From positions 20,476 through 84,475 of IMG/VR virus record IMGVR_UViG_3300044632_000794: 64,000 nt of DNA; one strand, written 5' to 3'. The DNA comes from a virus. Made by a program: the position numbers and the translations under genes. Below, piece after piece: positions 1-64,000 of the stretch. The notes under the pieces were generated by a model. The model did not search any database. It saw only the letters and a program-made list of their open reading frames with translations, and was not told the DNA's origin. Position 1 is the stretch's first letter, and every line of letters begins with the position of its first letter.

Positions 1-1419
1 ACATACGATGTTTATGGAAATGATAACTCTCAGTATAAGCAGTATCCAGATATAGTTATCCCAGCAAACACATCATTAAAAACAGATGTAGCAATTTCTG
101 CAGGAGATATGAAGCTTGGATATGGAATTGGTGGAAGCAACTCAAATAAAGGTTTATACATTGCCCCAGAAAATTATTGGTATGTAACTGGAAATACCAG
201 CGTTTCATCTTCTGCAAGATTTAAAGTTGGAGGAACAAACGACTGGTTGCTTTGGAACGGAACTAATTTAGAAATAACTGGAAAAATAAATGCTAATGCT
301 GGAGCATTTACTGGTTCTGTAGACATAGGAACATCATCTGTAGATGGACAACTTAGAGTAACAACATCATCTGGAAAATTTGAAATAGGAAAGCTAACAA
401 ATATTTCTGGAGAAAAGATTGGTATTGGAATCCAAGGAACAAACTCCTCTGGTAAGCTTTTCCAGCTAGACACTGAATCTGGAATTATTGCTAACAAAGG
501 AACAATTGCTGGTTGGACAATTGACGATACATCAATTAACAAGGCTGGCAACGTAGGGTTCTTTGCCACAACAACTCCCTCAGATGTTGCAATTTGGGCT
601 GGAGGATCTAGAACAGTAAGTCCTAATTTTTCAGTTACATACGCAGGAAAAATGATAGCTAAAGATGCCGTTCTTAAAGGAATGGTACAGGCTGGAGAAG
701 GCGGATTTGGAATACTTATAGCAGATGCAACTACAGCAACTGGTTATAGAGTTTCTAATGGGTGGACAATTGATTCTGCAAAAATAGTATCTACAAATGC
801 AAGTTCTCAAGTAACGCTTGATGGATTGCAAGGCTCAATAATAGGCGGAAATATTGTTGGATCAAATCATTATTTTATGAGCCCATCTGCATGGACGACA
901 GCTTATCCTGGAGAGGGAAGCGGTAACCCAGGGAATGTTGATTACATATCATCATCTGGTAATTTCAGACTTGCTAATGGAAAGCTAACATATGATGGAG
1001 ATGAATTTAAAGTTCAAACAGATTTAGTTGCGTCTAACGTATTTTTAGGAGCAACATCAAGTCTGGGAGATACAGCCAATTATTTACTAGGAAAGTCAAC
1101 TACAATTGGTGGTGTAACAAAAGCTGCAGGAAGCTTTAGTTTAGGAAATGGTGCAATTAATTACACCTCTGGATCAAGTGTCTTAAATGTAGATGCAACT
1201 AGGATTGATTTTAATATTAGAAGTAATAATGATGGAACACTTGGAGATGAAACAGTTGTTCAAGACGTAGATACTGGGGAGCTTACTTTAGGAAGAGCAT
1301 TTTTTTACGGAGGAAATAACTACCCAGGAAGCACTACTGATAGAGTAACGCATGCGGATGGAGATCAGGGCAGCGGAGCCTTTAAAAAAGGCGACATATG
1401 GTTAAGCAGGAAAGCATAA
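1..1419 (+). CDS. Tail fibre/tail-tip protein, 5' partial
   Basis: The reading frame is open from base 1, so the gene starts outside the window; at least 472 residues are visible. The protein is rich in Gly, Ser, Thr and Asn and has recurring short beta modules. Two of them carry the motif GWTID, around bases 510-540 and 760-790, as in many phage tail-tip and host-specificity proteins. No catalytic motif is seen. It ends one base before the start of the large multidomain tail protein, so the two are co-translated and probably assemble in the same distal tail structure. Receptor binding is inferred from composition and neighbours. Confidence 0.65.
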   Translation, partial: TYDVYGNDNSQYKQYPDIVIPANTSLKTDVAISAGDMKLGYGIGGSNSNKGLYIAPENYWYVTGNTSVSSSARFKVGGTNDWLLWNGTNLEITGKINANAGAFTGSVDIGTSSVDGQLRVTTSSGKFEIGKLTNISGEKIGIGIQGTNSSGKLFQLDTESGIIANKGTIAGWTIDDTSINKAGNVGFFATTTPSDVAIWAGGSRTVSPNFSVTYAGKMIAKDAVLKGMVQAGEGGFGILIADATTATGYRVSNGWTIDSAKIVSTNASSQVTLDGLQGSIIGGNIVGSNHYFMSPSAWTTAYPGEGSGNPGNVDYISSSGNFRLANGKLTYDGDEFKVQTDLVASNVFLGATSSLGDTANYLLGKSTTIGGVTKAAGSFSLGNGAINYTSGSSVLNVDATRIDFNIRSNNDGTLGDETVVQDVDTGELTLGRAFFYGGNNYPGSTTDRVTHADGDQGSGAFKKGDIWLSRKA

Positions 1420-4400
1420 ATGAGCTGGTGGAGAAAAGCAAACCTAAACGATGCTGGTAATATTGATGGCTGGATAAAAATAAGAAGCATTTGGAGAAAA
1501 ACTAATTTAGGTGATGCAGGATCAACAGACGGTTGGTTAAGAATAAGAAGCGCTTGGAGATTTCAAGGATTAAATGCGTTAGGCGCTGGAATTTGGTATA
1601 AAATTTTTGGAGGGGAGTCTCCTTATCCAAAAGAAAACCCAAAGCTAATATTTGTTTCTCCAGATTCAAGCACTTCTGAAATACAATGCACTCAGCAAGA
1701 TAAGATGTATGTTACAAGAGGGAAATGGTACGAAGACCCATTATCATTTTTAATTAAAATACAAAGGTCTATAATCTCAAATTGGGATGCTCCAACAACA
1801 TTAGTTAGCCAGGAGCTAGAGTACACAACATATCTAGATTCAGACTATTTAGATGAAGTTCCTAAGTTGCCTGCAGATAGACCAACAATAACATTAGACG
1901 ACGTCAAAGCTAAAAGAGGATTTAGGGCACAGGTTCAAGCTGGGCAGGATGCCAATCCAACAGAATCAGACTACGCACTTGCAACTTCATGGTACCCAAG
2001 CCCAACAGGAATATTCCCAAGACTAACATTTGGATTTACTACATATAGCACAGGAGATCAAATTGTTGAAGATGAAACAATCAGTATGCCTGAATTTAAA
2101 ATATTTGGTTTTAAGTGGCAGTATCTTACTTCTTCTGCAGCATCATATCCAAACGGTCAGTACTTTCCATCATCTCGAACAGATGAGTTTATTGGGAAAC
2201 AAATAATTGAGTTAACTGATTTTTATGGGGTTAGGATAGGTGCATTGCAAGAAGTTGATGTTTTGCCAATTCATCAATATTCTGGAAGTATAACATACAC
2301 TCAAGCAATGATAGATTCTGGCGATGATTATATTATAAATGTTTATTCGGTTGCAAAAGATTATTACTATAATAGCGGACTGTCTTTAGATGGACATATA
2401 TCTGATCCAAATGAAACATCAAGAATTGCATCTTATGTATTTACCCCTCCAAGGGAAATAGAAAACCCAGAAATAACAATATCAAATAGGACAAAAAGCT
2501 CTGTAGATATATCCTGGTATTCTCCAGATGCGGAAAGATATAAGGTTAATATAATTGATTCTATTACAGGTAACTCTTTGCCTGGCTATCCATTAACCTC
2601 AACAACAAATACTTCTGCCAGCCCTTTTGGATTAACGGAAAACAGACTGTATACCGTTTTGGTAACGGCACTTGCTGGAGAAGGAGACAAGTACAAAAGC
2701 GACGAGGTTTCTAAAAGCTTTAGAACATTGTCGTCTGGAATTGCAGCAGAATTAGGAATGCCTTACGACATAACATCAACAGGGTATAAGGTTGACATAA
2801 CAAATTGGAGCACTATCAGTTCATTTGATATAACAGTTTCTGCAACAAGTGGAAGTGCGACAAGGTCCTCCGAAGTTATATCTGTAAGCAATGTTACATC
2901 GGGAGCCAATTCATGTCTAACAGCAACAACATCTAAAATTGATAATATAAACTTAACTTCAGTTTCCTATGAGTCAAAAGAGTCTGCTGCTAGATGTATT
3001 GTTATCGGAGGTACCTGGTACTGCTTATCTCTTGTTACGGGTGGCCTTTGTTCTAAATCAACCGAGACATACGACAAAACAATAAATGGATCATACTATG
3101 CAATTGTATGCTCTCAAACAGATAACCTATGCTGCCCTTCAGTTGTTCTTGAGCCAAAAGTCTACGGTGAATGGGTCACAGGACTTTGCACAGTAGCTCC
3201 ACAAGATCCACAAAGAACAAGAACAAGGACATGGACCCAAATTCAAAAAACAACTGCTCAAAATTGTGTTATTACAAATGTAGAGCTTTCTGGTGTAGAT
3301 ATAGAACAGATTGATTGCTGTGTACCAACATCCACTCTTGGAGCAAAAACTTATGGGACACCAAATGCTTGGGGCACATGTAATTTAAATACTGGACAAA
3401 TTGGAAGAACTGTTCCGTGGACAGCAACAAAAACTAATTTTACTAGAGACTGTACCACAACTACAACAGAAGAAAGCGGTCTTGAAGTTCAGTATAAAGA
3501 TTGTTGTACTGCCAGCTCATCTTTGGGAACTAAAACTTATAGCGACTGGTCTCCATATGGATCATGTATTCAAGGAGAAAGAGCAAGCTATAGAACCTGG
3601 ACTGCTATTCAAACAAATAATACAATTAACTGTACCACAACATCTAACGAAGTTAATGGTACAGAATATAGATACACATCATGTTGTACAGCTGGTTGTA
3701 CTTTAGGAACTAAAACTTACGGTGATTGGTCAGCTTACGGTTCATGTGTTCAGGGGGAGAGAAGACGACAAAGATCCTGGACTGCTATAAATACCTGTAT
3801 AGATTCAAGCTGTAATATTATTTCTCAAAATGAATTAAATAGCGTAGAGTATGAGTACACATCATGCTGCGTACAATCATGTACTACTGGAGCAAAAACT
3901 TATGGTGCATGGACAGCCTATGGATCCTGTATCCAAGGTGAACGTGCTAGATCGAGGAGTTGGACTGCTACACAATCATGCTTTACAACAAGTTGTACTA
4001 ATACAACTGAAACAATTAGCGGTACAGATTTTGAATACACTGGCTGCTGCACGGCAAGTAGTACAACTGGCACTAAAACTTATGGTGCATGGACAGCCTA
4101 TGGATCCTGTATCCAAGGTGAACGTGCTAGATCGAGGAGTTGGACTGCAATACAGACTAATATTGATTCTAGCTGCAATACCACTACAACAGAAGTTAAC
4201 GGTACAGATTTTGAATATACTTCATGCTGCACGGCAGGATGTACAACTGGTGATAGAAGTTATAGCCCATGGGGGTCATGGGGTTCCTGTAGCCAAGGAG
4301 AACAAGCTAGAATTAGAACGTGGACTGCTATAGAGACATGTATTAATTCAAGCTGTAATGTTTTGTCTACCAGAGAAGTTAGTGGTTTTGAAATAGAATA

Positions 4401-5118
4401 CAGAAACTGTAGCACTATTAATACTATTAATACAATTAATACTATTAATACAATTAATACTATTAATACAATTAACACTATTAATACTATTAACACAATT
4501 AACACTATTAATACAATTAATACTATTAACACTATTAATACAATTAACACTATTAACACTATTAATACAATTAATACTATTAACACTATTAATACAATTA
4601 ATACAATTGATTCAGGCGGCGGCGGCGGATGTCACGTATTTGGTACACAAATACAAATGTTTGACGGAACATTTAAAAACATTGAAGATTTATATATTGG
4701 GGATGAAATCATGGCGGCTAATATACCAGGCTTAGATGATAATGAATTAGATATTAATAATCTATTATTATGGTCATCTGAAGACATTTCTGAAACAACA
4801 AAAACTTCTGCTATGGTTACAAATATATTTACTAGATCATATGGACAATACTACCTTATTAATGATACAATTAAAATAACTTATGAGCATATAGTTCCTG
4901 CACGTAAATCTGGGGTATGGAAATTTATTCAAATTGAAGAATTAGAAATTGGAGACAATATTATGAGTGATACGTTAGACGTAGTCGAAGTAGCATCTAA
5001 AATATTAATAAATGAAGATGTAGAGACTATATCAATAAACATTGAAACAAAAGACGTTTATTTTGTTGATGGCTTAATGGCACACAATATTAATCCAGAT
5101 AAGATGCAGGAAACATAA
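1420..5118 (+). CDS. Multidomain tail adhesin: fn3, seven TSP1-like repeats, (TIN)22 stalk and C-terminal Hint domain
   Basis: 1232 aa. Residues 2-65 hold about three short Trp-rich repeats. A fibronectin type III-like domain lies near residues 345-440. About residues 570-997 form seven ~60-aa repeats of the type W-x(2)-W/Y-G-x-C-x-QGE-x-R-x-R-x-W with paired Cys, resembling thrombospondin type 1 repeats. Then come 22 Thr-Ile-Asn triplets (last one TID), five Gly, and a Hint/intein-like domain from Cys1071. That domain has block A (CHVFGT, DGTFKNIEDL, GDEI), a block B-like T-x2-H (ITYEH) and a terminal HN at 1222-1223 followed by Ile rather than Cys/Ser/Thr. The Hint end suggests self-cleavage or anchoring rather than splicing. 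Domain calls come from motifs; adhesin role is inferred. Confidence 0.8.
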   Translation: MSWWRKANLNDAGNIDGWIKIRSIWRKTNLGDAGSTDGWLRIRSAWRFQGLNALGAGIWYKIFGGESPYPKENPKLIFVSPDSSTSEIQCTQQDKMYVTRGKWYEDPLSFLIKIQRSIISNWDAPTTLVSQELEYTTYLDSDYLDEVPKLPADRPTITLDDVKAKRGFRAQVQAGQDANPTESDYALATSWYPSPTGIFPRLTFGFTTYSTGDQIVEDETISMPEFKIFGFKWQYLTSSAASYPNGQYFPSSRTDEFIGKQIIELTDFYGVRIGALQEVDVLPIHQYSGSITYTQAMIDSGDDYIINVYSVAKDYYYNSGLSLDGHISDPNETSRIASYVFTPPREIENPEITISNRTKSSVDISWYSPDAERYKVNIIDSITGNSLPGYPLTSTTNTSASPFGLTENRLYTVLVTALAGEGDKYKSDEVSKSFRTLSSGIAAELGMPYDITSTGYKVDITNWSTISSFDITVSATSGSATRSSEVISVSNVTSGANSCLTATTSKIDNINLTSVSYESKESAARCIVIGGTWYCLSLVTGGLCSKSTETYDKTINGSYYAIVCSQTDNLCCPSVVLEPKVYGEWVTGLCTVAPQDPQRTRTRTWTQIQKTTAQNCVITNVELSGVDIEQIDCCVPTSTLGAKTYGTPNAWGTCNLNTGQIGRTVPWTATKTNFTRDCTTTTTEESGLEVQYKDCCTASSSLGTKTYSDWSPYGSCIQGERASYRTWTAIQTNNTINCTTTSNEVNGTEYRYTSCCTAGCTLGTKTYGDWSAYGSCVQGERRRQRSWTAINTCIDSSCNIISQNELNSVEYEYTSCCVQSCTTGAKTYGAWTAYGSCIQGERARSRSWTATQSCFTTSCTNTTETISGTDFEYTGCCTASSTTGTKTYGAWTAYGSCIQGERARSRSWTAIQTNIDSSCNTTTTEVNGTDFEYTSCCTAGCTTGDRSYSPWGSWGSCSQGEQARIRTWTAIETCINSSCNVLSTREVSGFEIEYRNCSTINTINTINTINTINTINTINTINTINTINTINTINTINTINTINTINTINTINTINTINTINTIDSGGGGGCHVFGTQIQMFDGTFKNIEDLYIGDEIMAANIPGLDDNELDINNLLLWSSEDISETTKTSAMVTNIFTRSYGQYYLINDTIKITYEHIVPARKSGVWKFIQIEELEIGDNIMSDTLDVVEVASKILINEDVETISINIETKDVYFVDGLMAHNINPDKMQET
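3130..4410 (+). repeat. Seven ~60-codon thrombospondin-like repeats
   Basis: In-frame degenerate repeats of about 180 nt, each bounded by Cys-Cys and containing a Trp/Cys/Arg core. Two units share an identical stretch of about 74 bp (3895-3968 and 4075-4148), exactly 180 nt apart, while the flanks differ. This indicates recent duplication or gene conversion between units. Confidence 0.8.
4414..4611 (+). repeat. 22 x 9-nt tandem repeat encoding Thr-Ile-Asn
   Basis: 198 nt made of 22 consecutive 9-mers ACW-ATT-AAY (last one ACA-ATT-GAT), in frame. ACT and ACA alternate, so part has an 18-nt periodicity. It forms a uniform low-complexity linker between the Cys-rich repeats and the Gly5-Hint segment. 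Copy number is likely variable by slippage. Confidence 0.95.
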
Positions 5119-5696
5119 TGGTGCAAGATTTAGGTAATAATATATTCATGTACAAGAATGTTATAGGCTCAGACTTAGATATATTAAAAGAAGTTAATTC
5201 TATATTTGTCACTTACAATAGAGGATTTGCAGAGTCTACAATGAATGATGGCGATTACGATAAAGCTCTTAGGTCCTGCACCGTCTTTTCATTGTATACA
5301 AATAAACAAGAAGACGTTGACTACAATAATTTAAAGAAGATATTAAATAAAAAAATAGATATTGCTCTTTCAGGATGCATACTGGATTTTGTTAAAAAAT
5401 CTGGAATAAAGATTAAAGAAAGAGAACCCTGGGAAATATTGAAATATGAAAAAGGCCAGATGGTTACTTGGCATTGTGATGATGGGGAAGTTCACCCATC
5501 AAAAATATCATTCGTTTACTACATAAATGATGATTACGAAGGCGGAGAGATACAGTTTAAGAATAAGGTGTACACTATGCCAATAAAGCCATCTAGAGAT
5601 AGCCTTATTGTTTTTCCTTCAGGCATGGACTATATACATAGAGTTACTCCAGTAACAGAGGGAACAAAATATTCAGTAATATCTTTTGGGAAATAG
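5118..5696 (+). CDS. 2OG-Fe(II) oxygenase, prolyl-4-hydroxylase-like
   Basis: 192 aa. The C-terminal half is a P4H-type double-stranded beta helix. It has an HxD iron motif (WHCDD), the family signature YINDDYEGGEI, a distal His (YIHRV) and a basic residue after it for 2-oxoglutarate binding. The start overlaps the stop of the tail adhesin (TAATG), so it is translationally coupled to it. Location suggests a substrate in the tail, perhaps hydroxylation of the adhesin, but this is inference. It is one of nine such genes in the window. Confidence 0.85.
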   Translation: MVQDLGNNIFMYKNVIGSDLDILKEVNSIFVTYNRGFAESTMNDGDYDKALRSCTVFSLYTNKQEDVDYNNLKKILNKKIDIALSGCILDFVKKSGIKIKEREPWEILKYEKGQMVTWHCDDGEVHPSKISFVYYINDDYEGGEIQFKNKVYTMPIKPSRDSLIVFPSGMDYIHRVTPVTEGTKYSVISFGK

Positions 5697-5707
5697 GTAA
5701 AATAAGG

Positions 5708-5736
5708 TAGACAAAATTTTAACTAAATGCTAGAAT
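5708..5736 (+). promoter_or_regulatory. Promoter TAGACA-17-TAGAAT
   Basis: -35 TAGACA at 5708-5713 and -10 TAGAAT at 5731-5736 with 17-nt spacing; a second TATAAT lies at 5739-5744. It sits in the only gap between the oxygenase and the following small structural genes. Confidence 0.5.
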
Positions 5737-5758
5737 ATTATAATGTTACGGAGATATT

Positions 5759-5992
5759 GTGAATAAATCAGATATGCAAGGAAGCACATATATGGTGCTT
5801 GTTGATGGTGAGTACGCTGGGTGGTTTAACATTGCTGGCCCTGGAACCGATCTATTAAGAGCTGGTCTTTCAAGCACACCAATTTTAGTAGATATGGAAG
5901 ACATTGAAATTGATATTCCAGATTTACCAAAAGCTGGTGCTAATTATTTTTGGAACGGTAAGTCTTTTGAATTGAGAGAAATAAATGGCTAG
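5759..5992 (+). CDS. Small hypothetical tail-region protein
   Basis: 77 aa, GTG start 9-10 nt after a GGAG. No recognised domain. The C-terminal stretch ANYFWNGKSFELRE resembles short beta modules of phage tail accessory proteins. It overlaps the next gene by 8 nt. Probably a minor structural or chaperone protein, by position only. Confidence 0.6.
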   Translation: MNKSDMQGSTYMVLVDGEYAGWFNIAGPGTDLLRAGLSSTPILVDMEDIEIDIPDLPKAGANYFWNGKSFELREING

Positions 5993-6221
5993 CAAGTGGG
6001 AGCAGGTTAAAAAGCTTGTGAACTCTAATGAAGTCAAGCCATGGGACTTTTTGAACCCAAATACTGAATATGCATCTGAAGAAGATTCGTCTTATAGATA
6101 TTCATTGTGCCAAGCCTGTCCTAAATTTAATAATGGTGTAAAGACTTGCCAAGAGTGCGGATGCTTTATGCCAGCAAAAACAAAGCTACAGGGCGCCACC
6201 TGCCCTATAGGTAAATGGTAA
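5985..6221 (+). CDS. Small Cys-rich (zinc-ribbon-like) phage protein
   Basis: 78 aa. The C-terminal half has C-x2-C, C-x2-C-x-C and a terminal CPIGKW. This is the pattern of a small protein often found near tail genes of large phages, including cyanophages. A four-Cys metal site is likely. Function unknown. Confidence 0.7.
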   Translation: MASKWEQVKKLVNSNEVKPWDFLNPNTEYASEEDSSYRYSLCQACPKFNNGVKTCQECGCFMPAKTKLQGATCPIGKW

Positions 6222-6224
6222 TGG

Positions 6225-6242
6225 TATAATATAAATAGGAGG
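6225..6242 (+). promoter_or_regulatory. -10 box with SD at predicted +1
   Basis: TATAAT at 6225-6230. The predicted start at about 6237 coincides with a perfect AGGAGG (6237-6242), which is followed by ATG at 6248. The leader would be only about 11 nt and begin with the Shine-Dalgarno. Confidence 0.5.
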
Positions 6243-6247
6243 TAATC

Positions 6248-6469
6248 ATGTCAGAATACACACTATCAAATGAAGAAAAAAGCTCCATCCTTGAGTCACA
6301 CCTAAGAACACTTGGATACTCTAAGTATAACCTTGAGGTAAATCTAATGGAAGAAGAGTCAGCGACTACTCCAGCTGCAGATGCAATTGCAGCGGTAAAC
6401 GCACAGATAGCTTCAGTAAACAAAAAAATAGCAGCACTTGTCGAAGAGCTAGCTTCCTTATCAGAATAA
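6248..6469 (+). CDS. Small alpha-helical hypothetical protein
   Basis: 73 aa, ATG after AGGAGG. The C-terminal half is Ala-rich and heptad-like (AIAAVNAQIASVNKKIAAL), suggesting a coiled coil. It precedes another coiled-coil protein. Function unknown. Confidence 0.65.
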   Translation: MSEYTLSNEEKSSILESHLRTLGYSKYNLEVNLMEEESATTPAADAIAAVNAQIASVNKKIAALVEELASLSE

Positions 6470-6480
6470 ATTAGGTAAAA

Positions 6481-6669
6481 ATGTCTTCAAAAGAAGAATT
6501 AATTATTACGGCCATGCAGCAAAGAATTGCTGAGCTGGTTGCTGATTACGAATTAAAGATTTCAATACTTAGAGCAGACCTAACAATAATGTCAGATGCC
6601 CAAAGAGAAAAAGAAAAAGCATTAGAAGAATACTCTAAGGGTATAGAAAATAAAATCTCGGAGGAATAA
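6481..6669 (+). CDS. Small coiled-coil protein
   Basis: 62 aa, strongly charged, predicted almost entirely helical with heptad spacing (MQQRIAELVADYELKISIL). The stop overlaps the next start (TAATG at 6669). Possibly a structural or assembly factor in the tail operon. Confidence 0.6.
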   Translation: MSSKEELIITAMQQRIAELVADYELKISILRADLTIMSDAQREKEKALEEYSKGIENKISEE

Positions 6670-7091
6670 TGACTGTAACGTTTCAAGATGGAGAGCCAGT
6701 AGACCCAAAAAAATTACAGGACCTACAAACTCAAATAGATAACATTAAGCTTAAGTCCGATGAGTCTTATAACCTAAGTACAAGCACTGCAAACAGCGTC
6801 ACCAGCCTAGCCGTAATGCATTTAAAAGCTGGTGTTGTTACTTTTGAAAATGGATTAACAGGTGGCAAGGTAAACACCATAGAGATAGAGTTGGGCTGGG
6901 GAGCAGATTATGAAGTTGCATACGTTGTAGCAACTCCAAGACTTCAAGATCCTAAGACTAATAACATAAGATGGTCACTTTCTGGAAACTCAGCAAACAC
7001 AAAGCTAAATGTTTTTGCTGAAAAAACTATATCTGGTGCAATTAATTTTCACTGGATGAGTGCAGGTAAAAAGATTATAACAGCACCGTAA
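6669..7091 (+). CDS. Putative minor tail/fibre protein
   Basis: 140 aa. An N-terminal coiled coil (about residues 14-45) is followed by a beta-rich domain ending in NFHWMSAGKK. Coil plus beta head is the layout of short fibres or head decoration trimers. It is the last gene before the promoter and palindrome at 7100-7159. Confidence 0.5.
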   Translation: MTVTFQDGEPVDPKKLQDLQTQIDNIKLKSDESYNLSTSTANSVTSLAVMHLKAGVVTFENGLTGGKVNTIEIELGWGADYEVAYVVATPRLQDPKTNNIRWSLSGNSANTKLNVFAEKTISGAINFHWMSAGKKIITAP

Positions 7092-7099
7092 AGTGCCTA

Positions 7100-7127
7100 T
7101 TGACACATTGATTTAATATGTTACAAT
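7100..7127 (+). promoter_or_regulatory. Promoter TTGACA-16-TACAAT
   Basis: -35 TTGACA 7100-7105 and -10 TACAAT 7122-7127. Predicted start is near 7134, six bases before the palindrome at 7140. It probably drives the phosphoesterase and replication operon. Confidence 0.6.
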
Positions 7128-7139
7128 TACTATAACGTT

Positions 7140-7159
7140 AAGCCACGATATCGTGGCTT
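7140..7159 (+). promoter_or_regulatory. Perfect 20-nt palindrome (5' hairpin, attenuator or terminator)
   Basis: AAGCCACGATATCGTGGCTT is its own reverse complement and is followed by TTATATATA. It could terminate the tail operon. It also lies at about +7 of the promoter just upstream, so it could be a 5' stabilising hairpin, an attenuator or an operator. Confidence 0.6.
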
Positions 7160-7180
7160 TTATATATATTAAGGGTTTTA

Positions 7181-7981
7181 ATGAGCAACGATTTAAAGTG
7201 GATGATATCATCCGATCAACAATTTCCGTATCAAGATGATAAAATGATTGCGCTTTGGTTCAAGGTTATGAAGTGGTTTAAGCCAGATGTTGTGGACTAC
7301 CTTGGAGACACTGATGACCAAGCTTGTTACAGCAAGTATACAGAGGGTCGTTCCGCAGAATTTTTAAATCTTCATAAGACTGATAGCCGAGACCTTATTG
7401 TCCCAATGATGCGTCATGAAGCAAAAGGGGCTAGAGATTTTTACACAAAGACAAGAGAGATGCTTCCAGAGGCTCAGCTTTTTTCAGCACTAGGAAACCA
7501 CGACGTTAGAATTTTTAACTATGTTGATGCAAAGCTTCCTGACTATATTAATGAAGTTACTCCAGAAGCACTATGGGGGCTAGACTCTTTAGGATATGAA
7601 TATATCCACTATAACGAATTACCAAAGCGACGCTTTGGGGATATCCACGTTCACCATGGACTTTCAATTGCATCAACTGGATCTGTTCGTAAAGATATGG
7701 AAGACCTTCAGATATCATTAATAAGAGGCCACTCTCATAGAATTGCTTCTCATTTAGTTACATACGAATTAAGAAACAATGGCGAAGGAGAAACTCTTCG
7801 TGGCTATGAGCTTGGTCACATGTGTGATGAAAAGGGACCAGGAATGAAATATATGCAACATCATGATTGGCAAAAGGGGTTTGCTGTTGCACACATTGTA
7901 AATGATTACCCACATATTAATATGATTCATGTGGCACCAGACTATTCATGTGTTGTTGATGGGAAGCTAATTACGCTATGA
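7181..7981 (+). CDS. Calcineurin-like metallophosphoesterase
   Basis: 266 aa. The di-metal motifs are in order: D-x-L-G-D near residues 38-42, GNHD near 106-109, a His pair (HVHHG) and the C-terminal GHSH near 185-188. Such enzymes in phages cleave phosphomono- or diesters, often nucleotides or nucleic acid ends. Substrate is not deducible. First gene of the replication block. Confidence 0.85.
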   Translation: MSNDLKWMISSDQQFPYQDDKMIALWFKVMKWFKPDVVDYLGDTDDQACYSKYTEGRSAEFLNLHKTDSRDLIVPMMRHEAKGARDFYTKTREMLPEAQLFSALGNHDVRIFNYVDAKLPDYINEVTPEALWGLDSLGYEYIHYNELPKRRFGDIHVHHGLSIASTGSVRKDMEDLQISLIRGHSHRIASHLVTYELRNNGEGETLRGYELGHMCDEKGPGMKYMQHHDWQKGFAVAHIVNDYPHINMIHVAPDYSCVVDGKLITL

Positions 7982-8166
7982 TGAAATGCAATAGATGCCA
8001 AGGAAGAGTTTTTGTTGACAGAGTATTTTCGCAAAAACTACACGTAGAGCTTTTCTGCTTGTTGTGCGGTAAAAGATGGATGATTAATAAGGATACGAGT
8101 GCACTAGGTAAATGGTTAGAAAAAAGAGAAAAAATTCAGCTAAAAGCATTCGGTATTTCTTCTTAA
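7978..8166 (+). CDS. Small zinc-ribbon protein
   Basis: 62 aa with CNRC near the N-terminus and CLLC about 25 residues later, a four-Cys ribbon. It overlaps the phosphoesterase stop (ATGATG start) and the next gene by 55 nt. Function unknown. Confidence 0.6.
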   Translation: MMKCNRCQGRVFVDRVFSQKLHVELFCLLCGKRWMINKDTSALGKWLEKREKIQLKAFGISS

Positions 8167-8594
8167 ATAACAAGATACATAAAGTATTAAGTCATTCAAG
8201 ATCTAAAGACCAAATGGTTGCTTGGTGCTATCCAGATAAAAAGAGATTGCTTTATTCCTATTCACAAGTTTTAAAAACTATGGAGAATGCATATTCAACT
8301 AGTCAAGTAGCTCAAATGCTTGGTAAGCATAAGGTAACCATAGAAGATTATATTTTGGACGGGAAGATAAGATATCCTCAGAAAGTATATCCAATAGGTA
8401 ATCCAGATAGTACTTGGTATAAGTTTATGTATAGTGAATCGGACATTATGGACATACATGAGTTTATATTAGAATCAGGATACTCTAAGGATATGCCATC
8501 AAAGAATGAGATGAGAGCTCTTCTCAAACACAACACTATATTGTATACTAAGACCAATGAAGGAAATTTTGTACCAGTATGGAAAGCAGAATAA
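8112..8594 (+). CDS. Helix-turn-helix DNA-binding protein
   Basis: 160 aa. Residues ~61-85 (AYSTSQVAQMLGKHKVTIED) match a MerR/excisionase-type winged HTH. The N-terminus is very basic. It overlaps the upstream gene by 55 nt, so a later start is possible. A regulator or replication accessory is plausible. Confidence 0.65.
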   Translation: MVRKKRKNSAKSIRYFFLNNKIHKVLSHSRSKDQMVAWCYPDKKRLLYSYSQVLKTMENAYSTSQVAQMLGKHKVTIEDYILDGKIRYPQKVYPIGNPDSTWYKFMYSESDIMDIHEFILESGYSKDMPSKNEMRALLKHNTILYTKTNEGNFVPVWKAE

Positions 8595-8701
8595 TGTCTA
8601 ACAGGGTAGTAGTCTGTGACATATGCAAGAAAGAGATAGAATTACGTTGGGGCATCTTTGCTCATGACAGTTTAAGCAGACATAGAAAGGCTGAGCACTA
8701 A
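8594..8701 (+). CDS. C2H2-like zinc-finger mini-protein
   Basis: 35 aa. It overlaps both neighbours through TAATG junctions. CDIC is followed by an H-x4-H pair (HRKAEH), giving a single C2H2-type finger that fills most of the protein. Tight coupling supports a real gene; nucleic-acid binding is inferred. Confidence 0.6.
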   Translation: MSNRVVVCDICKKEIELRWGIFAHDSLSRHRKAEH

Positions 8702-8910
8702 TGGAAAAAGGAACTCAAGTTAGAGTAGACTTATCTTTTACACGCAACCTTGGTAACTTTGAAAGCATCAAGATTGGTATTGGTGTAGATGATTTTGTGC
8801 GAGACGGAGAGACAGTAGATGCCGCAGCAGACAGAGTCTATAAGTTTGTTGAAGATAAGCTAATTCAAAAGACACAAGAAGTAGAAGAGGAATTGCGTGG
8901 CAGTAAATAA
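8701..8910 (+). CDS. Hypothetical small protein of the replication operon
   Basis: 69 aa with a beta-rich N-terminus and a charged helical C-terminus. No recognised motif. It overlaps the next gene by 14 nt. Conserved operon position before the helicase suggests a replication accessory role, unproven. Confidence 0.6.
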   Translation: MEKGTQVRVDLSFTRNLGNFESIKIGIGVDDFVRDGETVDAAADRVYKFVEDKLIQKTQEVEEELRGSK

Positions 8911-9211
8911 AGAACCCTACATTCTTCTTTCTTTGTACTCTATTCTATATGAGGAGGCTTATAAAACAAAGCCAACTATCAATAGGTATAAGGAAAAATG
9001 GGCTATGCAAGATGTTATAGATAGCATAGGGTTTGATAGAGCTAGAGATGTTTTAGAATATTATTTTAAGACTGGAAAGAATAGACACCCACTTAATTTC
9101 TTTTACAATAATTTTGACAGAATAGAAGACATGATGATTCAAATTAAAGAAGATAAAGTTAACAGAAGCCGTCTGTTGCAAGAAACTAAAAGAATGGTTG
9201 AGGATAATTAG
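8897..9211 (+). CDS. Helicase-adjacent protein, candidate helicase loader
   Basis: 104 aa, GTG start. Helical and charged, with a central PLNFFYNNFDRIEDM stretch. It ends exactly where the DnaB-like helicase starts. Small helical proteins directly upstream of phage helicases often are loaders; there is no sequence proof here. Confidence 0.55.
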   Translation: MAVNKEPYILLSLYSILYEEAYKTKPTINRYKEKWAMQDVIDSIGFDRARDVLEYYFKTGKNRHPLNFFYNNFDRIEDMMIQIKEDKVNRSRLLQETKRMVEDN

Positions 9212-10446
9212 TGAATACAGAAGCAGAGCTAATTTCAGCAGTTTGTAAAAACAAAGACATAAGCACCATTCTTGCAGATAATTCAGACGACCTGTTTGTA
9301 TCCCATAAGGATATCTGGGAAGGCCTTAAGTCATACTACTATAAATTTAGGGCAGTGCCAGAAGCTACAATTCTACAGGATAAGTTTAAAGACTTTGAGC
9401 CAGTTGAAACAAAAGGAGAAACTGGTTATTACCTAGATAAATTAAAAAATGAATTTGTAGGGAATAAGTTGAAGACTATTCTTATGCAAGCAGGCTCATC
9501 TCTAAAAGAAGACGCACCCTCAAGAGTTCTTGGCACAATGCAGTCACAACTCGCAACACTAAGTCGATACACAAACAATGTTAAGGATTTAGACATTACA
9601 GATTTAGACTCGGCTGAAAGACACTACGAGTCAGTAAGAACTAGATCGTTAGCAATGGGAGGAAGCCCAGGAATTTTAACAGGCTTCGATGCAATTGATA
9701 AAGCTTATCCAACTGGAATGGCACCAGGCCACCTTATCGTTGCTATTGGTTGGCCAGGACGCGGTAAGACTTGGTTTACATCTTACCTAGCATGCAAAGC
9801 TTGGGAGCAGGGATTTAAGCCAATGATTGTTTCTCTTGAGATGGCACCAGAGAATATGCGAGATAGAATTTATACAATGCTTGGCTCTGGTTTATTTAGA
9901 GCAAGCGATTTGTCAAAGGGTGACATTAACATTGATGATTTTAAAACATGGGGAAAAAAGAAGACAGAAGGTAAGAATAGCTTTATCCTAGTTTCAAATG
10001 AGGGAGCTGGAGAAGTAACACCTGCAACTATTCAGGGAAAGATTGACCAGCATAAGCCAGATCTAGTTATCCTTGACTACCATCAGCTGTTCAATGATAA
10101 TAAGAGAAGTAATTCTGAAGTTGAAAGAAATAGAAATATCTCAAGAGACTTCAAACTCCTTGCTGTAACAAATGGAATTCCTATTATTGATATTACTGCT
10201 GCAACTGCAGATGATATCTCAGATCAAAAAGAACCTCCAATGATGAGCCAGGTAGCATGGTCAAAGGCTATTGAGTACGATGCTGATATGGCTATTGCAA
10301 TTCATAAGCATGCAAATACAGATCTTATTGAGGTTGTATCTAGAAAGAATAGGCATGGTCACGATTTTAGATTCTTCCTTGACTGGGATATCAATAGAGG
10401 AGTCATTACTCCAATCTATGAAGACCTTCCAGAGCTGAGCAAGTGA
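9211..10446 (+). CDS. Replicative DnaB-like DNA helicase
   Basis: 411 aa, GTG start. The RecA-like motor domain has Walker A GWPGRGKTW near residues 180-188, the H1a-type EMAPE stretch, Walker B LVILDYHQL near 285-293, and a downstream SRKNRHG with a likely arginine finger. The N-terminal domain (about 1-120) is helical, as in DnaB. It unwinds the lagging strand at the phage fork and would work with the primase two genes downstream. Confidence 0.9.
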   Translation: MNTEAELISAVCKNKDISTILADNSDDLFVSHKDIWEGLKSYYYKFRAVPEATILQDKFKDFEPVETKGETGYYLDKLKNEFVGNKLKTILMQAGSSLKEDAPSRVLGTMQSQLATLSRYTNNVKDLDITDLDSAERHYESVRTRSLAMGGSPGILTGFDAIDKAYPTGMAPGHLIVAIGWPGRGKTWFTSYLACKAWEQGFKPMIVSLEMAPENMRDRIYTMLGSGLFRASDLSKGDINIDDFKTWGKKKTEGKNSFILVSNEGAGEVTPATIQGKIDQHKPDLVILDYHQLFNDNKRSNSEVERNRNISRDFKLLAVTNGIPIIDITAATADDISDQKEPPMMSQVAWSKAIEYDADMAIAIHKHANTDLIEVVSRKNRHGHDFRFFLDWDINRGVITPIYEDLPELSK

Positions 10447-10733
10447 CCCATCAAAATATTAAAAGGTTTCAAATAAGAGTTGAGTTTTTAGATGATTCAG
10501 ATATGATCAGAATAAAAAAACAATATGATGATTTGCTTGTAGGCCAAATGAAAGACGCTGGATACACAAGGGTACTTGACATAGACCCAGCTTTTTCGGT
10601 AGAATTTGACGGACAAACATGGAAGTTCTTAATGACCCTCCATGGAGTTTATGTAGGAAAGAAGAAGGCATGGCAATTAGAGGGTATAACCCAAGGCAAA
10701 TTGATACATCGGAATACTCCTCTGCCCACATAA
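10443..10733 (+). CDS. Hypothetical protein between helicase and primase
   Basis: 96 aa, GTG start overlapping the helicase stop. Mixed alpha/beta, no recognised motif. Its 3' end overlaps the primase reading frame by about 64 nt. A replication accessory role is inferred from the operon only. Confidence 0.5.
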   Translation: MTHQNIKRFQIRVEFLDDSDMIRIKKQYDDLLVGQMKDAGYTRVLDIDPAFSVEFDGQTWKFLMTLHGVYVGKKKAWQLEGITQGKLIHRNTPLPT

Positions 10734-11659
10734 AATCAATAGTTCAAAGTTTAGGAATAGATATGGTTGGAGAAACTTCCAACGACTTTCTTGCCTATTG
10801 TCCATTTCATTCAAATAGACACACCTCAAGCTTTAGTATAAGTAAAACAAAAGGTGCATATATTTGCTTTAACCCATCATGCGGTGAATCTGGAACAATG
10901 AGCGATCTAGTAAAAAAGATTTTAAACAAAAATGAATTTCAGTCTCTAAGGTATATCGAATCAAAGCAAAATGAAGCTCTAGAAAATTTTGACGAATCCC
11001 TTAATGAGATGTTAGAAGACAAGCCAGATTTCGTTGAATTCCCAGAAGAGACACTAGTTAATTTACACAAAGGTTTGATGAATAGCGATAAAGGAAAAGA
11101 CTATTTAAAATCTCGCGGTATTGACTTAGATTCAATTAAACATTTTTCATTAGGGTATTCGGATAATATGGATATGATAACTGTACCAGTTCATAGTCCA
11201 GATGGAATCCCAGTTGGAGTTGTTGGACGATCCATTTCTGACAAAAGATTTAAGAATAGCAAAGACCTTCCAAGAAGTAAAACTATGTTTAACATACACC
11301 GTGCTAAAAAAATTGGAGATAGGGTTATTGTCGTCGAGTCTAGCTTTGATGCAATTCGTGTTCACCAAGCTGGCTTTCCAAATGTTGTGGCTACATTGGG
11401 TGGTCACATATCTGGACAAAACCTTAACCTGTTAAATAGATACTTCAATACAGTTATTATTATGACAGATGCGGATAAGGCTGGAAGAGATTTAGGCTCA
11501 ACAATTGCATACAAATTAAGTAATAAAAACATCTTGTGGGCATCGCATTCTTATGGTAGAATATATCCAGAGGGTGTAAAAGATGCAGGTGATATGTCTG
11601 ATGAAGATATTAAAGCCTGTATAGCAAATGCCATATCTAATTTCGAATATAAAAATTAA
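10670..11659 (+). CDS. DnaG-like DNA primase
   Basis: 329 aa from the chosen ATG at 10670, which follows a purine-rich GAAAGAAGAAGG; an upstream in-frame start at 10619 would add 17 residues. An N-terminal CHC2-type zinc finger (CPFH near residue 44, then CFNPSC) precedes a Toprim domain with VVESSFDA (catalytic Glu) and TDADKAGRD (DxD). It lays down RNA primers and pairs with the DnaB-like helicase. The C-terminal helicase-interaction domain of bacterial DnaG is absent or much shortened. Confidence 0.88.
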   Translation: MAIRGYNPRQIDTSEYSSAHIKSIVQSLGIDMVGETSNDFLAYCPFHSNRHTSSFSISKTKGAYICFNPSCGESGTMSDLVKKILNKNEFQSLRYIESKQNEALENFDESLNEMLEDKPDFVEFPEETLVNLHKGLMNSDKGKDYLKSRGIDLDSIKHFSLGYSDNMDMITVPVHSPDGIPVGVVGRSISDKRFKNSKDLPRSKTMFNIHRAKKIGDRVIVVESSFDAIRVHQAGFPNVVATLGGHISGQNLNLLNRYFNTVIIMTDADKAGRDLGSTIAYKLSNKNILWASHSYGRIYPEGVKDAGDMSDEDIKACIANAISNFEYKN

Positions 11660-11680
11660 ACAATAATATAAGTGATCACA

Positions 11681-11697
11681 AACGGATATATACCGTT
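11681..11697 (+). promoter_or_regulatory. Inverted repeat in leader of ssDNA-binding-like gene
   Basis: AACGG-N7-CCGTT, just after a weak -10 candidate (TATAAG, 11667-11672), so the repeat would sit at about +3. It is followed by AAGGAG before ATG 11718. It fits the 5'-hairpin leader pattern seen elsewhere, or could be an operator. Confidence 0.45.
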
Positions 11698-11717
11698 ACA
11701 TACATAAGGAGAATAAA

Positions 11718-12392
11718 ATGGGAATAGTAAAAGGTTTGTCAGGAATGACAAAGGCAATGGACAAGGTTACATACACTAGTTCAGAAGATAGCAAGGCAAA
11801 GTGGTTAAAGATTGAAGATGGAGAAGCAGTAAAGATTCGCTTCTTGCAAGAGCTTGATCCAGATTCACCACACTATAATGAAAAAATGGGTTGCGGATTT
11901 TTTGCAATTGAGCACACAAACCCTAAAGATTATCGCCGTAAGGCACTAGACACAATGGAAGATGAAGGCCGTGACTGGGCTCAAGAACAGCACCGTAAAG
12001 ATCCAAAGGCTGGCTGGGGTGCAAGAAAGCGCCTATATATTAATGTCCTAGTTGATGACGGAAAGACTGAGCCATATGTAGCAATTCTTTCTCAAGGAGT
12101 AAGCGGTAAAACAATTACACCAACACTGATTGAATATGCAAATGAAATGGGAAGCATCACAAATCTAATGTGGCGTGTAAAGCGTAGTGGTCTTAAGACA
12201 GACACAAGCTACACAATTATACCGTTGGCTAAAGATGAAAAGCCATTCGACTTTTCTGCTGTCGAGCTGTTTGATTTAGAAAAAACAGCAGTGCGTAGCG
12301 TTCCATACGCAGAGCAGGAAGCATTCTATACTGGTGAGTCATCTCCAGAAGAACGAGAGTCATCTTCAACAAGTAGCAGCGTAGACTGGTAA
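11718..12392 (+). CDS. Putative phage ssDNA-binding replication protein (gp32-like organisation)
   Basis: 224 aa. The N-terminus is basic, the central region beta-rich (KWLKIEDGEAVKIRFLQEL near residues 29-48), and the C-terminus is acidic and Ser-rich, ending in VDW. An acidic tail is typical of ssDNA-binding proteins that recruit partners. It lies between primase and polymerase with a dedicated AAGGAG leader, suggesting high expression. A separate OB-fold SSB occurs at 20538, so the exact role is uncertain. Confidence 0.55.
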   Translation: MGIVKGLSGMTKAMDKVTYTSSEDSKAKWLKIEDGEAVKIRFLQELDPDSPHYNEKMGCGFFAIEHTNPKDYRRKALDTMEDEGRDWAQEQHRKDPKAGWGARKRLYINVLVDDGKTEPYVAILSQGVSGKTITPTLIEYANEMGSITNLMWRVKRSGLKTDTSYTIIPLAKDEKPFDFSAVELFDLEKTAVRSVPYAEQEAFYTGESSPEERESSSTSSSVDW

Positions 12393-12417
12393 GAGAGAGT
12401 ATAGGCGGAGAATTAAG

Positions 12418-15400
12418 TTGAACTTCACACATTTACATGTGCATTCTTTCTATTCATTAATGGATGGGCTTAATTCTCCCGCCGAACTCGTAAAAGCTGC
12501 GAAGGAAGCAGGGCAGACTTCTTTGGCAATTACTGACCACGGAACTTTGTCTTCACACCGTGAAATGCAAATTGCATGTAAAGATCAAGGCATTAAGCCA
12601 ATTCTCGGAGTTGAAGCTTACATTTCTCCGACAGATAGATTTGATCGTTCATCTAAGACAGATAAGTCTATTCAGGCTTATAACCACATTATTCTTTTAG
12701 CTAAAAATAAAAAAGGTCTTGAGAATATTAATATACTACAGGAACTTGCATGGAATGAAGGTTTTTATCACAAGCCACGTATTGATAGGGAGGTTCTTAG
12801 GGAATATGCTGAAGGCATTATTGTATTGTCTGGATGCCTTAATGGGCTTATCTCTAAGGCTATCGAAAGGGGCGAATTTTCTGAAGCTAAAATGGTTCTC
12901 AAAGATTTTCAAAAAACTTTCGGTCAAGATTTTTATGTTGAGGTTCAATCTCACAATCCGCAAGAAATAAATTTAAAGCTGCTTGAATTAGCAGATGAGC
13001 TTAAAATAAAGGCGGTAGCAACAGGTGATGCTCATTTCGCTAAAGAAGAAGACCGTGTACTAGAAGAAGCAATGCTTATTCTATCAACATCTCCTAAGTC
13101 AGATAAAGATGCAGACTTTGAAATGTCAAGACAAATGCCAGATATGATGGATAGATTTAATTACCTATATCCAGAACGTAGAATATCATTTCAAGACTAT
13201 AATCTATTTATTCAAAGTAGGTCTGAAATTGAGGCGGACTTTAATAAAGTAGGAATTACTCGTACAGACATATACGATAATACAATGGAAATTGCTGATA
13301 AAATTGGCGAGTATGACTTCCATGAGGGGCTAGATCTGCTACCTATCCCAAAGACCAATGCTGACAAGAAACTGTCTGATATGGCCTTAGAAGGCCTTAA
13401 AAGACTATCCCTAGACAAAGATCAGGTCTACTTGGATAGAATTGCAGAAGAATTATCTATAATTAAAGATAAGGCATTTGCTTCATATTTCCTAGTTGTA
13501 GCAGATATGATTACATGGGCTAAGTCAAATAATATTATGGTTGGCCCAGGACGTGGCTCTGCAGCTGGCTCATTAGTTTGCTATGCCCTTGGAATTACAG
13601 ATGTGGATCCAATTAAATATGATCTTCTATTCTTCCGATTTATTAACCCAGAGCGCAATGACTTCCCAGATATTGATACCGATTTTGAAGACCGCCGTCG
13701 CAAAGAGGTAAAGGATTACTTAAAGAAAAAGTTTAAGCACGTTGCATCTATTTCTACATATACTTATTTTAAAGATAAGGGTGTAATTAGAGATGCTGCA
13801 AGAGTATTCATGGTTCCCCTTTCAGATGTTAATCGTGCAATGAAATCGATTGATACATTTGAAGACTTTATGGATTCGCCAAATACAAAAGAATTTAGAG
13901 CAAAGTATCCAGAAGTAACTTGGCTTGCAGAAAGACTTCGTGGAAAGATTCGAAGTGTTGGAGTCCATGCTGCAGGTGTTGTAGTTGCAAAAGATGATTT
14001 AAGAAAGTACGCACCAATAGAGTCCAGAGCTGATGCAAATGATGAAGTCTCTGGAAGAATTCCAGTCGTGGCATACGATATGGATACGGTTGCAGATATC
14101 GGTCTTATTAAGCTAGATGCCCTAGGTCTTAAGACTTTATCTGTGATCTCTGATACTTTAAAATCAATTAAGAGTCGATATGACAAAGATATTAATCTTT
14201 ATGACATTGCTTTAGATGATGAGAATGTTTATAAAATTTTTAACGATGGATACACAAAAGGAATATTCCAGGCAGAAGCAACACCATATACAAACTTACT
14301 TATAAAAATGCGTGTCGATAAATTTGAAGACTTAGCTGCATCAAATGCTTTGGTTAGACCAGGAGCTATGAATACAGTTGGAGCCTCTTACATCAAGCGT
14401 AAGCACGGTAATGAAGCAGTTAATTATATCCATCCAATTATGAAACCTTTTACAGAAAATACATACGGGGTGATTATATATCAAGAGCAGGTTATGCAAG
14501 CATGCGTACACCTAGGAGGAATGACTTGGTCAGAGGCTGACAAGGTTAGAAAGGTTATTGGTAAAAAGCAAGATGCAAAAGAACTCAGTCCATTCAAAGA
14601 TAAATTTATTCAGGGCGCTAAAAAGCATATCAGCGCAGAAGAAGCAGACAATCTCTGGAAAACATTCGAAGCTCACGCTGGATACTCATTCAATCGTAGT
14701 CACGCTGTCGCTTATTCTATGCTTTCTTATTATACCGCTTGGCTTAAGTGCTATTATCCTTTGGAATTTTTATTCTCGATCCTTAAAAATGAAGGGGACA
14801 AAGACGCCAGAACAGGCTATTTGATTGAGGCTAAGAGGCTTGGGATTAAAGTTAAGCTGCCACATGTAAATGAATCAGATGTAAATTTTTCACTACAAAA
14901 AGATTCAATTAGATTTGGTTTAGCTGAAGTTAAATTTATTTCAGACAGCATTGCAAATAAAATTATTGAAAAGAGACCTTATGAAAACTATAAAGATTTT
15001 GTTGACAAGGCATCCAAAAAGGGTAGCGGCATTAACTCTAGGGCCGTTAATTCTCTTAATGCTATTGGGGGCGCTGCTTTTGATGATAACCCTAGAAGCG
15101 GTAAAGAAGCAGAGTCTTATTACGAGTTTTTAGGAATACCTTCCTTTAACCTATCCAACTTAGAGCCAAGAGTAAAGGCACAAGCTAGACCTATTGATGA
15201 GTTTGAAGAGCTAGGATCTTTTGTTATGTTTGGAATGGCTAAAAGTATAAAGCGTGGGAATGGCTGGTCACGAATAGAGTTAGTCGATGAAAGTGGATCT
15301 GTTGGACTGTTTGATATTGAACAGACAAAAATAGAAACAAACAAAATGTATTTTGTTTTAGTTGGAGACAATAGAATATCTAGATATATAGATGTAGATT

Positions 15401-15687
15401 CTATTACCAAAGATTCAGATGATCCATTTGTAAAGTATTTATATGCAAAGTCTTACCCTATTGACGAAAATCAAAGGTTTGTGATAAGCTATACTCCATA
15501 TAAAACAAAAGCTGGCAAAACCATGGCTCACCTTGTAATGTCAGATAAAGATAAGAATTTAAATAGAGCAATTGTGTTTTCAAGCATGTACCCACTTTCG
15601 TTGGCAAAGATGCGAGAAGGAATGATATGCGAGCCAGTTCTAAAAACTTTAGAAGATGGAACACTTATGGTTAAGGAAGTAAAATGA
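12418..15687 (+). CDS. dnaE: DNA polymerase III alpha subunit (DnaE-type, family C)
   Basis: 1089 aa from a TTG start with GGAG 7 nt upstream. The N-terminal PHP domain begins directly with HLHVHSFYSLMDG. The polymerase core carries GPGRGSAAGS and PDIDTDF (catalytic Asp near 419/421/423), with the third Asp in IKLDAL near 567. An OB-like segment lies near residues 950-1020. The length is slightly below bacterial DnaE (about 1160 aa). It is the phage replicative polymerase; no proofreading exonuclease subunit or clamp was recognised in the window, so the host clamp may be used. Confidence 0.95.
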   Translation: MNFTHLHVHSFYSLMDGLNSPAELVKAAKEAGQTSLAITDHGTLSSHREMQIACKDQGIKPILGVEAYISPTDRFDRSSKTDKSIQAYNHIILLAKNKKGLENINILQELAWNEGFYHKPRIDREVLREYAEGIIVLSGCLNGLISKAIERGEFSEAKMVLKDFQKTFGQDFYVEVQSHNPQEINLKLLELADELKIKAVATGDAHFAKEEDRVLEEAMLILSTSPKSDKDADFEMSRQMPDMMDRFNYLYPERRISFQDYNLFIQSRSEIEADFNKVGITRTDIYDNTMEIADKIGEYDFHEGLDLLPIPKTNADKKLSDMALEGLKRLSLDKDQVYLDRIAEELSIIKDKAFASYFLVVADMITWAKSNNIMVGPGRGSAAGSLVCYALGITDVDPIKYDLLFFRFINPERNDFPDIDTDFEDRRRKEVKDYLKKKFKHVASISTYTYFKDKGVIRDAARVFMVPLSDVNRAMKSIDTFEDFMDSPNTKEFRAKYPEVTWLAERLRGKIRSVGVHAAGVVVAKDDLRKYAPIESRADANDEVSGRIPVVAYDMDTVADIGLIKLDALGLKTLSVISDTLKSIKSRYDKDINLYDIALDDENVYKIFNDGYTKGIFQAEATPYTNLLIKMRVDKFEDLAASNALVRPGAMNTVGASYIKRKHGNEAVNYIHPIMKPFTENTYGVIIYQEQVMQACVHLGGMTWSEADKVRKVIGKKQDAKELSPFKDKFIQGAKKHISAEEADNLWKTFEAHAGYSFNRSHAVAYSMLSYYTAWLKCYYPLEFLFSILKNEGDKDARTGYLIEAKRLGIKVKLPHVNESDVNFSLQKDSIRFGLAEVKFISDSIANKIIEKRPYENYKDFVDKASKKGSGINSRAVNSLNAIGGAAFDDNPRSGKEAESYYEFLGIPSFNLSNLEPRVKAQARPIDEFEELGSFVMFGMAKSIKRGNGWSRIELVDESGSVGLFDIEQTKIETNKMYFVLVGDNRISRYIDVDSITKDSDDPFVKYLYAKSYPIDENQRFVISYTPYKTKAGKTMAHLVMSDKDKNLNRAIVFSSMYPLSLAKMREGMICEPVLKTLEDGTLMVKEVK

Positions 15688-15908
15688 CAGATAGCACTGA
15701 AGACGTATTCAAGACGATGAACTCATCTAGGGTTCTAGTTGCGATATTAAATAAGATAGGATCTATTGAGATTCCAACCGAAGACTTTGTAAAAGCAAGT
15801 AGCGAGGACGCTCAGCTATCAGTAACTTATAATAATGAAACATTGTCATTTGAGTTTAAGATTGAGGATAAGGGCACAGATTCTAACCTTGAAGTGATAT
15901 CTGATTAA
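15684..15908 (+). CDS. Hypothetical small acidic protein
   Basis: 74 aa, ATG overlapping the polymerase stop (ATGA). Acidic, helical N-terminus and beta C-terminus. No motif recognised. Placed between polymerase and RecA, so a replication role is possible. Confidence 0.6.
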   Translation: MTDSTEDVFKTMNSSRVLVAILNKIGSIEIPTEDFVKASSEDAQLSVTYNNETLSFEFKIEDKGTDSNLEVISD

Positions 15909-15912
15909 TCAA

Positions 15913-16917
15913 ATGGATATTAACTTAGATGACATCTTAGCAAAGCTAGATCCCAAGACCAGGGCTAGAGTACAATCCGCTGTTGATATACAGGTGGATA
16001 GGCAGCCTACTTCTAGTATAGGTTTAAACTTTGCCCTTAATGGTGGATTTGCTTACGGCAGACAGATACTTGTATGGGGAAATAAATCGGCTGGAAAATC
16101 TTCTTTCTGTCTGCAGATGATTGCATTAGCCCAAAAAGAAGGAAAGACTTGCGCCTGGATTGACGCAGAGCACTCTTATGATCCAGCATGGGCTGAAAAA
16201 CTAGGAGTAAACTCAAAAGAATTAATATACTCTCCAGCAAAAACTGTAAACGATATGGTTGATGTTGCAACAAAACTAATGGAGGCAGGTGTTGACATAA
16301 TTGTAGTAGACTCTATCTCAGCTTTATTGCCAGCAATCTATTTTGAAAAAGATGGAAATGAAATGAAAGATTTGCAAGACACAAAGCAAATCGGAGCAGA
16401 AGCAAAGGATATGACTCACGCAGTCAAGATGTTAAACTATGCAAACAAAAATACGTTACTCGTTCTTATATCGCAGCAAAGAAATCAATTTGGATCTATG
16501 CATGCAAGCCACATCCCAACAGGAGGAATGGCTGTTAAGTTCTTCTCCTCTACCGTCATCAAGCTCTGGTCTTCAGAAGCTGAGGCTAACGCTATTAAAG
16601 CAGGTGTTAAGGTTGGCGACAAAATTATTGAGCAAAGAGTTGGAAGGCCCGTCAACTGGATTGTTGATTACAACAAACTCGGTCCCCCTAACCTCTCTGG
16701 CCAATACGACTTTTACTACCAAGGAGAATCTCTCGGGATAGATTATGTCGGTGAGACCTTAGACGTTGCAGAAATGTGCGGTATTGTTGAAAAGGGTGGC
16801 GCCTGGTATACTATAAATAAAGAAAGATTCCAGGGAAGAGCAAAAGCTGTTGCCTACCTAAAAGAAAACCCAGAAGTTGTAGACTATTTAATTAAGGAAA
16901 TAAGTGCCAGATCTTAA
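15913..16917 (+). CDS. recA: RecA/UvsX-type recombinase
   Basis: 334 aa. Walker A GNKSAGKSS lies near residues 56-64, the catalytic Glu in WIDAEHSYD, Walker B VDIIVVDSISALL near 117-129, and the L2-like loop FGSMHASHIPTGGMAVKF. It promotes strand exchange in recombination-dependent replication and repair. It starts 4 nt after the upstream gene and overlaps the downstream one by 14 nt. Confidence 0.93.
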   Translation: MDINLDDILAKLDPKTRARVQSAVDIQVDRQPTSSIGLNFALNGGFAYGRQILVWGNKSAGKSSFCLQMIALAQKEGKTCAWIDAEHSYDPAWAEKLGVNSKELIYSPAKTVNDMVDVATKLMEAGVDIIVVDSISALLPAIYFEKDGNEMKDLQDTKQIGAEAKDMTHAVKMLNYANKNTLLVLISQQRNQFGSMHASHIPTGGMAVKFFSSTVIKLWSSEAEANAIKAGVKVGDKIIEQRVGRPVNWIVDYNKLGPPNLSGQYDFYYQGESLGIDYVGETLDVAEMCGIVEKGGAWYTINKERFQGRAKAVAYLKENPEVVDYLIKEISARS

Positions 16918-17095
16918 TGAGTTTTTAAATAAACAAGAGCGTAAGGATATCAATTCTACATTTGAAATTCTTAGCGGTGTCAGACCATGCTCTAAATGTG
17001 ATATAGATGTAGATGGTGGGTGGTGGGATCCCGACAATTTAATAATGAAGTGGACCTGTTCTGATGGGCATGAAACAATCCATAGGGTAGGATAA
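16904..17095 (+). CDS. Small Cys-containing hypothetical protein
   Basis: 63 aa, GTG start with AAGGA upstream. CSKC and a later Cys/His (TCSDGHETIH) suggest a metal site. It overlaps recA and abuts the nuclease gene. Function unknown. Confidence 0.55.
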   Translation: MPDLNEFLNKQERKDINSTFEILSGVRPCSKCDIDVDGGWWDPDNLIMKWTCSDGHETIHRVG

Positions 17096-17400
17096 TGTCA
17101 GAAAGAGCGGAAGTAAAAAGAGACGGGGCGAAGGCTCAAAAAAATAGTGGTCGAGGTAATTACCAAAAGGGTGACGCTAGGTGGAAAATGTTCCTTGTTG
17201 ACTATAAAGAATCTAAATCTTCATTTAATTTAAATAAGCCTGTGTGGGCTAAAATATGTACAGATACTTTTAAAGTTGATAGAGATATGCATCCAGCACT
17301 TAAAGTTATAATAGGTTCAGATAATAAGGTCAGGCTTGGTATAATAGAGTGGTCAGTTTTGGAAGAACTGATTGATTTCTGGGAGGAAAAACATGTTTAG
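17095..17400 (+). CDS. PD-(D/E)XK-type nuclease, candidate Holliday junction resolvase
   Basis: 101 aa. The pattern E-x-K near the N-terminus, GRGNYQKGD and then VDYKES matches the small phage resolvase-like PD-(D/E)XK fold (acidic residue, GD, D-x-K). Following recA, it would cut branched recombination intermediates. A second, RuvC-like candidate is at 22418. The gene overlaps the next by 8 nt. Confidence 0.55.
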   Translation: MSERAEVKRDGAKAQKNSGRGNYQKGDARWKMFLVDYKESKSSFNLNKPVWAKICTDTFKVDRDMHPALKVIIGSDNKVRLGIIEWSVLEELIDFWEEKHV

Positions 17401-18385
17401 TTTAGATGAAAAGCACCAGATAATGCCATTTGTTACCTTATATAAAAACGCAATTAAAAACCCTAAAGACTTTCTAGAAATAATTAAATCTTCTGAAGGC
17501 CAAATTAATAGCGACGATTCCCCACACTCTTGGAGCGCATGGGATAATTTTGGAATAAAAGCAAACTTGCATGATATACATATGCAATCAGATAAAGACA
17601 TCCACCCAGGCAAAAACATACTTGATGAATTTAATAATTTAATTAATGCTGGTCTAGATGAGTATATAAAATATTGGATTCTAGATAATAATGCTAGTAA
17701 ATATAAGACAACAAATCCAGAGCATTGGAAAAACATATTCCCAGAGTTTGTTAAAAATTGGAACTACAAAACAGATTTGGTAGAGCTGACAGAAGACTTT
17801 GAGTCTTGCGAAACAGTAATGATTGCTACTGGAAATCCTGGCTGGATAAGATCTGGAATAGATATCCTAAAACACAAAGAGAATACTGTCGATAAGTTTG
17901 CAATAGGTTATCACATTGACACAGATGGAAGCTTAGACACACCAGGACCAAAGACAGTTATTACTGCTACCATATATATTAACGACGACTATGAAGGTGG
18001 AGGAGTCTCTTATCTAAATGAGTTTGATGGAACTGTGGTAAACTACAAGCCATCAGCAGGGGACCTTGTAATATTCCCATCATCAAAACCTTTTTTTCAC
18101 GCAGCACTTCCATTAAGCGGAGATAAGCCAAAATATTTAGCTAGAAAATTTTTAAGATGGAAAAGCACTGGGTCTTTAGATTGGGAAAATGAAATTAAAA
18201 AAAATGGAGAAGACTTTACTCTAAGACTGTATACTGAAAAAAGAAAAATTGAATCAGCAATGGGATATTACACAAAAAGAGTTTTTCTTAAAGATGAAGA
18301 TAGGTCTACGCAAGAACAGCACGGAGACCCGTTCTTTGTAAAAGATATAATTGATTTTAATAAAAAAATAAATGGGGTCCTATAA
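17393..18385 (+). CDS. 2OG-Fe(II) oxygenase (first of a tandem trio)
   Basis: 330 aa from ATG 17393, chosen because GGGAGG lies 7 nt upstream; an in-frame TTG at 17372 is less likely. The C-terminal P4H-like domain has GYHIDTDG (HxD near residues 173-175), INDDYEGGGV, YKPSAGDLVIFPS, a distal His in FFHAAL and a following Arg. The N-terminal ~150 residues are shared with the next two genes. Substrate unknown. Coupled to the next gene by TAATG. Confidence 0.85.
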   Translation: MFSLDEKHQIMPFVTLYKNAIKNPKDFLEIIKSSEGQINSDDSPHSWSAWDNFGIKANLHDIHMQSDKDIHPGKNILDEFNNLINAGLDEYIKYWILDNNASKYKTTNPEHWKNIFPEFVKNWNYKTDLVELTEDFESCETVMIATGNPGWIRSGIDILKHKENTVDKFAIGYHIDTDGSLDTPGPKTVITATIYINDDYEGGGVSYLNEFDGTVVNYKPSAGDLVIFPSSKPFFHAALPLSGDKPKYLARKFLRWKSTGSLDWENEIKKNGEDFTLRLYTEKRKIESAMGYYTKRVFLKDEDRSTQEQHGDPFFVKDIIDFNKKINGVL

Positions 18386-19476
18386 TGTGGGAAGGACATC
18401 CAAACTTTGCCCCTGGGTATAAAAAGAACTACGATCTTTCAAAAAAACATGACCTGTTCCCATACATATCTGTATACTCTGGAGGAATTCCAAACCCAGA
18501 AGAAGTACTAGAGGTAATAAAAAAATCAGAGTCTTTAGAAAAAATTGGACCATACTTAAGCAAATGGGAAAGGTGGTACGATTTTGGTTTAAAATCAAGA
18601 CTATGCCAACACTCAGAAACAAAAAATTTAATAACATTAAATTCTGAGCATTTAAATATGTTAACTGAAGACGAAGATAAAACCTTTTACGAGCAAGAAA
18701 AACTTTATTTCGAAATAGACGCAGCAGTTTATTCAGCAATGCAAGATTATTTAGATAACTGGGTGGACAAGCCCTTTGACCCATCAGATTTTACTGATGA
18801 TTGGGAGTATAAGAAATCAATTTTCCCAGAGTGGTTGCCAGATTGGAATATTAGGGAGACATCTGGAAAGATAGGAACTGGTTGGCTACAAAGCTCTTAT
18901 GATGTTTTAAAACATAATTCTGAAACTGATACTAGAAATAACCGTGAGTATGCAATTGGATTTCACACGGATAATAAAGCTAGCATGGTTTCAATGCCAG
19001 GACCAAAGCCAATTTTAACAGCAACAATTTATTTAAACGACGATTATGAAGGCGGAGAGGTTTCCTTTCTCGCAGATAAAAGCTCATCTGTAATAACTTA
19101 TAAACCAAAAGCTGGTGACATAACAGTGTTCCCATCATACAATCCCTTTTTTCATGCTGCTCTACCAGTAAGTGGAGGCAATAAGTATTTAATTAGATAT
19201 TTTTTATGTTATTATTATGCAGGATCAGAAGAATATATGGATGGAGTAAAAGAGCATGGTGAAAATGTCTGGAAAAAAATGCAGCAGTACAGAATCATTG
19301 CTGAAGATAACTCTGGAATGCACGAAAGACATGTTCTAATGCCAGGGGATAATCCGCAAGAAACATTTATGAATTGGTCAAAAATTTATAGAAAGCAATC
19401 TTCTATAAATCGTCCACCATTTTTTGCAGAGAACGTAAAGTATATTGATGGGAGAAAAGATTTTGAAGAGCTATGA
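18385..19476 (+). CDS. 2OG-Fe(II) oxygenase (second of the trio)
   Basis: 363 aa. Same architecture as its neighbours: a ~190-aa N-terminal region with a conserved W-x-x-W(Y)DFG element, then a P4H domain with GFHTDNK, LNDDYEGGEV, YKPKAGDI, FFHAAL and a downstream Arg (YLIRY). It is a clear paralogue with diverged sequence, so the trio is not a very recent duplication. Overlaps the next gene's start region. Confidence 0.85.
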   Translation: MWEGHPNFAPGYKKNYDLSKKHDLFPYISVYSGGIPNPEEVLEVIKKSESLEKIGPYLSKWERWYDFGLKSRLCQHSETKNLITLNSEHLNMLTEDEDKTFYEQEKLYFEIDAAVYSAMQDYLDNWVDKPFDPSDFTDDWEYKKSIFPEWLPDWNIRETSGKIGTGWLQSSYDVLKHNSETDTRNNREYAIGFHTDNKASMVSMPGPKPILTATIYLNDDYEGGEVSFLADKSSSVITYKPKAGDITVFPSYNPFFHAALPVSGGNKYLIRYFLCYYYAGSEEYMDGVKEHGENVWKKMQQYRIIAEDNSGMHERHVLMPGDNPQETFMNWSKIYRKQSSINRPPFFAENVKYIDGRKDFEEL

Positions 19477-20473
19477 GATATTTAAGCAGTGCGTTGTTTA
19501 TCAAGTTGATGATTTCGATCACGATTTAGTTCTCGATGTAATAAAGAATTCAGAATCACTTGAAGATGGATTTTTAATAGAAAAATGGAATGATTGGTAT
19601 ACGTTTGGATCAAAATCAAAATTTGCTGATCCTAGACAAGAAAAAAATCCTATAAAATGGATATCTGATCTAGACGATATACATACAGACGCCCATCTAA
19701 AAGTTAAAAATGTTATAGACTTATGCATAAATGATTACGTTGAAAAGTATTTAGATCACAATGAATCATCTTACCCAGAGTATGTTGATTTTTCTAATAT
19801 GAATAAGGGGTCAAAGACAGAGGACCTCCTTGGCTTACAGATAGTTACTTGCGATAGCACTGGCGATCCCATTTTTAGAGACCCTACTAGTGGATGGACT
19901 CAGGGCTCTTACGACTTACTAAAACACAATCCAGATACAAATAGAGAGTATGCAATAGGTTGGCACACAGATAGACCAAGTGGTTTAGATAGCTCCCCAG
20001 GCCCAAAATCTATTCTTACTACAACAATTTATTTAAATGATGACTACGAAGGCGGAGAAGTTGCATTTCTAAAAGAAGGTGATGATGAGGTAATTGTTTA
20101 CAAGCCAAAAGCTGGTGACATAGTTATTTTCCCTTCATGCGAACCGTTCCACCACGCTGCTATGCCAATAAATTCTAGTTCGTCAAAATATTTTATTAGA
20201 AATTTTTTAACTTGGTCATATGAGGGAAGTAAAGAGTGGATTGAATCTGCAAAAAAATTTGGAATAGATGAATGGATACAGATGGAGCACCAAAGGGTTC
20301 AGTCAGAAAATATTTCTGGGAAAGGAAGAAAGCATGTTGTTCTTCCAGGGGGAATAAATAAAAAAGAAAAATGGTCACTGGCTGATCCATATTATTCAGA
20401 GTCTCAGGTAAATGCAGAAGACTATTACATAAAAGAAGTTATATATATGGATGGAAAGTCTTTACAAAAATAA
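19463..20473 (+). CDS. 2OG-Fe(II) oxygenase (third of the trio)
   Basis: 336 aa from TTG 19463, preferred because GGGAG lies 8 nt upstream; ATG at 19448 is the alternative. The P4H domain holds GWHTDRP (HxD), LNDDYEGGEV, YKPKAGDIVIFPS, a distal His in FHHAAMP and IRNFL. It ends the operon before the SSB promoter. Three different N-terminal halves imply related but distinct substrates. Confidence 0.85.
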   Translation: MKSYEIFKQCVVYQVDDFDHDLVLDVIKNSESLEDGFLIEKWNDWYTFGSKSKFADPRQEKNPIKWISDLDDIHTDAHLKVKNVIDLCINDYVEKYLDHNESSYPEYVDFSNMNKGSKTEDLLGLQIVTCDSTGDPIFRDPTSGWTQGSYDLLKHNPDTNREYAIGWHTDRPSGLDSSPGPKSILTTTIYLNDDYEGGEVAFLKEGDDEVIVYKPKAGDIVIFPSCEPFHHAAMPINSSSSKYFIRNFLTWSYEGSKEWIESAKKFGIDEWIQMEHQRVQSENISGKGRKHVVLPGGINKKEKWSLADPYYSESQVNAEDYYIKEVIYMDGKSLQK

Positions 20474-20520
20474 AAAAATTTACTATACTTAGTAATGAGC
20501 AATTTAAAATAAATTTCTCA
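20461..20520 (+). promoter_or_regulatory. SSB promoter TTTACA-17-TATACT with 5'-terminal hairpin
   Basis: -35 20461-20466, -10 20484-20489. The predicted +1 is 20496, exactly the first base of a stem-loop (TGAG-c-AATTT / AAATT-t-CTCA, 20496-20520). An AAGGAG follows before ATG 20538. Confidence 0.7.
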
Positions 20521-20537
20521 CCTTCATAAGGAGTATA

Positions 20538-20930
20538 ATGGCTAATCCAACAATTACAATAGTAGGAAGAGTTGGCAGCGACCCAGAATCAGTAGGCTCT
20601 AATGGTCTTCGTTTCAGAGTTGCCACAAATGATCGAGTTAAGAATGATGTAACTGGTGCGTGGGAAGATAAAAACACATCCTGGTGGACAGTAAAAGCAT
20701 GGCGTACATTAGCAGATCAATCAAAATCAGTAATTCGGAAGGGCATGGAAGTCACAATAGTTGGTAAAATTTATGAAGATACTTGGACAGATAAAGACGG
20801 TATCAAAAAGAGTTCTTACGAAATTAATGCTGATTCTATTTCTGTAACCACCTACACCTTGTCTAAGGATAAAGTACCAAGCAATGAAGAATTCCCATCT
20901 TACAAGACATATGCAGAGGTTCCATTTTAA
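20538..20930 (+). CDS. ssb: Single-stranded DNA-binding protein (OB fold)
   Basis: 130 aa. The N-terminal OB fold is typical of bacterial SSB: TITIVGRVGSDPE, a FRVATNDR strand, WWTVKAWRTLAD and GMEVTIVGKIYEDTW. The C-terminus lacks the canonical DDDIPF tip; the last residues are YAEVPF. It has its own strong leadered promoter. It would coat ssDNA during replication and recombination. Confidence 0.9.
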   Translation: MANPTITIVGRVGSDPESVGSNGLRFRVATNDRVKNDVTGAWEDKNTSWWTVKAWRTLADQSKSVIRKGMEVTIVGKIYEDTWTDKDGIKKSSYEINADSISVTTYTLSKDKVPSNEEFPSYKTYAEVPF

Positions 20931-21034
20931 TGCTATCTTTTTTGTTTGGTCTAATGGTTGGATTTTTAGTTGGCTATGGAATGGGATTGCTTATGGATAG
21001 ATGGGACAAAAAGATTAAAAATGACAGAAGATAA
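20930..21034 (+). CDS. Single-pass membrane mini-protein
   Basis: 34 aa, TAATG-coupled to ssb. About 22 hydrophobic residues with Gly spacing (FGLMVGFLVGYGMGLL) are followed by a basic tail (RWDKKIKNDRR), indicating N-out/C-in topology. Function unknown. Confidence 0.6.
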   Translation: MLSFLFGLMVGFLVGYGMGLLMDRWDKKIKNDRR

Positions 21035-21359
21035 AAATACATTAGAGCTTATTAACTCTATAACAGAGTTTAATGATCTTCATGAGTATATGAATGATGC
21101 TCAGCTAGATAGAGCGTTAGCTGTCATTGTAAAACTACTTTTAAACCCAGATGTTCCTGCAGCCAAAGCGCCACAGCTTATTATTGAGCTGCAGGCTATG
21201 TCTACAAAATTTGCCATGATGGCTTCATACTATTCTACAATAGCAAAAGATAAAGCTGGCACAGCAAATAATAATAAGAAAAATATATATTACTCAGCAA
21301 AGGAGTCCATAGACAAACTTGTAGATGCACTTAAGTATGTCGTTAGGTATAATTTGTAA
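21021..21359 (+). CDS. Helical hypothetical protein
   Basis: 112 aa from ATG 21021; the longer frame from 20970 overlaps the membrane gene. Mostly helical. It sits upstream of the Cas4-like nuclease and ends where that gene starts. Possibly a recombination accessory. Confidence 0.6.
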   Translation: MTEDKNTLELINSITEFNDLHEYMNDAQLDRALAVIVKLLLNPDVPAAKAPQLIIELQAMSTKFAMMASYYSTIAKDKAGTANNNKKNIYYSAKESIDKLVDALKYVVRYNL

Positions 21360-22147
21360 TGGGAAGAAACATAGTTAAAAATTTAAAGTTTAAAAAGCAT
21401 ACGGGTAAGTTCTTTGACCCAGAGCTTTTTGCATCAATGCTTGATGAGTCATATAAAAATACTAAAAGAGCAGATGGGGAAATGACAAAAAAATCTTTTA
21501 GCCCAAGCTCTTTGGGTTACGGTCATGGAACATGCCCAAGGTACTGGTACATGGCTTTTTCTGGTGCTGTTTTTATTGACAATAATGATGCAGTTGCAGT
21601 TGCAAACATGGCTCAGGGTACTCAGGCTCATGAAAGACTTCAAAACTTAATTAAAACTATGCCGCAGTGGATTGCAGAAGAAGAAGAGATTATAAATGAG
21701 TATCCACCAATCCGTGGCTTTATTGATCTTATTATGGAGTACGACAATGAAATTGTAATCGGTGAAATAAAGACAGCAAAGCAAGAGGTGTGGGATACAA
21801 GGCAGGCAGAGATGAGCCCATCACCAAACCACCTACTACAGTTGTTGACATACATGAAGCTTAAGAATGCTAAAGAGGGATTTTTTCTTTATGAGAATAA
21901 AAACACTCAGGAGATATTAATTATTCCAGTATCTATGAATGAGAAGAACACAAGGATTATCGAGGACACATTTTTGTGGATGAGAGAAGTCTGGGACAAT
22001 TTTAAAGACGGTGACCTGCCGATGAAACCAGAGGGGGCAACAAAGACCAAGATGCCTTGCACTTACTGCCCAATTAAAAAAGAATGTTATTCAAAGGATA
22101 CACCTACTGGAACCGTACAGATAGAACGATTTAAGGTTGCTCTGTAA
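21359..22147 (+). CDS. Cas4/RecB-like PD-(D/E)XK exonuclease with four Cys
   Basis: 262 aa. The nuclease core reads GFIDLIMEYDN then IGEIKTAK (D and E-x-K), and QLLTYM matches the QxxxY motif. One Cys near the N-terminus (TCPRYWY) and three near the C-terminus (CTYCPIKKEC) give the classic Cas4/AddB Fe-S clamp. It would process DNA ends for recombination with RecA. No CRISPR array or other cas gene was seen. Confidence 0.85.
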   Translation: MGRNIVKNLKFKKHTGKFFDPELFASMLDESYKNTKRADGEMTKKSFSPSSLGYGHGTCPRYWYMAFSGAVFIDNNDAVAVANMAQGTQAHERLQNLIKTMPQWIAEEEEIINEYPPIRGFIDLIMEYDNEIVIGEIKTAKQEVWDTRQAEMSPSPNHLLQLLTYMKLKNAKEGFFLYENKNTQEILIIPVSMNEKNTRIIEDTFLWMREVWDNFKDGDLPMKPEGATKTKMPCTYCPIKKECYSKDTPTGTVQIERFKVAL

Positions 22148-22431
22148 TGATCTGTGCAAATTCAGACTGTATTAATGAAAAAAATTTTGAGCCAAAAACA
22201 CACAATCAGAAGTATTGTTGTGATGAGTGTTGCAGAATTGCAACTAATAAAAAGATTATGGAAAAGTATTATGAGAAAAAAGCAATTAGGTCTGGCCAAA
22301 AAAGATACTGCAAGTCATGCAAATCACCTTTAAGTAGGTATAACACTTTAAGTATTTGTGCAAAATGTGAAAAGAATAACTCTACTTCAGATAGAGATAA
22401 GATAATTGGTATGATAAATGACGCTTGCTAA
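22147..22431 (+). CDS. Double zinc-finger protein
   Basis: 94 aa with two Cys clusters: C-x4-C...YCCDEC in the N-terminal half and CKSC...CAKC in the C-terminal half. It lies between two nuclease genes, so nucleic-acid binding is likely. It overlaps the next start by 14 nt. Confidence 0.6.
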   Translation: MICANSDCINEKNFEPKTHNQKYCCDECCRIATNKKIMEKYYEKKAIRSGQKRYCKSCKSPLSRYNTLSICAKCEKNNSTSDRDKIIGMINDAC

Positions 22432-22984
22432 ACTGTCTAGGACAAAAGCCTCTAGAGTTTTAGGAATAGATGCGTCCACATCGTCTGTTGCGTTTTGTTT
22501 AATTGAAGATAATAAGCCAGTTAAATGGGGTAAGATTAATTTAGTTGGTAATGATATTTATGAAAAAATTCATGATGCTAAGATAAAAACACACTCTATT
22601 CTAAATGAAATAAAATCAGACTACATTGCAGTTGAAGGAGCAGTACTTGTCAGATCACCCGATGCTGTGATAAAATTATCTTATGTGTATGGAGTTGTTA
22701 TTGCCGAGCTTATGTCAACTGGCGCAAAGGTGATTACAATAAGCCCATCTGCTTGGCAGTCACACATTGGAAATAAGAACCCAACTAAAGATGAAAAGTC
22801 TGCTATTAGATTATTAAATCCAGGTTATGCAGATTCTTGGTACAAAAATAAGTTGCGTAATATGAGAAAGCAAAGAACTGCAGATTATTTTAACAAAAAA
22901 TATAATTTAAATGTTGAAGATTATGATGTTGCAGATTCTTTTGGAATTGCTTACTATGCTAATGAAGTGTTAACAAAGAGGTGA
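22418..22984 (+). CDS. RuvC-like Holliday junction resolvase (RNase H fold)
   Basis: 188 aa. GIDASTSS (first Asp), YIAVEGAVL (Glu) and DVADSFGIAYYA (last Asp pair) form the RuvC catalytic set. SPSAWQSHIGNKNPTKDEK resembles the DNA-binding segment of RuvC-type resolvases. It resolves branched DNA before packaging. Terminase lies shortly downstream. Confidence 0.8.
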   Translation: MTLAKLSRTKASRVLGIDASTSSVAFCLIEDNKPVKWGKINLVGNDIYEKIHDAKIKTHSILNEIKSDYIAVEGAVLVRSPDAVIKLSYVYGVVIAELMSTGAKVITISPSAWQSHIGNKNPTKDEKSAIRLLNPGYADSWYKNKLRNMRKQRTADYFNKKYNLNVEDYDVADSFGIAYYANEVLTKR

Positions 22985-23121
22985 AATTGTATAAAAATAA
23001 AGATTGGCTACATAGAAGATATGTTATCCAAAGAAAAACAATGTCGGAGATTGCAGAAGAATGTGGCGTAAGCATTATGACCATACATAGAGCCCTAAAA
23101 GAAAAAGGTTTAATTAAATGA
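22981..23121 (+). CDS. HTH mini-protein
   Basis: 46 aa, GTG start overlapping the resolvase stop. It is little more than one helix-turn-helix (MSEIAEECGVSIMTIHRALK), like homeodomain-type resolvase or sigma region 4 helices. It overlaps the next gene by 4 nt. Likely a small regulator. Confidence 0.65.
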   Translation: MKLYKNKDWLHRRYVIQRKTMSEIAEECGVSIMTIHRALKEKGLIK

Positions 23122-23459
23122 AGCTAGATCCAGTTTTTAAAGATTCAAAAGAATTTAGATACGATGACCTATACTTGCTTACAGTTGGAACTGAAGCTGG
23201 GAATGAAATTCTAACAACATGTTTGGACATTGCTCATATGCTAATTAAAAAGAATATATCGTATGGAAATTCAGCCCTAGACCCAGTTCGTATATTTTCA
23301 AAGGCGGGACCAAAAGAGCAGCTATACGTTAGAATTGATGATAAACTAAATAGACTTATTAAAGGTGAAGAATACCCAGGAGATAATGATATTGATGATC
23401 TAATTGGATACCTAATATTGTTAAAGGTAGCTAAGGAATTTGCTATTTCAGTCGACTAG
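23118..23459 (+). CDS. DUF1599-like (nucleotide modification associated domain 1) protein
   Basis: 113 aa. The pattern KKNISYGNSAL...RIFSK...RIDDKLNRL...DDLIGYLILL matches, from memory, the phage family called nucleotide modification associated domain 1, an all-alpha NTP-PPase-like helical fold. This suggests nucleotide metabolism or base modification. A profile search is needed to confirm the family. Confidence 0.6.
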   Translation: MKLDPVFKDSKEFRYDDLYLLTVGTEAGNEILTTCLDIAHMLIKKNISYGNSALDPVRIFSKAGPKEQLYVRIDDKLNRLIKGEEYPGDNDIDDLIGYLILLKVAKEFAISVD

Positions 23460-23468
23460 AAGTATAAT
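23440..23468 (+). promoter_or_regulatory. Leaderless promoter TTGCTA-17-TATAAT
   Basis: -35 23440-23445, -10 23463-23468; ATG 23477 is eight bases after the -10. It would give an essentially leaderless mRNA for the terminase operon. The -35 lies inside the preceding coding region. Confidence 0.6.
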
Positions 23469-23476
23469 ATAACTAT

Positions 23477-24013
23477 ATGGAAATTGAATTATCTGATCAT
23501 TTTGATCGCATGAACATGGTAGTTGAAGAACTTCTTAAGGGAAGCACTCCAACTCAAATTGCTACAATCACTGGACTCAAAAGGGCAGAGGTTTTAGAGC
23601 ATATTGATGAATGGAAAGAAGTTGTAAGAAACGACTCTGGTGCTCGTGACAAAGCAAAAGAAGCTATATCTGCAGCTGACCAACACTATGCAATGCTTAT
23701 AAGAGAAGCTCACGACCTGGCAAAAGAAGCCAAGATGCAGGGCCAGCTTAGTGTACAAGCAACAGCTATTAAATTAGCTTTGGACATTCAAGGCAAAAAG
23801 GTTACAATGCTTCAAGATGTGGGCTTGCTTGAAAATAATGAGTTAGCTTCACAGATATCAGATACAGAAAGAAAGCAGGAGATACTTGTAAAAATATTAA
23901 AAGAGGTTTCTGCGACATGTCCAAAATGTAAACTTGAAGTATCAAAGAGACTATCACAAATAAATGGAATAGTAGAGCCGATAGAAATCATAGAGGCGGC
24001 ATCAAATGAGTAA
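23477..24013 (+). CDS. Putative terminase small subunit
   Basis: 178 aa. An HTH at about residues 21-45 (TPTQIATITGLKRAEVLEHI) is followed by a long helical region, as in small terminases that bind the pac site and form rings. A C-terminal CPKC adds a possible metal site. It lies one gene upstream of the large terminase. The function is by structure type and position. Confidence 0.65.
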   Translation: MEIELSDHFDRMNMVVEELLKGSTPTQIATITGLKRAEVLEHIDEWKEVVRNDSGARDKAKEAISAADQHYAMLIREAHDLAKEAKMQGQLSVQATAIKLALDIQGKKVTMLQDVGLLENNELASQISDTERKQEILVKILKEVSATCPKCKLEVSKRLSQINGIVEPIEIIEAASNE

Positions 24014-24593
24014 TAGCCCAATTGATCTGACTAACCTAGAGATACTTGGTGAAAGAATCTATGTATATAAAAATTTTATATCACAGGATGAGATTGATAA
24101 GGTTCTTTTGGAAGTAAAAAATGTAGAAGATTGGCATGTTGGTGAATACTTTACAAATACAATGGGTACATACAACACAAGAACAGTTGATTACCTTAAG
24201 GAAAGAATTCAAAATTTATTAGACGACAAACACTATGCTTCAGATTCATCACATGTTGTTAGAATGGTTAAAGGAAATATGTGGGGAGCCCACTCAGACG
24301 TACACGACTTTGAAGAAATTGAAAAGCTAGCTAAAGAGTATAAAGAAGGAGACGACTTTATTGACAAGCAGCTTTCAGTTTTTGGAACGATTGTATACTA
24401 TCAATTGCCAATCAATGGCGGCGGGCTTTTTTATAGCAAACAAAACTTAAAATACAAGCCTTCCCCAGGAGACCTTGTTATTCATGGATCAGATGATTAC
24501 TGTGAGCATGGCGTTGAAGAAGTTTTAGATGGAGAAAGATACGCTACTTCTGGCTATATATATAAGAATGTAAAGATTAAAAATGGACATTGA
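24006..24593 (+). CDS. 2OG-Fe(II) oxygenase inserted between terminase genes
   Basis: 195 aa. WGAHSDVHD holds the HxD iron motif, YQLPINGGGLFY is the core strand, YKPSPGDLVIHGS follows, then a distal His in CEHGVEEV and an Arg in GERYATS. It overlaps both terminase genes by 8 and 11 nt, so it is translated with them. Its position between TerS and TerL is unusual. Confidence 0.8.
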   Translation: MSNSPIDLTNLEILGERIYVYKNFISQDEIDKVLLEVKNVEDWHVGEYFTNTMGTYNTRTVDYLKERIQNLLDDKHYASDSSHVVRMVKGNMWGAHSDVHDFEEIEKLAKEYKEGDDFIDKQLSVFGTIVYYQLPINGGGLFYSKQNLKYKPSPGDLVIHGSDDYCEHGVEEVLDGERYATSGYIYKNVKIKNGH

Positions 24594-26373
24594 TTTTAAT
24601 GACATTATTGATATTCTAGATGGCGAAGAGTTTGATGAAAGACCAGTCGATCTAGAAACATTTGTAACTGATAAAAACTATTTAGGATTGCCAGAACTAT
24701 CTAAGCACCAGTACACATTGATAGAAAAATCATCTCAGATATATAAAGAATCAACTCTTATAAAACTTTTTGGTGAAGAAGAAGGATCATTAAGATATAG
24801 GCAAACATGCAATGAAGTTGTTGCTCAGTTAGGAAAAGGAAGCGGTAAAGATTATTGCTCGACAATATCTGTTGCCTACATAGTATATTTGCTTTTATGT
24901 TTAAGAGACCCAGCTGCGTACTATGGTAAGCCACCTGGTGACTCAATTGATATTATTAACATTGCTATTAACGCACAGCAAGCGAACAACGTATTTTTTA
25001 AAGGATTTAAAAATAGAGTAACTCATTCCCCGTGGTTTGCTGGTAAGTACTTTGAAAAAGCTTCAGAAATAAAGTTTGATAAAAATGTTACAGTGTATTC
25101 TGGGCACTCAGAAAGAGAAGCATTTGAGGGTTACAACGTTCTTGTAGCAGTACTTGATGAAATCTCTGGCTTTGCTCTAGACAGTACAAGCGGGCATGAC
25201 CAGGCAAAAACTGCTAGTGGAATTTATGACATGTACAGGGCATCTGTTGACTCACGTTTTCCAGACTACGGCAAAGTTATATTGCTTTCTTTCCCTAGAT
25301 TTAAAAACGATTACATCCAGCAAAGATACGATGATATTGTATCTGAAAAAGAAGTAATATCAATGTCTCACAAATTTAAGCTTGATCCAGAACTTCCTGA
25401 TAATACCGTAGGTAATGAATTTGAAATATTTTGGGACCAGGATGAAATAATATCTTACAAGTATCCAAAAGTGTATGCAATAAGAAGGCCAACATGGGAA
25501 GTTAATCCTACTAGAACAATAGAAGACTTTAAAATTGCATTTTATAGAGATGTTACCGATGCCCTAGGAAGATTTGCTTGCATGCCACCAGAAGCAATTG
25601 ATGCTTTTTTTAAGTCACGTGAAAAAATTGAAATGGCTTTCAACGACCTATCTTTAGCTGTAGACGGATTCGGAAGATTTGAAGAATGGTTTATTCCAGA
25701 AGAAGATAAAGACTACTACATCCATGTGGACTTGGCTCAAAAGCATGACCACTGCGCCGTGTCAATGGCTCATATTGAAAAGTTTGTTAGCGTAAAAGTA
25801 ACTGATACATATTCTCAGCCAGCACCAATTGTTAAAGTGGATGCCGTAATGTATTGGACTCCTACATCAGACAAGTCTGTAGACTTCGGAGAGGTAAGAG
25901 ATTATATATTGTCATTAAGATCTAGAGGATTTAATATTAGAATATGTACTTTTGACCGATGGAACTCTCACGACATGATGCAGCAGCTAAAACAATATGG
26001 AATCAATACCGAAACTTTATCTGTAGCTAAAAAACATTATGACGATATGGCTATGGTTGTTTTGGAAGAGAGATTAAATGGTCCTCACATACCACTTCTT
26101 ATTGATGAATTGCTGGAGCTAAGAATTATGAGAGACAAAGTGGATCACCCCAGAAAAGGCTCTAAGGACTTAGCTGACGCAGTATGTGGATCTATTTACA
26201 ATGCAATTAGTTTAACTAGAGCAGCTTTTGGTGACATAGAGGTACACGATTACTCATCTGTTAAAAAACAATATAGAGAGTCTTTGGTTGTAGATAGTCC
26301 TAATTTAATTAGAGCCCCATCTACAATGCCAAGAGATCTTTCTGATGCACTGAGTGGAATGGAAATAGTATGA
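24583..26373 (+). CDS. terL: Terminase large subunit
   Basis: 596 aa. The ATPase has a Walker A-like GKGSGKD near residues 84-90 and Walker B VLVAVLDEI near 187-195. The C-terminal RNase H-like nuclease has YIHVDLAQKHDH near 379-390 and further acidic residues downstream (FDRWNS, DLADAV). It is the DNA-packaging motor. The next gene overlaps its stop. Confidence 0.9.
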   Translation: MDIDFNDIIDILDGEEFDERPVDLETFVTDKNYLGLPELSKHQYTLIEKSSQIYKESTLIKLFGEEEGSLRYRQTCNEVVAQLGKGSGKDYCSTISVAYIVYLLLCLRDPAAYYGKPPGDSIDIINIAINAQQANNVFFKGFKNRVTHSPWFAGKYFEKASEIKFDKNVTVYSGHSEREAFEGYNVLVAVLDEISGFALDSTSGHDQAKTASGIYDMYRASVDSRFPDYGKVILLSFPRFKNDYIQQRYDDIVSEKEVISMSHKFKLDPELPDNTVGNEFEIFWDQDEIISYKYPKVYAIRRPTWEVNPTRTIEDFKIAFYRDVTDALGRFACMPPEAIDAFFKSREKIEMAFNDLSLAVDGFGRFEEWFIPEEDKDYYIHVDLAQKHDHCAVSMAHIEKFVSVKVTDTYSQPAPIVKVDAVMYWTPTSDKSVDFGEVRDYILSLRSRGFNIRICTFDRWNSHDMMQQLKQYGINTETLSVAKKHYDDMAMVVLEERLNGPHIPLLIDELLELRIMRDKVDHPRKGSKDLADAVCGSIYNAISLTRAAFGDIEVHDYSSVKKQYRESLVVDSPNLIRAPSTMPRDLSDALSGMEIV

Positions 26374-26618
26374 GTATATATCAAGAAAAAGCAAAAGCAT
26401 GTGTCTGCTGCAGCAAGCATGTACCTTTGCCAACTAGATTAAAAGAATACAATGGAGTATTGCTTTGCCCAACAACTTTTGACAACATACATGAGTATAA
26501 AAGAGTTTGGACGGAAATGGGCAAAAGGCCTCCAGGAAGTATAAGAAAACATTTTTCTGAGTATGTTCAAAAGGTTGTAGAGCAATCCCTTGACAAAAAT
26601 GATGATAAAATAATATAA
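26370..26618 (+). CDS. Small zinc-ribbon-like protein
   Basis: 82 aa with CVCC near the N-terminus and one more Cys in LLCPTT. Basic helical C-terminus. ATGA-coupled to terL. Function unknown. Confidence 0.55.
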   Translation: MSIYQEKAKACVCCSKHVPLPTRLKEYNGVLLCPTTFDNIHEYKRVWTEMGKRPPGSIRKHFSEYVQKVVEQSLDKNDDKII

Positions 26619-26619
26619 T
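26590..26619 (+). promoter_or_regulatory. tRNA promoter TTGACA-18-TATAAT
   Basis: Consensus -35 (26590-26595) and -10 (26614-26619). Predicted +1 is 26626, two bases before the mature tRNA 5' end. Confidence 0.75.
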
Positions 26620-26627
26620 TAGGCTAA

Positions 26628-26701
26628 GCAACAATAGCTTAGTCGGTTAAAGCCCCGAACTCATAATTCGGTAATCGTAGGTTCAAGTCCTACTTGTTGC
26701 A
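26628..26701 (+). tRNA. tRNA-Met or tRNA-Ile2 (anticodon CAT)
   Basis: Cloverleaf folds with acceptor GCAACAA/TTGTTGC, anticodon stem CCGAA/TTCGG, loop CTCATAA and a T loop from TTCAAGT. Three G-C pairs are missing from the anticodon stem, so it is not an initiator. With CAT it is either elongator Met or a lysidine-modified Ile decoding AUA. AUA is common in this genome, so Ile2 is attractive. CCA is not encoded. Confidence 0.88.
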
Positions 26702-26712
26702 CAGGAGGCATA

Positions 26713-27054
26713 ATGTTTGATGAGCATGATGACGAAGAGGAAATGATGTTGAAGATTCAACACTATTTAGATATTGGAGCAATAAAGATCGCTGGCTTTA
26801 CTGATGACGGAGAAGCAATATTTGAACTAAATGAAGAAACTACCTCACTTCTGGCACCAGACTTATGGAAAGCCCATGAAGAGTATGTTGACTCAGAGCT
26901 TATTGATCTTATGAATAATGGTCTTATGGAGGTAGAATATGATGAAGAGCTTAATGCTACTTTTAATTTTACTAAAGAAGGATTTGAAATTGCAGAATCT
27001 AAAGGGATTATACCCATGCAAGACCTAGAAAGGTTTTATACAGATGAAGATTAA
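26713..27054 (+). CDS. Hypothetical acidic protein (winged-helix-like)
   Basis: 113 aa, ATG after AGGAGG. Very acidic N-terminus. Two similar alpha/beta segments (IKIAGFTDDGEAIFELNEET and a later VEYDEELNATFNFTKEGF) suggest an internal duplication of a small winged-helix-like unit. Function unknown. Confidence 0.6.
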   Translation: MFDEHDDEEEMMLKIQHYLDIGAIKIAGFTDDGEAIFELNEETTSLLAPDLWKAHEEYVDSELIDLMNNGLMEVEYDEELNATFNFTKEGFEIAESKGIIPMQDLERFYTDED

Positions 27055-27142
27055 GATACAATATTATGTATATAAAATTTATTTAAAGTTAAAGAAAAAA
27101 ATATTAAAGCCTAAAACAGACAGAGAAAAGTTTATCTACTAA
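27044..27142 (+). CDS. Basic mini-protein
   Basis: 32 aa, Lys/Tyr-rich, overlapping the preceding gene by 11 nt and the carbamoyltransferase start by one base (TAATG). Coupling at both ends supports translation. No function assigned. Confidence 0.45.
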   Translation: MKIKIQYYVYKIYLKLKKKILKPKTDREKFIY

Positions 27143-28578
27143 TGATTATACTTGGAATAAATGAAACATCTCACGATGCATCAGTATCTTTAATTAAAGA
27201 CGGAGAGATATTGTTTGCTGGCCATTCAGAAAGATATAGTAAAAAGAAAAACGATTGGTATAACAACAAAGATATTATCCTGGATGCACTAAATTATGGT
27301 ACGCCAAATGCAATTGCATACTACGAAAAGCCCCTGCTTAAAAAATCTAGAATGATTTTGCATGGTGGATCCAGCGACTGGAAGCCAAATTTTCCAATAG
27401 ACGTTCCAGTGCATTACTTTAAACACCACTACTCACATGCATCTGCTGGATATTACACAAGCCTATTTAATGATGCCGCAATTGTTGTTTTAGATGCAAT
27501 TGGAGAGTATAACACTTCAACAATATGGGTTGGAGAAGGAAATAAAATTAAATTGAAATATAAGCAAAACTACCCAGTTAGCTTTGGATTATTTTATTCC
27601 GCATTTACAAAACTAATTGGCCTTATGCCAAATCAAGAAGAATACATAATGATGGGAATGGCTGCCTATGGCGATTGGAAAAGATATTACAAAGAGGTAG
27701 ATGAGTATTTTCCTTCATACGATAAACAAAAGTATAACTTTCATAAAGGAATTAATGACTGGGGAATTATAATTACAGAGCAAGATAGATTTGATATTGC
27801 AGCAGCAGTTCAAATGGTATACGAGCAAAGACTAAATCAGTTTATGCGTATGGCAAAGTCTATAACTGGTAAAAACAATCTAGTTTTTATGGGTGGTTGC
27901 GCTCTCAACTCTTCTGCAAATACGATTCTGTGGAAGATATTTGACATGATTTGGATTATGCCAAACCCAGGAGATGCTGGCAGCTCTTTGGGTGCTGCGG
28001 CAGCTTTATATGGAAAGCATATTGATTGGAAGACTCCCTACCTTGGCTACGATCTTGGGGGAGAGTATCCTGTTCAGCAAATTCTGGACGGTATATTAAA
28101 AGATGGCATAGTAGCAGTAGCAGCAGGCAGAGCAGAATACGGACCAAGAGCCCTAGGGAATAGAAGTATTCTTGCAGATCCAAGAGATCCAAACATTAAA
28201 GACAAGGTAAATATAATTAAACAGAGAGAGATGTTCAGGCCCTTTGCACCTGTGGTAATGTCAGAGCATGCATCTAAATGGTTTGATATGGACTTTGAAA
28301 GCCCTTATATGCAATACACAGTTAAATGTTTACAGCCAGAAAAAATACCGTCCGTTGTTCATGCTGATGGAACATCTAGAGTTCAAACTGTTACAAAAGA
28401 ACAGAATCCTGGACTGTATAGAGCTTTAAATAAATTTTATTTACAAACTGGAGTTCCAATACTTTTAAACACAAGTTTAAATATAAAGGGTCAGCCTTTA
28501 TTAAATGACGAAAATGACATAGTTAATTGGGAAAATGAATATAATTTTAAAATTCTTAGGGGAGTAACTGGTGAATAA
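27142..28578 (+). CDS. Carbamoyltransferase (NodU/CmcH/TobZ family)
   Basis: 478 aa. N-terminal Kae1-like domain: GINETSHDASVSL, HHYSHASAGYY (metal-binding His), MGGCALNSSAN, NPGDAGSSLGAA. C-terminal YrdC-like-associated region: EYGPRALGNRSIL, FRPFAPVV, PILLNTSLNIKGQP. The family transfers carbamoyl from carbamoyl phosphate via carbamoyl-AMP to hydroxyl groups of glycans or other metabolites. In phages such enzymes have been linked to modified nucleobases, which would need a hydroxylated acceptor. It overlaps the following SGNH gene by 8 nt. Confidence 0.9.
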   Translation: MIILGINETSHDASVSLIKDGEILFAGHSERYSKKKNDWYNNKDIILDALNYGTPNAIAYYEKPLLKKSRMILHGGSSDWKPNFPIDVPVHYFKHHYSHASAGYYTSLFNDAAIVVLDAIGEYNTSTIWVGEGNKIKLKYKQNYPVSFGLFYSAFTKLIGLMPNQEEYIMMGMAAYGDWKRYYKEVDEYFPSYDKQKYNFHKGINDWGIIITEQDRFDIAAAVQMVYEQRLNQFMRMAKSITGKNNLVFMGGCALNSSANTILWKIFDMIWIMPNPGDAGSSLGAAAALYGKHIDWKTPYLGYDLGGEYPVQQILDGILKDGIVAVAAGRAEYGPRALGNRSILADPRDPNIKDKVNIIKQREMFRPFAPVVMSEHASKWFDMDFESPYMQYTVKCLQPEKIPSVVHADGTSRVQTVTKEQNPGLYRALNKFYLQTGVPILLNTSLNIKGQPLLNDENDIVNWENEYNFKILRGVTGE

Positions 28579-29623
28579 AAATGTTATCCAAGTTAGTTAT
28601 GATTCAGATCCTATAATTTTTACAATAATATCAGCTTTTAGAAGTTTGTTGCGTAGAAGCGTACTCTTTGATATAAATGCAAAAGAGAATCAGCGGTATA
28701 TGTACTGTCCAGATTACAATTTATCTATCGATGATGATAATGAAATGATCAACCAGATGAATCTAGTTAAAAAAAATTTTGATGTACACAAAGATTATAG
28801 AAAAAGGCATAAGTATATTCTTGAAGGAAAAGAAAAAGAAATAGAATACAGATACAATCAAATTGGTTATCGAGGAAAAAAAGTTTTGGGGACAGAAAAA
28901 TTTATAGCAATTGGATGCTCTCAAACATTTGGAAGTTCCTTAGAAGAAGAGTTTACTTGGCCTACTCAACTCGAAAAACTCTTAGGATCAAGTGTTGTAA
29001 ATTTAGGAACTCCTGGCGACAGCGCAAGAGGATCAATATTAAAAGCAATGGCTTATATAAAGCAATTTGGAAAACCAGATGCCATATTTGCTTGTTTTCC
29101 AATATCTAGATCTGAAAAATTTTCAGTCCCAGGGAAAACAGTAAATAAAAGAAGCAACCTGTCAGGTCCATTCAATTCCATGCATTTAAAAGATAGCTTT
29201 AAGTTAATTGCTAAAGCTCCATATGATTACGAAGACGTAACTCCATTAGAGGATTATATCCTAGATACATTTTCTTTTATTAATATTTTTGATGCATACT
29301 GCAAAGAGGCTGGAATTAAATTAATATGGACTGGTTGGGAGGCACAGTTTGCATCAAATAGAGTAGAGGATGTGCTAAATGAACACACATCTGGATTCTT
29401 TTTTGATACCAGCATGAATGATTTTAATTTTGTTAAAGAGAACCCCGAATGCCATACAGAGTATTTAGAACACCCACTCTTCGATTATGCGGCAGATGTG
29501 GTTGTTAATCCTGATGGTCGTAAAAGTGGGCATAAGGGAATACACTGGAATATTCATATGGCTGAAAGATGCTATCTAGAGTATTTAAAATATAAACCTA
29601 TTGATTATTCCGCAGATAAATAG
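28571..29623 (+). CDS. SGNH-hydrolase-like protein
   Basis: 350 aa, GTG start after GGGGAG. Block I is GCSQTFG with the catalytic Ser, block II Gly in NLGTPGDS, and a C-terminal DGRKSGHKGIHWN supplies the Asp/His. It could be an esterase or an acyl/acetyl hydrolase for surface glycans. Translationally coupled to the carbamoyltransferase, so both may act on one substrate. A paralogue is at 33567. Confidence 0.75.
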   Translation: MNKNVIQVSYDSDPIIFTIISAFRSLLRRSVLFDINAKENQRYMYCPDYNLSIDDDNEMINQMNLVKKNFDVHKDYRKRHKYILEGKEKEIEYRYNQIGYRGKKVLGTEKFIAIGCSQTFGSSLEEEFTWPTQLEKLLGSSVVNLGTPGDSARGSILKAMAYIKQFGKPDAIFACFPISRSEKFSVPGKTVNKRSNLSGPFNSMHLKDSFKLIAKAPYDYEDVTPLEDYILDTFSFINIFDAYCKEAGIKLIWTGWEAQFASNRVEDVLNEHTSGFFFDTSMNDFNFVKENPECHTEYLEHPLFDYAADVVVNPDGRKSGHKGIHWNIHMAERCYLEYLKYKPIDYSADK

Positions 29624-29629
29624 TATACT
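29601..29629 (+). promoter_or_regulatory. tRNA promoter TTGATT-17-TATACT
   Basis: -35 29601-29606, -10 29624-29629. Predicted +1 is 29636, two bases before the tRNA-Arg 5' end. It probably also drives ahpC/ahpD. Confidence 0.65.
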
Positions 29630-29637
29630 GATGTTAT

Positions 29638-29709
29638 ACCTCTGTAGCTCAGAGGAAGAGCAACAGACTTCTAATCTGTTGGCCGCTGGTTCGAATCCAG
29701 CCAGGGGTG
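29638..29709 (+). tRNA. tRNA-Arg (anticodon TCT)
   Basis: Acceptor ACCTCTG/CAGGGGT (one G-U), anticodon arm ACAGA-CTTCTAA-TCTGT, T loop TTCGAAT. It reads AGA, the arginine codon that dominates these genes. CCA not encoded. Confidence 0.92.
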
Positions 29710-29710
29710 C

Positions 29711-29723
29711 GATACGTAGTATC
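29711..29723 (+). promoter_or_regulatory. Hairpin immediately after tRNA-Arg
   Basis: GATAC-GTA-GTATC perfect stem-loop beginning two bases after the tRNA discriminator. After tRNA 3' processing, the ahpC mRNA would begin with this hairpin, followed by AAGGAG. Confidence 0.55.
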
Positions 29724-29746
29724 ACCACTTATATATAAGGAGAAAA

Positions 29747-30283
29747 ATGAAAACCGTAGGAGATAAGCTTGGTAACTTTGCTGTTACTGGAGTTAAGCCA
29801 GGGGCTTTGTCGTATGATGAATCCTCTTTCGAAATAATTACGCAGGAATCTTTTCCAGGAAAATGGAAAGTTATTGCTTTCTATCCCAAGGACTTTACGT
29901 TTGTATGCCCAACCGAAATTGTTGCATACGATGCTTTAGTAAATGATTTTAATGATAGAGATACAGTTCTAATGACTGGTTCTGTTGATAATGAATTTTG
30001 CAAAATTGCATGGAGAAATGCACATGATGATCTCAAGAAGACAAACTCATGGTCATTTGCAGATACAGCGCACCAACTAGCTAGCGACCTTGGAGTACAT
30101 CACTCTTCTGGAGTTACATACCGTGCTACATTTATTGTTGACCCAGAAAATATTATTCAGCATGTAACTGTAAACAATCTAGATGTAGGAAGAAACCCAG
30201 ACGAAACACTTCGCATACTAGATGCACTGCAAACAGGAGAGCTTTGTGCATGCAATAGGTCATTAGGCGGAGAAACTCTTTAA
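29747..30283 (+). CDS. ahpC: Peroxiredoxin, AhpC family
   Basis: 178 aa. The peroxidatic Cys54 is in the hallmark TFVCPTE. A C-terminal pair (CAC, near 167/169) would serve as resolving cysteines. It reduces peroxides in the cytosol, protecting the cell during infection. AAGGAG lies before ATG. Directly followed by ahpD, as in Actinobacteria, where AhpD replaces AhpF as reductant. Confidence 0.92.
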   Translation: MKTVGDKLGNFAVTGVKPGALSYDESSFEIITQESFPGKWKVIAFYPKDFTFVCPTEIVAYDALVNDFNDRDTVLMTGSVDNEFCKIAWRNAHDDLKKTNSWSFADTAHQLASDLGVHHSSGVTYRATFIVDPENIIQHVTVNNLDVGRNPDETLRILDALQTGELCACNRSLGGETL

Positions 30284-30795
30284 TGACATGGGTAGACCAA
30301 CTTAAAGAATCTCTTCCAGAGTATGCTAAAGATATAAAATTAAACCTGGATGCTGTTATTAATAGGTCTACTATTGATCCAGAGCATGCTACATACCTTT
30401 CAATTTCAGCAGCATTTGCAACTGGAAACGCCAAGCTGCTTGCATTTATAGTTGCAAGCGCAACGGATGAAGTCGAAAAGAATGCAGCCCTTACAGCAGG
30501 CGCTATAATGGCACAAAATAATACCTGGTATCCTTTTATTGAAATGGCTGACGATGCTAATCTTAAAGGATTACCAGCACAACTTAGAATGAATGCTATA
30601 TCATCTCACGGCGGTACAACAAAGGGCAAGTTTGAAGCATACTCATTAGCATCATCAATAGTTGGCAAGTGTCATTTTTGTGTTAAAGCACACTATGATA
30701 CATTGAAAGAAGAAGGATATAGTGTTGAGCAATTACGTGATATCGGAAGAATTGCAGCAACAATTAATGCGCTGTCTAAGATCTTGTCAGCTTAA
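30283..30795 (+). CDS. ahpD: Alkyl hydroperoxide reductase AhpD-like (carboxymuconolactone decarboxylase family)
   Basis: 170 aa. The CxxC and proton-relay His of AhpD are in CHFCVKAH (Cys130, Cys133, His137 here), with a helical fold. It reduces AhpC with electrons from lipoyl or similar carriers. TAATG-coupled to ahpC. The pair forms a complete actinobacterial-type peroxide detoxification unit. Confidence 0.9.
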   Translation: MTWVDQLKESLPEYAKDIKLNLDAVINRSTIDPEHATYLSISAAFATGNAKLLAFIVASATDEVEKNAALTAGAIMAQNNTWYPFIEMADDANLKGLPAQLRMNAISSHGGTTKGKFEAYSLASSIVGKCHFCVKAHYDTLKEEGYSVEQLRDIGRIAATINALSKILSA

Positions 30796-30832
30796 ATTGA
30801 TTTCCTTGGTATGAATTAAAACTGCCAGCATT

Positions 30833-30905
30833 GTTCCTATAGCTCAGCTGGTAGAGCAGCAGACTTTTAATCTGCGGGTCGATGGTTCGATACCATCTGG
30901 GGACA
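30833..30905 (+). tRNA. tRNA-Lys (anticodon TTT)
   Basis: Acceptor GTTCCTA/TGGGGAC with two G-U pairs, anticodon arm GCAGA-CTTTTAA-TCTGC, T loop TTCGATA. Reads AAA/AAG. CCA not encoded. Confidence 0.9.
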
Positions 30906-30909
30906 CGCT

Positions 30910-30982
30910 TGGGGATTAGCTCAGCTGGCAGAGCGGGAAACTGTTAATTTCTAGGTCATAGGTTCGATCCCTATATCCCCAG
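30910..30982 (+). tRNA. tRNA-Asn (anticodon GTT)
   Basis: Acceptor TGGGGAT/ATCCCCA, anticodon arm GGAAA-CTGTTAA-TTTCT, T loop TTCGATC. Only 4 nt separate it from tRNA-Lys, so both come from one transcript. Confidence 0.9.
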
Positions 30983-30990
30983 CAATATGA

Positions 30991-31021
30991 TATAATTAAA
31001 ACAGGTCGCCAAACGGGGCCT
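30991..31021 (+). promoter_or_regulatory. Hsp20 promoter -10 with 5'-terminal hairpin
   Basis: TATAAT 30991-30996. Predicted +1 is 31003, the first base of AGGTC-N9-GGCCT (31003-31021). A GAAAGGGGA Shine-Dalgarno precedes ATG 31054. Confidence 0.6.
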
Positions 31022-31053
31022 AAATTAAACTATTCGCTTGAAAGGGGAATAAA

Positions 31054-31470
31054 ATGGTAACACAATTTGCTATGGATCTATTTAAGGATCCATTTTTTAT
31101 TGGCTTCAACAGAGAGTTGGAGCGTTTCAATAGTCTTAGTAAGGTAAACAATACGGCATTCCCGCCATATGATTTGCTAAAGCTAGACGAAGATAACTAT
31201 CAGTTAACTCTGGCAGTTGCTGGATTCACAAGAGAAGATCTGACTGTGTCAATTGAAGACGGAAGTCTTTGGATCACAGGTGAAATTACAGAGGTAACAG
31301 ATGCAGAAATTGTCCACAAGGGAATCGCTGCACGTAAGTTCACAAGAATCTTTGAACTAAGTGAATACATGGAAGTTTCTAGTGTAGAGCTAAAGGATGG
31401 CATGTTGCATATCCGTGTAGTTAGAAATCTACCAAAAGAAAAACAACCAAAAATTCTAAAAATTAAATAA
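31054..31470 (+). CDS. Small heat shock protein, Hsp20/alpha-crystallin
   Basis: 138 aa. The alpha-crystallin domain spans about residues 30-130 with LTLAVAGFTREDLTVSIED, GIAARKFTRIFEL and VELKDGMLHIRV; a terminal I-x-I/V-like motif (PKILKIK) is present. A holdase chaperone, common in phages with large proteomes. Its own leadered promoter suggests strong expression. Confidence 0.92.
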   Translation: MVTQFAMDLFKDPFFIGFNRELERFNSLSKVNNTAFPPYDLLKLDEDNYQLTLAVAGFTREDLTVSIEDGSLWITGEITEVTDAEIVHKGIAARKFTRIFELSEYMEVSSVELKDGMLHIRVVRNLPKEKQPKILKIK

Positions 31471-31521
31471 CCGTGAGACCTGGGTATGTCCAAAAACTGC
31501 CCTTCTAACAGAAAGATTAAA

Positions 31522-32283
31522 ATGATTATACAAATTATTGGATTACCAGGCTCTGGGAAAACAGAACTTGCAAAAGCCTTGAAAGAGCGCATTAATGCTA
31601 TTCACCTTAATGCTGACGAAGTTCGTGCAACAGTAAATTCTGATTTAGGGTTTAGTCTAGACGACAGGCTTGAGCAGGCTCGACGCATGGGAGAGATGGC
31701 AAGGTTAATATCTAAACAAGGTGTTGCTCCAGTAGTTGTTGACTTCGTATGCCCAACGGAACTAACACGATCAGCTTTTGGTAAGCCAGACGTACTTGTA
31801 TTTATGGATACTCTTGCAGAAGGCCGTTTTGAAGACACCAATAAAATGTTTGAACGACCAACAGAGTTTGATGTATCATTTATTAGCCATAACCTAGATG
31901 CAGAAGCAAAGGCGTCTCACATAATTAATAAGTTTAATCTACATGATTGGTCTGCACCTACAACACTTATGCTGGGTAGGTACCAGCCTTGGCACGAAGG
32001 CCACCACGCCCTTTACAAGGAGGCGGGTAAGAGAACAGATCAAGTACTACTTGGAGTACGTAATACATATAATACAAGTGAAAAAGATCCACTTAAGTTT
32101 GATCAGGTAAAGGAATATATTGCCAAAGATGAATTTATGGATGGGGCATTAGTATTAAGACTACCTAACATTACCAATATTGTATATGGTCGTGATGTAG
32201 GATATAAAATTGAGCAAGTAGATTTGGGGGCAACTATACATGCTATTTCAGCTACTGAAAAACGTCGTGAATTGGGCATCTAG
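31522..32283 (+). CDS. APS-kinase-like P-loop kinase fused to a nucleotidylyltransferase domain
   Basis: 253 aa from ATG 31522, preferred over 31486 because AGAAAG lies just upstream and the kinase fold starts at once. The N-terminal half resembles CysC: GLPGSGKTELAKAL, NADEVRATVNSDLGFSLDDR, RRMGEMARL. The C-terminal half has the adenylyl/cytidylyltransferase HxGH motif in GRYQPWHEGHHALY and a later ISATEKR, close to the ISST motif of NMNAT-like enzymes. It could make PAPS or act as a NadR-like bifunctional enzyme with reversed domain order. A PAPS-using sulfotransferase-like gene occurs at 50210. Confidence 0.75.
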   Translation: MIIQIIGLPGSGKTELAKALKERINAIHLNADEVRATVNSDLGFSLDDRLEQARRMGEMARLISKQGVAPVVVDFVCPTELTRSAFGKPDVLVFMDTLAEGRFEDTNKMFERPTEFDVSFISHNLDAEAKASHIINKFNLHDWSAPTTLMLGRYQPWHEGHHALYKEAGKRTDQVLLGVRNTYNTSEKDPLKFDQVKEYIAKDEFMDGALVLRLPNITNIVYGRDVGYKIEQVDLGATIHAISATEKRRELGI

Positions 32284-32362
32284 TATCGGTAAAGGTATTG
32301 CAGATGCAGAAGAAAGAATGATAGAAGAGATGTATAGGAAAAAAGAAGATGAAAGTAACTAA
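32267..32362 (+). CDS. Possible mini-protein
   Basis: 31 aa, GTG start, amphipathic helix rich in Glu/Lys. It overlaps the kinase gene and the DUF2061-like gene. No strong SD. Kept as a low-confidence gene because it fills the gap between two coupled genes. Confidence 0.35.
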   Translation: MNWASSIGKGIADAEERMIEEMYRKKEDESN

Positions 32363-32552
32363 AGCCAGATCATTTGTTAAAGCATTAAGCTATCGCATAT
32401 GGGGAACACTTTCTTCTGTAGCAGTTGCTTATGCTATTACAAAAAATGCTTCTCTATCTGTTACAATTGCATTTTGGGAAACGGTAGTTAAGGTATTTAT
32501 TTACTACGCACATGAGCGTGGATGGAACTATATACAATGGGGGAGAAAATAA
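32349..32552 (+). CDS. DUF2061-like membrane protein
   Basis: 67 aa. RSFVKALSYRIWGTL, then two hydrophobic helices, then YYAHERGWNYIQWG, the DUF2061 signature. As I recall, DUF2061 domains are found fused or adjacent to APS kinases in bacteria, which would fit the upstream gene. A second similar protein is at 46913. Function unknown; inner membrane. Confidence 0.8.
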   Translation: MKVTKARSFVKALSYRIWGTLSSVAVAYAITKNASLSVTIAFWETVVKVFIYYAHERGWNYIQWGRK

Positions 32553-32959
32553 TGTTTGAATATTATGTAAAGAAAGTAAGCAAGGTTGTAGACGGAGATA
32601 CTATTGATGTAGATATTGATCTTGGGTTTGATATATCATTTACTTCAAGAGTCAGGTTAGCTGGGATAGATACTCCAGAAAGTCGTACAACAGATAAAAT
32701 GGAAAAAGCATTAGGTCTTGAAGCCAAAGCTTACCTTAAGAGTGCAATTGACTCAGCTAAATCTGTTGTTATCAAAACAGAAAAGATGGACTCATCTGAA
32801 AAGTATGGTCGCATTTTAGGATGGGTTTTCTTGGACGGATCAGATAAATCTATTAATCAAAAGATGATTGAGGACGGACATGCTTGGGGCTATATGGGAG
32901 AAACAAAGATTAAAGACTTTGACGCATTAGCAAAAGCTAGGAAGAAAAGCGGTAAGTAA
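32552..32959 (+). CDS. Thermonuclease-like (SNase) nuclease
   Basis: 135 aa from ATG 32552 (TAATG with the upstream gene). The staphylococcal nuclease fold is shown by VVDGDTIDVDID, RVRLAGIDTPE, EKYGRILGWV (catalytic Arg) and MIEDGHAWGY. It degrades DNA or RNA non-specifically. No obvious signal peptide, so it probably acts in the cytoplasm, e.g. host DNA turnover. Confidence 0.88.
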   Translation: MFEYYVKKVSKVVDGDTIDVDIDLGFDISFTSRVRLAGIDTPESRTTDKMEKALGLEAKAYLKSAIDSAKSVVIKTEKMDSSEKYGRILGWVFLDGSDKSINQKMIEDGHAWGYMGETKIKDFDALAKARKKSGK

Positions 32960-33561
32960 TGACTTCTGTATTAGATCAAATTAAGTCTGCTAAAAAAAAT
33001 AATACATTTCTGCATATAAAAAATTTTAATAGCGATGTGCCGTCATGGGATAATTTTATTAATAACCTAAACTATAAGTATAATAACAACTACGAAAATA
33101 AAAAAAATGAGGATAGAAGATTTTTTACAAATAATGATGTCAAGACTGAAATTTTTTCTCAGTATGACAAACTAGATGCATTTGCACACTACTCTTATGT
33201 ATTTAAAAACAATGAGAGTTTTTTTAAAGAAAACTACCTACCTGGCTGTGAAGACATAGCAAAAATGCTATATGAATCATTAGAAGAAGATAAGCAATTT
33301 ATACATGCAACTGCAATAACAAATTTTATTAAGCATGATAAGGAGTATGAAATTCATTTTGATGGAACTGAGGTAATTAATTGGCATTGTATTGGGAAAA
33401 TAGAATGGAAAGTCTATGACGAAAATGATAATTGTTCTGTTTTGCAAATAGATCCAGGCGATTTAGTTTTTATTCCTGCTAAAATGAAGCATCAGGTTAT
33501 AATATATGAGCCTAGAGCTTCAATAATATTTGATTTCTTTTTAAAAGAAGATGCAGCATAA
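32959..33561 (+). CDS. Cupin/JmjC-like 2OG oxygenase
   Basis: 200 aa. The beta-barrel core has EIHFDGTEV (HxD), IEWKVY, IDPGDLVFIPAKMKHQV (distal His) and an Arg in PRASIIFDF, as in JmjC/FIH-type oxygenases. It shares an N-terminal layout (FLHIKNF...W..FI..LNYKYN) with the gene at 34659. TAATG-coupled to the nuclease. Substrate unknown. Confidence 0.65.
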   Translation: MTSVLDQIKSAKKNNTFLHIKNFNSDVPSWDNFINNLNYKYNNNYENKKNEDRRFFTNNDVKTEIFSQYDKLDAFAHYSYVFKNNESFFKENYLPGCEDIAKMLYESLEEDKQFIHATAITNFIKHDKEYEIHFDGTEVINWHCIGKIEWKVYDENDNCSVLQIDPGDLVFIPAKMKHQVIIYEPRASIIFDFFLKEDAA

Positions 33562-33566
33562 TCTTT

Positions 33567-34469
33567 ATGAAAAATAAATACAGTCATATAGAAAAAGATT
33601 TGTCTCCTGATAATTTTATTTCAAAAAATGTTAGAAAAGGAATTAAATTTTATAAAAAAGATGGATATTTTTACAGCGATATTTTATTTTTTTATGAAAC
33701 TTCATTAACCAGCGGTGAGGCATTTGAATATCAAATAAACTCTCAGGGGTTTAGGGGAAAAGACTTTAGCGAATTTAATGACAATAACATCAATATATTA
33801 TTTGGTGGATGCTCACAAACACTTGGAGTTGGACTGCCAGAAAAAAATACATGGTATTCAAAGCTATCTAATAAAATAAAATTATTGCATGAAGGCAGAG
33901 ACGTTGATTTTTATAATGTTGGTGTAAATGGAGGAGGCATTGATCTTACTATAAAAAATGTTATTGCTTTTATAAGAAGTGGCAAAATCCCAGATTATTT
34001 ATTTTTATTCCTACCAGAATCTTCTAGAACTATTTGTTTTGAAGAAAAAACAAAAAAATTTCAACCCTACTTGTTAACTAATCCTCGTGATGAAGATAAA
34101 GATTACTATTCTAATAAATATATACACGAGAATAAACTACTTACAAATTTTATGTTATTGTCAATGCTAGAAGAAATATGTAAATTCTCAGGTATAAAGT
34201 TATTGTGGACAACATGGTGGCTTGATGACAATAGCCTATATTCTAACTCATCATTTAATAATTTCTTTGCTATGAGCAAAGAATTGCCTTATCATGTTGT
34301 TCTTGAAAAAGAAGGTAATGAGTTTAATGTTGCATACTTTAATGAAGAGTTTGAAAATAATGACAATGAATCATATTGGCATGTTGCAAGGGATGGAAGT
34401 CACTATGGTTCGGCTGCAAGCAACTTTATTGCTGAAAGTTTTATGAAAGAATTAAATAGGGTTAAGTAA
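33567..34469 (+). CDS. SGNH-hydrolase-like protein (second copy)
   Basis: 300 aa. GGCSQTLG (catalytic Ser block), NVGVNGGG (block II) and ARDGSHYG (Asp/His block). N-terminal region matches the layout of the 28571 protein (INSQGFRGKDF versus YNQIGYRGKKV). Flanked by two JmjC-like oxygenases, so the set may modify a common substrate. Confidence 0.75.
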   Translation: MKNKYSHIEKDLSPDNFISKNVRKGIKFYKKDGYFYSDILFFYETSLTSGEAFEYQINSQGFRGKDFSEFNDNNINILFGGCSQTLGVGLPEKNTWYSKLSNKIKLLHEGRDVDFYNVGVNGGGIDLTIKNVIAFIRSGKIPDYLFLFLPESSRTICFEEKTKKFQPYLLTNPRDEDKDYYSNKYIHENKLLTNFMLLSMLEEICKFSGIKLLWTTWWLDDNSLYSNSSFNNFFAMSKELPYHVVLEKEGNEFNVAYFNEEFENNDNESYWHVARDGSHYGSAASNFIAESFMKELNRVK

Positions 34470-34657
34470 TGCCAGTATACGAATATAAATGCTCATACGA
34501 CGAAGCCCATCCATTAATGTCAGTACATAGATCAATTGTAGATAGTGATCCTGGATACACCTGTGTTGAATGCGAATCTAATATGATTAGACATTTTACA
34601 CCATTTGGAATACAATTTAAGGGTAGTGGATTTTACAAGACAGATAACGGGGGATAG
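34469..34657 (+). CDS. FmdB-like zinc-ribbon protein
   Basis: 62 aa. MPVYEYKC, then CVEC and a C-terminal FKGSGFYKTD match the FmdB family (putative regulatory zinc ribbon), common in Actinobacteria and their phages. TAATG-coupled to the SGNH gene. Confidence 0.75.
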   Translation: MPVYEYKCSYDEAHPLMSVHRSIVDSDPGYTCVECESNMIRHFTPFGIQFKGSGFYKTDNGG

Positions 34658-34658
34658 A

Positions 34659-35309
34659 ATGCAAAGAGATACTATAGAAGAGTTTATGAAATTAATAAAA
34701 AAATCTATAGAGTTAAATAAACCACTTTTTATAAAATCTTACATGGATTATAGTTTTACATGGGAACACATAATAGATGCAATTGATATTTCTTACAACA
34801 CCAAGATCCCTTTGCCAAAAGACGTCGTAGTGGATGACCCAGATCATCTGATTGATCTTCAAATGGCACAGCCAAATAAACTTAAAACATCTTTTGATAA
34901 GCCTGTTACATTTCACGCTTTAGACCTTTTGTCAGCAAACAATAAATTTGATTCAAAAGAGTATGATGAGGTTAAAGAAATGAAAGAAATTCTTCAAAAA
35001 ACAGATATCGGGCGATACGTTTATGACAAGTTTGCAATAAATATGGCAAAAAATGGATATTACGTGCTGCCACACAGAGACTCGCATCACGTTTTGTTGA
35101 CTCAGGTAATTGGCAAATCAAAATATGTAATACATGAATCATTAGAGTCTGATCCGTATAGCGAGCTTATTGATGTGTCTGAAAGAAAATTTACAGAGTA
35201 TGATATGGAAAAAAATGATATTCTTTTTATGCCCAAAGGAACAATCCATTCAATAGAAAATTCAAGCCCACGTGTTAGCTGTATATTTGATATAAAAGAT
35301 ACTGTTTAA
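34659..35309 (+). CDS. Cupin/JmjC-like 2OG oxygenase (second copy)
   Basis: 216 aa from ATG 34659, preceded by GGGGG; a longer frame from 34605 overlaps the zinc ribbon. LPHRDSHHVLL holds the HxD motif, then KSKYVIHES, NDILFMPKGTIHSI (distal His) and RVSCIFDI. N-terminus is homologous to the 32959 protein. A paralogous pair flanking the SGNH gene. Confidence 0.65.
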   Translation: MQRDTIEEFMKLIKKSIELNKPLFIKSYMDYSFTWEHIIDAIDISYNTKIPLPKDVVVDDPDHLIDLQMAQPNKLKTSFDKPVTFHALDLLSANNKFDSKEYDEVKEMKEILQKTDIGRYVYDKFAINMAKNGYYVLPHRDSHHVLLTQVIGKSKYVIHESLESDPYSELIDVSERKFTEYDMEKNDILFMPKGTIHSIENSSPRVSCIFDIKDTV

Positions 35310-35339
35310 CATAGTACTGCTATATAATCCTAAGTAGGG

Positions 35340-35345
35340 TATAAT
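35340..35345 (+). promoter_or_regulatory. -10 box upstream of 35382
   Basis: TATAAT in the context GGTATAATT-N2-CTAAGTAA, nearly the same as at 36139-36155 before the next gene. A further TATAAT occurs at 35323. Followed by GGGAG before ATG 35382. Confidence 0.5.
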
Positions 35346-35381
35346 TAACTAAGTAAAAAATAGTTTGTCAGGGAGCATTTT

Positions 35382-36119
35382 ATGGTAACACCACTTTTCT
35401 CCACCTACCCAGAAAAAAGTACATCAGGAACTTGGGATGCTAAGTTTGCATTTCACAGTGGAATAGATGTTTCAGTTCAAAATTCTGGATATGAAGCAAA
35501 CAAGATAGGTTATTATCACTGTGTTGGGGATTTAGTTCATTGGGAGTTTAGAATGTTAATGGGCAATCCAGTATCTTGGGGATCTGCAGGAACTTGGGCT
35601 TTTGAATTGCCATTTCCACCATATTTTGCAAATGATTCCGTCACAGGAAGTCCAATTAAAAATGCTTATAATAGAACCATTGCTCATGGATGGTTTAGAG
35701 TTCTAGCAGATGTAGATCCAACTCCAGAGTACGGCCTTCTGACGGCAGAAAATACTTGGCAAGATGATGAATCGCATTTTCTAAATGCAAATGCAATATT
35801 AAGAACTTACGCAAGAACAGAAACTGGAAACTATATTAATAGTGTTCCTGGATATCCATATCCAGCAACATGGCCTACCAGCGCTGATTTGGTTGGAATG
35901 GCATTCCTTACTGCACTAAATCAACAGCCAGAAACACCAGAAAACACAAAAACAATAGGATATAAAAGTATAAATTCAACTTGGCCAGCAAATCTTGTTC
36001 AGGCTTTGGCTGACAACACTGACGAAATTCCTGCAAATAACGCAAGTGAATTGACACCACAAGGAAGAAACGAAAACGTAATACAGTTTAACTTTTCTGG
36101 CGTATATAGAAAAGCATAA
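35382..36119 (+). CDS. Putative structural (jelly-roll-like) protein
   Basis: 245 aa, no signal peptide. Rich in aromatic residues and beta strands (YHCVGDLVHWEFRMLMG). It resembles receptor-binding or decoration proteins in composition only. It has its own promoter shared in sequence with the wall-protein gene, so a late function is likely. Confidence 0.45.
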   Translation: MVTPLFSTYPEKSTSGTWDAKFAFHSGIDVSVQNSGYEANKIGYYHCVGDLVHWEFRMLMGNPVSWGSAGTWAFELPFPPYFANDSVTGSPIKNAYNRTIAHGWFRVLADVDPTPEYGLLTAENTWQDDESHFLNANAILRTYARTETGNYINSVPGYPYPATWPTSADLVGMAFLTALNQQPETPENTKTIGYKSINSTWPANLVQALADNTDEIPANNASELTPQGRNENVIQFNFSGVYRKA

Positions 36120-36140
36120 TATAGTGAGATAATAATGCGG

Positions 36141-36169
36141 TATAATTGCTAAGTAACAATATATGTTAT
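36141..36169 (+). promoter_or_regulatory. -10 box with 5'-terminal hairpin for 36183
   Basis: TATAAT 36141-36146. Predicted +1 is 36153, first base of GTAACA-ATATA-TGTTAT (36153-36169). AGGAG at 36172-36176 precedes a TTG start. Confidence 0.6.
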
Positions 36170-36182
36170 GTAGGAGTTATCA

Positions 36183-38288
36183 TTGAAGAGAGAAAAGTTA
36201 TTTAGAATAACAGCGTCCATAATGCTTGCATTTGGATGGCTTTTTATGTCCCCCGCTTATTCTGATGACCCACTAAGCTTGGCAGCTCAAGAAATTCAAG
36301 AGCTAAATAACAGCATAGATGACCTTGGATACAAGGATGAATTCATATCCTTAATTGAACAGGCAGAAGATAAGTACGCCCTTGCGGTATCTGCACAATC
36401 AACTCAGTCTCAAACCTCTGACCTATATGATGATTCTCTTGACGCAGAATCCACGGCACTTGAAGAAAAAGACTTAGCCCAATCAGCAGTAGACGGACAA
36501 ACAGTAACAGTAGCCACTGCTTTAGACAATAAGAATGATGCCTACGATGCCCTTGAAGTAGCAAACATCAATCTGTCAAACGCTCAGCAAGCATTAGACA
36601 GTGCTGGTTCTGCTGGTCTGGCATATGATGTTTATAGTTTAATTAGGGTTGATGGCCTTGCAGCCACAGATGAATTCTTATGTAGTGGAACACTAAATGG
36701 AAACTATATGACTCGCCCAGTTTGTGGTAATAGATATGAAAACTTTATAGTTAAATTTACTGGAAAAATAACAGTACCATCATGGTTTACACAAACATAT
36801 TTTGCAGGTTATACAGATGATGGTTTTAGAATGTATGTCGATGGTCAACTTGCTGTTGATAACTGGGTGGAGCAAGGAACAATTTGGAGTGATTACTCTC
36901 CCGTATATGATGTTAGTGAAGACAAAACTTTAGATGTAGAAATATGGTGGTACAACGGAGGAGGCCCTGGATCCTACCTTCTTGGCTGGGGAATCCCTGG
37001 AGGGTGGACTAGTGCAGGTTGTGACTATGCTGGCAACCCAAGAGTATGGGGACAAGACTTTAGTTGCAATCTTAATACATTTTCTCATGGATCTGGAGCA
37101 ACCCAAGAACAAACAAACGCCTACAACAACGCACTTGCTGAAAAGAACTCAGCACAAGATGTATATAATGACAAACTAAATGTTTATAATCAAGCAGTTT
37201 CAACATTAAATGGTTACAATCAAACACTAACTAATAAAACAAATGAATATAACAACTCAGTTTTAAATGTTGCAACGGCACTCCAAAATAAAAATAATGC
37301 AATCAGCGCATACAATCAAGCAATTAGTAATGTTAACAGTGCAATTGATGACGCATGGCGTTACTATGATGAGCAGTCACAAAGAGAAATTCAATCTGCC
37401 ATTGCTCAAGCAGCAGCAAACGCTGCAGCCAATCAGCCTACCCCAGAGCCAAGTCCTGAACCAACTGCTGAAGAGCCACCTACTCCTGAGCCAAGTCCAG
37501 AGCCAACACCAGAAGAGCCTCCTACACCAGAACCAAGCCCTGAACCTACACCAGAAGAGCCTCCTACACCAGAGCCTTCTCCAGAGCCAACAGTGGACCC
37601 TACAGACCAGCCTACACCTGAGCCTACCCCAGAGGAGCCACCAACACCTGAACCTACCCCAGAACCAACTGAGGAGCCTGCCCCAGAACCATCTCCAGAA
37701 CCTGGACCAGAACCAACGCCAGAAGAAAACCCCTGGAATGAACCAGATGTAGAAATTACTGATGAAGTATTAGCAGCACTTGTTCCTGAAAAAGGAACGG
37801 GAACGGAAGAGGATCTATCTAATGTTATTGCTAACCTTACAAGCATAGATAATAAGTTAGTTACTCTTTCCCCTGAACAAGTAACAGCAGTTAGCCAAAC
37901 ACTTAGATCCTTGACTCAAGAAGCAAAGGCTGAGGTTGCAGAAGACCTTGGCATTAAGCCTTCAGAGGTTGCACAAATTGCTGAGCAGATGAAGTCTAAC
38001 CCAGCACTGGCAGAAGCATTCGTTGAGTTTACAGATAGAGAGGCGGAGGCAGGAGAAACTCCAATGCCATTTACATTAGCAGATGCGGTAACAGAAGTAC
38101 AAACAGAAGCATTCTTAGCAGACCCACTTGGAGCGGTATTTGAAGTGGATGTTACAGAACTCCTATCTAATTTCTCTGAATTAGGTATGGATATGACAGA
38201 TGATCAGAGAGAAAAAGCACAGGAAGTAATTGTCCCAGTGGTCATTGCATCACAAATTGCAGGGGCAATGATAAGGAGGAATAAATGA
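36183..38288 (+). CDS. Secreted coiled-coil/PA14-like/Pro-Glu-rich protein
   Basis: 701 aa, TTG start 6 nt after AGGAG. Signal peptide at residues 1-27 (ASIMLAFGWLFMSPAYS). Coiled coils flank a PA14/GLEYA-like domain near residues 140-285 (YFAGYTDDGFRMYVDGQLAV, DVEIWWYNGGG). Residues ~420-515 are (P-E-P-x) repeats that could span the cell wall, followed by a helical domain and a hydrophobic C-terminus with RRNK. A carbohydrate-binding, wall-spanning protein upstream of the lysis genes. Role in lysis or surface interaction is inferred. Confidence 0.65.
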   Translation: MKREKLFRITASIMLAFGWLFMSPAYSDDPLSLAAQEIQELNNSIDDLGYKDEFISLIEQAEDKYALAVSAQSTQSQTSDLYDDSLDAESTALEEKDLAQSAVDGQTVTVATALDNKNDAYDALEVANINLSNAQQALDSAGSAGLAYDVYSLIRVDGLAATDEFLCSGTLNGNYMTRPVCGNRYENFIVKFTGKITVPSWFTQTYFAGYTDDGFRMYVDGQLAVDNWVEQGTIWSDYSPVYDVSEDKTLDVEIWWYNGGGPGSYLLGWGIPGGWTSAGCDYAGNPRVWGQDFSCNLNTFSHGSGATQEQTNAYNNALAEKNSAQDVYNDKLNVYNQAVSTLNGYNQTLTNKTNEYNNSVLNVATALQNKNNAISAYNQAISNVNSAIDDAWRYYDEQSQREIQSAIAQAAANAAANQPTPEPSPEPTAEEPPTPEPSPEPTPEEPPTPEPSPEPTPEEPPTPEPSPEPTVDPTDQPTPEPTPEEPPTPEPTPEPTEEPAPEPSPEPGPEPTPEENPWNEPDVEITDEVLAALVPEKGTGTEEDLSNVIANLTSIDNKLVTLSPEQVTAVSQTLRSLTQEAKAEVAEDLGIKPSEVAQIAEQMKSNPALAEAFVEFTDREAEAGETPMPFTLADAVTEVQTEAFLADPLGAVFEVDVTELLSNFSELGMDMTDDQREKAQEVIVPVVIASQIAGAMIRRNK
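37437..37731 (+). repeat. Pro-Glu-Pro coding repeat
   Basis: Imperfect repeats of CCAGAGCC/CCTGAACC units encoding PEPSPEPTPEEPPT-like peptides inside the 36183 gene. Degenerate at DNA level, so stable by codon variation. The opposite strand shows a Gly-Ser shadow frame. Confidence 0.85.
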
Positions 38289-38515
38289 AAATAATCAAAA
38301 AGGCATTTAATCTAATAGGCAAGGCTATTAGGGGCTTGGCTAAGTGGTTTAAAGATGCAGGAATGGAGCTAATTGCCCAGGCATTCACCCTCCTTGGATT
38401 CTTTATTGCATGGTTAACTTTGACTGGCTCAGCTAGAGATATCGTTGGTATAGCAGTATTAATAACTACTGTAATTTGGCTAGTAACTATACCACTTAGA
38501 AAAGACGATAAATAG
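38285..38515 (+). CDS. Holin-like membrane protein
   Basis: 76 aa, ATG overlapping the previous stop, with AAGGAGG upstream. An amphipathic basic N-terminus (KAFNLIGKAIRGLAKWFK) is followed by two membrane helices and a charged tail (RKDDK). Lies next to the endolysin cluster. Holin or pinholin role is inferred. Confidence 0.6.
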   Translation: MKIIKKAFNLIGKAIRGLAKWFKDAGMELIAQAFTLLGFFIAWLTLTGSARDIVGIAVLITTVIWLVTIPLRKDDK

Positions 38516-38517
38516 TG

Positions 38518-38523
38518 TATAAT
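38518..38523 (+). promoter_or_regulatory. Leaderless -10 for lipoprotein gene
   Basis: TATAAT six bases before ATG 38530, so +1 is the A of ATG. The -35 region is weak (CTTAGA, 17-nt spacing). It overlaps the end of the holin-like gene. Confidence 0.55.
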
Positions 38524-38529
38524 TGTACT

Positions 38530-38751
38530 ATGAGGAAAATATTTTCTATTGCTTTAGCAGGCTTACTAATGATATCATTAAGTGCATGTTCACCAGAATC
38601 TTTAAATAGATACCGATATCCATGCCAAGATCCTAAAAATTGGGAAATTGCAGAATGTAATCCTCCAGAATGCGAAGCTACGCAGACTTGCACAAAAGAT
38701 GTAATAAAAATTACACCTAACACACCAGAACAGGAAATAACAAATGGCTAA
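38530..38751 (+). CDS. Small lipoprotein
   Basis: 73 aa. Signal sequence with lipobox LSAC near residue 20, then a Cys-rich exported part (five more Cys). The start at 38530 is chosen because an upstream GTG (38515) would lie before the -10 box. Located between two holin-like genes, so a lysis or superinfection role is possible. Confidence 0.75.
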   Translation: MRKIFSIALAGLLMISLSACSPESLNRYRYPCQDPKNWEIAECNPPECEATQTCTKDVIKITPNTPEQEITNG

Positions 38752-39154
38752 ACAAAAACTAACGCCCGCAGACTTAGATGCTCGATTAAAGTTTATTCTA
38801 GGAATAACTCTTGGAAGTATTCTTTTTATGACAGCTCTTGGAATTATCTATGGGCTGTTGTTTGTAACACAACCTATTGGAGCTCAGTCAGAAAATGACA
38901 AAATGTTTTTCAATGTTCTAGGTAGCATTGCAACATTTATTACAGGAACACTTGCAGGAATTCTAATTGGTAACTCAGGCGCTAAAGATATTATGGCAGC
39001 ACAGATACAAAATAAAGAAGTAGATGCAAAAAATACACAGGCAGATAAAAAATTAGAAGCAGAAATTGATGCAACTGCAGCTCGTTTGGCAGCAAAGCCA
39101 GATGGAGCAATGCCAGAAGAGCAACCAGTTGATCTAGATTGGGATAAAGACTAA
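38744..39154 (+). CDS. Holin-like protein with two TM helices
   Basis: 136 aa. Two hydrophobic helices (about residues 18-45 and 62-84) with a Gly-rich second helix, then a long charged Lys/Glu/Ala tail. This is a usual layout for actinophage holins. It directly precedes the endolysin (TAATG). Confidence 0.7.
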   Translation: MAKQKLTPADLDARLKFILGITLGSILFMTALGIIYGLLFVTQPIGAQSENDKMFFNVLGSIATFITGTLAGILIGNSGAKDIMAAQIQNKEVDAKNTQADKKLEAEIDATAARLAAKPDGAMPEEQPVDLDWDKD

Positions 39155-39783
39155 TGGCAGAACAAGGTACAGCAGCTCGTCTAATAGAAGTTGCTACAGC
39201 AGAGCTAGGAACTATTGAAGGTCCTAAAGACAACGAAACTAAATACGGTGCTTTTATGAAAGCAAACTTCCAACCATGGTGCGGAAGTTTCGTAAACTGG
39301 TGCGGGTCAGAATCTGGCGTAAAGATTCCTAATACTGTTTACACACCAGGAGGTGCAGCAGCATTTAAAAAAGCTGGTGCTTGGATTGATGTAGATGTTG
39401 CAGATCCAGAGCCAGGAGATATAGCGTATTTTGATTTCCCTTCAGATGGCGTCGATAGAATTTCTCATGTAGGTATTGTTGTTAAAGACAATGAGGATGG
39501 AACTGTTTGGTGTATAGAAGGAAACACATCTTCAAAAAAGTCTGGAAGCCAAAGAAATGGCGGAGAAGTTTGCAAACAACTTCGTGCTTACAAGAAAAAT
39601 AAAGCTGGTGTTCTTATTTCAATCGTAGGATTTGGAAGACCAAAGTTTGGTGGATCAGCAAAGATTGAAACAAAGCCTTCATCAAAGCCATCTACATCAC
39701 AAAAGATACCAGCAAAGGTAGATCCTAAAGTTAAAGCGGCAATTGATTTATTAACTAAAAACGGATACACTGTATCAAAGTAA
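39154..39783 (+). CDS. CHAP-domain endolysin
   Basis: 209 aa. The CHAP peptidase/amidase has the catalytic Cys near 43 (PWCGSFVNWCG), His near 105 (ISHVGIVV) and a following EGNTS. The C-terminal ~45 residues are Lys/Pro/Ser-rich with a small helical end (KAAIDLLTKNGYTVSK) that may bind the wall. No signal peptide, so release depends on the holins. Cleaves host peptidoglycan. Confidence 0.88.
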   Translation: MAEQGTAARLIEVATAELGTIEGPKDNETKYGAFMKANFQPWCGSFVNWCGSESGVKIPNTVYTPGGAAAFKKAGAWIDVDVADPEPGDIAYFDFPSDGVDRISHVGIVVKDNEDGTVWCIEGNTSSKKSGSQRNGGEVCKQLRAYKKNKAGVLISIVGFGRPKFGGSAKIETKPSSKPSTSQKIPAKVDPKVKAAIDLLTKNGYTVSK

Positions 39784-39930
39784 ATGAATAAATATTTGAT
39801 TAAGCTAGAAATCTCAGTAGAGGTTGAAGCTTTTGATGAAGAGGACGCAAAGGAATATGTATCAGACATATTTGGTGTTGATGATGAAGTCAAATCTGTT
39901 AAGATATTGACTGTAAAACAAAAGAGTTAG
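39784..39930 (+). CDS. Small hypothetical protein
   Basis: 48 aa, starting right after the endolysin stop (TAAATG). Acidic alpha/beta mini-domain (EISVEVEAFDEEDAKEYV). Similar small domains are common in actinophages. Function unknown. Confidence 0.6.
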   Translation: MNKYLIKLEISVEVEAFDEEDAKEYVSDIFGVDDEVKSVKILTVKQKS

Positions 39931-39938
39931 GCTAAAAA

Positions 39939-40628
39939 ATTAAAGTTGTTGTTGTAACTGGAGCAAGTTTTGGTATTGGTAGGGCCGCAGCCCTAGGATT
40001 TGCAAAACTTGGGTACAAGGTTTTTGCTTGCGCTAGAAGGAAAACGCTTTTAGAACAATTAGTAAATGAAGGCGGGGATAATATTATCCCAGTTGTTATC
40101 GATATAACCTCATCAAACTGCTCAGAAATATTAAATAGCGTAATTGGAGAATTAGGCGTAGATGTATTAATAAATTCTGCTGGCGGTGATTTTACTGGAC
40201 CCAAGAAAGAAGGATTTGTTGGCTTTGATGTAAAAGAGTTTAAAGAATCTTTTAATTTAAATGTATTTGGAACTTTTGAAGTCATTAAAACAATTATTCC
40301 CAAAATGAAGAAATCTGAAAGCCCAATAATATTTACATTAACTTCTGTGGCTGGTTATACTGGACTTGATAATGTTGGCCTACCTTATCATTTAGCTAAA
40401 AATTCAGAGGGCAAAATGCTTGACTTTTTATCAAAGAAGATCTATTCTATACGTAGTACAGATTTAATAATTTCTACAGTAAATAGCTTTAAAAAAGAAA
40501 ATATGGAAGATTCATCAATGACACCTGAAGATATCTTTAGTGTTATTAAATTTATTTGTGAGTCACCAAAATATTTAACAGTTGATAAAATTCATCTGAG
40601 ACACATTAATTCTGGAGGAGCAATTTAG
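39939..40628 (+). CDS. Short-chain dehydrogenase/reductase with ATT start codon
   Basis: 229 aa. The frame is closed by TAA two codons upstream (39933-39935) and has no ATG, GTG or TTG before the Rossmann motif, so ATT 39939 is the only plausible start (K-V-V-V-V-TGASFGIG follows). AGG lies 7 nt upstream. Catalytic elements are present: NLNVFG, TSVAG and Y-HLA-K near residues 150-154. An intact NAD(P)-dependent oxidoreductase; substrate unknown. If ATG is required, the gene would be N-terminally broken. Confidence 0.8.
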   Translation: MKVVVVTGASFGIGRAAALGFAKLGYKVFACARRKTLLEQLVNEGGDNIIPVVIDITSSNCSEILNSVIGELGVDVLINSAGGDFTGPKKEGFVGFDVKEFKESFNLNVFGTFEVIKTIIPKMKKSESPIIFTLTSVAGYTGLDNVGLPYHLAKNSEGKMLDFLSKKIYSIRSTDLIISTVNSFKKENMEDSSMTPEDIFSVIKFICESPKYLTVDKIHLRHINSGGAI

Positions 40629-40861
40629 TGATATGCCTTAATGAATCTGGAATAAATGTTTTAAAAAAGAGGGCTGAATCAAATAGCATAGAGATTAGAT
40701 GGAATAATTATGATGTTATTCTCTGGCAAAAAAATTCTTCTGGGTTTTTTAATGTAAATGGAGAATATAGAAAAAACAATTGGGGCATTAGTAGCAAATT
40801 TGCTGTTAATAAAGATGGAGTTTGGGTATTGCCAACAAAGTATGTCAAATATTTTAAATGA
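40628..40861 (+). CDS. Hypothetical protein
   Basis: 77 aa, GTG start overlapping the SDR stop by one base. Beta-rich with many Trp/Tyr/Asn. No motif. It overlaps the WhiB gene by 20 nt. Confidence 0.5.
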   Translation: MICLNESGINVLKKRAESNSIEIRWNNYDVILWQKNSSGFFNVNGEYRKNNWGISSKFAVNKDGVWVLPTKYVKYFK

Positions 40862-41153
40862 ATTAGATTCAGACGAACAGTCAATTAGATGGTGGCACCT
40901 GGCTGCATGTAGCGGCATGGACACTAATCTATTTTTTGATAAATACGAATCTGATATAAATATGGCAAAGGCTATAGATCAATGCTGCCTGTCTTGCCCA
41001 GTTATGAAAATATGCCACAAGTCTGGGATTGAAAATAATGAGTACGGTGTTTGGGGCGGAGTATATTTATCTTCAGGATTAATTGATAAAATGAAAAATG
41101 TTCATAAGACAAAAGATATATGGAAACAGATTAGAGCAAAACAAAATGTCTAA
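40842..41153 (+). CDS. WhiB-family Fe-S transcription factor
   Basis: 103 aa from ATG 40842, chosen to limit overlap; a longer frame begins at 40758. The four-Cys cluster pattern is Cys23...Cys49-x2-Cys52-x5-Cys58, followed by the GVWGG turn (YGVWGGVYLS). WhiB proteins bind a 4Fe-4S cluster and sigma factor region 4 and are confined to Actinobacteria and their phages. Strongest single host marker in the window; likely reprograms host or phage transcription. Confidence 0.9.
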   Translation: MSNILNELDSDEQSIRWWHLAACSGMDTNLFFDKYESDINMAKAIDQCCLSCPVMKICHKSGIENNEYGVWGGVYLSSGLIDKMKNVHKTKDIWKQIRAKQNV

Positions 41154-41451
41154 TGTGTATGACAATAAGCATTTTAAATATGGAATGAACCAATGGACTG
41201 GTGAGCCAAACAAACCAGTTTTTTACAATCTAGAAATGAAAAATAGATTAAGAGAGCTTAAGAAGCCAATGTTTTTATTAATGGATGTTGTTCAGTATCC
41301 AGAGTTTTTAGCATTAAGATTGTATGAAGATAACTTTATTCAATTTGATGGAATTGAAAAAGAAAAGGTTATTGATTATGTTTCAAGGGCAAAGAAGCTC
41401 CTTGAATCTTACGGCGTTAGAGTCGAGTTAGAAGGAAAACCACATGGGTAA
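41146..41451 (+). CDS. Hypothetical protein
   Basis: 101 aa from ATG 41146 (overlaps the WhiB stop). Alpha/beta; VVQYPEFLALRLYEDNFIQF and DYVSRAKKLLESYGV suggest a small ferredoxin-like fold. It overlaps the next gene by 8 nt. Function unknown. Confidence 0.6.
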   Translation: MSNVYDNKHFKYGMNQWTGEPNKPVFYNLEMKNRLRELKKPMFLLMDVVQYPEFLALRLYEDNFIQFDGIEKEKVIDYVSRAKKLLESYGVRVELEGKPHG

Positions 41452-41956
41452 CCAAAAACAATATCTAGAGGATTATCGGACGGCCAGCGAGCAGCAGCTT
41501 AATAAGACACACTTTCAAGTTGTAGATGAATTTGTAGAGGCTAGTAAAAACCAGTTTGATAAGTACATGTTGACAATTGCAAGAGACGGGGAACAGCCAG
41601 TTAGATCGATCCGTGAGTTTAACAATGCGGTTGACGCTGTAAACGTTTATAACTCATACACTGACTGGGGATTTGCAAAGGACTACCTTACTGTTCGCTT
41701 ATATCAACCAGGTGGATTTATGTCAGAAAAGGTATTAAGAAGAGTTCATATTGGAGGATCCAGCGGCGACTGTACTTTTATTAAAGAAGACTATATTCAA
41801 GCTGCAAAGATTATGCTAAAATATAAGGATACGATGGAGTATGATAACTACCAGCAGATTGTTAAAGATTTTGCTGGACTATTTTCAAGAGACAACATCA
41901 GGTTTGATGTAAGTCGTTTTTTTAAAGCAACAGAATGCGAAGAGGTTTTTGAATGA
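41444..41956 (+). CDS. Hypothetical protein
   Basis: 170 aa. Helical ends and a central beta region (DYLTVRLYQPGGFMSEKVLRR). No recognised motif. Part of a WhiB-to-zinc-ribbon operon with overlapping genes, suggesting regulation or host takeover. Confidence 0.55.
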   Translation: MGNQKQYLEDYRTASEQQLNKTHFQVVDEFVEASKNQFDKYMLTIARDGEQPVRSIREFNNAVDAVNVYNSYTDWGFAKDYLTVRLYQPGGFMSEKVLRRVHIGGSSGDCTFIKEDYIQAAKIMLKYKDTMEYDNYQQIVKDFAGLFSRDNIRFDVSRFFKATECEEVFE

Positions 41957-42192
41957 GTGAAAAGATATTTTGTTATTCATGTAACAAAACAAAGAACAGT
42001 CTGAACTTAAAAAAATCATCATTATTGACAATCAATTTGTTCTTATGTCAGACATGTATAGACAACAAGTTTGAGCCTAGATGGGTAGTATTAATTGCTG
42101 GCAGACAAAATGGTCACGAGCATGTTAAAGATTTTATACAGAAAAAAAGATATGTTGGTGCAGAAATTTCAGCTTCAGAGCTATTAGTTTAA
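41953..42192 (+). CDS. Zinc-ribbon protein
   Basis: 79 aa. CYSC and CQTC about 26 residues apart form a four-Cys ribbon, followed by a helical tail. ATGA overlap with the previous gene. Function unknown. Confidence 0.55.
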   Translation: MSEKIFCYSCNKTKNSLNLKKSSLLTINLFLCQTCIDNKFEPRWVVLIAGRQNGHEHVKDFIQKKRYVGAEISASELLV

Positions 42193-42205
42193 ACTAATTA
42201 TAAGG

Positions 42206-42211
42206 TATAAT
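42206..42211 (+). promoter_or_regulatory. -10 box, near-leaderless
   Basis: TATAAT ten bases before ATG 42222; the transcript would carry about a 4-nt leader. Confidence 0.45.
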
Positions 42212-42221
42212 ATGATATATA

Positions 42222-42536
42222 ATGGAAATATCATATATAACAATATTAATATCAATATTAGCAGCCACCCTCAGCGGTTTTGGAACTGCAATAGTTGCTG
42301 GAGTTAGAGACGCCAAAAAGGAAAGAAATAGGCGGGAAGAAAAAGAAAAAGACCAGCTTAGATTAGATATGAAAGACCTTAAAATTGAGTTATATCAATT
42401 AGAAAAAGAATTAACTGAGTGGAAAGACAAATATTATAAAGCTATCCAGGATTTAATTGAAATGAAATCTGAATTAGATAGTGTAATCAGCCAATTAAAT
42501 CACTTAGAATATCATGAGATCCTGGACACAGAATAA
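42222..42536 (+). CDS. Membrane-anchored coiled-coil protein
   Basis: 104 aa. One N-terminal TM helix (ITILISILAATLSGFGTAIV) is followed by a very charged, heptad-like coiled coil to the end. Spanin-like or scaffold roles are conceivable; nothing specific. Confidence 0.6.
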   Translation: MEISYITILISILAATLSGFGTAIVAGVRDAKKERNRREEKEKDQLRLDMKDLKIELYQLEKELTEWKDKYYKAIQDLIEMKSELDSVISQLNHLEYHEILDTE

Positions 42537-42551
42537 TTAAAATAGTACAAT
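42523..42551 (+). promoter_or_regulatory. Leaderless promoter TGGACA-17-TACAAT
   Basis: -35 42523-42528, -10 42546-42551, ATG 42558 exactly at predicted +1. Confidence 0.65.
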
Positions 42552-42557
42552 AGTATT

Positions 42558-43115
42558 ATGACTTGTATTGTTGCAATTGCCCAAGGTGGTGTCGTTTATA
42601 TGGCATCAGATCATGCTGCATCAGATGATAAAACTGGATGGATACTATCAAGAAAAGAACCAAAGTGTTTTAAAGTTGGTCAGTATGCTATTGCATTTAC
42701 AGATTCATTTCGCATGGGGCAAATTCTTCAGTACATGTGGACGCCTCCAAAATATACACCAACAAAAACTAATTCTGGTTTAGATAAGTTTATGAGAACT
42801 AAGTTTGTTGATTCAGTTAAGCTTGCGTTTAAAGAGCATGGGTATGGAAGCATTGGGTCATCTTCAGAAGAAGATACTGGTGGTATTTTTATAGTTGGTC
42901 TTGAAGGTAGAATCTTTACTATAGATGAAGACTTTCATGTTGGAGAAAATATTGTAAACTACATGGCAGAAGGAAGCGGCGGACAGATAGCACTTGGAGC
43001 ACTGCATGCAACAAAAAATCAAAAGAACCCTAGACTTAGATTAAAAGCAGCATTAGAAGCAGCAACTGAGTTTAATATGAGCGTGGCAGCCCCCTATACA
43101 TACATTCAAGTTTAG
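42558..43115 (+). CDS. Proteasome/HslV-like Ntn hydrolase
   Basis: 185 aa. It begins M-T-C-IVAIAQGG, so removal of Met1 would expose Thr2 as the N-terminal nucleophile. ASDHAAS (Asp) and the later GSGGQIALGAL match proteasome beta-fold signatures. Lys in the usual position 33-like region is plausible (WILSRKEPK). A leaderless promoter precedes it. It may form a self-compartmentalised peptidase or interact with the actinobacterial proteasome. Confidence 0.7.
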   Translation: MTCIVAIAQGGVVYMASDHAASDDKTGWILSRKEPKCFKVGQYAIAFTDSFRMGQILQYMWTPPKYTPTKTNSGLDKFMRTKFVDSVKLAFKEHGYGSIGSSSEEDTGGIFIVGLEGRIFTIDEDFHVGENIVNYMAEGSGGQIALGALHATKNQKNPRLRLKAALEAATEFNMSVAAPYTYIQV

Positions 43116-43123
43116 TGTATACT
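43095..43123 (+). promoter_or_regulatory. Leaderless promoter TATACA-17-TATACT
   Basis: -10 at 43118-43123 and ATG 43130 at predicted +1; the -35 lies in the upstream coding region. Confidence 0.55.
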
Positions 43124-43129
43124 TAGACA

Positions 43130-43342
43130 ATGGACATCAATGACCTAAGACCAGATTACTCTCAGTCAATGGACGTAAGAGGTGTACCAACACATGTATG
43201 CCCATGTGGTTGTGAAATATGGAACCTTAAAGTTATTTTTGATAATTGCGAAATTGCAACTTATTTTTTAGATATGGAGTGTGCTAATTGTGGCACACTG
43301 GCAACTGCACCAACGCCACTTGATAGAGAAGAAGAAGAATGA
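43130..43342 (+). CDS. Zinc-ribbon protein
   Basis: 70 aa. CPCGC and CANC spaced about 30 residues, flanking a beta hairpin; acidic C-terminus. Probably translated from a leaderless mRNA. Function unknown. Confidence 0.6.
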   Translation: MDINDLRPDYSQSMDVRGVPTHVCPCGCEIWNLKVIFDNCEIATYFLDMECANCGTLATAPTPLDREEEE

Positions 43343-43515
43343 GATCACAAAGAAGAATAGATTTGTTAGAACTTGAACTATATAAGCTTAGAATTGAATT
43401 AGATATAATGCACGAAATCATGAGTAATATTATTAACACACAAACTCAGGCAGCTGAGCTTAAAAATATGGATTCTGGTAAATGGTATCCACGCAAGAAC
43501 CCAACACAAAACTAA
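43339..43515 (+). CDS. Small helical protein
   Basis: 58 aa, ATGA overlap with the preceding gene. Long amphipathic helix (LLELELYKLRIELDIM) then a basic, Pro-containing tail. Function unknown. Confidence 0.6.
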   Translation: MRSQRRIDLLELELYKLRIELDIMHEIMSNIINTQTQAAELKNMDSGKWYPRKNPTQN

Positions 43516-43521
43516 AAACTA

Positions 43522-43550
43522 TTGACAAGCAGCACTTTATTTAGTAAAAT
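43522..43550 (+). promoter_or_regulatory. Leaderless promoter TTGACA-17-TAAAAT
   Basis: Perfect -35 at 43522-43527, -10 at 43545-43550, ATG 43558 at +2. The TTG of the -35 is in frame with the gene but lies before +1, so it is not the start. Confidence 0.75.
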
Positions 43551-43557
43551 TAGTCTT

Positions 43558-44532
43558 ATGAAAAAACTAATTGCAGTTGGTCTTATTTCCGTTTCAATTT
43601 CAATTATGGCAACGCCTGCACAGGCAAATTTAAAGACACGGACTTTAGTTCCAACTCTAGCCATTTTAGACACCGCCTTGGATACATCAATACCATTAAT
43701 TAAATCAAGATTATCTGGAGAAGTTTGCATACTTGATTGGCCATCTTGTCCCAATGGTAGTTCTTTTATGGAAGGCGAAGGGTCCACCACTCTTCCAATG
43801 AACATTCTTTCTAATATAAACTTTAGTCACGGTACTCAAATGGCTTCAGTAGCATTGCAAAGTAACCCAGATTTAAATATAGTTTTTGTTAGAATCTTTG
43901 GGAACACTTCATCAGGAGAAAGAGAAAGAACTGGGATTAGTACTTTAGTAAATGCATTAAATTGGGTTAGTGTTAATAGGGAAAAATATAACATAGTTGC
44001 GGTATCTGCATCGCAGGGAGCATCTGGGCCTGTTATTAATAAGCCATCAAACTCAAGCTATTGTGCAGTAACACCTTTAGATAAAGTAGTTACTGATTTG
44101 AGCAACTCTGGTATTCCAGTATTCTTTCCATCTGGAAACAGTGGTGCAGATCCTAGAATGAAAAACAAAATTGAATGGCCATCGTGCATAAGTCAGTCCA
44201 TTGCAGTTGGTGGAGTTTTTGTTAATGATGAAATAGGAAAATCAATTAAGCCAAAGCTTAACATACAAAGTAATTATGACAAAAATCTTGTTGATATCTG
44301 GGGGGAATGGAATAGTAAGTCTATTTACCCTGGTAATATAAATGGAATTTCTATTGGAACTTCTGTTTCAACTCAAGTTATTGCCGCAAAATATGTGGCT
44401 TTAAAGGCTGCAAAGCCAAACTTTTCTTCTGCACAGATAATTACGTTGATGAAATCATCTTCTGATATAGTGGTTAATTCAGCAAAACAAAGGGTTTATT
44501 TATTTAATCTAAGAAAGGCTATCAATGGATAA
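43558..44532 (+). CDS. Secreted subtilisin-like serine protease (S8)
   Basis: 324 aa. Signal peptide ends near ATPAQA (residues 19-23). Catalytic Asp38 (AILDTALD), His near 90 (SHGTQMAS), oxyanion Asn in PSGNSGAD and Ser near 270 (GTSVSTQVIA). Order and spacing fit a compact subtilase. It would act outside the membrane. Expressed from a near-consensus leaderless promoter. Confidence 0.88.
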   Translation: MKKLIAVGLISVSISIMATPAQANLKTRTLVPTLAILDTALDTSIPLIKSRLSGEVCILDWPSCPNGSSFMEGEGSTTLPMNILSNINFSHGTQMASVALQSNPDLNIVFVRIFGNTSSGERERTGISTLVNALNWVSVNREKYNIVAVSASQGASGPVINKPSNSSYCAVTPLDKVVTDLSNSGIPVFFPSGNSGADPRMKNKIEWPSCISQSIAVGGVFVNDEIGKSIKPKLNIQSNYDKNLVDIWGEWNSKSIYPGNINGISIGTSVSTQVIAAKYVALKAAKPNFSSAQIITLMKSSSDIVVNSAKQRVYLFNLRKAING

Positions 44533-44752
44533 AAATGTAACCGTAATGCAAGCAATAGTTGAAGATGTTGCAACAGAGCTATATCAGTTGTGGTACAACT
44601 CAGTTCCAGCCGAACAGAGAACAGAAGAATCTTCTAAGGCAATGGCAAAAAATGCTTCAGAGACAACATTCTTTGTAGTACAAAAGTTTATGGATAAATT
44701 TAATGCAGAAGCAGAAAATCTGAAATCTGTTGACAAAGGCTCTGAAATTTAG
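44525..44752 (+). CDS. Small helical hypothetical protein
   Basis: 75 aa, overlapping the protease end by 8 nt. Predicted all-helical (MQAIVEDVATELYQLWYNSV). Function unknown. The next gene's promoter lies in its 3' end. Confidence 0.55.
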   Translation: MDKNVTVMQAIVEDVATELYQLWYNSVPAEQRTEESSKAMAKNASETTFFVVQKFMDKFNAEAENLKSVDKGSEI

Positions 44753-44758
44753 TATTAT
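44730..44758 (+). promoter_or_regulatory. Leaderless promoter TTGACA-17-TATTAT
   Basis: -35 44730-44735, -10 44753-44758, ATG 44765 exactly at predicted +1. Confidence 0.75.
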
Positions 44759-44764
44759 ACTTAT

Positions 44765-45073
44765 ATGATAGTAACTGATGAGAATTTCGATAGCGTAGTA
44801 TCTAGTCATAAAACTATACTTATCGATTTTTGGGCACCCTGGTGTGGCCCATGCAAAAAGGTGTCTCCAATATTAGATGAGATATCTTCAGAGAGTGGAT
44901 TATGGGTTGGAAAGTTAAATGTTGATGAGAATCCTATCAAATCAGCGGAATACTCAATAACCTCAATCCCATACATGGTACTATTTAGATCTGGAAAGCC
45001 AGTTAAAACTATTACTGGTGCAAAACCTAAGCATATTATGCTGGAAGAGCTTTCAGAATGGATCTCAGAATGA
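44765..45073 (+). CDS. trxA: Thioredoxin
   Basis: 102 aa, full-length thioredoxin fold. The active site is WCGPC (Cys27, Cys30), with SITSIPYMVLF (cis-Pro) and GAKPKHIMLEEL. A dithiol reductant; it could serve AhpC, ribonucleotide reductase or the oxygenases. Leaderless transcript. Confidence 0.95.
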   Translation: MIVTDENFDSVVSSHKTILIDFWAPWCGPCKKVSPILDEISSESGLWVGKLNVDENPIKSAEYSITSIPYMVLFRSGKPVKTITGAKPKHIMLEELSEWISE

Positions 45074-45243
45074 AAATGAAACTATTTAATTTCTGGATTA
45101 AATTTGGATATCGTAAGGGTTGGGTTTCGGATGTATTTTGCGATACACACGATGGTCCGCCTTTAACGGATGAAGAAATGCAAGAATGGGAAGAAGGAGG
45201 AGATCCCTGCTCTTTCCATGTAAAAATAAATGCACTACATTAA
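45070..45243 (+). CDS. Small hypothetical actinophage protein
   Basis: 57 aa from ATG 45070 (ATGA overlap with trxA); 45058 and 45076 are alternatives. FCDTHDGPPLTDEEMQEWEE and a later GGDPC are typical of a small conserved phage protein with two Cys and His. Function unknown. Confidence 0.6.
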   Translation: MKMKLFNFWIKFGYRKGWVSDVFCDTHDGPPLTDEEMQEWEEGGDPCSFHVKINALH

Positions 45244-45268
45244 ATTTCTGTAATCGCAAAGGTTACAG
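45213..45268 (+). promoter_or_regulatory. Promoter TTTCCA-17-TACATT with 5'-terminal hairpin
   Basis: -35 45213-45218, -10 45236-45241. The predicted +1, 45248, is the first base of CTGTAA-N9-TTACAG (45248-45268). AAGGAG follows before ATG 45292. Confidence 0.6.
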
Positions 45269-45291
45269 AGGAAATAAGGAGAATAAATTAA

Positions 45292-46452
45292 ATGAACTCA
45301 TTTAAGAAAATCGCACTAGCCATGGTTGCAGCCATGACTTTGGGCACAATGGTAGCAACACCTGCAAGTGCTGCTGTAATGACAGTCGCTGTCGATCTCG
45401 CTGGAACGGCTAACACAACTGCCTCAGCAATCGCAACACCTGCATCATTGCCAGTCCCAGCAGACAACACAGTTGACGCTGCTGACGCACTTAAGTTCGT
45501 CGCAACAGTTGACACAGGAACAGTCGTTTCTGTAGTAACAACAAACGCAACAATCGTTTCTGCACTACACACAACCGCTGCACCAGTAACATCGGCATCA
45601 GGCTCTTCAAGCCTAAGCATTGCAACTGGTACAGGAACAACTGCAACATTCTATGTCTACACAAAGACAACAGCAATCGGTACAGTTGTAATTACCAATG
45701 GTGGAACACAACTTACATACTACGTACAGGGAACTGCTGGTAAGATTAATAACCTAACAGTTTCTGCTCCAGCATCTGGTGCTGCAGGAACAAAGCAGGA
45801 TATTCTAGTCACAGCAACAGACGTATTTGGAAACAAGGTTTCTGCTAAGTCTCTTACTGCAACAGTATTTGCTGCTACAGCAACACTAGATTCAGCAACA
45901 GCAACAACTGGTGCTACACTTTCAGACTTTGGAGTTGCAAAGTTTACCGCAACACTTCCAACAACTGGAACACGAGCACTAATTATGTTTGCTCCAACTA
46001 CATCAACTGACGCAAATTCAGCAGATGTCGTTGGCCTAACTGCTCGCACACTTGCACCATTTGCTGAGGTAACAGTTCGTGATCTAGTATCAGAACTTGC
46101 AGCACAAACTGCTGCTAAGGATGCAGCACTTGCTGCTAAGGCAATCTCAGATGCTGCAGTCGTAAAGGCTGCTTCAGATGCTGTTGCTGCTAAGGCTGCT
46201 TCAGATGCTGCTCTCGCAGCAGAGAAGGCTGCTTCTGCAACTGCACTTGCTGCCGAGAAGGCTGCTTCTGCTAAGGCACTTGCTGATGCAAAGGCTGCTT
46301 CGGATGCAGTTGTACTTGCTAAGGATGCAACCATCGCTAAGCTAACAGCAGATAATGCTGCTGCACTTAAGTCAATCAAGACCGCTTTCAATGCACTTGC
46401 AAAGAAGTGGAATGCAAAGAATCCAAATGCAAAGGTTACTTACCTAAAGTAA
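45292..46452 (+). CDS. Secreted Ala/Thr-rich surface protein
   Basis: 386 aa. Signal peptide MNSFKKIALAMVAAMT...ASA, then beta-sandwich-like Thr/Ala-rich domains (about 30-265), a long Ala-rich coiled coil (265-365) and a Lys/Asn-rich end. Codon and base use differ from neighbours: many AAG, GCA and CTT codons and visibly higher GC, consistent with strong expression or recent host origin. It is monocistronic, with its own hairpin leader and terminator. It resembles actinobacterial S-layer-like or abundant exported proteins. Surface mimicry or exclusion is speculative. Confidence 0.7.
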   Translation: MNSFKKIALAMVAAMTLGTMVATPASAAVMTVAVDLAGTANTTASAIATPASLPVPADNTVDAADALKFVATVDTGTVVSVVTTNATIVSALHTTAAPVTSASGSSSLSIATGTGTTATFYVYTKTTAIGTVVITNGGTQLTYYVQGTAGKINNLTVSAPASGAAGTKQDILVTATDVFGNKVSAKSLTATVFAATATLDSATATTGATLSDFGVAKFTATLPTTGTRALIMFAPTTSTDANSADVVGLTARTLAPFAEVTVRDLVSELAAQTAAKDAALAAKAISDAAVVKAASDAVAAKAASDAALAAEKAASATALAAEKAASAKALADAKAASDAVVLAKDATIAKLTADNAAALKSIKTAFNALAKKWNAKNPNAKVTYLK

Positions 46453-46462
46453 TTAGTTAAAT

Positions 46463-46492
46463 AATGGGGCAGGTGCACGTGCCTGCCCCATT
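46463..46492 (+). terminator. Strong stem-loop after the surface-protein gene
   Basis: AATGGGGCAGG / CCTGCCCCATT, 11-bp stem and 8-nt loop, 10 nt after the stop codon. The downstream U-tract is poor (ACTACTATT), but it is the strongest hairpin nearby. Confidence 0.75.
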
Positions 46493-46505
46493 ACTACTAT
46501 TATGA

Positions 46506-46511
46506 TAAAAT
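46506..46511 (+). promoter_or_regulatory. Leaderless -10 for 46519
   Basis: TAAAAT, preceded by TATGA (extended -10-like), seven bases before ATG. No recognisable -35, which would fall inside the terminator hairpin. Confidence 0.5.
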
Positions 46512-46518
46512 AGATATT

Positions 46519-46671
46519 ATGGAATGGGATCATTTTCACACAATTAAAAAAAAAGTTTTAAACGAATTAATTAATGAAATAGAAAATTTAGAATTTCCGC
46601 CAGACTGGAGACCTAAAGATGTTTTAGCTCTCGTACTTAGAAAATTAAAAGAAAAAGAGGAATCATGTTAA
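46519..46671 (+). CDS. Small charged helical protein
   Basis: 50 aa, predicted helical, with FPPDWRPKDVLALVLRKLKE. It overlaps the basic repeat protein gene by 7 nt and supplies its SD (GAGG). Function unknown. Confidence 0.55.
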   Translation: MEWDHFHTIKKKVLNELINEIENLEFPPDWRPKDVLALVLRKLKEKEESC

Positions 46672-46913
46672 CTAAATTAAAAATAAATATTCTGGGTTGG
46701 CTCGGTGTCACACCAAAAGAAGTTGTGTTTGAAAAAATTGACACTGTTGTTATTAAGAAAGCTGCCAAGAAGGCACCAGCCAAGAAGGCACCAGCCAAGA
46801 AGGCACCAGCCAAGAAGGCACCAGCCAAGAAGGCACCAGCCAAGAAGGCACCAGCCAAGAAGGCACCAGCCAAGAAGTCTTCAGGCGGAGGAAAAGGATC
46901 TGCAGTACTATAA
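46665..46913 (+). CDS. Histone H1-like (KKAPA)7 basic protein
   Basis: 82 aa. A ~30-residue N-terminal part is followed by seven perfect KKAPA pentapeptides and a Gly/Ser/Lys end. Such Lys/Ala/Pro tails bind DNA non-specifically, as in bacterial H1-like and mycobacterial HU tails. Possible nucleoid or phage DNA condensation factor. Confidence 0.65.
   Translation: MLTKLKINILGWLGVTPKEVVFEKIDTVVIKKAAKKAPAKKAPAKKAPAKKAPAKKAPAKKAPAKKAPAKKSSGGGKGSAVL
46767..46871 (+). repeat. 7 x 15-bp perfect tandem repeat (KKAPA)
   Basis: Seven exact copies of AAGAAGGCACCAGCC in frame. Perfect identity suggests recent expansion; copy number should vary among relatives. Confidence 0.95.
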
Positions 46914-47143
46914 TGGAATCTAAAAAGAGAAGTTCTATTAAGGCAATAAGCTATACTGCATTTCACGTAGGTGTTGCTAGCTTACTATTCTCGTATTTAA
47001 TATATGTTATTACTGGTGAATGGGAAAACGAATACTTAGAGCCCATAACTATAGGTTTTCTAGTATACGTTGCTTGGGAAATTGTTGGATACTTTATATT
47101 TGAAAGAATTTGGAATAATCGCTGGCTCAGGAAGATCAAATAA
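46913..47143 (+). CDS. DUF2061-like membrane protein (second copy)
   Basis: 76 aa. RSSIKAISYTAF, two hydrophobic helices, then FERIWNNRWLRKIK parallel the DUF2061 pattern of the 32349 protein. Inner membrane; function unknown. Confidence 0.6.
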   Translation: MESKKRSSIKAISYTAFHVGVASLLFSYLIYVITGEWENEYLEPITIGFLVYVAWEIVGYFIFERIWNNRWLRKIK

Positions 47144-47150
47144 TTAAACA

Positions 47151-47945
47151 ATGAAATTTCATTGGATGATCAGGCATGAAGATACAAGCCCAGATGGTTT
47201 AAAAAAAGCTTTTAACTATATTAATAGCTTTGGGTATAACTCATGCATGTTAACTTACCATTCAAGAGAAAATGACATGTTTATTAAGCTTGCTAGGGCA
47301 ATAGACCCAAGCATAGCGTTAAAATATATTATAGCAATGAGAACCTATGCCATAAGCCCAGAGTACCTTGGGCTTATGGTAAAAGGCTTTGAAGAGATTG
47401 CAAAAGATAAGATTATGTTTAATATAGTTGCTGGGGACCTACATGCAAATGAAACTAGTGTAGAGGATATGGTTGATTCTACTATGTTGGCCACATCCCA
47501 GGATAGAGTTAAATACACTGGGTTATGGTTAGAAAAATTCGTTAACTTGGAAATTTTAAAAGGCCGCATTCCGAAGATGTTTATGAGCGGAACTTCAAAA
47601 GCCACATTTGAAAACTGCAAAAAATTTAATGGCGGTGCCATGGTAATGGTTGATTATTATATGGAAAATAAAGAGTTCCTATCTCAATTTGATACCAGGT
47701 GTGTAAGTCTACAGATATGTATTAGAGATACAGATGAAGAAGCTAATGAAGTAAAGCATGCAAATTATGATGGGGACAAGCTAAAGTGGTGCTATTTTTA
47801 TTCAGAAAAGACTTTATTGGAAAAGCTAATTGATCTGAAAAAAAATGGAGTAACTGATATAATGGTTACTGGACTACCATTTGACCCTGAAGTTTATAGG
47901 GTTCATGAATTTATAAAGAAAAATATGGAGATTTTTAATGGATGA
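47151..47945 (+). CDS. Luciferase-like (SsuD-type) monooxygenase-like protein
   Basis: 264 aa. A TIM-barrel pattern like flavin/F420-dependent luciferase-like enzymes: an N-terminal strand MKFHWMI, ARAIDPSIALKYIIAMR, EYLGLMVKGFEEIAKDKI, FNIVAGD, and a late GVTDIMVTGLPFD. Flavin-dependent desulfonation or oxidation is typical of the family. Overlaps the oxygenase gene downstream. Divergent, so moderate confidence. Confidence 0.6.
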   Translation: MKFHWMIRHEDTSPDGLKKAFNYINSFGYNSCMLTYHSRENDMFIKLARAIDPSIALKYIIAMRTYAISPEYLGLMVKGFEEIAKDKIMFNIVAGDLHANETSVEDMVDSTMLATSQDRVKYTGLWLEKFVNLEILKGRIPKMFMSGTSKATFENCKKFNGGAMVMVDYYMENKEFLSQFDTRCVSLQICIRDTDEEANEVKHANYDGDKLKWCYFYSEKTLLEKLIDLKKNGVTDIMVTGLPFDPEVYRVHEFIKKNMEIFNG

Positions 47946-48618
47946 TGTAAAGATAATTAATAATTTTATATCTAAAGAAGATATTGATATATTTAGAAAA
48001 TACATAGACAACAATTGGGAAGATCAGACCTTGTTTAGACATAGGGTTGGGTTAGCATTCAATAAAGGATTAGCAGTGAGAGCTGTTTTCCCAGACGAGA
48101 AGCCAGCATCATTATTTAAAGAGCTAGAAGACATAGTGTATAAACATTCTGAAAAATTTTTAAACCTATCTAAAGATCTTTTTTCTGACGATAGAGAGGT
48201 TTATTTTTATGGCGTATCTATTACTAGATTGAGCAAAGATATTCAAATAAGAATTCACGCAGACATCCATGAAGACTTTAGTGATTTAGTTTATTCTGGA
48301 GTAATGTATTTAAATGATGATTATGAGGGTGGAGAGATAACATTTGTTGATAGCCACGAGTTTACCGAAAAAGATATAAAGATGGATTACTCTAAAGGAT
48401 TGCTGGTTCCATTTCCTATTTATGAAGACTCATTAGGAGGATTTTCCTATAAGCCTGTAGCTGGAGATATTGTTATATTCCCAGCTAATAAGTTGCACGG
48501 AGGTAAGGTGGTAATTGATGGAACTAGGGACGCAATAGTCTTTTGGTCTACGTTATCAAAAGAGTACGCATTTGAAGGTTTTGACTCAGACAGAGTCTTA
48601 AAAAAGATAAGAAGCTGA
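47938..48618 (+). CDS. 2OG-Fe(II) oxygenase
   Basis: 226 aa. RIHADIHEDF (HxD), LNDDYEGGEI, YKPVAGDIVIFPA, KLHGGKVV (distal His) and a basic residue in GTRDAIVFWS. P4H-like, with an insertion between strands. Coupled to the luciferase-like gene, suggesting sequential oxidation of one metabolite or protein. Confidence 0.8.
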   Translation: MDDVKIINNFISKEDIDIFRKYIDNNWEDQTLFRHRVGLAFNKGLAVRAVFPDEKPASLFKELEDIVYKHSEKFLNLSKDLFSDDREVYFYGVSITRLSKDIQIRIHADIHEDFSDLVYSGVMYLNDDYEGGEITFVDSHEFTEKDIKMDYSKGLLVPFPIYEDSLGGFSYKPVAGDIVIFPANKLHGGKVVIDGTRDAIVFWSTLSKEYAFEGFDSDRVLKKIRS

Positions 48619-48632
48619 TAGGTTGAATATGC

Positions 48633-48755
48633 ATGTTTAGTGGATTTTGTGAAATAAAAGGCTGTGGGAAAAAAGCAACAAGACTTTCAGGGCACCAATC
48701 TGGCCCAATAATTGATATATGTGATGATTGCTGGCATGAGCAATATAAGTCCTAA
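48633..48755 (+). CDS. Four-Cys mini-protein
   Basis: 40 aa. C-x4-C and CDDC form a small zinc site around a beta hairpin. Too short for most gene finders. Function unknown. Confidence 0.5.
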   Translation: MFSGFCEIKGCGKKATRLSGHQSGPIIDICDDCWHEQYKS

Positions 48756-48767
48756 TCAACTAAATGC

Positions 48768-48804
48768 TATAATAGTTCTATAAGCGGAATACTAGTCCCG
48801 CTTA
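48768..48804 (+). promoter_or_regulatory. -10 box with 5' hairpin for 48831
   Basis: TATAAT 48768-48773; TAAGCGG-N10-CCGCTTA (48781-48804) begins at +2. AGGAG precedes the ATG. Confidence 0.6.
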
Positions 48805-48830
48805 AATAAATAACCTATAGGAGTAATAAC

Positions 48831-48983
48831 ATGTCAGACGGAAAAGATTTAAACGGATTTACATCACCAAAGGTAAACGATTCAACCGTATGGGGCAATA
48901 ACGAGCAGTATGCAGCTGATCCAAAGGCAGCATTCCCATCAACAGACGTTTCAAACCAAGCGCAGGCTCAGGGACCTAAGTAA
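48831..48983 (+). CDS. Small hydrophilic protein
   Basis: 50 aa, Asn/Gln/Ala/Pro-rich, likely disordered (STVWGNNEQYAADPK). Hairpin leader and strong SD suggest high expression. First of a run of mini-genes. Confidence 0.55.
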   Translation: MSDGKDLNGFTSPKVNDSTVWGNNEQYAADPKAAFPSTDVSNQAQAQGPK

Positions 48984-48984
48984 C

Positions 48985-49077
48985 ATGTGCTTTGAGTGCG
49001 GTTGCGAAAGCGTAGGAAGTGAAACTGGAGTTAAAGAAGTTAGCATCCAGGATGTATCAGATCAAAGGAATCAATAA
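48985..49077 (+). CDS. CxxCxC mini-protein
   Basis: 30 aa, starting MCFECGCES. The N-terminal MC-x2-C-x-C is the same pattern as the Ni-binding N-terminus of HypB (MCxxCGC). TAATG-coupled to a second protein of this type. Metal binding is inferred. Confidence 0.5.
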   Translation: MCFECGCESVGSETGVKEVSIQDVSDQRNQ

Positions 49078-49184
49078 TGTGTAAAGATTGTTCATGTGGA
49101 AAAGATGAGCAGATTCAAAATGAATCAGGTCCATCACCAGCTAGTAACAATGTTGTGACTATATCACAAATTAAAGGTGCATAG
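49077..49184 (+). CDS. CxxCxC mini-protein (second)
   Basis: 35 aa, starting MCKDCSCGK, with the same MC-x2-C-x-C motif, then a Ser/Asn-rich tail. Overlaps both neighbours by one base. A tandem pair of possible metal-binding peptides. Confidence 0.5.
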   Translation: MCKDCSCGKDEQIQNESGPSPASNNVVTISQIKGA

Positions 49185-49360
49185 TGTCAGAAAATGTTGT
49201 AAACTCTGGAGAGGCAACTAAAAAAAATCCTTCTCAGGGTAAATTTAAATCTGGTATTCATGAAAAAAGACCTCCAATGAAAGTGGATGTTAATAAACAT
49301 GGCATAAGGAGAGAAACTCCTGCAGTTCCACCTAAAAAGGTGGGCAGGAAAAAAATATAA
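49184..49360 (+). CDS. Small basic protein
   Basis: 58 aa, GTG start overlapping the previous stop. Lys/Pro-rich and probably disordered (PAVPPKKVGRKKI end). Function unknown. Confidence 0.5.
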   Translation: MSENVVNSGEATKKNPSQGKFKSGIHEKRPPMKVDVNKHGIRRETPAVPPKKVGRKKI

Positions 49361-49530
49361 TGTCTCCAAAAAAATTTGGTAAACACCCATCTTTTAATGA
49401 TACTATCATAAAAGATGGAAAGATTATAAAAATTAGAAAAGACGGTAGAATTAAATCTATTGTAGATGATTATCATCCAAATCATAAAGGGGATAAAAAA
49501 TTAGAAAACTTCAAGACGGAACAGAAGTAG
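49360..49530 (+). CDS. Small basic protein
   Basis: 56 aa, TAATG-coupled. Beta hairpin-like centre (IIKDGKIIKIRKDGRIKSIV) suggests a repeated KIRKDG module. Overlaps the next gene. Confidence 0.5.
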   Translation: MSPKKFGKHPSFNDTIIKDGKIIKIRKDGRIKSIVDDYHPNHKGDKKLENFKTEQK

Positions 49531-49730
49531 AAGAATTTTCACACCCCATAGATTTAATAATACATACTAAAGCGCCAGCTAAATGGAAAATTATTGATAT
49601 GGAAACTGGTCAAGAATACATTGGAAACCAAGATCCTCATGAAACTTTTTCTGAAGTATTGAGATCTAAGGTTTTTAATGGTAAAATTGGACAATGGAAG
49701 AAAATAAAAGGGAGAATTAAAAATGAATGA
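49500..49730 (+). CDS. Hypothetical protein with ATT start codon
   Basis: 76 aa. The frame is closed by TAA two codons upstream (49494-49496). The first possible initiator is ATT 49500, with AAAGGGG at 49486-49492 and 7-nt spacing, a near-ideal Shine-Dalgarno. The only ATG in frame is far inside. Protein is alpha/beta (KAPAKWKIIDMETGQEYIG). It overlaps the next ATG by 8 nt. Function unknown. Confidence 0.6.
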   Translation: MRKLQDGTEVEEFSHPIDLIIHTKAPAKWKIIDMETGQEYIGNQDPHETFSEVLRSKVFNGKIGQWKKIKGRIKNE

Positions 49731-50205
49731 AGATTTAAAGCCAGCTGGGTGGATAGACGAAGATTTAATTGAAGAAGCTGTAAGTTTTCTTTTTAAAGAT
49801 TTAAATTTAGAAGACTATAAATATTTAAATATTCATTTTATACCCAATATTCTTAGCGACATGTGCTCTGTTGAAGTAAAAGAATTAAGAGATGGCTATC
49901 AGATGATTGATGGAATAGCATTGGTAATAGTAACCTGTAATTCTAATGAGGAAAAAGATCAGTGGATAAAGGAAAATGATATTCCAGATTCCTGGAATGT
50001 ATTTTTAGATCACGATAGAGATATATCTAAGAAGTTTTCTAATTTAAATATAGAGTATGATATCCCAGACAGGCTTTCCTGTCTAGTTGATATAGATGGC
50101 CATTTACTTTGGTCAATGAAAAGTGGATTAGCAGAAAAAAGAGATATGCTTCTTTCAAATAAATTTAATAAGAGTTTTGAAAATTTAATAGATATAGCAG
50201 AATAG
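49723..50205 (+). CDS. Hypothetical protein, possibly peroxiredoxin-like fold
   Basis: 160 aa. IALVIVTCNSNEEKDQWIKE, then WNVFLDHDRDISKKFSNLNI and RLSCLVDIDGHLLWSM follow the strand-helix pattern of Bcp/TSA peroxiredoxins, but the usual T-x-x-C motif is not convincing. Called only as a thioredoxin-fold candidate. Confidence 0.4.
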   Translation: MNEDLKPAGWIDEDLIEEAVSFLFKDLNLEDYKYLNIHFIPNILSDMCSVEVKELRDGYQMIDGIALVIVTCNSNEEKDQWIKENDIPDSWNVFLDHDRDISKKFSNLNIEYDIPDRLSCLVDIDGHLLWSMKSGLAEKRDMLLSNKFNKSFENLIDIAE

Positions 50206-50209
50206 TTTT

Positions 50210-51013
50210 ATGAAGCAGTTGTATTTTTTGCATATTCCAAAAACTGCTGGTAAGTTTATTTCTAGTGAAATATTAAACTCTATACCAAATCATTCAGAAT
50301 CTTTATATATAAGCACTCATTTTCCTAATAACAAAGAGTTTATAAAAGATAAAATATACATATCTGCACATGCTGGAACATATATACCTGAAAATATAAA
50401 AGATATTGATGTGGCTACAGTTGTTAGAAATCCAATTGATGCAAGGGCAAGCTATTTTAATTTTATATATCATATGTATTTAGACACAAGAAAAGAATAT
50501 ATTGATCTTGGTACAATGCGTGAAAAGTTCCTGTATTATTTATTTGAAGATAAAAATTTTTTAATTCACAACAATTATCAAAGCAGATTTTTATGCAATC
50601 CTTCCGATGAAAGATCCTGGGACAGAAAAGCATTTTTTGAAATTCATTCACCTGACATTTTTAAAAAATATCAAGAAGGGCTTGCTTTTGACTGGTTTGT
50701 TGGTAATGAAAATACATCATTGGATTTAGCTATTAAGAATATATCTAATTTTAAAATAAAAAATACTGTAGACAGATTAGATTTATTTTTAAATAGCATA
50801 TCTAAATGGTTTTTATTAAACCATGGGTTGCAAATAAAATTTAATCAAAATGAAAAAACAAATGAAAGCCTATCCACTCATAACGGCGTAGAGTATTCAT
50901 CTAAAGATTTAATAGATTTGCTTACCGAAGAAGAGATTTCTAGCATTTTATATTTAAATAGCATAGACTATGCTGTTTATAATTTTGTAAGGGAGCAAGA
51001 AAAAGATGATTAG
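50210..51013 (+). CDS. Sulfotransferase-like protein
   Basis: 267 aa. FLHIPKTAGKFI is the 5'-phosphosulfate-binding loop of Golgi-type (Sulfotransfer_2) enzymes, and VVRNPIDARASYF is the 3'-phosphate-binding strand. It would transfer sulfate from PAPS to glycan or other hydroxyls. The APS-kinase-like fusion at 31522 could supply the donor. It overlaps the fused oxygenase gene by 8 nt. Confidence 0.75.
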   Translation: MKQLYFLHIPKTAGKFISSEILNSIPNHSESLYISTHFPNNKEFIKDKIYISAHAGTYIPENIKDIDVATVVRNPIDARASYFNFIYHMYLDTRKEYIDLGTMREKFLYYLFEDKNFLIHNNYQSRFLCNPSDERSWDRKAFFEIHSPDIFKKYQEGLAFDWFVGNENTSLDLAIKNISNFKIKNTVDRLDLFLNSISKWFLLNHGLQIKFNQNEKTNESLSTHNGVEYSSKDLIDLLTEEEISSILYLNSIDYAVYNFVREQEKDD

Positions 51014-52307
51014 TGTAAGTCCCAATAGACCAATGAAAGAGCTAGAAGATTTCAATTTTAGGCTTGCAGGATTTTACGATGTAAGCAATATTTTAGATAT
51101 AACTAATTCATTTATAGACGAGTGGAATATATACACTTCAAGACAAAATGAGGTATACGATAATAGAGTTAATCCGCACTTGCATACAAATACATATATT
51201 ATACAGGACCACCCGCTAGATTGGGTATTTGGTCAGCCAATTAAATCTGAGGCAAAAGATAAAAAGTGCTTAGAATCAATATCTCACATAATAAAAAATC
51301 TTGAGGAAGAGATTGTTGGAAAAGCGGCAAGGGTTCTTTTGATAAAGCTTGGATCTAAAAAAGATGTTGCTGTGCACATGGACGGTGGTGACTATTTGTC
51401 AACAGTTAGAAGATTCCATATACCCTTAATAACAAACGATTCAGTGTCATATACTGTTGATAATGAAACTATACACATGAAAGCATCTGAATGTTGGGAA
51501 ATAAACAATCTAAAATACCATTCTGTTAAAAATGATGGCGAAGAAGATAGAATACATCTGCTTGTAGACATATTACCAGAGTATTCTTTTAAGGTGTATA
51601 GTCCTGAATTAGATAAAAAAATAAGAATTGTTGAAAATTTTATATCAGAAGATGAAGCCAACTTTTTTATAGATTACATAAATAAAAATAAAGATGATAA
51701 ATCTAAGTTTCCCTTAACAAAAGGTGAGGTAAGGGGAAAAATTAGAAGCGAGGCTAACATACCAGAGCTCGTACCTTTAAAAAAACATGAAGAGATACTA
51801 GATGCTATAAAAAATATTTCAAAAAGAACAATGGCCGAGTTTAAAGATATTAGTGGGCAGGAAGACCTATGCACCTCAGCTTTTTGGATGACAAGGCTGG
51901 GACCAAAAACTATACTTCCTATGCACCCAGATGATCATAAGTATGCCACACACCTGTACATGAGCTCAGTTATATACCTAAATGAAGATTATGAAGGAGG
52001 CTACTTAAAGTTTGGAGATGTTGATTTAACATATAAGCCTAAAAAGTATAGTGCAGTTTTTTTCCCATCTTCCTATTTGCATGAAGTTACTAGAATAATT
52101 AGCGGGATAAGGATGACTTTGCCAAATTGGGTATCAATCGGTCAAGAAAGAGACATATTCAGAGATAACCCTATAGTGTACGATCCAAGAACTTTGTTTG
52201 GAAGTAATTCTGACGATCCAGCGTTGCCAGCTTTATTTCAAAGTTGGGCTAATGCCAATAACACTACCATTACTGGTTATGACGGAACAGTTTATTCTGC
52301 AAAATAA
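51006..52307 (+). CDS. Fused dioxygenase: Asp/Asn beta-hydroxylase-like plus P4H-like domain
   Basis: 433 aa. The N-terminal half is AspH-like: AVHMDGG (HxD), RRFHIPLITN, ECWEINNLKYHSVKN (distal His) and DRIHLLVD. The C-terminal half (about 205-390) is P4H-like: PMHPDDH (HxD), LNEDYEGGYL, YKPKKYSAVFFPS, LHEV and a basic residue in GIRMT. Both iron sites look intact, so one polypeptide could perform two hydroxylations. TGA/ATG coupling to the sulfotransferase suggests hydroxylate-then-sulfate chemistry, as inference. Confidence 0.82.
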   Translation: MISVSPNRPMKELEDFNFRLAGFYDVSNILDITNSFIDEWNIYTSRQNEVYDNRVNPHLHTNTYIIQDHPLDWVFGQPIKSEAKDKKCLESISHIIKNLEEEIVGKAARVLLIKLGSKKDVAVHMDGGDYLSTVRRFHIPLITNDSVSYTVDNETIHMKASECWEINNLKYHSVKNDGEEDRIHLLVDILPEYSFKVYSPELDKKIRIVENFISEDEANFFIDYINKNKDDKSKFPLTKGEVRGKIRSEANIPELVPLKKHEEILDAIKNISKRTMAEFKDISGQEDLCTSAFWMTRLGPKTILPMHPDDHKYATHLYMSSVIYLNEDYEGGYLKFGDVDLTYKPKKYSAVFFPSSYLHEVTRIISGIRMTLPNWVSIGQERDIFRDNPIVYDPRTLFGSNSDDPALPALFQSWANANNTTITGYDGTVYSAK

Positions 52308-53027
52308 ATGATTGTAGATAAAAATCAGATTGATTTAATTGGATACAGTGTAACACCTGTTCCAGTAAGCGAGCTTATTTGGTTAAATAAAGATGTACAC
52401 TTAAGTTTTTACTTAAAGGTTCACAATGATCCTTTAGAGTACGCAGCAGTCGTCGATATTGATTTCTTTACCAGTAATAAAAAAGAAATTATAGAAAAAG
52501 AAACTGCTAAATCCTTTGCCTCAATAGTTTTAAATGGTAAAGATGTTTTATTACATTTTAAAGACTTTCACATTAATAATACTAATGTTCGTAATTTATT
52601 TCAGTATGATAACGAATGGCATAGATTTGACATAAAAATTTTTAGGGACAATTTGTGGTGCCCAAATAAAAGATGTAAGTTTGAAGACTGCTTACATGTG
52701 GAAGCAAAATCATTGGGAGATTCGTACTTGTCATGGAACCCGAAACATATTAAAAATCATATAAAAGTTTCAATAAGCATAGATGGTTCAAAAGAAATTT
52801 ATTCAAATTACATGAGCGGGGCCACACACTCCATCATTAGTTTTAGTAATAACAATGTAAATAATACAAAAGATAGCATATTGCTTAATCAAATAACAGA
52901 ATCATCTTTAGCTAATCGGCCCTCAATATCACTGAAAGAAATAAATGCATTATATGACGAAGATGAAATAGAATTTGTTTTAAAAAATTATGTTACTCCA
53001 ACACCGACTATTGACATGAACCAGTAG
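52308..53027 (+). CDS. Hypothetical beta-rich protein
   Basis: 239 aa, no signal peptide. N-terminal region is beta-sandwich-like; a C-x4-C-x4-C cluster lies at CPNKRCKFEDC. No function recognised. Follows the fused oxygenase directly; could be its substrate or a partner. Its last codons carry the -35 of the next promoter. Confidence 0.5.
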   Translation: MIVDKNQIDLIGYSVTPVPVSELIWLNKDVHLSFYLKVHNDPLEYAAVVDIDFFTSNKKEIIEKETAKSFASIVLNGKDVLLHFKDFHINNTNVRNLFQYDNEWHRFDIKIFRDNLWCPNKRCKFEDCLHVEAKSLGDSYLSWNPKHIKNHIKVSISIDGSKEIYSNYMSGATHSIISFSNNNVNNTKDSILLNQITESSLANRPSISLKEINALYDEDEIEFVLKNYVTPTPTIDMNQ

Positions 53028-53039
53028 ATATTGTATAAT
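53011..53039 (+). promoter_or_regulatory. Leaderless promoter, perfect TTGACA-17-TATAAT
   Basis: -35 53011-53016, -10 53034-53039, ATG 53046 exactly at predicted +1. Best-consensus leaderless promoter in the window. Confidence 0.8.
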
Positions 53040-53045
53040 TAAATC

Positions 53046-53201
53046 ATGAAAACTTTATTTACATTAATTTTACTACCGCTCATTGGGTATTTTACCTTTA
53101 CTGCTTATAGAGATATGAGAAATGCTATAGATGCAACTAAAATTCACGATAAGTATAAGCGTGATAAATTTTGGGAGTCACAAAGAGATTTTGAGGAATA
53201 G
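53046..53201 (+). CDS. Single-TM mini-protein
   Basis: 51 aa. N-terminal TM helix (TLFTLILLPLIGYFTFTAY) and a charged cytoplasmic-type tail (HDKYKRDKFWESQRDFEE). First gene of a leaderless operon with GroES. Function unknown. Confidence 0.6.
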   Translation: MKTLFTLILLPLIGYFTFTAYRDMRNAIDATKIHDKYKRDKFWESQRDFEE

Positions 53202-53203
53202 AA

Positions 53204-53500
53204 ATGATTAAGCCGTATGGAAACTTATTATTAATTAAAGAGAATAGGGTTGAAGATAGGACTACATCATCTGGTATAGTTCTAATGGCTTCACTTAATG
53301 ATTCCGCCTTAAGAGTTGGCAACATTGTTGACCTTGGGGATGGTGAGCATAATTATAAAGGTGAGCTTATACCAATCAAGGGATTAGCAATTGGTAACAA
53401 CGTTTACTACAACCAAAACAGCGGTATAGACATTGAAGACGAAAGCGGAGAAAAGTATTTACTTTTAAATACAAAAAGTGTCCTGGCAATAAAAGTATAA
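53204..53500 (+). CDS. GroES-like co-chaperonin
   Basis: 98 aa. IKPYGNLLLIKENRVEDRTTSSGIVL resembles the GroES N-terminus and mobile loop, then VGNIVDLGDGEHNYKGELIP and a C-terminal YLLLNTKSVLAIKV strand. Analogous to T4 gp31, it would cap host GroEL for phage protein folding. Two bases after the upstream stop, with GAGG inside that gene. Confidence 0.85.
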   Translation: MIKPYGNLLLIKENRVEDRTTSSGIVLMASLNDSALRVGNIVDLGDGEHNYKGELIPIKGLAIGNNVYYNQNSGIDIEDESGEKYLLLNTKSVLAIKV

Positions 53501-53505
53501 AGGCA

Positions 53506-53637
53506 ATGATAAATAAGATTATATGCATCATAAAGAAGCACACACTCGTAGAAGCAGGGACGTGCCCATATACTGGATCAACATATCAGTATTGTGAAAG
53601 ATGCGGGGCAATGATTCCAATACAGGTGGCGGTATGA
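53506..53637 (+). CDS. Small zinc-ribbon-like protein
   Basis: 43 aa. One Cys at TCPYTG and YCERCG further on, three to four Cys ligands. Overlaps the next gene by 4 nt. Function unknown. Confidence 0.5.
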   Translation: MINKIICIIKKHTLVEAGTCPYTGSTYQYCERCGAMIPIQVAV

Positions 53638-53738
53638 AAGAACCAAAGATAATGAAAATGGATTGGCGTCCATTAGGATATTGGCCAGTTTATAAAGATG
53701 GAAAACTAACATGGGAAAAGGATCCAAAAGATGATTGA
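53634..53738 (+). CDS. Mini-protein
   Basis: 34 aa, Lys/Trp/Pro-rich. ATGA overlap upstream and 8-nt overlap downstream. Coupling supports translation; no function. Confidence 0.45.
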   Translation: MKEPKIMKMDWRPLGYWPVYKDGKLTWEKDPKDD

Positions 53739-54000
53739 ATGGTTAGCAAGGCGTATATTTAGCTGGACGAGCCTAAGAGAATATATCGTTGATGAAGTTC
53801 ATCTCTATGATCATCTGGATACAATTATTAATGATCCAGAAGGAATGAAAATAGCATCTTCTAGCTGGATGGAAGGTGACACGTGGTATGGCTGGAACTA
53901 TGATAGTAACGCCAAGCGTTACTACTTTGATGATGTTGGAAATAAATCTCTAATAGGTTTATGGGAAGATCAATGGTTAAGTAAGGCAGATAGTAATTAG
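53731..54000 (+). CDS. Hypothetical protein
   Basis: 89 aa, Trp-rich (SWMEGDTWYGWNYDSN), possibly a small beta domain. No motif. Ends three bases before a tRNA gene. Confidence 0.55.
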   Translation: MIEWLARRIFSWTSLREYIVDEVHLYDHLDTIINDPEGMKIASSSWMEGDTWYGWNYDSNAKRYYFDDVGNKSLIGLWEDQWLSKADSN

Positions 54001-54003
54001 AAT

Positions 54004-54074
54004 TTCAGGTTCCTATAATGGTCGTAGAGCGGTTTCCGAAACCGATAATGAAGGTCCGATTCCTTCACCTGGAG
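54004..54074 (+). tRNA. tRNA-Arg (anticodon CCG)
   Basis: Full cloverleaf: acceptor TTCAGGT/ACCTGGA (one U-G), D arm CTAT/GTAG with GG in the loop, anticodon loop TTCCGAA, T stem GAAGG/CCTTC. The anticodon stem has one G-A mismatch at its base and the T loop is TCCGATT, with C where U55 is expected. It would read CGG, rare in this AT-rich phage. CCA not encoded. Confidence 0.75.
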
Positions 54075-54078
54075 CTTA

Positions 54079-54270
54079 ATGCCTAAACAATGGTCAGATA
54101 AATCTCAATGGATTACACATTGCCCAATATGTTTTTGTGCAACTACACATCAATTATTAGATTTTCATTTACAATATCATGAAAATAAGATCCCAATTAG
54201 TGAGCCCGCCGAAAATAGAGAGCTTCCAGTCAACTACGTTGACACAACTAATGGTATAATAGATATCTAA
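54079..54270 (+). CDS. C2H2-type zinc-finger protein
   Basis: 63 aa. HCPICFCATTHQLLDFHLQY gives C-x2-C and H-x4-H-like ligands of a C2H2 finger. Starts 4 nt after the tRNA, so it may be freed by tRNA processing. Function unknown. Confidence 0.55.
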   Translation: MPKQWSDKSQWITHCPICFCATTHQLLDFHLQYHENKIPISEPAENRELPVNYVDTTNGIIDI

Positions 54271-54285
54271 CGATAAGGGTATAAT

Positions 54286-54516
54286 ATGTGGTGGTCTTGG
54301 CTATTAGCAGCTATTGGTGTAACAGGAATATTTTTTGTAGGACGAAAGGTCATATGGGCCTGGCTCCTATTGTTATTTAATGAGTTCTTGTGGATTGTTT
54401 ATGCAGTTACAACTAAGCAGTATGGGTTTATTTTTGCAGCTGTAGCATACGCAGTTGTCTATATTAGATCCTATATACACTGGTCTAAAGAACCAGTAAA
54501 CAAAATACATTTATGA
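54286..54516 (+). CDS. Small polytopic membrane protein
   Basis: 76 aa, three predicted TM helices, Trp/Tyr-rich, ending in a basic loop. Preceded by GATAAGGG as SD; two TATAAT boxes (54255 and 54280) lie upstream. Layout resembles small phage membrane proteins of unknown role. Confidence 0.55.
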   Translation: MWWSWLLAAIGVTGIFFVGRKVIWAWLLLLFNEFLWIVYAVTTKQYGFIFAAVAYAVVYIRSYIHWSKEPVNKIHL

Positions 54517-55292
54517 AAAACAAAATAAAGTTTCATTCTAAATCTAACAGTAATAACTCTGTTTCAATGCATAGCCCACAACCATCAAAAAACTTTATAC
54601 CAGATTGGTACTTATCTAAAGATAAATACATTACTGATGGTAAAAATAACAAGGCCATAGAGTTTTATAAGACTAAAGATGGTTCAACGAAATTAATTAG
54701 ACAACGCACATATAAAACTTGTCCAGCATTATTAGATTCGCTATCTTCTGGATACATACTGTCAACCCCATGTGATATAGAGATAAAACAAACAGATGGT
54801 TTAATTTCAGTAGTCCTTGATGATGCATTCACTACTGGCGTTAATGGAAAGAAGGGTGAGTTTTGTTTTGTAAGAGGGGCAAACGAGGGTTTCCCAACAC
54901 CCAAAGGATACAGCCTAGTTCACCTTGTCTGGAATGTTAACTGGTTTCCAGAGCTTCCAGATGGTTACATAGCACTGTTTGCACACCCAATAAATAGGTT
55001 TGATCTACCTTTTATAACAATATCTGGCATAATTGACTGCAGCGGGTATATAAATGGAGGTCAGATACCCTTCTTTATTAAAGACGACTTTGAGGGTATA
55101 ATAGAGGCTGGCACACCATTTATCCAGATTATTCCATTTAAGAACGAAGCTTGGCAGCATGAGAACATATTTTATGATGAAGAAGAAACAGCAATTCATA
55201 GGCAAGAGATGGATACAAAATACAGAGTTGTAGACCTTGATCACGATACTAATTACAAACAGAAATTTTGGAGTAAGAAAATATTCAAGTAA
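54513..55292 (+). CDS. Conserved phage-type protein of unknown function
   Basis: 259 aa. The order FIPDWYLSK, KTCPALLDSLSSGYIL, PKGYSLV, HPINRFDLPF, GIIDCSGY, AGTPFIQIIPFKNEAW matches a soluble protein family I associate with large marine and freshwater phages and bacterial oxygenase loci. A beta-sandwich enzyme or binding protein is possible. I do not assign a function. Confidence 0.55.
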   Translation: MKNKIKFHSKSNSNNSVSMHSPQPSKNFIPDWYLSKDKYITDGKNNKAIEFYKTKDGSTKLIRQRTYKTCPALLDSLSSGYILSTPCDIEIKQTDGLISVVLDDAFTTGVNGKKGEFCFVRGANEGFPTPKGYSLVHLVWNVNWFPELPDGYIALFAHPINRFDLPFITISGIIDCSGYINGGQIPFFIKDDFEGIIEAGTPFIQIIPFKNEAWQHENIFYDEEETAIHRQEMDTKYRVVDLDHDTNYKQKFWSKKIFK

Positions 55293-55303
55293 GGGGCAAT
55301 TTA

Positions 55304-55552
55304 ATGGCATACAGCAGATTCTCTAATTCAGATATATATATTTATTCCCATGTAGGTGGATGGATTGAATGTGCAGCATGCTGGCTAAATGAAGGATCAG
55401 ATGAATATTCTTTATTCTCAATGTCAGAAGAGATCCACGATGATGGTCACTTAATAGCACACGTTAGAGAACATATTAAAGCTGGCCACGATGTACCTCA
55501 AGGATTGCTTATGGAGATACTTGCAGATGATGAGAGATATGGTAAAATATAA
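55304..55552 (+). CDS. Zinc-binding hypothetical actinophage protein
   Basis: 82 aa. CAACWL, then HVREHIKAGHDVP: Cys and His ligands spaced as in a small zinc fold. SD GGGG upstream. Function unknown. Confidence 0.6.
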   Translation: MAYSRFSNSDIYIYSHVGGWIECAACWLNEGSDEYSLFSMSEEIHDDGHLIAHVREHIKAGHDVPQGLLMEILADDERYGKI

Positions 55553-55554
55553 AT

Positions 55555-55776
55555 ATGGATAACATTGAATTAACAGATGAAGAGATCTCAAAGGGGTATG
55601 AGTCAGAGAACCCAGATGAAGATAAGTGGGATAATATTGAGAAAGCTTGCTGGAGCGGATATAAGCAGGTTGGTATGAAAGATAAGGGCGGAAGAAAAGT
55701 CCCTAACTGCGTACCAGTAAAGAAGTCTTTATTCGGCACAGAAGGCCCACAGAAGCTAATACCAAGGAACAAGTAA
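55555..55776 (+). CDS. Small basic protein with CWxGYxxxGxKxKGGRxVPNCVP motif
   Basis: 73 aa. CWSGYKQVGMKDKGGRKVPN then CVPVKK is a motif widespread in phages, often as the C-terminus of larger proteins. Acidic N-terminus, basic C-terminus. Function unknown, maybe nucleic-acid associated. Confidence 0.65.
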   Translation: MDNIELTDEEISKGYESENPDEDKWDNIEKACWSGYKQVGMKDKGGRKVPNCVPVKKSLFGTEGPQKLIPRNK

Positions 55777-55777
55777 T

Positions 55778-55945
55778 ATGGGTATACTAGATAACCTAGA
55801 ATCATATCTAGAAAAGGCGGAACAGGCCGAAAAATGCCATTACTGTAATAACATAGCTAAGTACAATGACCTTGCTGAAATAGATCAAACATATGATGTA
55901 GTAGGCGTATGTGAATGCCATTCATTTAAAGGACTATCTTCTTAA
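55778..55945 (+). CDS. Zinc-ribbon mini-protein
   Basis: 55 aa, one base after the upstream stop. CHYC and CECH about 30 residues apart form a zinc site. Function unknown. Confidence 0.55.
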   Translation: MGILDNLESYLEKAEQAEKCHYCNNIAKYNDLAEIDQTYDVVGVCECHSFKGLSS

Positions 55946-55948
55946 CTA

Positions 55949-55978
55949 TTGACAATTCCTAGTCAACTAGGATATAAT
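55949..55978 (+). promoter_or_regulatory. Leaderless promoter TTGACA-18-TATAAT
   Basis: -35 55949-55954, -10 55973-55978, ATG 55985 exactly at predicted +1. An in-frame TTG in the -35 box is not a start because it lies upstream of +1. Confidence 0.78.
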
Positions 55979-55984
55979 GTAAAT

Positions 55985-56950
55985 ATGATTAAATATCGCT
56001 TAGTAGCATCAATTGCTACATCAATTGTTATGTTCATTTCTCCTGCATATGCAGTTGAGAATGGCACACTATTAACTCAAGATGAGAATGCCGTATATCT
56101 ATTAGATGGCTCAGTAAACGCTTTCTTGTATCAACCACAAATTGTATTCACATCCTCACATGGAATGGATCAGTGGGCTAAAGGTGAGCTATTTGTTAAC
56201 AACAGCTCAGGCCAAAAGTCTAAGGTCGATAAGATACTTATGGCTCCAGGATTTAAAGATAGAATAATTACTAAAGAGGCTATTGCCGCTGGCAAAGCAG
56301 TTTTAAGTCGCTCCAATGACTTTGCAATTCTAATTCTTCAAGAGCCACTTCCAATGACTCAAAAGGTAGATCTAATTAAGAGTAATGATCTTTTAGATAT
56401 AATCCGTAATCAAGAGCCAGTGTATTCAATTGGATATAGCTCATACGACAACACTCGTAAAAAAGATCAGCGTCCAAGGCAACTCGAAGCAAAAATGATT
56501 GATAAAGAATTAGCAAGGCAAATATACGAAGCTTATTACTCAGTTGGACATCCTAATTGGGGGCCAAAGGGATCTACCTTTGAGTTGATAGATATTCAAT
56601 TAGTACACTCTGCAGCAACGGGTTCAGGATGTAACGGAGACTCAGGCAGCGGTTACTTCCTCAAAAGGGGTAACACTAAGGTTTACCTTGGTCCAGCAGG
56701 GGCACATGCTGTTGGTATACCAAACTGTGGGGAACCTGGATTCTGGGGAGACAAAGGTAATGCCTTTGCAGTTGAGCCTGTGTATAAGCACTTAGACCTA
56801 ATAAAGCAGGCTGAGCTAATTGTTGATCAGATGAATGTAAAGCCAGTAGAGCCCACTGTAAAGCCCACACCACAGCCTACTGCAACACCAAAGGCGGGAA
56901 GAAAGAAAGCCTTCAGATATATACATAAAACATCTCATAGGTGTCTATAA
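55985..56950 (+). CDS. Secreted trypsin-like serine protease
   Basis: 321 aa. Signal peptide MIKYRLVASIAT...SPAYA. Catalytic His in FTSSHGMD, Asp in SNDFAILIL, Ser in CNGDSGSGY, so the triad looks complete. Cys near the active-site Ser may form a disulfide with a later Cys. The C-terminus is a Pro/Lys/Thr linker with a basic end. It acts outside the membrane; with the subtilase it makes two exported proteases. Confidence 0.82.
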   Translation: MIKYRLVASIATSIVMFISPAYAVENGTLLTQDENAVYLLDGSVNAFLYQPQIVFTSSHGMDQWAKGELFVNNSSGQKSKVDKILMAPGFKDRIITKEAIAAGKAVLSRSNDFAILILQEPLPMTQKVDLIKSNDLLDIIRNQEPVYSIGYSSYDNTRKKDQRPRQLEAKMIDKELARQIYEAYYSVGHPNWGPKGSTFELIDIQLVHSAATGSGCNGDSGSGYFLKRGNTKVYLGPAGAHAVGIPNCGEPGFWGDKGNAFAVEPVYKHLDLIKQAELIVDQMNVKPVEPTVKPTPQPTATPKAGRKKAFRYIHKTSHRCL

Positions 56951-56961
56951 TACCCATATAG

Positions 56962-57048
56962 ATGGCGAAAAAAGTGAAGTCGAAAAGTAGAGACCCCTTG
57001 TCAGTACCTGACATAAATGTTATAATAAATACATGCTGCAGAACTTAG
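56962..57048 (+). CDS. Possible basic mini-protein
   Basis: 28 aa, MAKKVKSKSRDPLSVPD start, ten bases after a TATAAT (56946-56951). Its 3' end overlaps the next gene's promoter and start. Plausible but low confidence. Confidence 0.35.
   Translation: MAKKVKSKSRDPLSVPDINVIINTCCRT
56998..57026 (+). promoter_or_regulatory. Leaderless promoter TTGTCA-17-TATAAT
   Basis: -35 56998-57003, -10 57021-57026, ATG 57033 exactly at predicted +1. GTCAG-TAC-CTGAC, an inverted repeat, overlaps the -35 (57000-57012). Confidence 0.7.
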
Positions 57049-57242
57049 AGATACCTGATCCATTTGCTACATTTGTGGCACACAAGTACGCTAATTTTAA
57101 GGGTATGAAATATGACTTCTTTAGCGGTGAATGGGATATGAAATGTGGATGCTGCTCAGAGCCATTAAACGCTCCAACTAAGAAAATATTAAATAAGATC
57201 AGGCTATATCACACTCGTAATGAATGTCTTGGGGGGTACTGA
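57033..57242 (+). CDS. Cys-rich hypothetical protein
   Basis: 69 aa. CGCC and a later H...C (YHTRNEC) give a likely zinc site. Leaderless. TGATG coupling to the next gene. Confidence 0.6.
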   Translation: MLQNLEIPDPFATFVAHKYANFKGMKYDFFSGEWDMKCGCCSEPLNAPTKKILNKIRLYHTRNECLGGY

Positions 57243-57385
57243 TGAGCGATATTGATACTGACAGATCAATGCGTCTTAAATTAGCTATAGAAGAGATGCT
57301 TAAAGATATTGATATGAGCGGTGAAGAGTGGAATGATCGTGATAAAAACGGGATCCCATATTGGGAAAAAGGCGGGGAGGCCTAA
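57242..57385 (+). CDS. Small acidic helical protein
   Basis: 47 aa, coupled to the upstream stop. Helical, Asp/Glu-rich, ending YWEKGGEA. Its 3' end carries GGGGAGG, the SD of the next gene. Confidence 0.55.
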   Translation: MSDIDTDRSMRLKLAIEEMLKDIDMSGEEWNDRDKNGIPYWEKGGEA

Positions 57386-57387
57386 TA

Positions 57388-57570
57388 ATGATAACAATAC
57401 TAGCTATACTAATCACATGGTATGCAACTAAACTATACTATACAAGATCATTTACCTTTGATATAGAACAATCTAATCTAATTAAGGCCACATGCCATAA
57501 ATGTGCTCGAACAGGATATGTTCACCCAGAACATCTTCGTGCTCCATATTACTGCATCTCCTGTAAATAA
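57388..57570 (+). CDS. Membrane-anchored zinc ribbon
   Basis: 60 aa from ATG 57388, chosen for the GGGGAGG upstream. One N-terminal TM helix (ITILAILITWYATKLYY), then CHKC and CISC. TAATG coupling to a soluble zinc ribbon. Confidence 0.6.
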   Translation: MITILAILITWYATKLYYTRSFTFDIEQSNLIKATCHKCARTGYVHPEHLRAPYYCISCK

Positions 57571-57713
57571 TGGATAAATTCGAATCATCTTGGAGCAAAT
57601 TTGCCAAGGAATATGAGCCATATAAGGTAGCATGTACTCAATGTAAGCAACTATATATCAAGCAAGATGATGACCCATTTATATGCCTTACATGCTCAGC
57701 AAGAAAGCTGTAG
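57570..57713 (+). CDS. Zinc-ribbon mini-protein
   Basis: 47 aa, CTQC and CLTC 20 residues apart. Last gene of the rightward arm. Function unknown. Confidence 0.6.
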   Translation: MDKFESSWSKFAKEYEPYKVACTQCKQLYIKQDDDPFICLTCSARKL

Positions 57714-57773
57714 AAATTTAAGCAATTGGGTCCTTACCCATTATATCCCCCCTCCCTTTATCTCCCTTGTATC

Positions 57774-57788
57774 AGCCTCCTAGAGGCT
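57774..57788 (+). terminator. Terminator-like hairpin after the rightward genes
   Basis: AGCCTC-CTA-GAGGCT followed by TATTTA. About 60 nt past the last + stop codon. Near-symmetric, so it may act in both directions. Confidence 0.5.
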
Positions 57789-57790
57789 TA

Positions 57791-57820
57791 TTTAGTGGAG
57801 TATTGTGGAGTAAAGTGGAG
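57791..57820. repeat. Three 10-bp direct repeats (GTGGAG)
   Basis: TTTAGTGGAG, TATTGTGGAG, TAAAGTGGAG in exact 10-bp register, about one helical turn apart, like iterons or adjacent regulator sites. Confidence 0.7.
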
Positions 57821-57886
57821 AATCATACTATCAATTTAGATCCAAATACTATCATTATATCTATCTAAACATACCTATGTAATGGA

Positions 57887-57915
57887 ACCCTATCAATTAA
57901 TGTTCGTAATGTCAA
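57887..57915 (-). promoter_or_regulatory. Minus-strand promoter candidate TTGACA-17-TAGGGT
   Basis: -35 57915-57910; -10 57892-57887 fits the loose actinobacterial TANNNT. It points towards the ends of the + genes, so the product would be a small or antisense RNA. Confidence 0.35.
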
Positions 57916-57924
57916 TAGGGCCCA

Positions 57925-57953
57925 TATAAAGCATATTGGCCAATATTTGTCAA
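57925..57953 (-). promoter_or_regulatory. Minus-strand promoter candidate with palindrome in spacer
   Basis: TTGACA 57953-57948, spacer 17, TTTATA 57930-57925. A perfect palindrome ATATTGGCCAATAT (57933-57946) fills the spacer, an operator-like arrangement. Confidence 0.45.
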
Positions 57954-57969
57954 TAGCTTTCATATAAAA

Positions 57970-58014
57970 TTCCAGGAAATTTTTTTATTTGGTCGTAAAG
58001 AGCAATTTTGGCCC
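57970..58014. repeat. R element copy 1
   Basis: TTCCAGGAAAT ... TCGTAAAG ... TTTTGGCCC. Shares core blocks and 22-23 bp spacing with four other intergenic copies. Confidence 0.7.
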
Positions 58015-58116
58015 ATATTTATGGCAAAAAATTCTGTCAGATTCTGCATTATTTGTCTCATATAATGAGATATTCTATGCACATTTTGACAGATTATATT
58101 AGATTTATTATACATT

Positions 58117-58160
58117 TTCCAGGGTTTTTTATATGTGATCGTAAAGAAGAAATTTGGCCC
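58117..58160. repeat. R element copy 2
   Basis: TTCCAGGG ... TCGTAAAG ... TTTGGCCC, 22 bp between block starts. Confidence 0.7.
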
Positions 58161-58228
58161 ATAAGATGGGCATATAAAAATGGGACATATAGCTAATTAA
58201 AGCCATATGCCCCATAGGGGAAGTTATA

Positions 58229-58573
58229 TTAGAATGAATCTAAGTCCATTATGTATTTGCTATCTCTTACTCTTGTTTCTTTCAAGGAGTCTATTGTTAG
58301 GTTTCTATCCACCGCTCCATATTTTGCTTCCAGCATATCATTGAGCGCATCTGCTAAAAGCAATCCTTCGGATGTATATCCTTTATCCCATTCTGACTTT
58401 AATCTAAGGGAATTGTATTGGATAATGTATCTAACTAGTTCCATTAGCCTGTCTTGGGTGTACAAGGTATGTTCAGTTGTTAATACATTTGCCATTACGG
58501 CAGGGGAGAAGTTAGCATTGTTTAGATAGTCTGTTAGTTTTTCTGCTGCTTTGAATTCGTTCGCTTTAGCCAT
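58229..58573 (-). CDS. Hypothetical protein
   Basis: 114 aa, start preceded by GAAAGAGGTGG. Predicted helical (EKLTDYLNNANFSPAVMANV). No recognised motif. Monocistronic under promoter 58597-58626, downstream of the Lsr2-like gene's terminator. Confidence 0.65.
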   Translation of the reverse strand: MAKANEFKAAEKLTDYLNNANFSPAVMANVLTTEHTLYTQDRLMELVRYIIQYNSLRLKSEWDKGYTSEGLLLADALNDMLEAKYGAVDRNLTIDSLKETRVRDSKYIMDLDSF

Positions 58574-58596
58574 TGAGTTCCACCTCTTTCGTTTTG

Positions 58597-58626
58597 ATTA
58601 TACCATTGGGCACTGACATTTGTAAA
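58597..58626 (-). promoter_or_regulatory. Right-arm promoter A (TTTACA-18-TATAAT with TGTCAGTG)
   Basis: Minus-strand TATAAT (58602-58597), N8, TGTCAGTG (58618-58611) and TTTACA (58626-58621). SD GAAAGAGG before the start. Confidence 0.65.
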
Positions 58627-58631
58627 TGAAG

Positions 58632-58661
58632 GGGGACCTGCCTCCGAAGAGGAAGGTCCCC
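58632..58661 (-). terminator. Terminator of the Lsr2-like gene with UUCG tetraloop
   Basis: On the minus strand, GGGGACCT / AGGTCCCC encloses CCTC-TTCG-GAGG, giving a long stem capped by a stable cUUCGg loop, 12 nt after the stop codon. Followed by CTTCATTT. Confidence 0.75.
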
Positions 58662-58672
58662 ACAGTTAGCTA

Positions 58673-58825
58673 TTACTTGACGTTCTTCTTGTCTGTGAAG
58701 ACTACGCCTTCTTGTGCTGCCTTGCTGATAGCTCCTAGAGCTGCAGCTGAGAAGCGGCCACGCTTGCCCACAGAAATTCCCTGGGCCTTGAGGTACTCAC
58801 GAGTTGTTGTTGGTGTTGATGTCAT
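58673..58825 (-). CDS. Lsr2-like C-terminal DNA-binding mini-protein
   Basis: 50 aa. REYLKAQGISVGKRGRFSAA aligns with the Lsr2 C-terminal domain, whose RGR loop inserts into the minor groove of AT-rich DNA. The N-terminal oligomerisation domain of Lsr2 is absent, so it could compete with host Lsr2 as a dominant-negative. SD GAAAGGATC. Promoter with a dyad in its spacer suggests control, possibly auto-regulation. GC is higher than in neighbours. Confidence 0.75.
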   Translation of the reverse strand: MTSTPTTTREYLKAQGISVGKRGRFSAAALGAISKAAQEGVVFTDKKNVK

Positions 58826-58861
58826 TTGGTTTGATCCTTTCTAGATCGAGTTGTTATATAT

Positions 58862-58890
58862 ATTATATCCGAATTTCGGGGATTTGTAAA
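58862..58890 (-). promoter_or_regulatory. Ls2-like gene promoter TTTACA-17-TATAAT with dyad
   Basis: Minus-strand -35 58890-58885 and -10 58867-58862. The spacer contains CCGAA-N-TTCGG. R element copy 3 overlaps this promoter. Confidence 0.65.
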
Positions 58891-58918
58891 TAGGGGCCGT
58901 AAAGCAATATTTTTGCCC
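58875..58918. repeat. R element copy 3
   Basis: TTCGGGGAT ... CCGTAAAG ... TTTTTGCCC; most divergent in the first block. Overlaps the Lsr2-like promoter. Confidence 0.55.
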
Positions 58919-58935
58919 GTGCCCTTAGATTATGA

Positions 58936-58962
58936 CCGTTATGTCTGAATTGTCCATAACGG
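58936..58962 (-). terminator. Hairpin downstream of 58983 gene
   Basis: CCGTTATG-N11-CATAACGG, perfect 8-bp arms, 20 nt after the stop of the minus-strand gene. No T-tract; terminator or processing signal. Confidence 0.45.
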
Positions 58963-58982
58963 CCCAACCTATCTTTATTTAG

Positions 58983-59159
58983 TTATACTTCTATTTCTTC
59001 GATGTTATATGGTTCAATCGTGTCATCAGTTGAAACTTCTGTCCAGCCCTCTACAGGAATACGAAGGGCTGATTCCCAAGCAAGGTCGTGAGACTCTGCA
59101 TTAATGACTACAGAAAACTTCTGCGTTCGGTCCCCGTAGATTTTATAGTCTTGTCTCAT
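58983..59159 (-). CDS. Hypothetical small acidic protein
   Basis: 58 aa. Alpha/beta; RTQKFSVVINAESHDLAWESA looks like a small ferredoxin-like unit. ATGA overlap with the upstream gene. Function unknown. Confidence 0.6.
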   Translation of the reverse strand: MRQDYKIYGDRTQKFSVVINAESHDLAWESALRIPVEGWTEVSTDDTIEPYNIEEIEV

Positions 59160-59293
59160 AGTTCCACCTGTTCTATCTTATCTTTAATTAACTTAGCAAT
59201 GATGTTGTGTGCCTCGATGTTTTCTGTTTCGGACCCACCCCACAAAAGTTTTTGGGCTGTAATAAGTTGATCGTTTAAGTACTTATCACTCAT
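59156..59293 (-). CDS. Hypothetical small helical protein
   Basis: 45 aa, helical, overlapping both neighbours (8 nt upstream, 4 nt downstream). Function unknown. Confidence 0.6.
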   Translation of the reverse strand: MSDKYLNDQLITAQKLLWGGSETENIEAHNIIAKLIKDKIEQVEL

Positions 59294-59618
59294 CTTCATC
59301 TTCGTCCTCCTCTTCTTCTTCATCAGGGTCTACGATGTAATCCCTGCTCATCATCCAATCTAAAACTTCTTCTTGATGTTGCTCGGCGCCCCACTCTAGA
59401 GAGAAGCCCATACCAGCCTCTACAGCCTCACACAGGTGGTCCCACATCTCGTCTTGGGTTGCCTTGGCAACATAGGTGTCATCGTCTAGGATGTTATTAA
59501 TAGTTGACCATGTCCATAGCCAAACAAGCGATAGGCCAAGGTCGGTGGTGTCTAGAATTTCTAAACATTCATTTAGTTTATCTTTATCTTCAGGCTTCAC
59601 CACGTGCTCCAATCGCAA
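59286..59618 (-). CDS. Hypothetical protein with acidic tail
   Basis: 110 aa. Trp-rich helical body, ending in a run of Asp/Glu (about 13 acidic residues), DNA-mimic-like. Overlaps the upstream gene by 29 nt. Could titrate a basic host protein, speculative. Confidence 0.6.
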   Translation of the reverse strand: MRLEHVVKPEDKDKLNECLEILDTTDLGLSLVWLWTWSTINNILDDDTYVAKATQDEMWDHLCEAVEAGMGFSLEWGAEQHQEEVLDWMMSRDYIVDPDEEEEEDEDEDE

Positions 59619-59868
59619 ATGATAGTTGGTATGTTAGTTCATATAGTGCTACTAGGGCGTCAAGGTACCCTTCGCATTCAGTACGGACCATAGAGTCCAT
59701 TGCTTCTTCTGATTCTTCTTCCCGTTCGATTGCGTCTGCTAGTTCCTGCTCGGCAATTAGCATTAGATTTTTTAGTTCACCGTGCATTATATCTAATCCA
59801 CTAACACCTGCATTAACCAAACGTTGCAAATGGGGCGGGAGCCCAAGGTCTTCCATAGTCATATCCAT
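59590..59868 (-). CDS. Hypothetical helical protein
   Basis: 92 aa, starting MDMTMEDLG after GAAAGGG. All-helical, acidic centre. Driven by promoter B, which lies inside the preceding coding sequence. Confidence 0.65.
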   Translation of the reverse strand: MDMTMEDLGLPPHLQRLVNAGVSGLDIMHGELKNLMLIAEQELADAIEREEESEEAMDSMVRTECEGYLDALVALYELTYQLSFAIGARGEA

Positions 59869-60074
59869 TAATATACCCTTTCGTTATTATTCATTATATC
59901 AGTTGCCACTGACAATAAATGTTCGGTTGCTTCAATTGCTCCTTGGAAGTAATCATCTGAAGGGTCATATTCATCATCCTTCAAAGGCTCCCCATTTTTA
60001 GTAGCCTCCCAATCTTGATTAAGACTAATTAGATGTAACTTCATATACTCTAGGAAATAAGATGATTTAGTCAT
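59868..60074 (-). CDS. Hypothetical protein
   Basis: 68 aa, helical, Asp/Tyr-rich. TAATG coupling on both sides. Its last codons encode promoter B of the next gene. Function unknown. Confidence 0.6.
   Translation of the reverse strand: MTKSSYFLEYMKLHLISLNQDWEATKNGEPLKDDEYDPSDDYFQGAIEATEHLLSVATDIMNNNERVY
59893..59914 (-). promoter_or_regulatory. Right-arm promoter B (TGTCAGTG-N8-TATAAT)
   Basis: Minus-strand TATAAT 59898-59893 and TGTCAGTG 59914-59907, embedded in the 3' end of the 59868-60074 gene. SD AACGAAAGGG follows. Confidence 0.65.
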
Positions 60075-60271
60075 TACTTAATTCCCTTCGTTTCAGCATA
60101 ATGCTTAAGAGCCTTATTAATTAGTTCTCTGTTCTCTGCTTCTTCTTGTTCAACTTTTTGCTCATGTTCTCTAATTTTTTCTTCCATCTCAAGTTCGCTT
60201 TTAGCATTTTCCCATGCGCTAACTAGCATAAGCATACCAAATATAACAGCAAAAACCATCCATATTTCCAT
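60074..60271 (-). CDS. Single-TM protein with coiled coil
   Basis: 65 aa from ATG 60271, which overlaps the upstream stop (TAATG); SD AGAAGGG lies in that gene. N-terminal TM helix (WMVFAVIFGMLMLVSA) then a Glu/Lys coiled coil. Function unknown. Confidence 0.6.
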   Translation of the reverse strand: MEIWMVFAVIFGMLMLVSAWENAKSELEMEEKIREHEQKVEQEEAENRELINKALKHYAETKGIK

Positions 60272-60429
60272 TAGTCGAAATACCCTTCTGCCCATAGTCC
60301 TTGTAAGAAATCATGGGCGGTTACTAGATAGTTATGAATAGCAGGATTCTCATCAGGATTAATCAACAAGTCAGCTTGATATACTCCATATGTCATATCT
60401 GCTAAATCTTTTTGTGTATAACCTAGCAT
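60271..60429 (-). CDS. Hypothetical small protein
   Basis: 52 aa, SD GAGGAG, TAATG coupling at both ends. Helical, aromatic-rich C-terminus (DFLQGLWAEGYFD). Function unknown. Confidence 0.6.
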   Translation of the reverse strand: MLGYTQKDLADMTYGVYQADLLINPDENPAIHNYLVTAHDFLQGLWAEGYFD

Positions 60430-60659
60430 TATTTCTCCTCATCATATTCTAAATAGTATTGGTCGCCTGGATTTAAATCATAGAATAGATTAAATCTACC
60501 CTTTAAGTAATTGTTATCTGACATTTCTGCAAATCTAAAATCTGCAAACATTTGCCCTTCATCTAAATTAGAGTTGACCCAATCTTCGACAAGCATTTCT
60601 CCTATCTCAGAATATGTTGCGTCTATTACCATTTGATTTTCATTCTCTAGAAAACTCAT
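60429..60659 (-). CDS. Hypothetical acidic protein
   Basis: 76 aa, overlapping the Api92-like gene by 4 nt. Acidic, aromatic-rich end (YDLNPGDQYYLEYDEE). Function unknown. Confidence 0.6.
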   Translation of the reverse strand: MSFLENENQMVIDATYSEIGEMLVEDWVNSNLDEGQMFADFRFAEMSDNNYLKGRFNLFYDLNPGDQYYLEYDEEK

Positions 60660-61399
60660 TCGGTTCCCACCTTTCTATATTCGGGTACTTTAGTTTCTAA
60701 GTATATAGCATGGGTCTGACAAATTGCGACAGCATCTAGGTCAGCCTCTCCTAGCCAATTGCAATTGCCACAAATCTGACCGCAGTCATTGTCGCAATAC
60801 TCCATTTGATTAGTTGCATCACAATCACGACACATGTTGTCGTATTCTGATTCTGAGATAACTTCTCCACGGAGGAATTCCATTTCTCCACCCCAGCCTG
60901 TTTCTTCTTCATATGATAAAGTAAATAGTAATGTTGGGTATTGTGCAGATAGTTTAGATATAGCCCCAAGAGGTCGTGACCATGCAGTATTAAAGTTGTA
61001 ATGGACTACATGATTTTCAGCGTTCTCATAATCTTCCATAGTTGTATCAGGATACTTATCATCCTCGGCTACAGCCACATCCCACTTAGTACCCCATTCA
61101 CGGTTATTAAAGTTGTACCAGTCATTGGTCTCAAACTTCATCCAGTCGGCAAATGAAGAGTCGGCGGAACTAGGAGGTTGTCCATGATACTCAGTATCAG
61201 ATACACCATGGTCTACATATGAATAGATATTATGAAAAGCAAAGATAGGATTAACATACTTACGTTGCTTGATATTAAATGATAAATCACCATTAGATTG
61301 AACTGAATAAACAAATGGCTTATTCATTTGCTTAATTAAAGATTTAACTTGGTCAGGATTTCCCTCAATAGTTAAACCGTTATATACCCAATTTGGCAT
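60656..61399 (-). CDS. Api92/YubB ferredoxin-like domain protein
   Basis: 247 aa from ATG 61399, with CGAAAGGAT upstream; a longer frame to 61483 would start before the -10 box. MPNWVYNGLTIEGNPDQV is the hallmark N-terminus of the family found on phages and plasmids. A central Trp/Gly beta region (EEETGWGGEMEFLRGEV) is followed by a multi-Cys zinc module (CRDC, CDNDC, CGNC). Function unknown; often an early gene. Confidence 0.8.
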   Translation of the reverse strand: MPNWVYNGLTIEGNPDQVKSLIKQMNKPFVYSVQSNGDLSFNIKQRKYVNPIFAFHNIYSYVDHGVSDTEYHGQPPSSADSSFADWMKFETNDWYNFNNREWGTKWDVAVAEDDKYPDTTMEDYENAENHVVHYNFNTAWSRPLGAISKLSAQYPTLLFTLSYEEETGWGGEMEFLRGEVISESEYDNMCRDCDATNQMEYCDNDCGQICGNCNWLGEADLDAVAICQTHAIYLETKVPEYRKVGTE

Positions 61400-61426
61400 T
61401 TTATATCCTTTCGTTGATATGTGATA

Positions 61427-61448
61427 ATTATACATTGGACCACTGACA
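61427..61448 (-). promoter_or_regulatory. Right-arm promoter C (TGTCAGTG-N8-TATAAT)
   Basis: TATAAT 61432-61427, TGTCAGTG 61448-61441 on the minus strand. Leader of about 20 nt to ATG 61399 carries AACGAAAGG. Confidence 0.65.
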
Positions 61449-61513
61449 AATGGAATAGGATTGGCATGTGATACATGCCACATGATTCAACTTTGTGGTC
61501 AAGATCACACAAA

Positions 61514-61557
61514 TTCCAGAGAATATAGTTGACAGTCGTAAAGACAATATGCTACCC
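61514..61557. repeat. R element copy 4
   Basis: TTCCAGAGAAT ... TCGTAAAG ... CTACCC, 22 bp between block starts. About 65 bp upstream of promoter C. Confidence 0.65.
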
Positions 61558-61580
61558 TCAAGTCTTTGCGGGCAATAGAA

Positions 61581-61603
61581 AACCCCCAGCTATGCTGGGG
61601 GTT
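61581..61603 (-). terminator. Strong rho-independent terminator
   Basis: AACCCCCAGC-TAT-GCTGGGGGTT, a perfect 10-bp stem with a 3-nt loop; on the minus strand it is followed by TTCTATT. Second terminator after the 61728 gene. Confidence 0.85.
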
Positions 61604-61705
61604 ATGAATATGGCTGCTGATTTCCAACGAAAGAAATAAACCGCTTTACTTAGCGCCTGGCCCTAAAGACTAATAGACGCACCATTTCATTTCTATATTA
61701 AAACC

Positions 61706-61719
61706 AGGACCAAGGTCCT
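61706..61719 (-). terminator. Terminator of 61728-62093 gene
   Basis: AGGACC-TT-GGTCCT with flanking pairs, followed on the minus strand by GGTTTTAATA, about 10 nt after the stop codon. Confidence 0.65.
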
Positions 61720-61727
61720 AGGTCTAA

Positions 61728-62093
61728 TTATACCATAACTAGTCGACTGTATTTATCTACAAATGACGCCAAGGATGATGTGAACACTACCGTGCTCAGG
61801 TCCTCTTCGTACAATGTAAACGTTTCGTTGGTCCAGTCAATTACGGGCACCTTATGTTCGTTGTCCCCTAGTTGGTTAACATAAATTCCCCAGCCTGTTG
61901 TCTGAGTCCAGTCTTCTCCAATTAGATTAGATATAGCAATACGTGTTGCATATGACTCGTCTTGCCAACGAGTTTCTGCAGCCTGCACAGCATTTGCTAA
62001 TTTGGCTAGCATATTATGTCCAGCCCAGTGTCCATATAGAAATACTACATTTTCCTTGGAATCTCTGAATCCAAAGTTTGCTCTGTCTCCCAT
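61728..62093 (-). CDS. Hypothetical conserved phage protein
   Basis: 121 aa. MGDRANFGFRDSKENVVFLY is a recognisable N-terminus of a family in actinophages; mixed alpha/beta with GWGIYVNQLGDN. SD AACGAAAG. Co-transcribed with the upstream zinc protein. Function unknown. Confidence 0.65.
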   Translation of the reverse strand: MGDRANFGFRDSKENVVFLYGHWAGHNMLAKLANAVQAAETRWQDESYATRIAISNLIGEDWTQTTGWGIYVNQLGDNEHKVPVIDWTNETFTLYEEDLSTVVFTSSLASFVDKYSRLVMV

Positions 62094-62094
62094 T

Positions 62095-62283
62095 TTATTC
62101 TGCTTTCGTTAGTAGTTGATTTTCCTCGTAGTTGAGTAATTGTACCATTTCATGGGCCCAGTCCACAAGAGACTCGCCCTGTTTATTTTTATGGTGGCCG
62201 CAGAAGTAAAGAGAAAATGAATCTTTCTTTGCTTCCCACATAGCCTGAGCTGCACACTGGTCACACTTAAGCCATTCAGCCAT
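62095..62283 (-). CDS. Small zinc protein resembling actinobacterial DUF7455
   Basis: 62 aa from ATG 62283. CDQCAAQAMWEA then FCGHH matches, from memory, the short C-x2-C...C-x2-H fold typical of Actinobacteria (CDRCGAQA...FCAHH). TGATG coupling to the upstream gene. A host-lineage marker. Confidence 0.65.
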   Translation of the reverse strand: MAEWLKCDQCAAQAMWEAKKDSFSLYFCGHHKNKQGESLVDWAHEMVQLLNYEENQLLTKAE

Positions 62284-62429
62284 CACAGTTTGCCACCTTC
62301 GATCATCTCAGATAGACGGTCAAGAATCCAAGAATCGATATCATTAATATCAATCTCTGATAACTTTTCCATGATTTCATCACGAGCAAACTTGTAACCA
62401 TCTGCCCAACCATCTTTATACTCTGACAT
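62283..62429 (-). CDS. Hypothetical small helical protein
   Basis: 48 aa, SD AAGGAGAG. Helical (YKFARDEIMEKLSEIDI). Function unknown. Confidence 0.6.
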   Translation of the reverse strand: MSEYKDGWADGYKFARDEIMEKLSEIDINDIDSWILDRLSEMIEGGKL

Positions 62430-62438
62430 AATCTCTCC

Positions 62439-62642
62439 TTAATAACCTGTGGTTTCGTGGTCTGATACATAAGATTCAGTTAAGTTGTACTTATCTCTAA
62501 GCCTACTTACTTTCTCAATACTACCAGTTCCGATGTTGAATGTCAACGCAGACATTGCTTGTGGGTCAAGTCCCGTTATCTCTGCATCCCAATACGCTCT
62601 CTGCATAGAGAGCATATCAGGAGCGGTAAGTTCAAAGTACAT
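62439..62642 (-). CDS. Hypothetical protein
   Basis: 67 aa, TAATG-coupled to the upstream gene. Helical, no motif recognised. Confidence 0.6.
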   Translation of the reverse strand: MYFELTAPDMLSMQRAYWDAEITGLDPQAMSALTFNIGTGSIEKVSRLRDKYNLTESYVSDHETTGY

Positions 62643-63088
62643 TAGTTCTCCCTTACATTACATACCTCAGTGTCAACAATTTCAATGTTGCCATTTTGTG
62701 AATCAACATAAAGATTGTCGTAGATTTCTTGTTCTACATCTGTATCTGAATCAGCAAGTAAATCTAACTGAATAGTTCCGCTAACTTCAATTGTTGCAGA
62801 CCACTCAACTTCTCTAGTTAACTCAATCTCAAGGGCTTCGGCAATTAAACGAAGTGTTTCTTGGTCATCTGAATCGCTATAGGCTTCAACAATAATATCT
62901 TTAACTGAAGCAATCTTATTTGTTAAGACTGAAGCAATTTTAGAGTTAGTCCGTGAGTTATGTAGTTCCCATTCAATGTTGCGAACCTTGTCGGTTGCAT
63001 ATTCAGGGTCAGAGTAATTGCTTACAATCTTATAGGTAACCAATAGGTCAGGGTTATATTCTACTGCAGGTGATACTGTTGTTTCCAT
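62642..63088 (-). CDS. Internal in-frame product of the 62642-63289 gene
   Basis: 148 aa from ATG 63088, preceded by AACGAAAGAGGAG at SD distance and by promoter D. Same stop as the longer form. Contains EIELTREVEWSATIEVSGTI and an acidic C-terminal region. This short form is probably the main product. Function unknown. Confidence 0.6.
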   Translation of the reverse strand: METTVSPAVEYNPDLLVTYKIVSNYSDPEYATDKVRNIEWELHNSRTNSKIASVLTNKIASVKDIIVEAYSDSDDQETLRLIAEALEIELTREVEWSATIEVSGTIQLDLLADSDTDVEQEIYDNLYVDSQNGNIEIVDTEVCNVREN

Positions 63089-63289
63089 TTGCTCCTCTTT
63101 CGTTGTTGTTGGTGTAATTGTAGCATGCTCCACTGACAATAAGGTAGTCTTACGTCCGCAAGGGCATGTGAGTTCTGTCACACCTGATGGGAATCCAAAC
63201 CCGTCAGATGATGTTAGTTCTATTAATGAATCGCATTCATCTGGGTCACAGACAAAGGTGTACTTACTTGATACTAGTTCGTTGGTCAT
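62642..63289 (-). CDS. Zinc-domain protein with nested internal gene
   Basis: 215 aa from leaderless ATG 63289. Residues 1-57 form a zinc module (CDPDEC...CPCG). Residues 68-215 are an acidic alpha/beta domain that also has its own promoter and SD at 63088, so the gene probably makes two products in one frame. Function unknown. Confidence 0.65.
   Translation of the reverse strand: MTNELVSSKYTFVCDPDECDSLIELTSSDGFGFPSGVTELTCPCGRKTTLLSVEHATITPTTTKEEQMETTVSPAVEYNPDLLVTYKIVSNYSDPEYATDKVRNIEWELHNSRTNSKIASVLTNKIASVKDIIVEAYSDSDDQETLRLIAEALEIELTREVEWSATIEVSGTIQLDLLADSDTDVEQEIYDNLYVDSQNGNIEIVDTEVCNVREN
63117..63138 (-). promoter_or_regulatory. Right-arm promoter D (TGTCAGTG-N8-TACAAT), inside coding sequence
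   Basis: TACAAT 63122-63117, TGTCAGTG 63138-63131 on the minus strand, in codons encoding LSVEHATI of the long form. Confidence 0.65.
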
Positions 63290-63296
63290 AAAGAGA

Positions 63297-63325
63297 ATTG
63301 TACCAGGTCCCACTGACATTATCAA
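63297..63325 (-). promoter_or_regulatory. Right-arm promoter E (TTGATA-17-TACAAT with TGTCAGTG), leaderless
   Basis: -35 63325-63320, TGTCAGTG 63318-63311, -10 63302-63297; ATG 63289 at +2. The only promoter of this class that is also leaderless. Confidence 0.7.
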
Positions 63326-63329
63326 GGAT

Positions 63330-63373
63330 TTCCAGGGAATTTAAATGTGAGTCGTAACACACTTTTTGCCCCC
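63330..63373. repeat. R element copy 5
   Basis: TTCCAGGGAAT ... TCGTAACAC ... TTTTTGCCC, 22 bp between block starts. Directly upstream of promoter E. Confidence 0.65.
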
Positions 63374-63390
63374 TTAGCATTGAGGGCGCT

Positions 63391-63467
63391 TGGCGATCCA
63401 TAACGGACTTGAACCGTCGACCTCTACCGTGACAGGGTAGCGCTCTAACCAACTGAGCTAATGGACC
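63391..63467 (-). tRNA. tRNA-Asp (anticodon GTC), CCA encoded
   Basis: Minus strand. Acceptor GGTCCAT/ATGGATC (one G-U), anticodon arm CTACC-CTGTCAC-GGTAG, T loop TTCAAGT, 3' GCCA. It is the only tRNA here with an encoded CCA, suggesting a separate origin from the + tRNAs. Confidence 0.92.
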
Positions 63468-63479
63468 TGGAAAAAATTG

Positions 63480-63502
63480 TGAGCAGTTTTTATTCATGCT
63501 CA
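63480..63502 (-). terminator. Terminator of DUF932-like gene
   Basis: TGAGCA-N11-TGCTCA followed on the minus strand by CAATTTTTT, 13 nt after the stop codon. Confidence 0.8.
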
Positions 63503-63515
63503 GGAATTTATTTAT

Positions 63516-64000
63516 TTAGAACGCAGAAACTAATTTTTTAATTTTATTTTTTTCTGCGGTTAGAATTGGGTCAAAGCCTGATGCACCCGCCATAAGTGTT
63601 TCAGAATTGCCACGACCTGAACGATAGTAATCAAGGCGTTCAGTAAGTGCGTTGAATGCGCCCCACTTTGTTCCCTTGATATTAGCATTGGTTGGTGAGT
63701 TATGGTACAACTCATCAAGGAGCACGACTTTGTTTTCCCACTTAGTCAATGCAACTTTAGCAGCATCCTTATCTGGCTTAGGATAAATTGTCTGAATCAA
63801 CTTTGAGAATTCAGCATCAGTGATTGATTGAGAATAAAGAGCCTGAGCCTCTTTCTCAAATTCATCAAAGTAACCAAGAGCAAGCCCAAGAGTTTCACGA
63901 GCAACTTGGATGCGACCTTCAACAGATTGCGTGTGGCGAATCTTGAAAGATTGCTTAGCATTCTTCATTGCAAGGTTAAGAGTGTTTTGGCATACAACAC
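63516..64000 (-). CDS. DUF932-like phage/plasmid protein, 5' partial
   Basis: The frame is open to the window end; visible part is 161 aa. CQNTLNLAMKNAK and SFKIRHTQSV, then TKWGAFNALTERLDYY, are signatures of DUF932/TIGR03299 phage-plasmid proteins. Only the C-terminal part is present. Function unknown, often highly expressed early. Codons are more GC-rich than in the left arm. Confidence 0.8.
   Translation of the reverse strand, partial: VVCQNTLNLAMKNAKQSFKIRHTQSVEGRIQVARETLGLALGYFDEFEKEAQALYSQSITDAEFSKLIQTIYPKPDKDAAKVALTKWENKVVLLDELYHNSPTNANIKGTKWGAFNALTERLDYYRSGRGNSETLMAGASGFDPILTAEKNKIKKLVSAF

Follow-up and report, generated by a model that had tools for sequence, protein, structure and literature searches.

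The right arm of this viral DNA carries an octamer, TGTCAGTG, repeated at a constant distance ahead of the -10 boxes of putative promoters, which raises the question of what reads it. The whole 64,000-nucleotide stretch analysed here is referred to as the window. All five exact copies in the window lie on the minus strand of the right arm, 8 bp ahead of a TAYAAT box, and the -10 positions given in the original prediction (58602, 59898, 61432, 63122 and 63302) were confirmed. An order-2 Markov model returned an expectation of 1.2 octamers on both strands and of 0.0015 octamer plus TAYAAT pairs, and a probability of about 4e-15 that five octamers out of five would be phased in this way. The pattern TGTCRGTG-N8-TANNNT occurred five times in the full 84,475-base record, while its backward reading never did. 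As had been claimed, the motif was absent from left-arm promoters, with no strict site elsewhere in the record and no relaxed site elsewhere in the window. Degenerate copies were not enriched in the window, where 27 one-mismatch octamers were counted against 43 expected, and 19 whole patterns with up to three mismatches against 17 expected. A sixth, weaker site, overlooked in the earlier description, was also observed and is listed with the other features in Table 1.

Table 1. Positions, in window coordinates, of the promoter sites, the gene block and the WhiB-like gene.
Feature	Position	Strand	Context	Downstream gene
Promoter, TGTCAGTG-N8-TATAAT, extended -10 (TGg)	58618-58597	minus	-35-like TTTACA, spacer 18	ATG 23 nt past -10; ORF 58573-58229, 114 aa, no family
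Promoter, TGTCAGTG-N8-TATAAT, extended -10 (TGa)	59914-59893	minus	Within 3' end of ORF 60074-59868	ATG 24 nt past -10; ORF 59868-59590
Sixth, weaker site, TGTCAG-N10-TATACT, TGTCAGACCCATGCTATATACT	60721-60700	minus	In upstream reading frame; same sequence in relatives G001, G006, G007 and G009	Ahead of ORF 60659-60429
Promoter, TGTCAGTG-N8-TATAAT	61448-61427	minus		27 nt upstream of gene starting 61399 (Api92-like, PF18406)
Promoter, TGTCAGTG-N8-TACAAT, extended -10 (TGc)	63138-63117	minus	Inside reading frame of gene behind the 63318 promoter	In-frame ATG at 63088, which would yield a 148-aa short form
Promoter, TGTCAGTG-N8-TACAAT, extended -10 (TGg)	63318-63297	minus	-35-like TTGATA, spacer 17	ATG at 63289, 7 nt past -10
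Promoter-bearing gene block, portion held in window	58229-63318	minus	Six sites	
WhiB-like transcription factor	40758-41150	plus	PF02467, E 4e-12; actinobacterial-host marker	

The octamer of the window sites occupies positions -28 to -21. The earlier view that it sits nearer to the -10 than a -35 box would was upheld. Separate -35-like hexamers had been described at two sites and were found there, since TTTACA at the 58618 promoter and TTGATA at the 63318 promoter each match TTGACA in five of six positions; the other three strict sites match it in one to three of six and have no -35. As the ATG of the 63318 promoter falls so close to its -10, a leaderless mRNA is likely from this promoter.

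The phasing was then evaluated in 80 related viral loci, and the octamer was not equally common away from -10 boxes. All 189 octamers in distinct contexts, searched on both strands and not selected for a -10, had TANNNT at exactly N8 and were in the forward direction; these sequences are related and not independent, identical contexts were merged, and octamers less than 20 bases from the start or 40 from the end of a locus were left out. The relaxed pattern TGTCRG-N10-TANRMT was present 633 times forward and once in reverse, and the TGTCRG core at any other spacer from 6 to 14 appeared at most three times each. Scanning IMG/VR with the strict pattern returned at least 120 stretches with a spacer of 8 and 25 with a spacer of 9. 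A version with a G+C-rich -10 gave at least 120 stretches against 106 with a longer spacer, which is near chance, and that scan was informative only through its multi-site loci.

Fourteen long relatives, each the parent record of one of the 80 loci, were examined, and all 14 contain 5 to 11 strict sites, lying on one strand apart from two single sites. In seven long relatives there are 12 to 17 different relaxed sites each (four sites of G011 being counted once), and in the 117-kb relative G001 the block extends upstream, with 15 sites in the 11 kb between 21,275 and 32,672. Reducing 170 distinct contexts to 49 below 75% identity resulted in the consensus WW-TGTCAGTG-G-NNN-M-TGn-TAYAAT, whose fixed columns arise by construction from selection for TGTC[AG]GTG-N8-TANNNT. 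The core comes in two flavours, TGTCAGTGG and TGTCAG(A/C/T)CC, and the first ATG lies 20-35 nt past the -10 in 31 of the 49 contexts, 6-7 nt in 15 and 1-2 nt in three.

The main damage-response activator of mycobacteria is PafBC. Published reports print the actinobacterial RecA-NDp/PafBC promoter as tTGTCRgtg-8 nt-TannnT (PMC5656591) or as TGTCAG-10N-TA-3N-T with an essential directionality (PMC8151990), and describe PafB contacting a -26 element and ssDNA activating PafBC (PMC11804915). SCO6735 of S. coelicolor is likewise said to have a RecA-NDp promoter, and its primer holds TGTCAGTG-N8-TACGGT (PMC5087735). The window sites share with recA P1 and the other promoters of this class, in mycobacteria and other actinobacteria, the TGTCRG(TG) core (five strict sites, the sixth having TGTCAG), the exact 8-nt spacing to the -10, and an element near -26 in a single orientation ahead of genes. 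The motif had been presented as novel, a description that does not hold, since the published promoter has this same sequence with the same spacing and position; what is new is the phage as its carrier. The present sites differ from the known ones in being phage-borne and clustered on one strand, with frequent TGn and two flavours of the core.

Other damage-response systems were also considered. In M. smegmatis the dinS operon has a promoter that depends on SiwR and likewise involves a WYL activator, a -26 location and genotoxic stress, but its conserved -26 element is a GGA triplet and not TGTCRG (PMC10693628); a SiwR-type promoter was rejected as the five window sites carry TGTCAGTG at -28 to -21 in place of GGA. 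LexA/SOS phage genes, such as a predicted S. venezuelae prophage cluster, are similarly tied to the host DNA-damage response (PMC9380542), but they rely on repressor release at SOS boxes, whereas the present phage shows a putative activator site. The same study states that an initial search for the M. smegmatis PafBC motif did not find conservation in S. venezuelae, which counts against a PafBC reading of the phage sites. Our literature searches found no report of a phage gene block under such PafBC-type promoters and none joining Planktophila with PafC, and the sole match for Nanopelagicales and DNA damage concerns Acidobacteriota.

A WhiB-like gene has been used as an actinophage marker (PMC10202952, PMC6802176). 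It was detected in 11 of 17 phage records, comprising all eight long records of the group and three of the nine others, and among 14 control genomes in C. glutamicum only. The terminase is closest to Streptomyces phages (59-64% identity among the Streptomyces matches listed), and RecA shows 53-57% identity to Stanwilliamsviridae in its best 25 matches. The WhiB gene and the terminase therefore point to an actinobacterial host, and the phage probably infects aquatic actinobacteria. Assignment of the host through the phage AhpC was rejected, since the best 80 of its 304 relatives in genome contigs were proteobacterial, mostly Burkholderiales.

Taken together with the published promoters, these data make it likely that the phage sites are promoters of the RecA-NDp/PafBC-dependent class and that the right-arm block is an extension of the LexA-independent PafBC DNA-damage regulon of the host. 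As the phage switches resemble those of actinobacterial DNA-repair genes, the host DNA-damage alarm probably turns on this block of viral genes. Sequence, spacing, position, orientation, clustering and conservation of the sites were established in the present analysis; the action of PafBC and the ssDNA signal are taken from the cited papers, and we infer the presence of PafBC in the host, its action on the phage block and its timing in infection. In the proposed mechanism, host PafBC would bind, through its WYL domains, the ssDNA exposed by phage replication, recombination or host DNA breakdown. RNA polymerase carrying sigma A, the housekeeping factor, would engage the -10, which is frequently of the extended TGn type and in most cases lacks a good -35 partner. 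PafB, reading TGTCRG(TG) near -26, and PafC, holding domain 4 of sigma, would stabilise this complex, and some 15 small gene units would thus be turned on jointly. We counted against the PafBC reading that the nearest named phages do not have these promoters: the strict motif was found in none of 15 named phages and the relaxed core in three of them, at one site each, and in none of the nine closest. Stanwilliamsviridae, the Streptomyces phages Gilson, Coruscant, Faust and their kin, have a related terminase and RecA, yet the strict motif was absent from all eight genomes fetched (126-134 kb). A search of 50,697 phage records with the Api92-like gene found nothing, and a distant blastn of L265 against phages likewise gave no match.

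The octamer might instead be read by an activator or sigma-like protein encoded by the phage, its likeness to PafBC promoters being convergence or imitation. In favour of this are the dense, phage-wide block, the WhiB gene of the phage (WhiB-like proteins are known to touch sigma domain 4) and a match to sigma region 4 in a 51-aa open frame at window positions 23005-23100, although this match is below the cut-off. Three such sub-cut-off matches were seen in 13 phage records, some possibly fragments, none of which gave Sigma-70 region 2 or an above-cut-off region 4, and the WYL domain was absent from 15 of 15 records; the phage records searched yielded no complete sigma gene. Six of the 17 motif-bearing records, mostly fragments, showed no WhiB, and convergence would have to arrive at the host element in sequence as well as in exact spacing. 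We therefore regard a phage-encoded reader as unlikely. The original prediction had suggested an activator site, a repressor site or a phage-modified RNA polymerase: the phased activator element stands, and the other two found no support in these searches.

It is very unlikely that the sites are mostly constitutive sigma A promoters of the extended -10 or -35 plus -10 type, with the octamer as a weak upstream aid or as the target of another host factor, such as ClgR, also reported to recognise the RecA-NDp motif (PMC5656591). TGn precedes the -10 in 30 of the 49 non-redundant contexts against 2.8 expected, and a TTGACA-like -35 occurs in 14 of 49 promoters of relatives and in none of two shifted controls, this set having been rebuilt with different end limits from forward-strand sites alone (185 distinct contexts, 49 kept). 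Some promoters of the group may therefore work without an activator. However, octamers unselected for a -10 were invariably phased to one, and the promoter of the Api92-like gene is exchanged among relatives. The strict motif precedes this gene in 70 of 80 loci (two could not be judged, one having less than 70 nt upstream and one no start pattern), and six relatives have TTGACA-N17-TAGAAT there and no octamer. That the sites are repeated, phased and confined to one strand would also suit an operator for a repressor, or a signal for DNA packaging or replication, that overlaps promoters by chance. Such a reading has a very small probability, as the octamer is non-palindromic, is tied to the -10 and to downstream start codons, and in relatives gives way to a TTGACA promoter.

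If the PafBC reading is true, infection itself must trip the ssDNA alarm of the host. The group would then supply a natural collection of PafBC promoters, allow phages whose hosts have PafBC to be recognised from sequence alone, and provide an account of its gene timing that can be put to the test. Similar promoter clusters also occur in certain phages that have few, or none, of the group's proteins. It is conceivable, at slightly less than an even chance, that several actinophage lineages have placed an early or replication-linked programme of at least a dozen promoters each in the host PafBC regulon, using ssDNA from their own replication or from host breakdown as a clock, with sub-lineages of one group swapping gene by gene with housekeeping promoters. 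A reciprocal swap between octamer and TTGACA-N17 promoters was observed, and the relatives with the TTGACA promoter at the Api92-like gene would constitute a natural experiment on how a -35 box can give way to an activator site.

All five minus-strand copies of TGTCAGTG that the original prediction had placed exactly 8 nt before TATAAT or TACAAT were confirmed; they lie between 58,611 and 63,318 and are the only exact copies of the octamer in the window. The complete 84,475-base record, in which the window spans 20,476-84,475, returned the same five sites and none on its other strand, and a Markov estimate gave an expectation of 0.0015 octamer-TAYAAT pairs in the window. Looser patterns were not enriched there, either as one-mismatch octamers (27 observed against 43 expected) or as the complete pattern when as many as three mismatches were allowed (19 against 17). 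Of the proposed octamer-N8 architecture the spacing held, while the conserved core proved shorter, being TGTCRG-N10 with variable bases at positions 7 and 8. The pattern TGTCRG-N10-TANNNT occurs in the window at the five predicted sites and at a sixth (60721-60700), six on the minus strand and none on the plus, and TGTCRG at spacers of 8, 9, 11 or 12 returned 0-2 sites. Related viral loci were retrieved via the Api92-like gene that follows the 61,448 promoter, the best 80 of 167 relatives being used. They hold 633 forward and one reverse copy of TGTCRG-N10-TANRMT and 0-3 sites at every other TGTCRG spacer from 6 to 14, counts that come from kindred sequences and are not independent events. Beside TGTCAGTG, the forms TGTCAGAC (102) and TGTCAGCC (9) are repeated ahead of an extended -10.

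The element, originally taken to be novel, is itself already known: for the LexA/RecA-independent damage promoter, the accessible text of PMC5656591 prints the consensus tTGTCRgtg-8 nt-TannnT. The phage element resembles this RecA-NDp/PafBC promoter in TGTCRG(TG) and in the 8-nt gap to TAnnnT. According to the portions available of the other sources, the M. tuberculosis form reads TGTCGG, TGTCAG or TGTCAC followed by 10N-TA-3N-T, with an essential direction (PMC8151990), and the promoter, activated by PafBC, reportedly extends to other actinobacteria (PMC8223512). RecA-NDp promoters are described for several Streptomyces (PMC5087735), although in S. venezuelae the motif reportedly showed no conservation in an initial search (PMC9380542). 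PafBC is activated by ssDNA, the PafB HTH contacting the -26 element and the PafC HTH contacting sigma A domain 4 (PMC11804915). Titles and abstract openings in the open-access literature gave no sign that PafBC promoters had been described in phages, and the phage use of this known element appears to be new.

As judged from sequence, the simplest reading is that a putative host PafBC would read the phage promoters. The WYL domain was found in none of 15 phage records and sigma region 2 in none of 13; sigma region 4 exceeded the cut-off in none of the same number, with weak matches in the records G000, G001 and G010. A 51-aa open frame at 23005-23100 of the window gave a weak sigma-70 region 4 (HTH) match (21.8 bits, cut-off 24.1), as was likewise seen in G001 and G010.

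The strict site (TGTCRGTG-N8-TANNNT) was counted 409 times forward and never in reverse in the 80 loci, 79 of which hold at least one. All 14 complete records from these loci carry 5-11 strict sites, confined to one strand except for single sites in G006 and G007, and the reversed strict pattern is absent from all 14. In seven of them the relaxed core numbers 12-19 sites on the strand of the promoter-bearing right-arm gene block (12-17 once four G011 sites present at both ends count single), with at most one on the opposite strand. The window's record stops within this block; its relative G001, with 100% identity over a compared length of 6,679 bases, carries 15 relaxed sites in 21,275-32,672 and one at 56,186. 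The ends of G011 (L324, L325) share an exact 3,269-base repeat that doubles four relaxed promoter sites, from which the block may lie in or adjoin terminal repeats. Upstream of the block, the minus strand of a stretch of some 3.4 kb (~12,800-16,220 of locus L321; G001 32.8-36.2 kb) shows only short ORFs, mostly with TTG starts.

Promoter anatomy was profiled on 49 non-redundant contexts. The octamer is preceded by A/T and followed by G in 83%, position -16 is A or C, the -10 is TAYAAT, and TG occupies -15/-14 in 30 contexts against 2.8 expected. A TTGACA-like hexamer (at least 5/6 identity, spacer 16-18) is present in 14 contexts and in none of two shifted controls, so some promoters are mixed. 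In L061, L064, L069 and L072 the mixed promoters have TTGACA or TTGACG 18 bp upstream of the -10, with TGTCAGTG between. The first ATG follows the -10 by 6-7 nt in 15 contexts, by 20-35 nt in another 31 and by 1-2 nt in the last three; the 6-7 nt distance suggests leaderless mRNAs, a type to which the window promoter at 63,318 is predicted to belong, and those at 59,914, 60,721 and 63,138 are situated within reading frames. The genes behind the promoters are small and mostly without name: PHROGs gave a family match for 5 of 17 right-arm proteins, just one of these, the Lsr2-like protein, with a named function, and among six of the 17 tested in Pfam two passed the cut-off (Api92-like PF18406 and DUF932).

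Ahead of the Api92-like gene the strict site is present in 70 of the 80 loci, absent in 8 and not judgeable in 2. TTGACA-N17-TAGAAT replaces it in six of the eight (L058, L061, L064, L065, L066 and L069, of which L065 and L066 are alike). Counted along complete loci, the coding strand of the eight carries, per 10 kb, 1.7 sites of the PafBC type and 5.2 of the TTGACA type (other-strand TTGACA-type 1.0), against 5.9 and 1.3 (other strand 0.4) in the remaining 72, a contrast partly built in, as one gene set the groups, and in which some TTGACA-type sites are mixed or possibly chance.

WhiB, an actinophage marker in the accessible parts of PMC10202952 and PMC6802176, was found in 11 of 17 records (8/8 long group records, 3/9 others) and, among 14 control genomes, in Corynebacterium only. 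The terminase is closest, among the matches listed, to Streptomyces phages of Stanwilliamsviridae (59-64% identity), and RecA is 53-57% identical to that family's phages (best 25 matches). Because of WhiB and the Stanwilliamsviridae-like terminase and RecA, the virus is assigned to the actinophages, and its G+C is 36.4%; for it and its kin, whose contigs carry no habitat label, we infer a freshwater origin. A search of 16 records recovered the window terminase in three (G001; G029, 72%; G016, 56%), several others being short fragments. The strict motif occurs in none of 15 named phages (eight Stanwilliamsviridae, one each of Rhodococcus, Gordonia and Tsukamurella, four of other phyla); the relaxed core has a single site in each of the Tsukamurella, Maribacter and Microcystis phages, and the one-mismatch pattern gave 33 sites against 41 reversed in the nine closest. 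The promoter set is one that the uncultured branch gained, or retained.

In IMG/VR, TTGTCAGTG-N8-TATAAT returned at least 120 stretches and its spacer-9 version 25 in total, group proteins being encoded by 105 of the 120 listed and 3 of the 25, respectively. Among 15 listed stretches outside the group, L265 has three sites ahead of small genes and one weak group-protein match; the other 14 have one site apiece, which may be chance. A G+C-rich -10 pattern was near chance by number (at least 120 against 106 control loci), with two or more sites in 11 of the 120 listed and 2 in all in the 106 control loci (915 kb). Overlaps exist among these 11 (L389 and L425 with L359; L416 with L443). Two of the 11 are L327, where 3.4 kb hold 9 sites, and L341, with 10 sites over 9.2 kb, in both cases confined to one strand, and the complete records of nine multi-site loci hold 2-14 sites each and no reversed pattern. 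Group proteins are many in L359 and L397, five weaker matches in L327 and none in L341. In the G+C-rich L383, L416 and L443, sites fall on either strand and may be chance or host DNA.

Further features of the window
Feature	Coordinates	Remark
PF13640-type ORFs	5118-5696; 17372-20473; 24006-24593; 47938-48618; 51006-52307	second entry three consecutive ORFs; third below cut-off
1232-aa protein	1420-5118	long NTI repeat; C-terminus intein/Hint-like by eye, begins CHVFGTQI
AhpC-like peroxiredoxin, then CMD-family (AhpD-like) gene	29747-30795	
265-aa ORF	31486-32283	APS-kinase-like P-loop domain; second half nucleotidyltransferase-like by eye
WhiB	from 40,758	Pfam
Subtilase and trypsin-like proteases	43522-44532 and 55949-56950	secreted-looking by eye
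Lsr2-like protein	58,825-58,676	PHROGs; Pfam Lsr2 match below cut-off

The 1232-aa protein gave only a weak fn3 match in Pfam. AhpC relatives in genomes (best 80 of 304) are proteobacterial, mostly Burkholderiales, and not actinobacterial. Seven ORFs match 2OG-Fe(II) oxygenases (PF13640), one of which additionally has an Asp/Asn hydroxylase domain.
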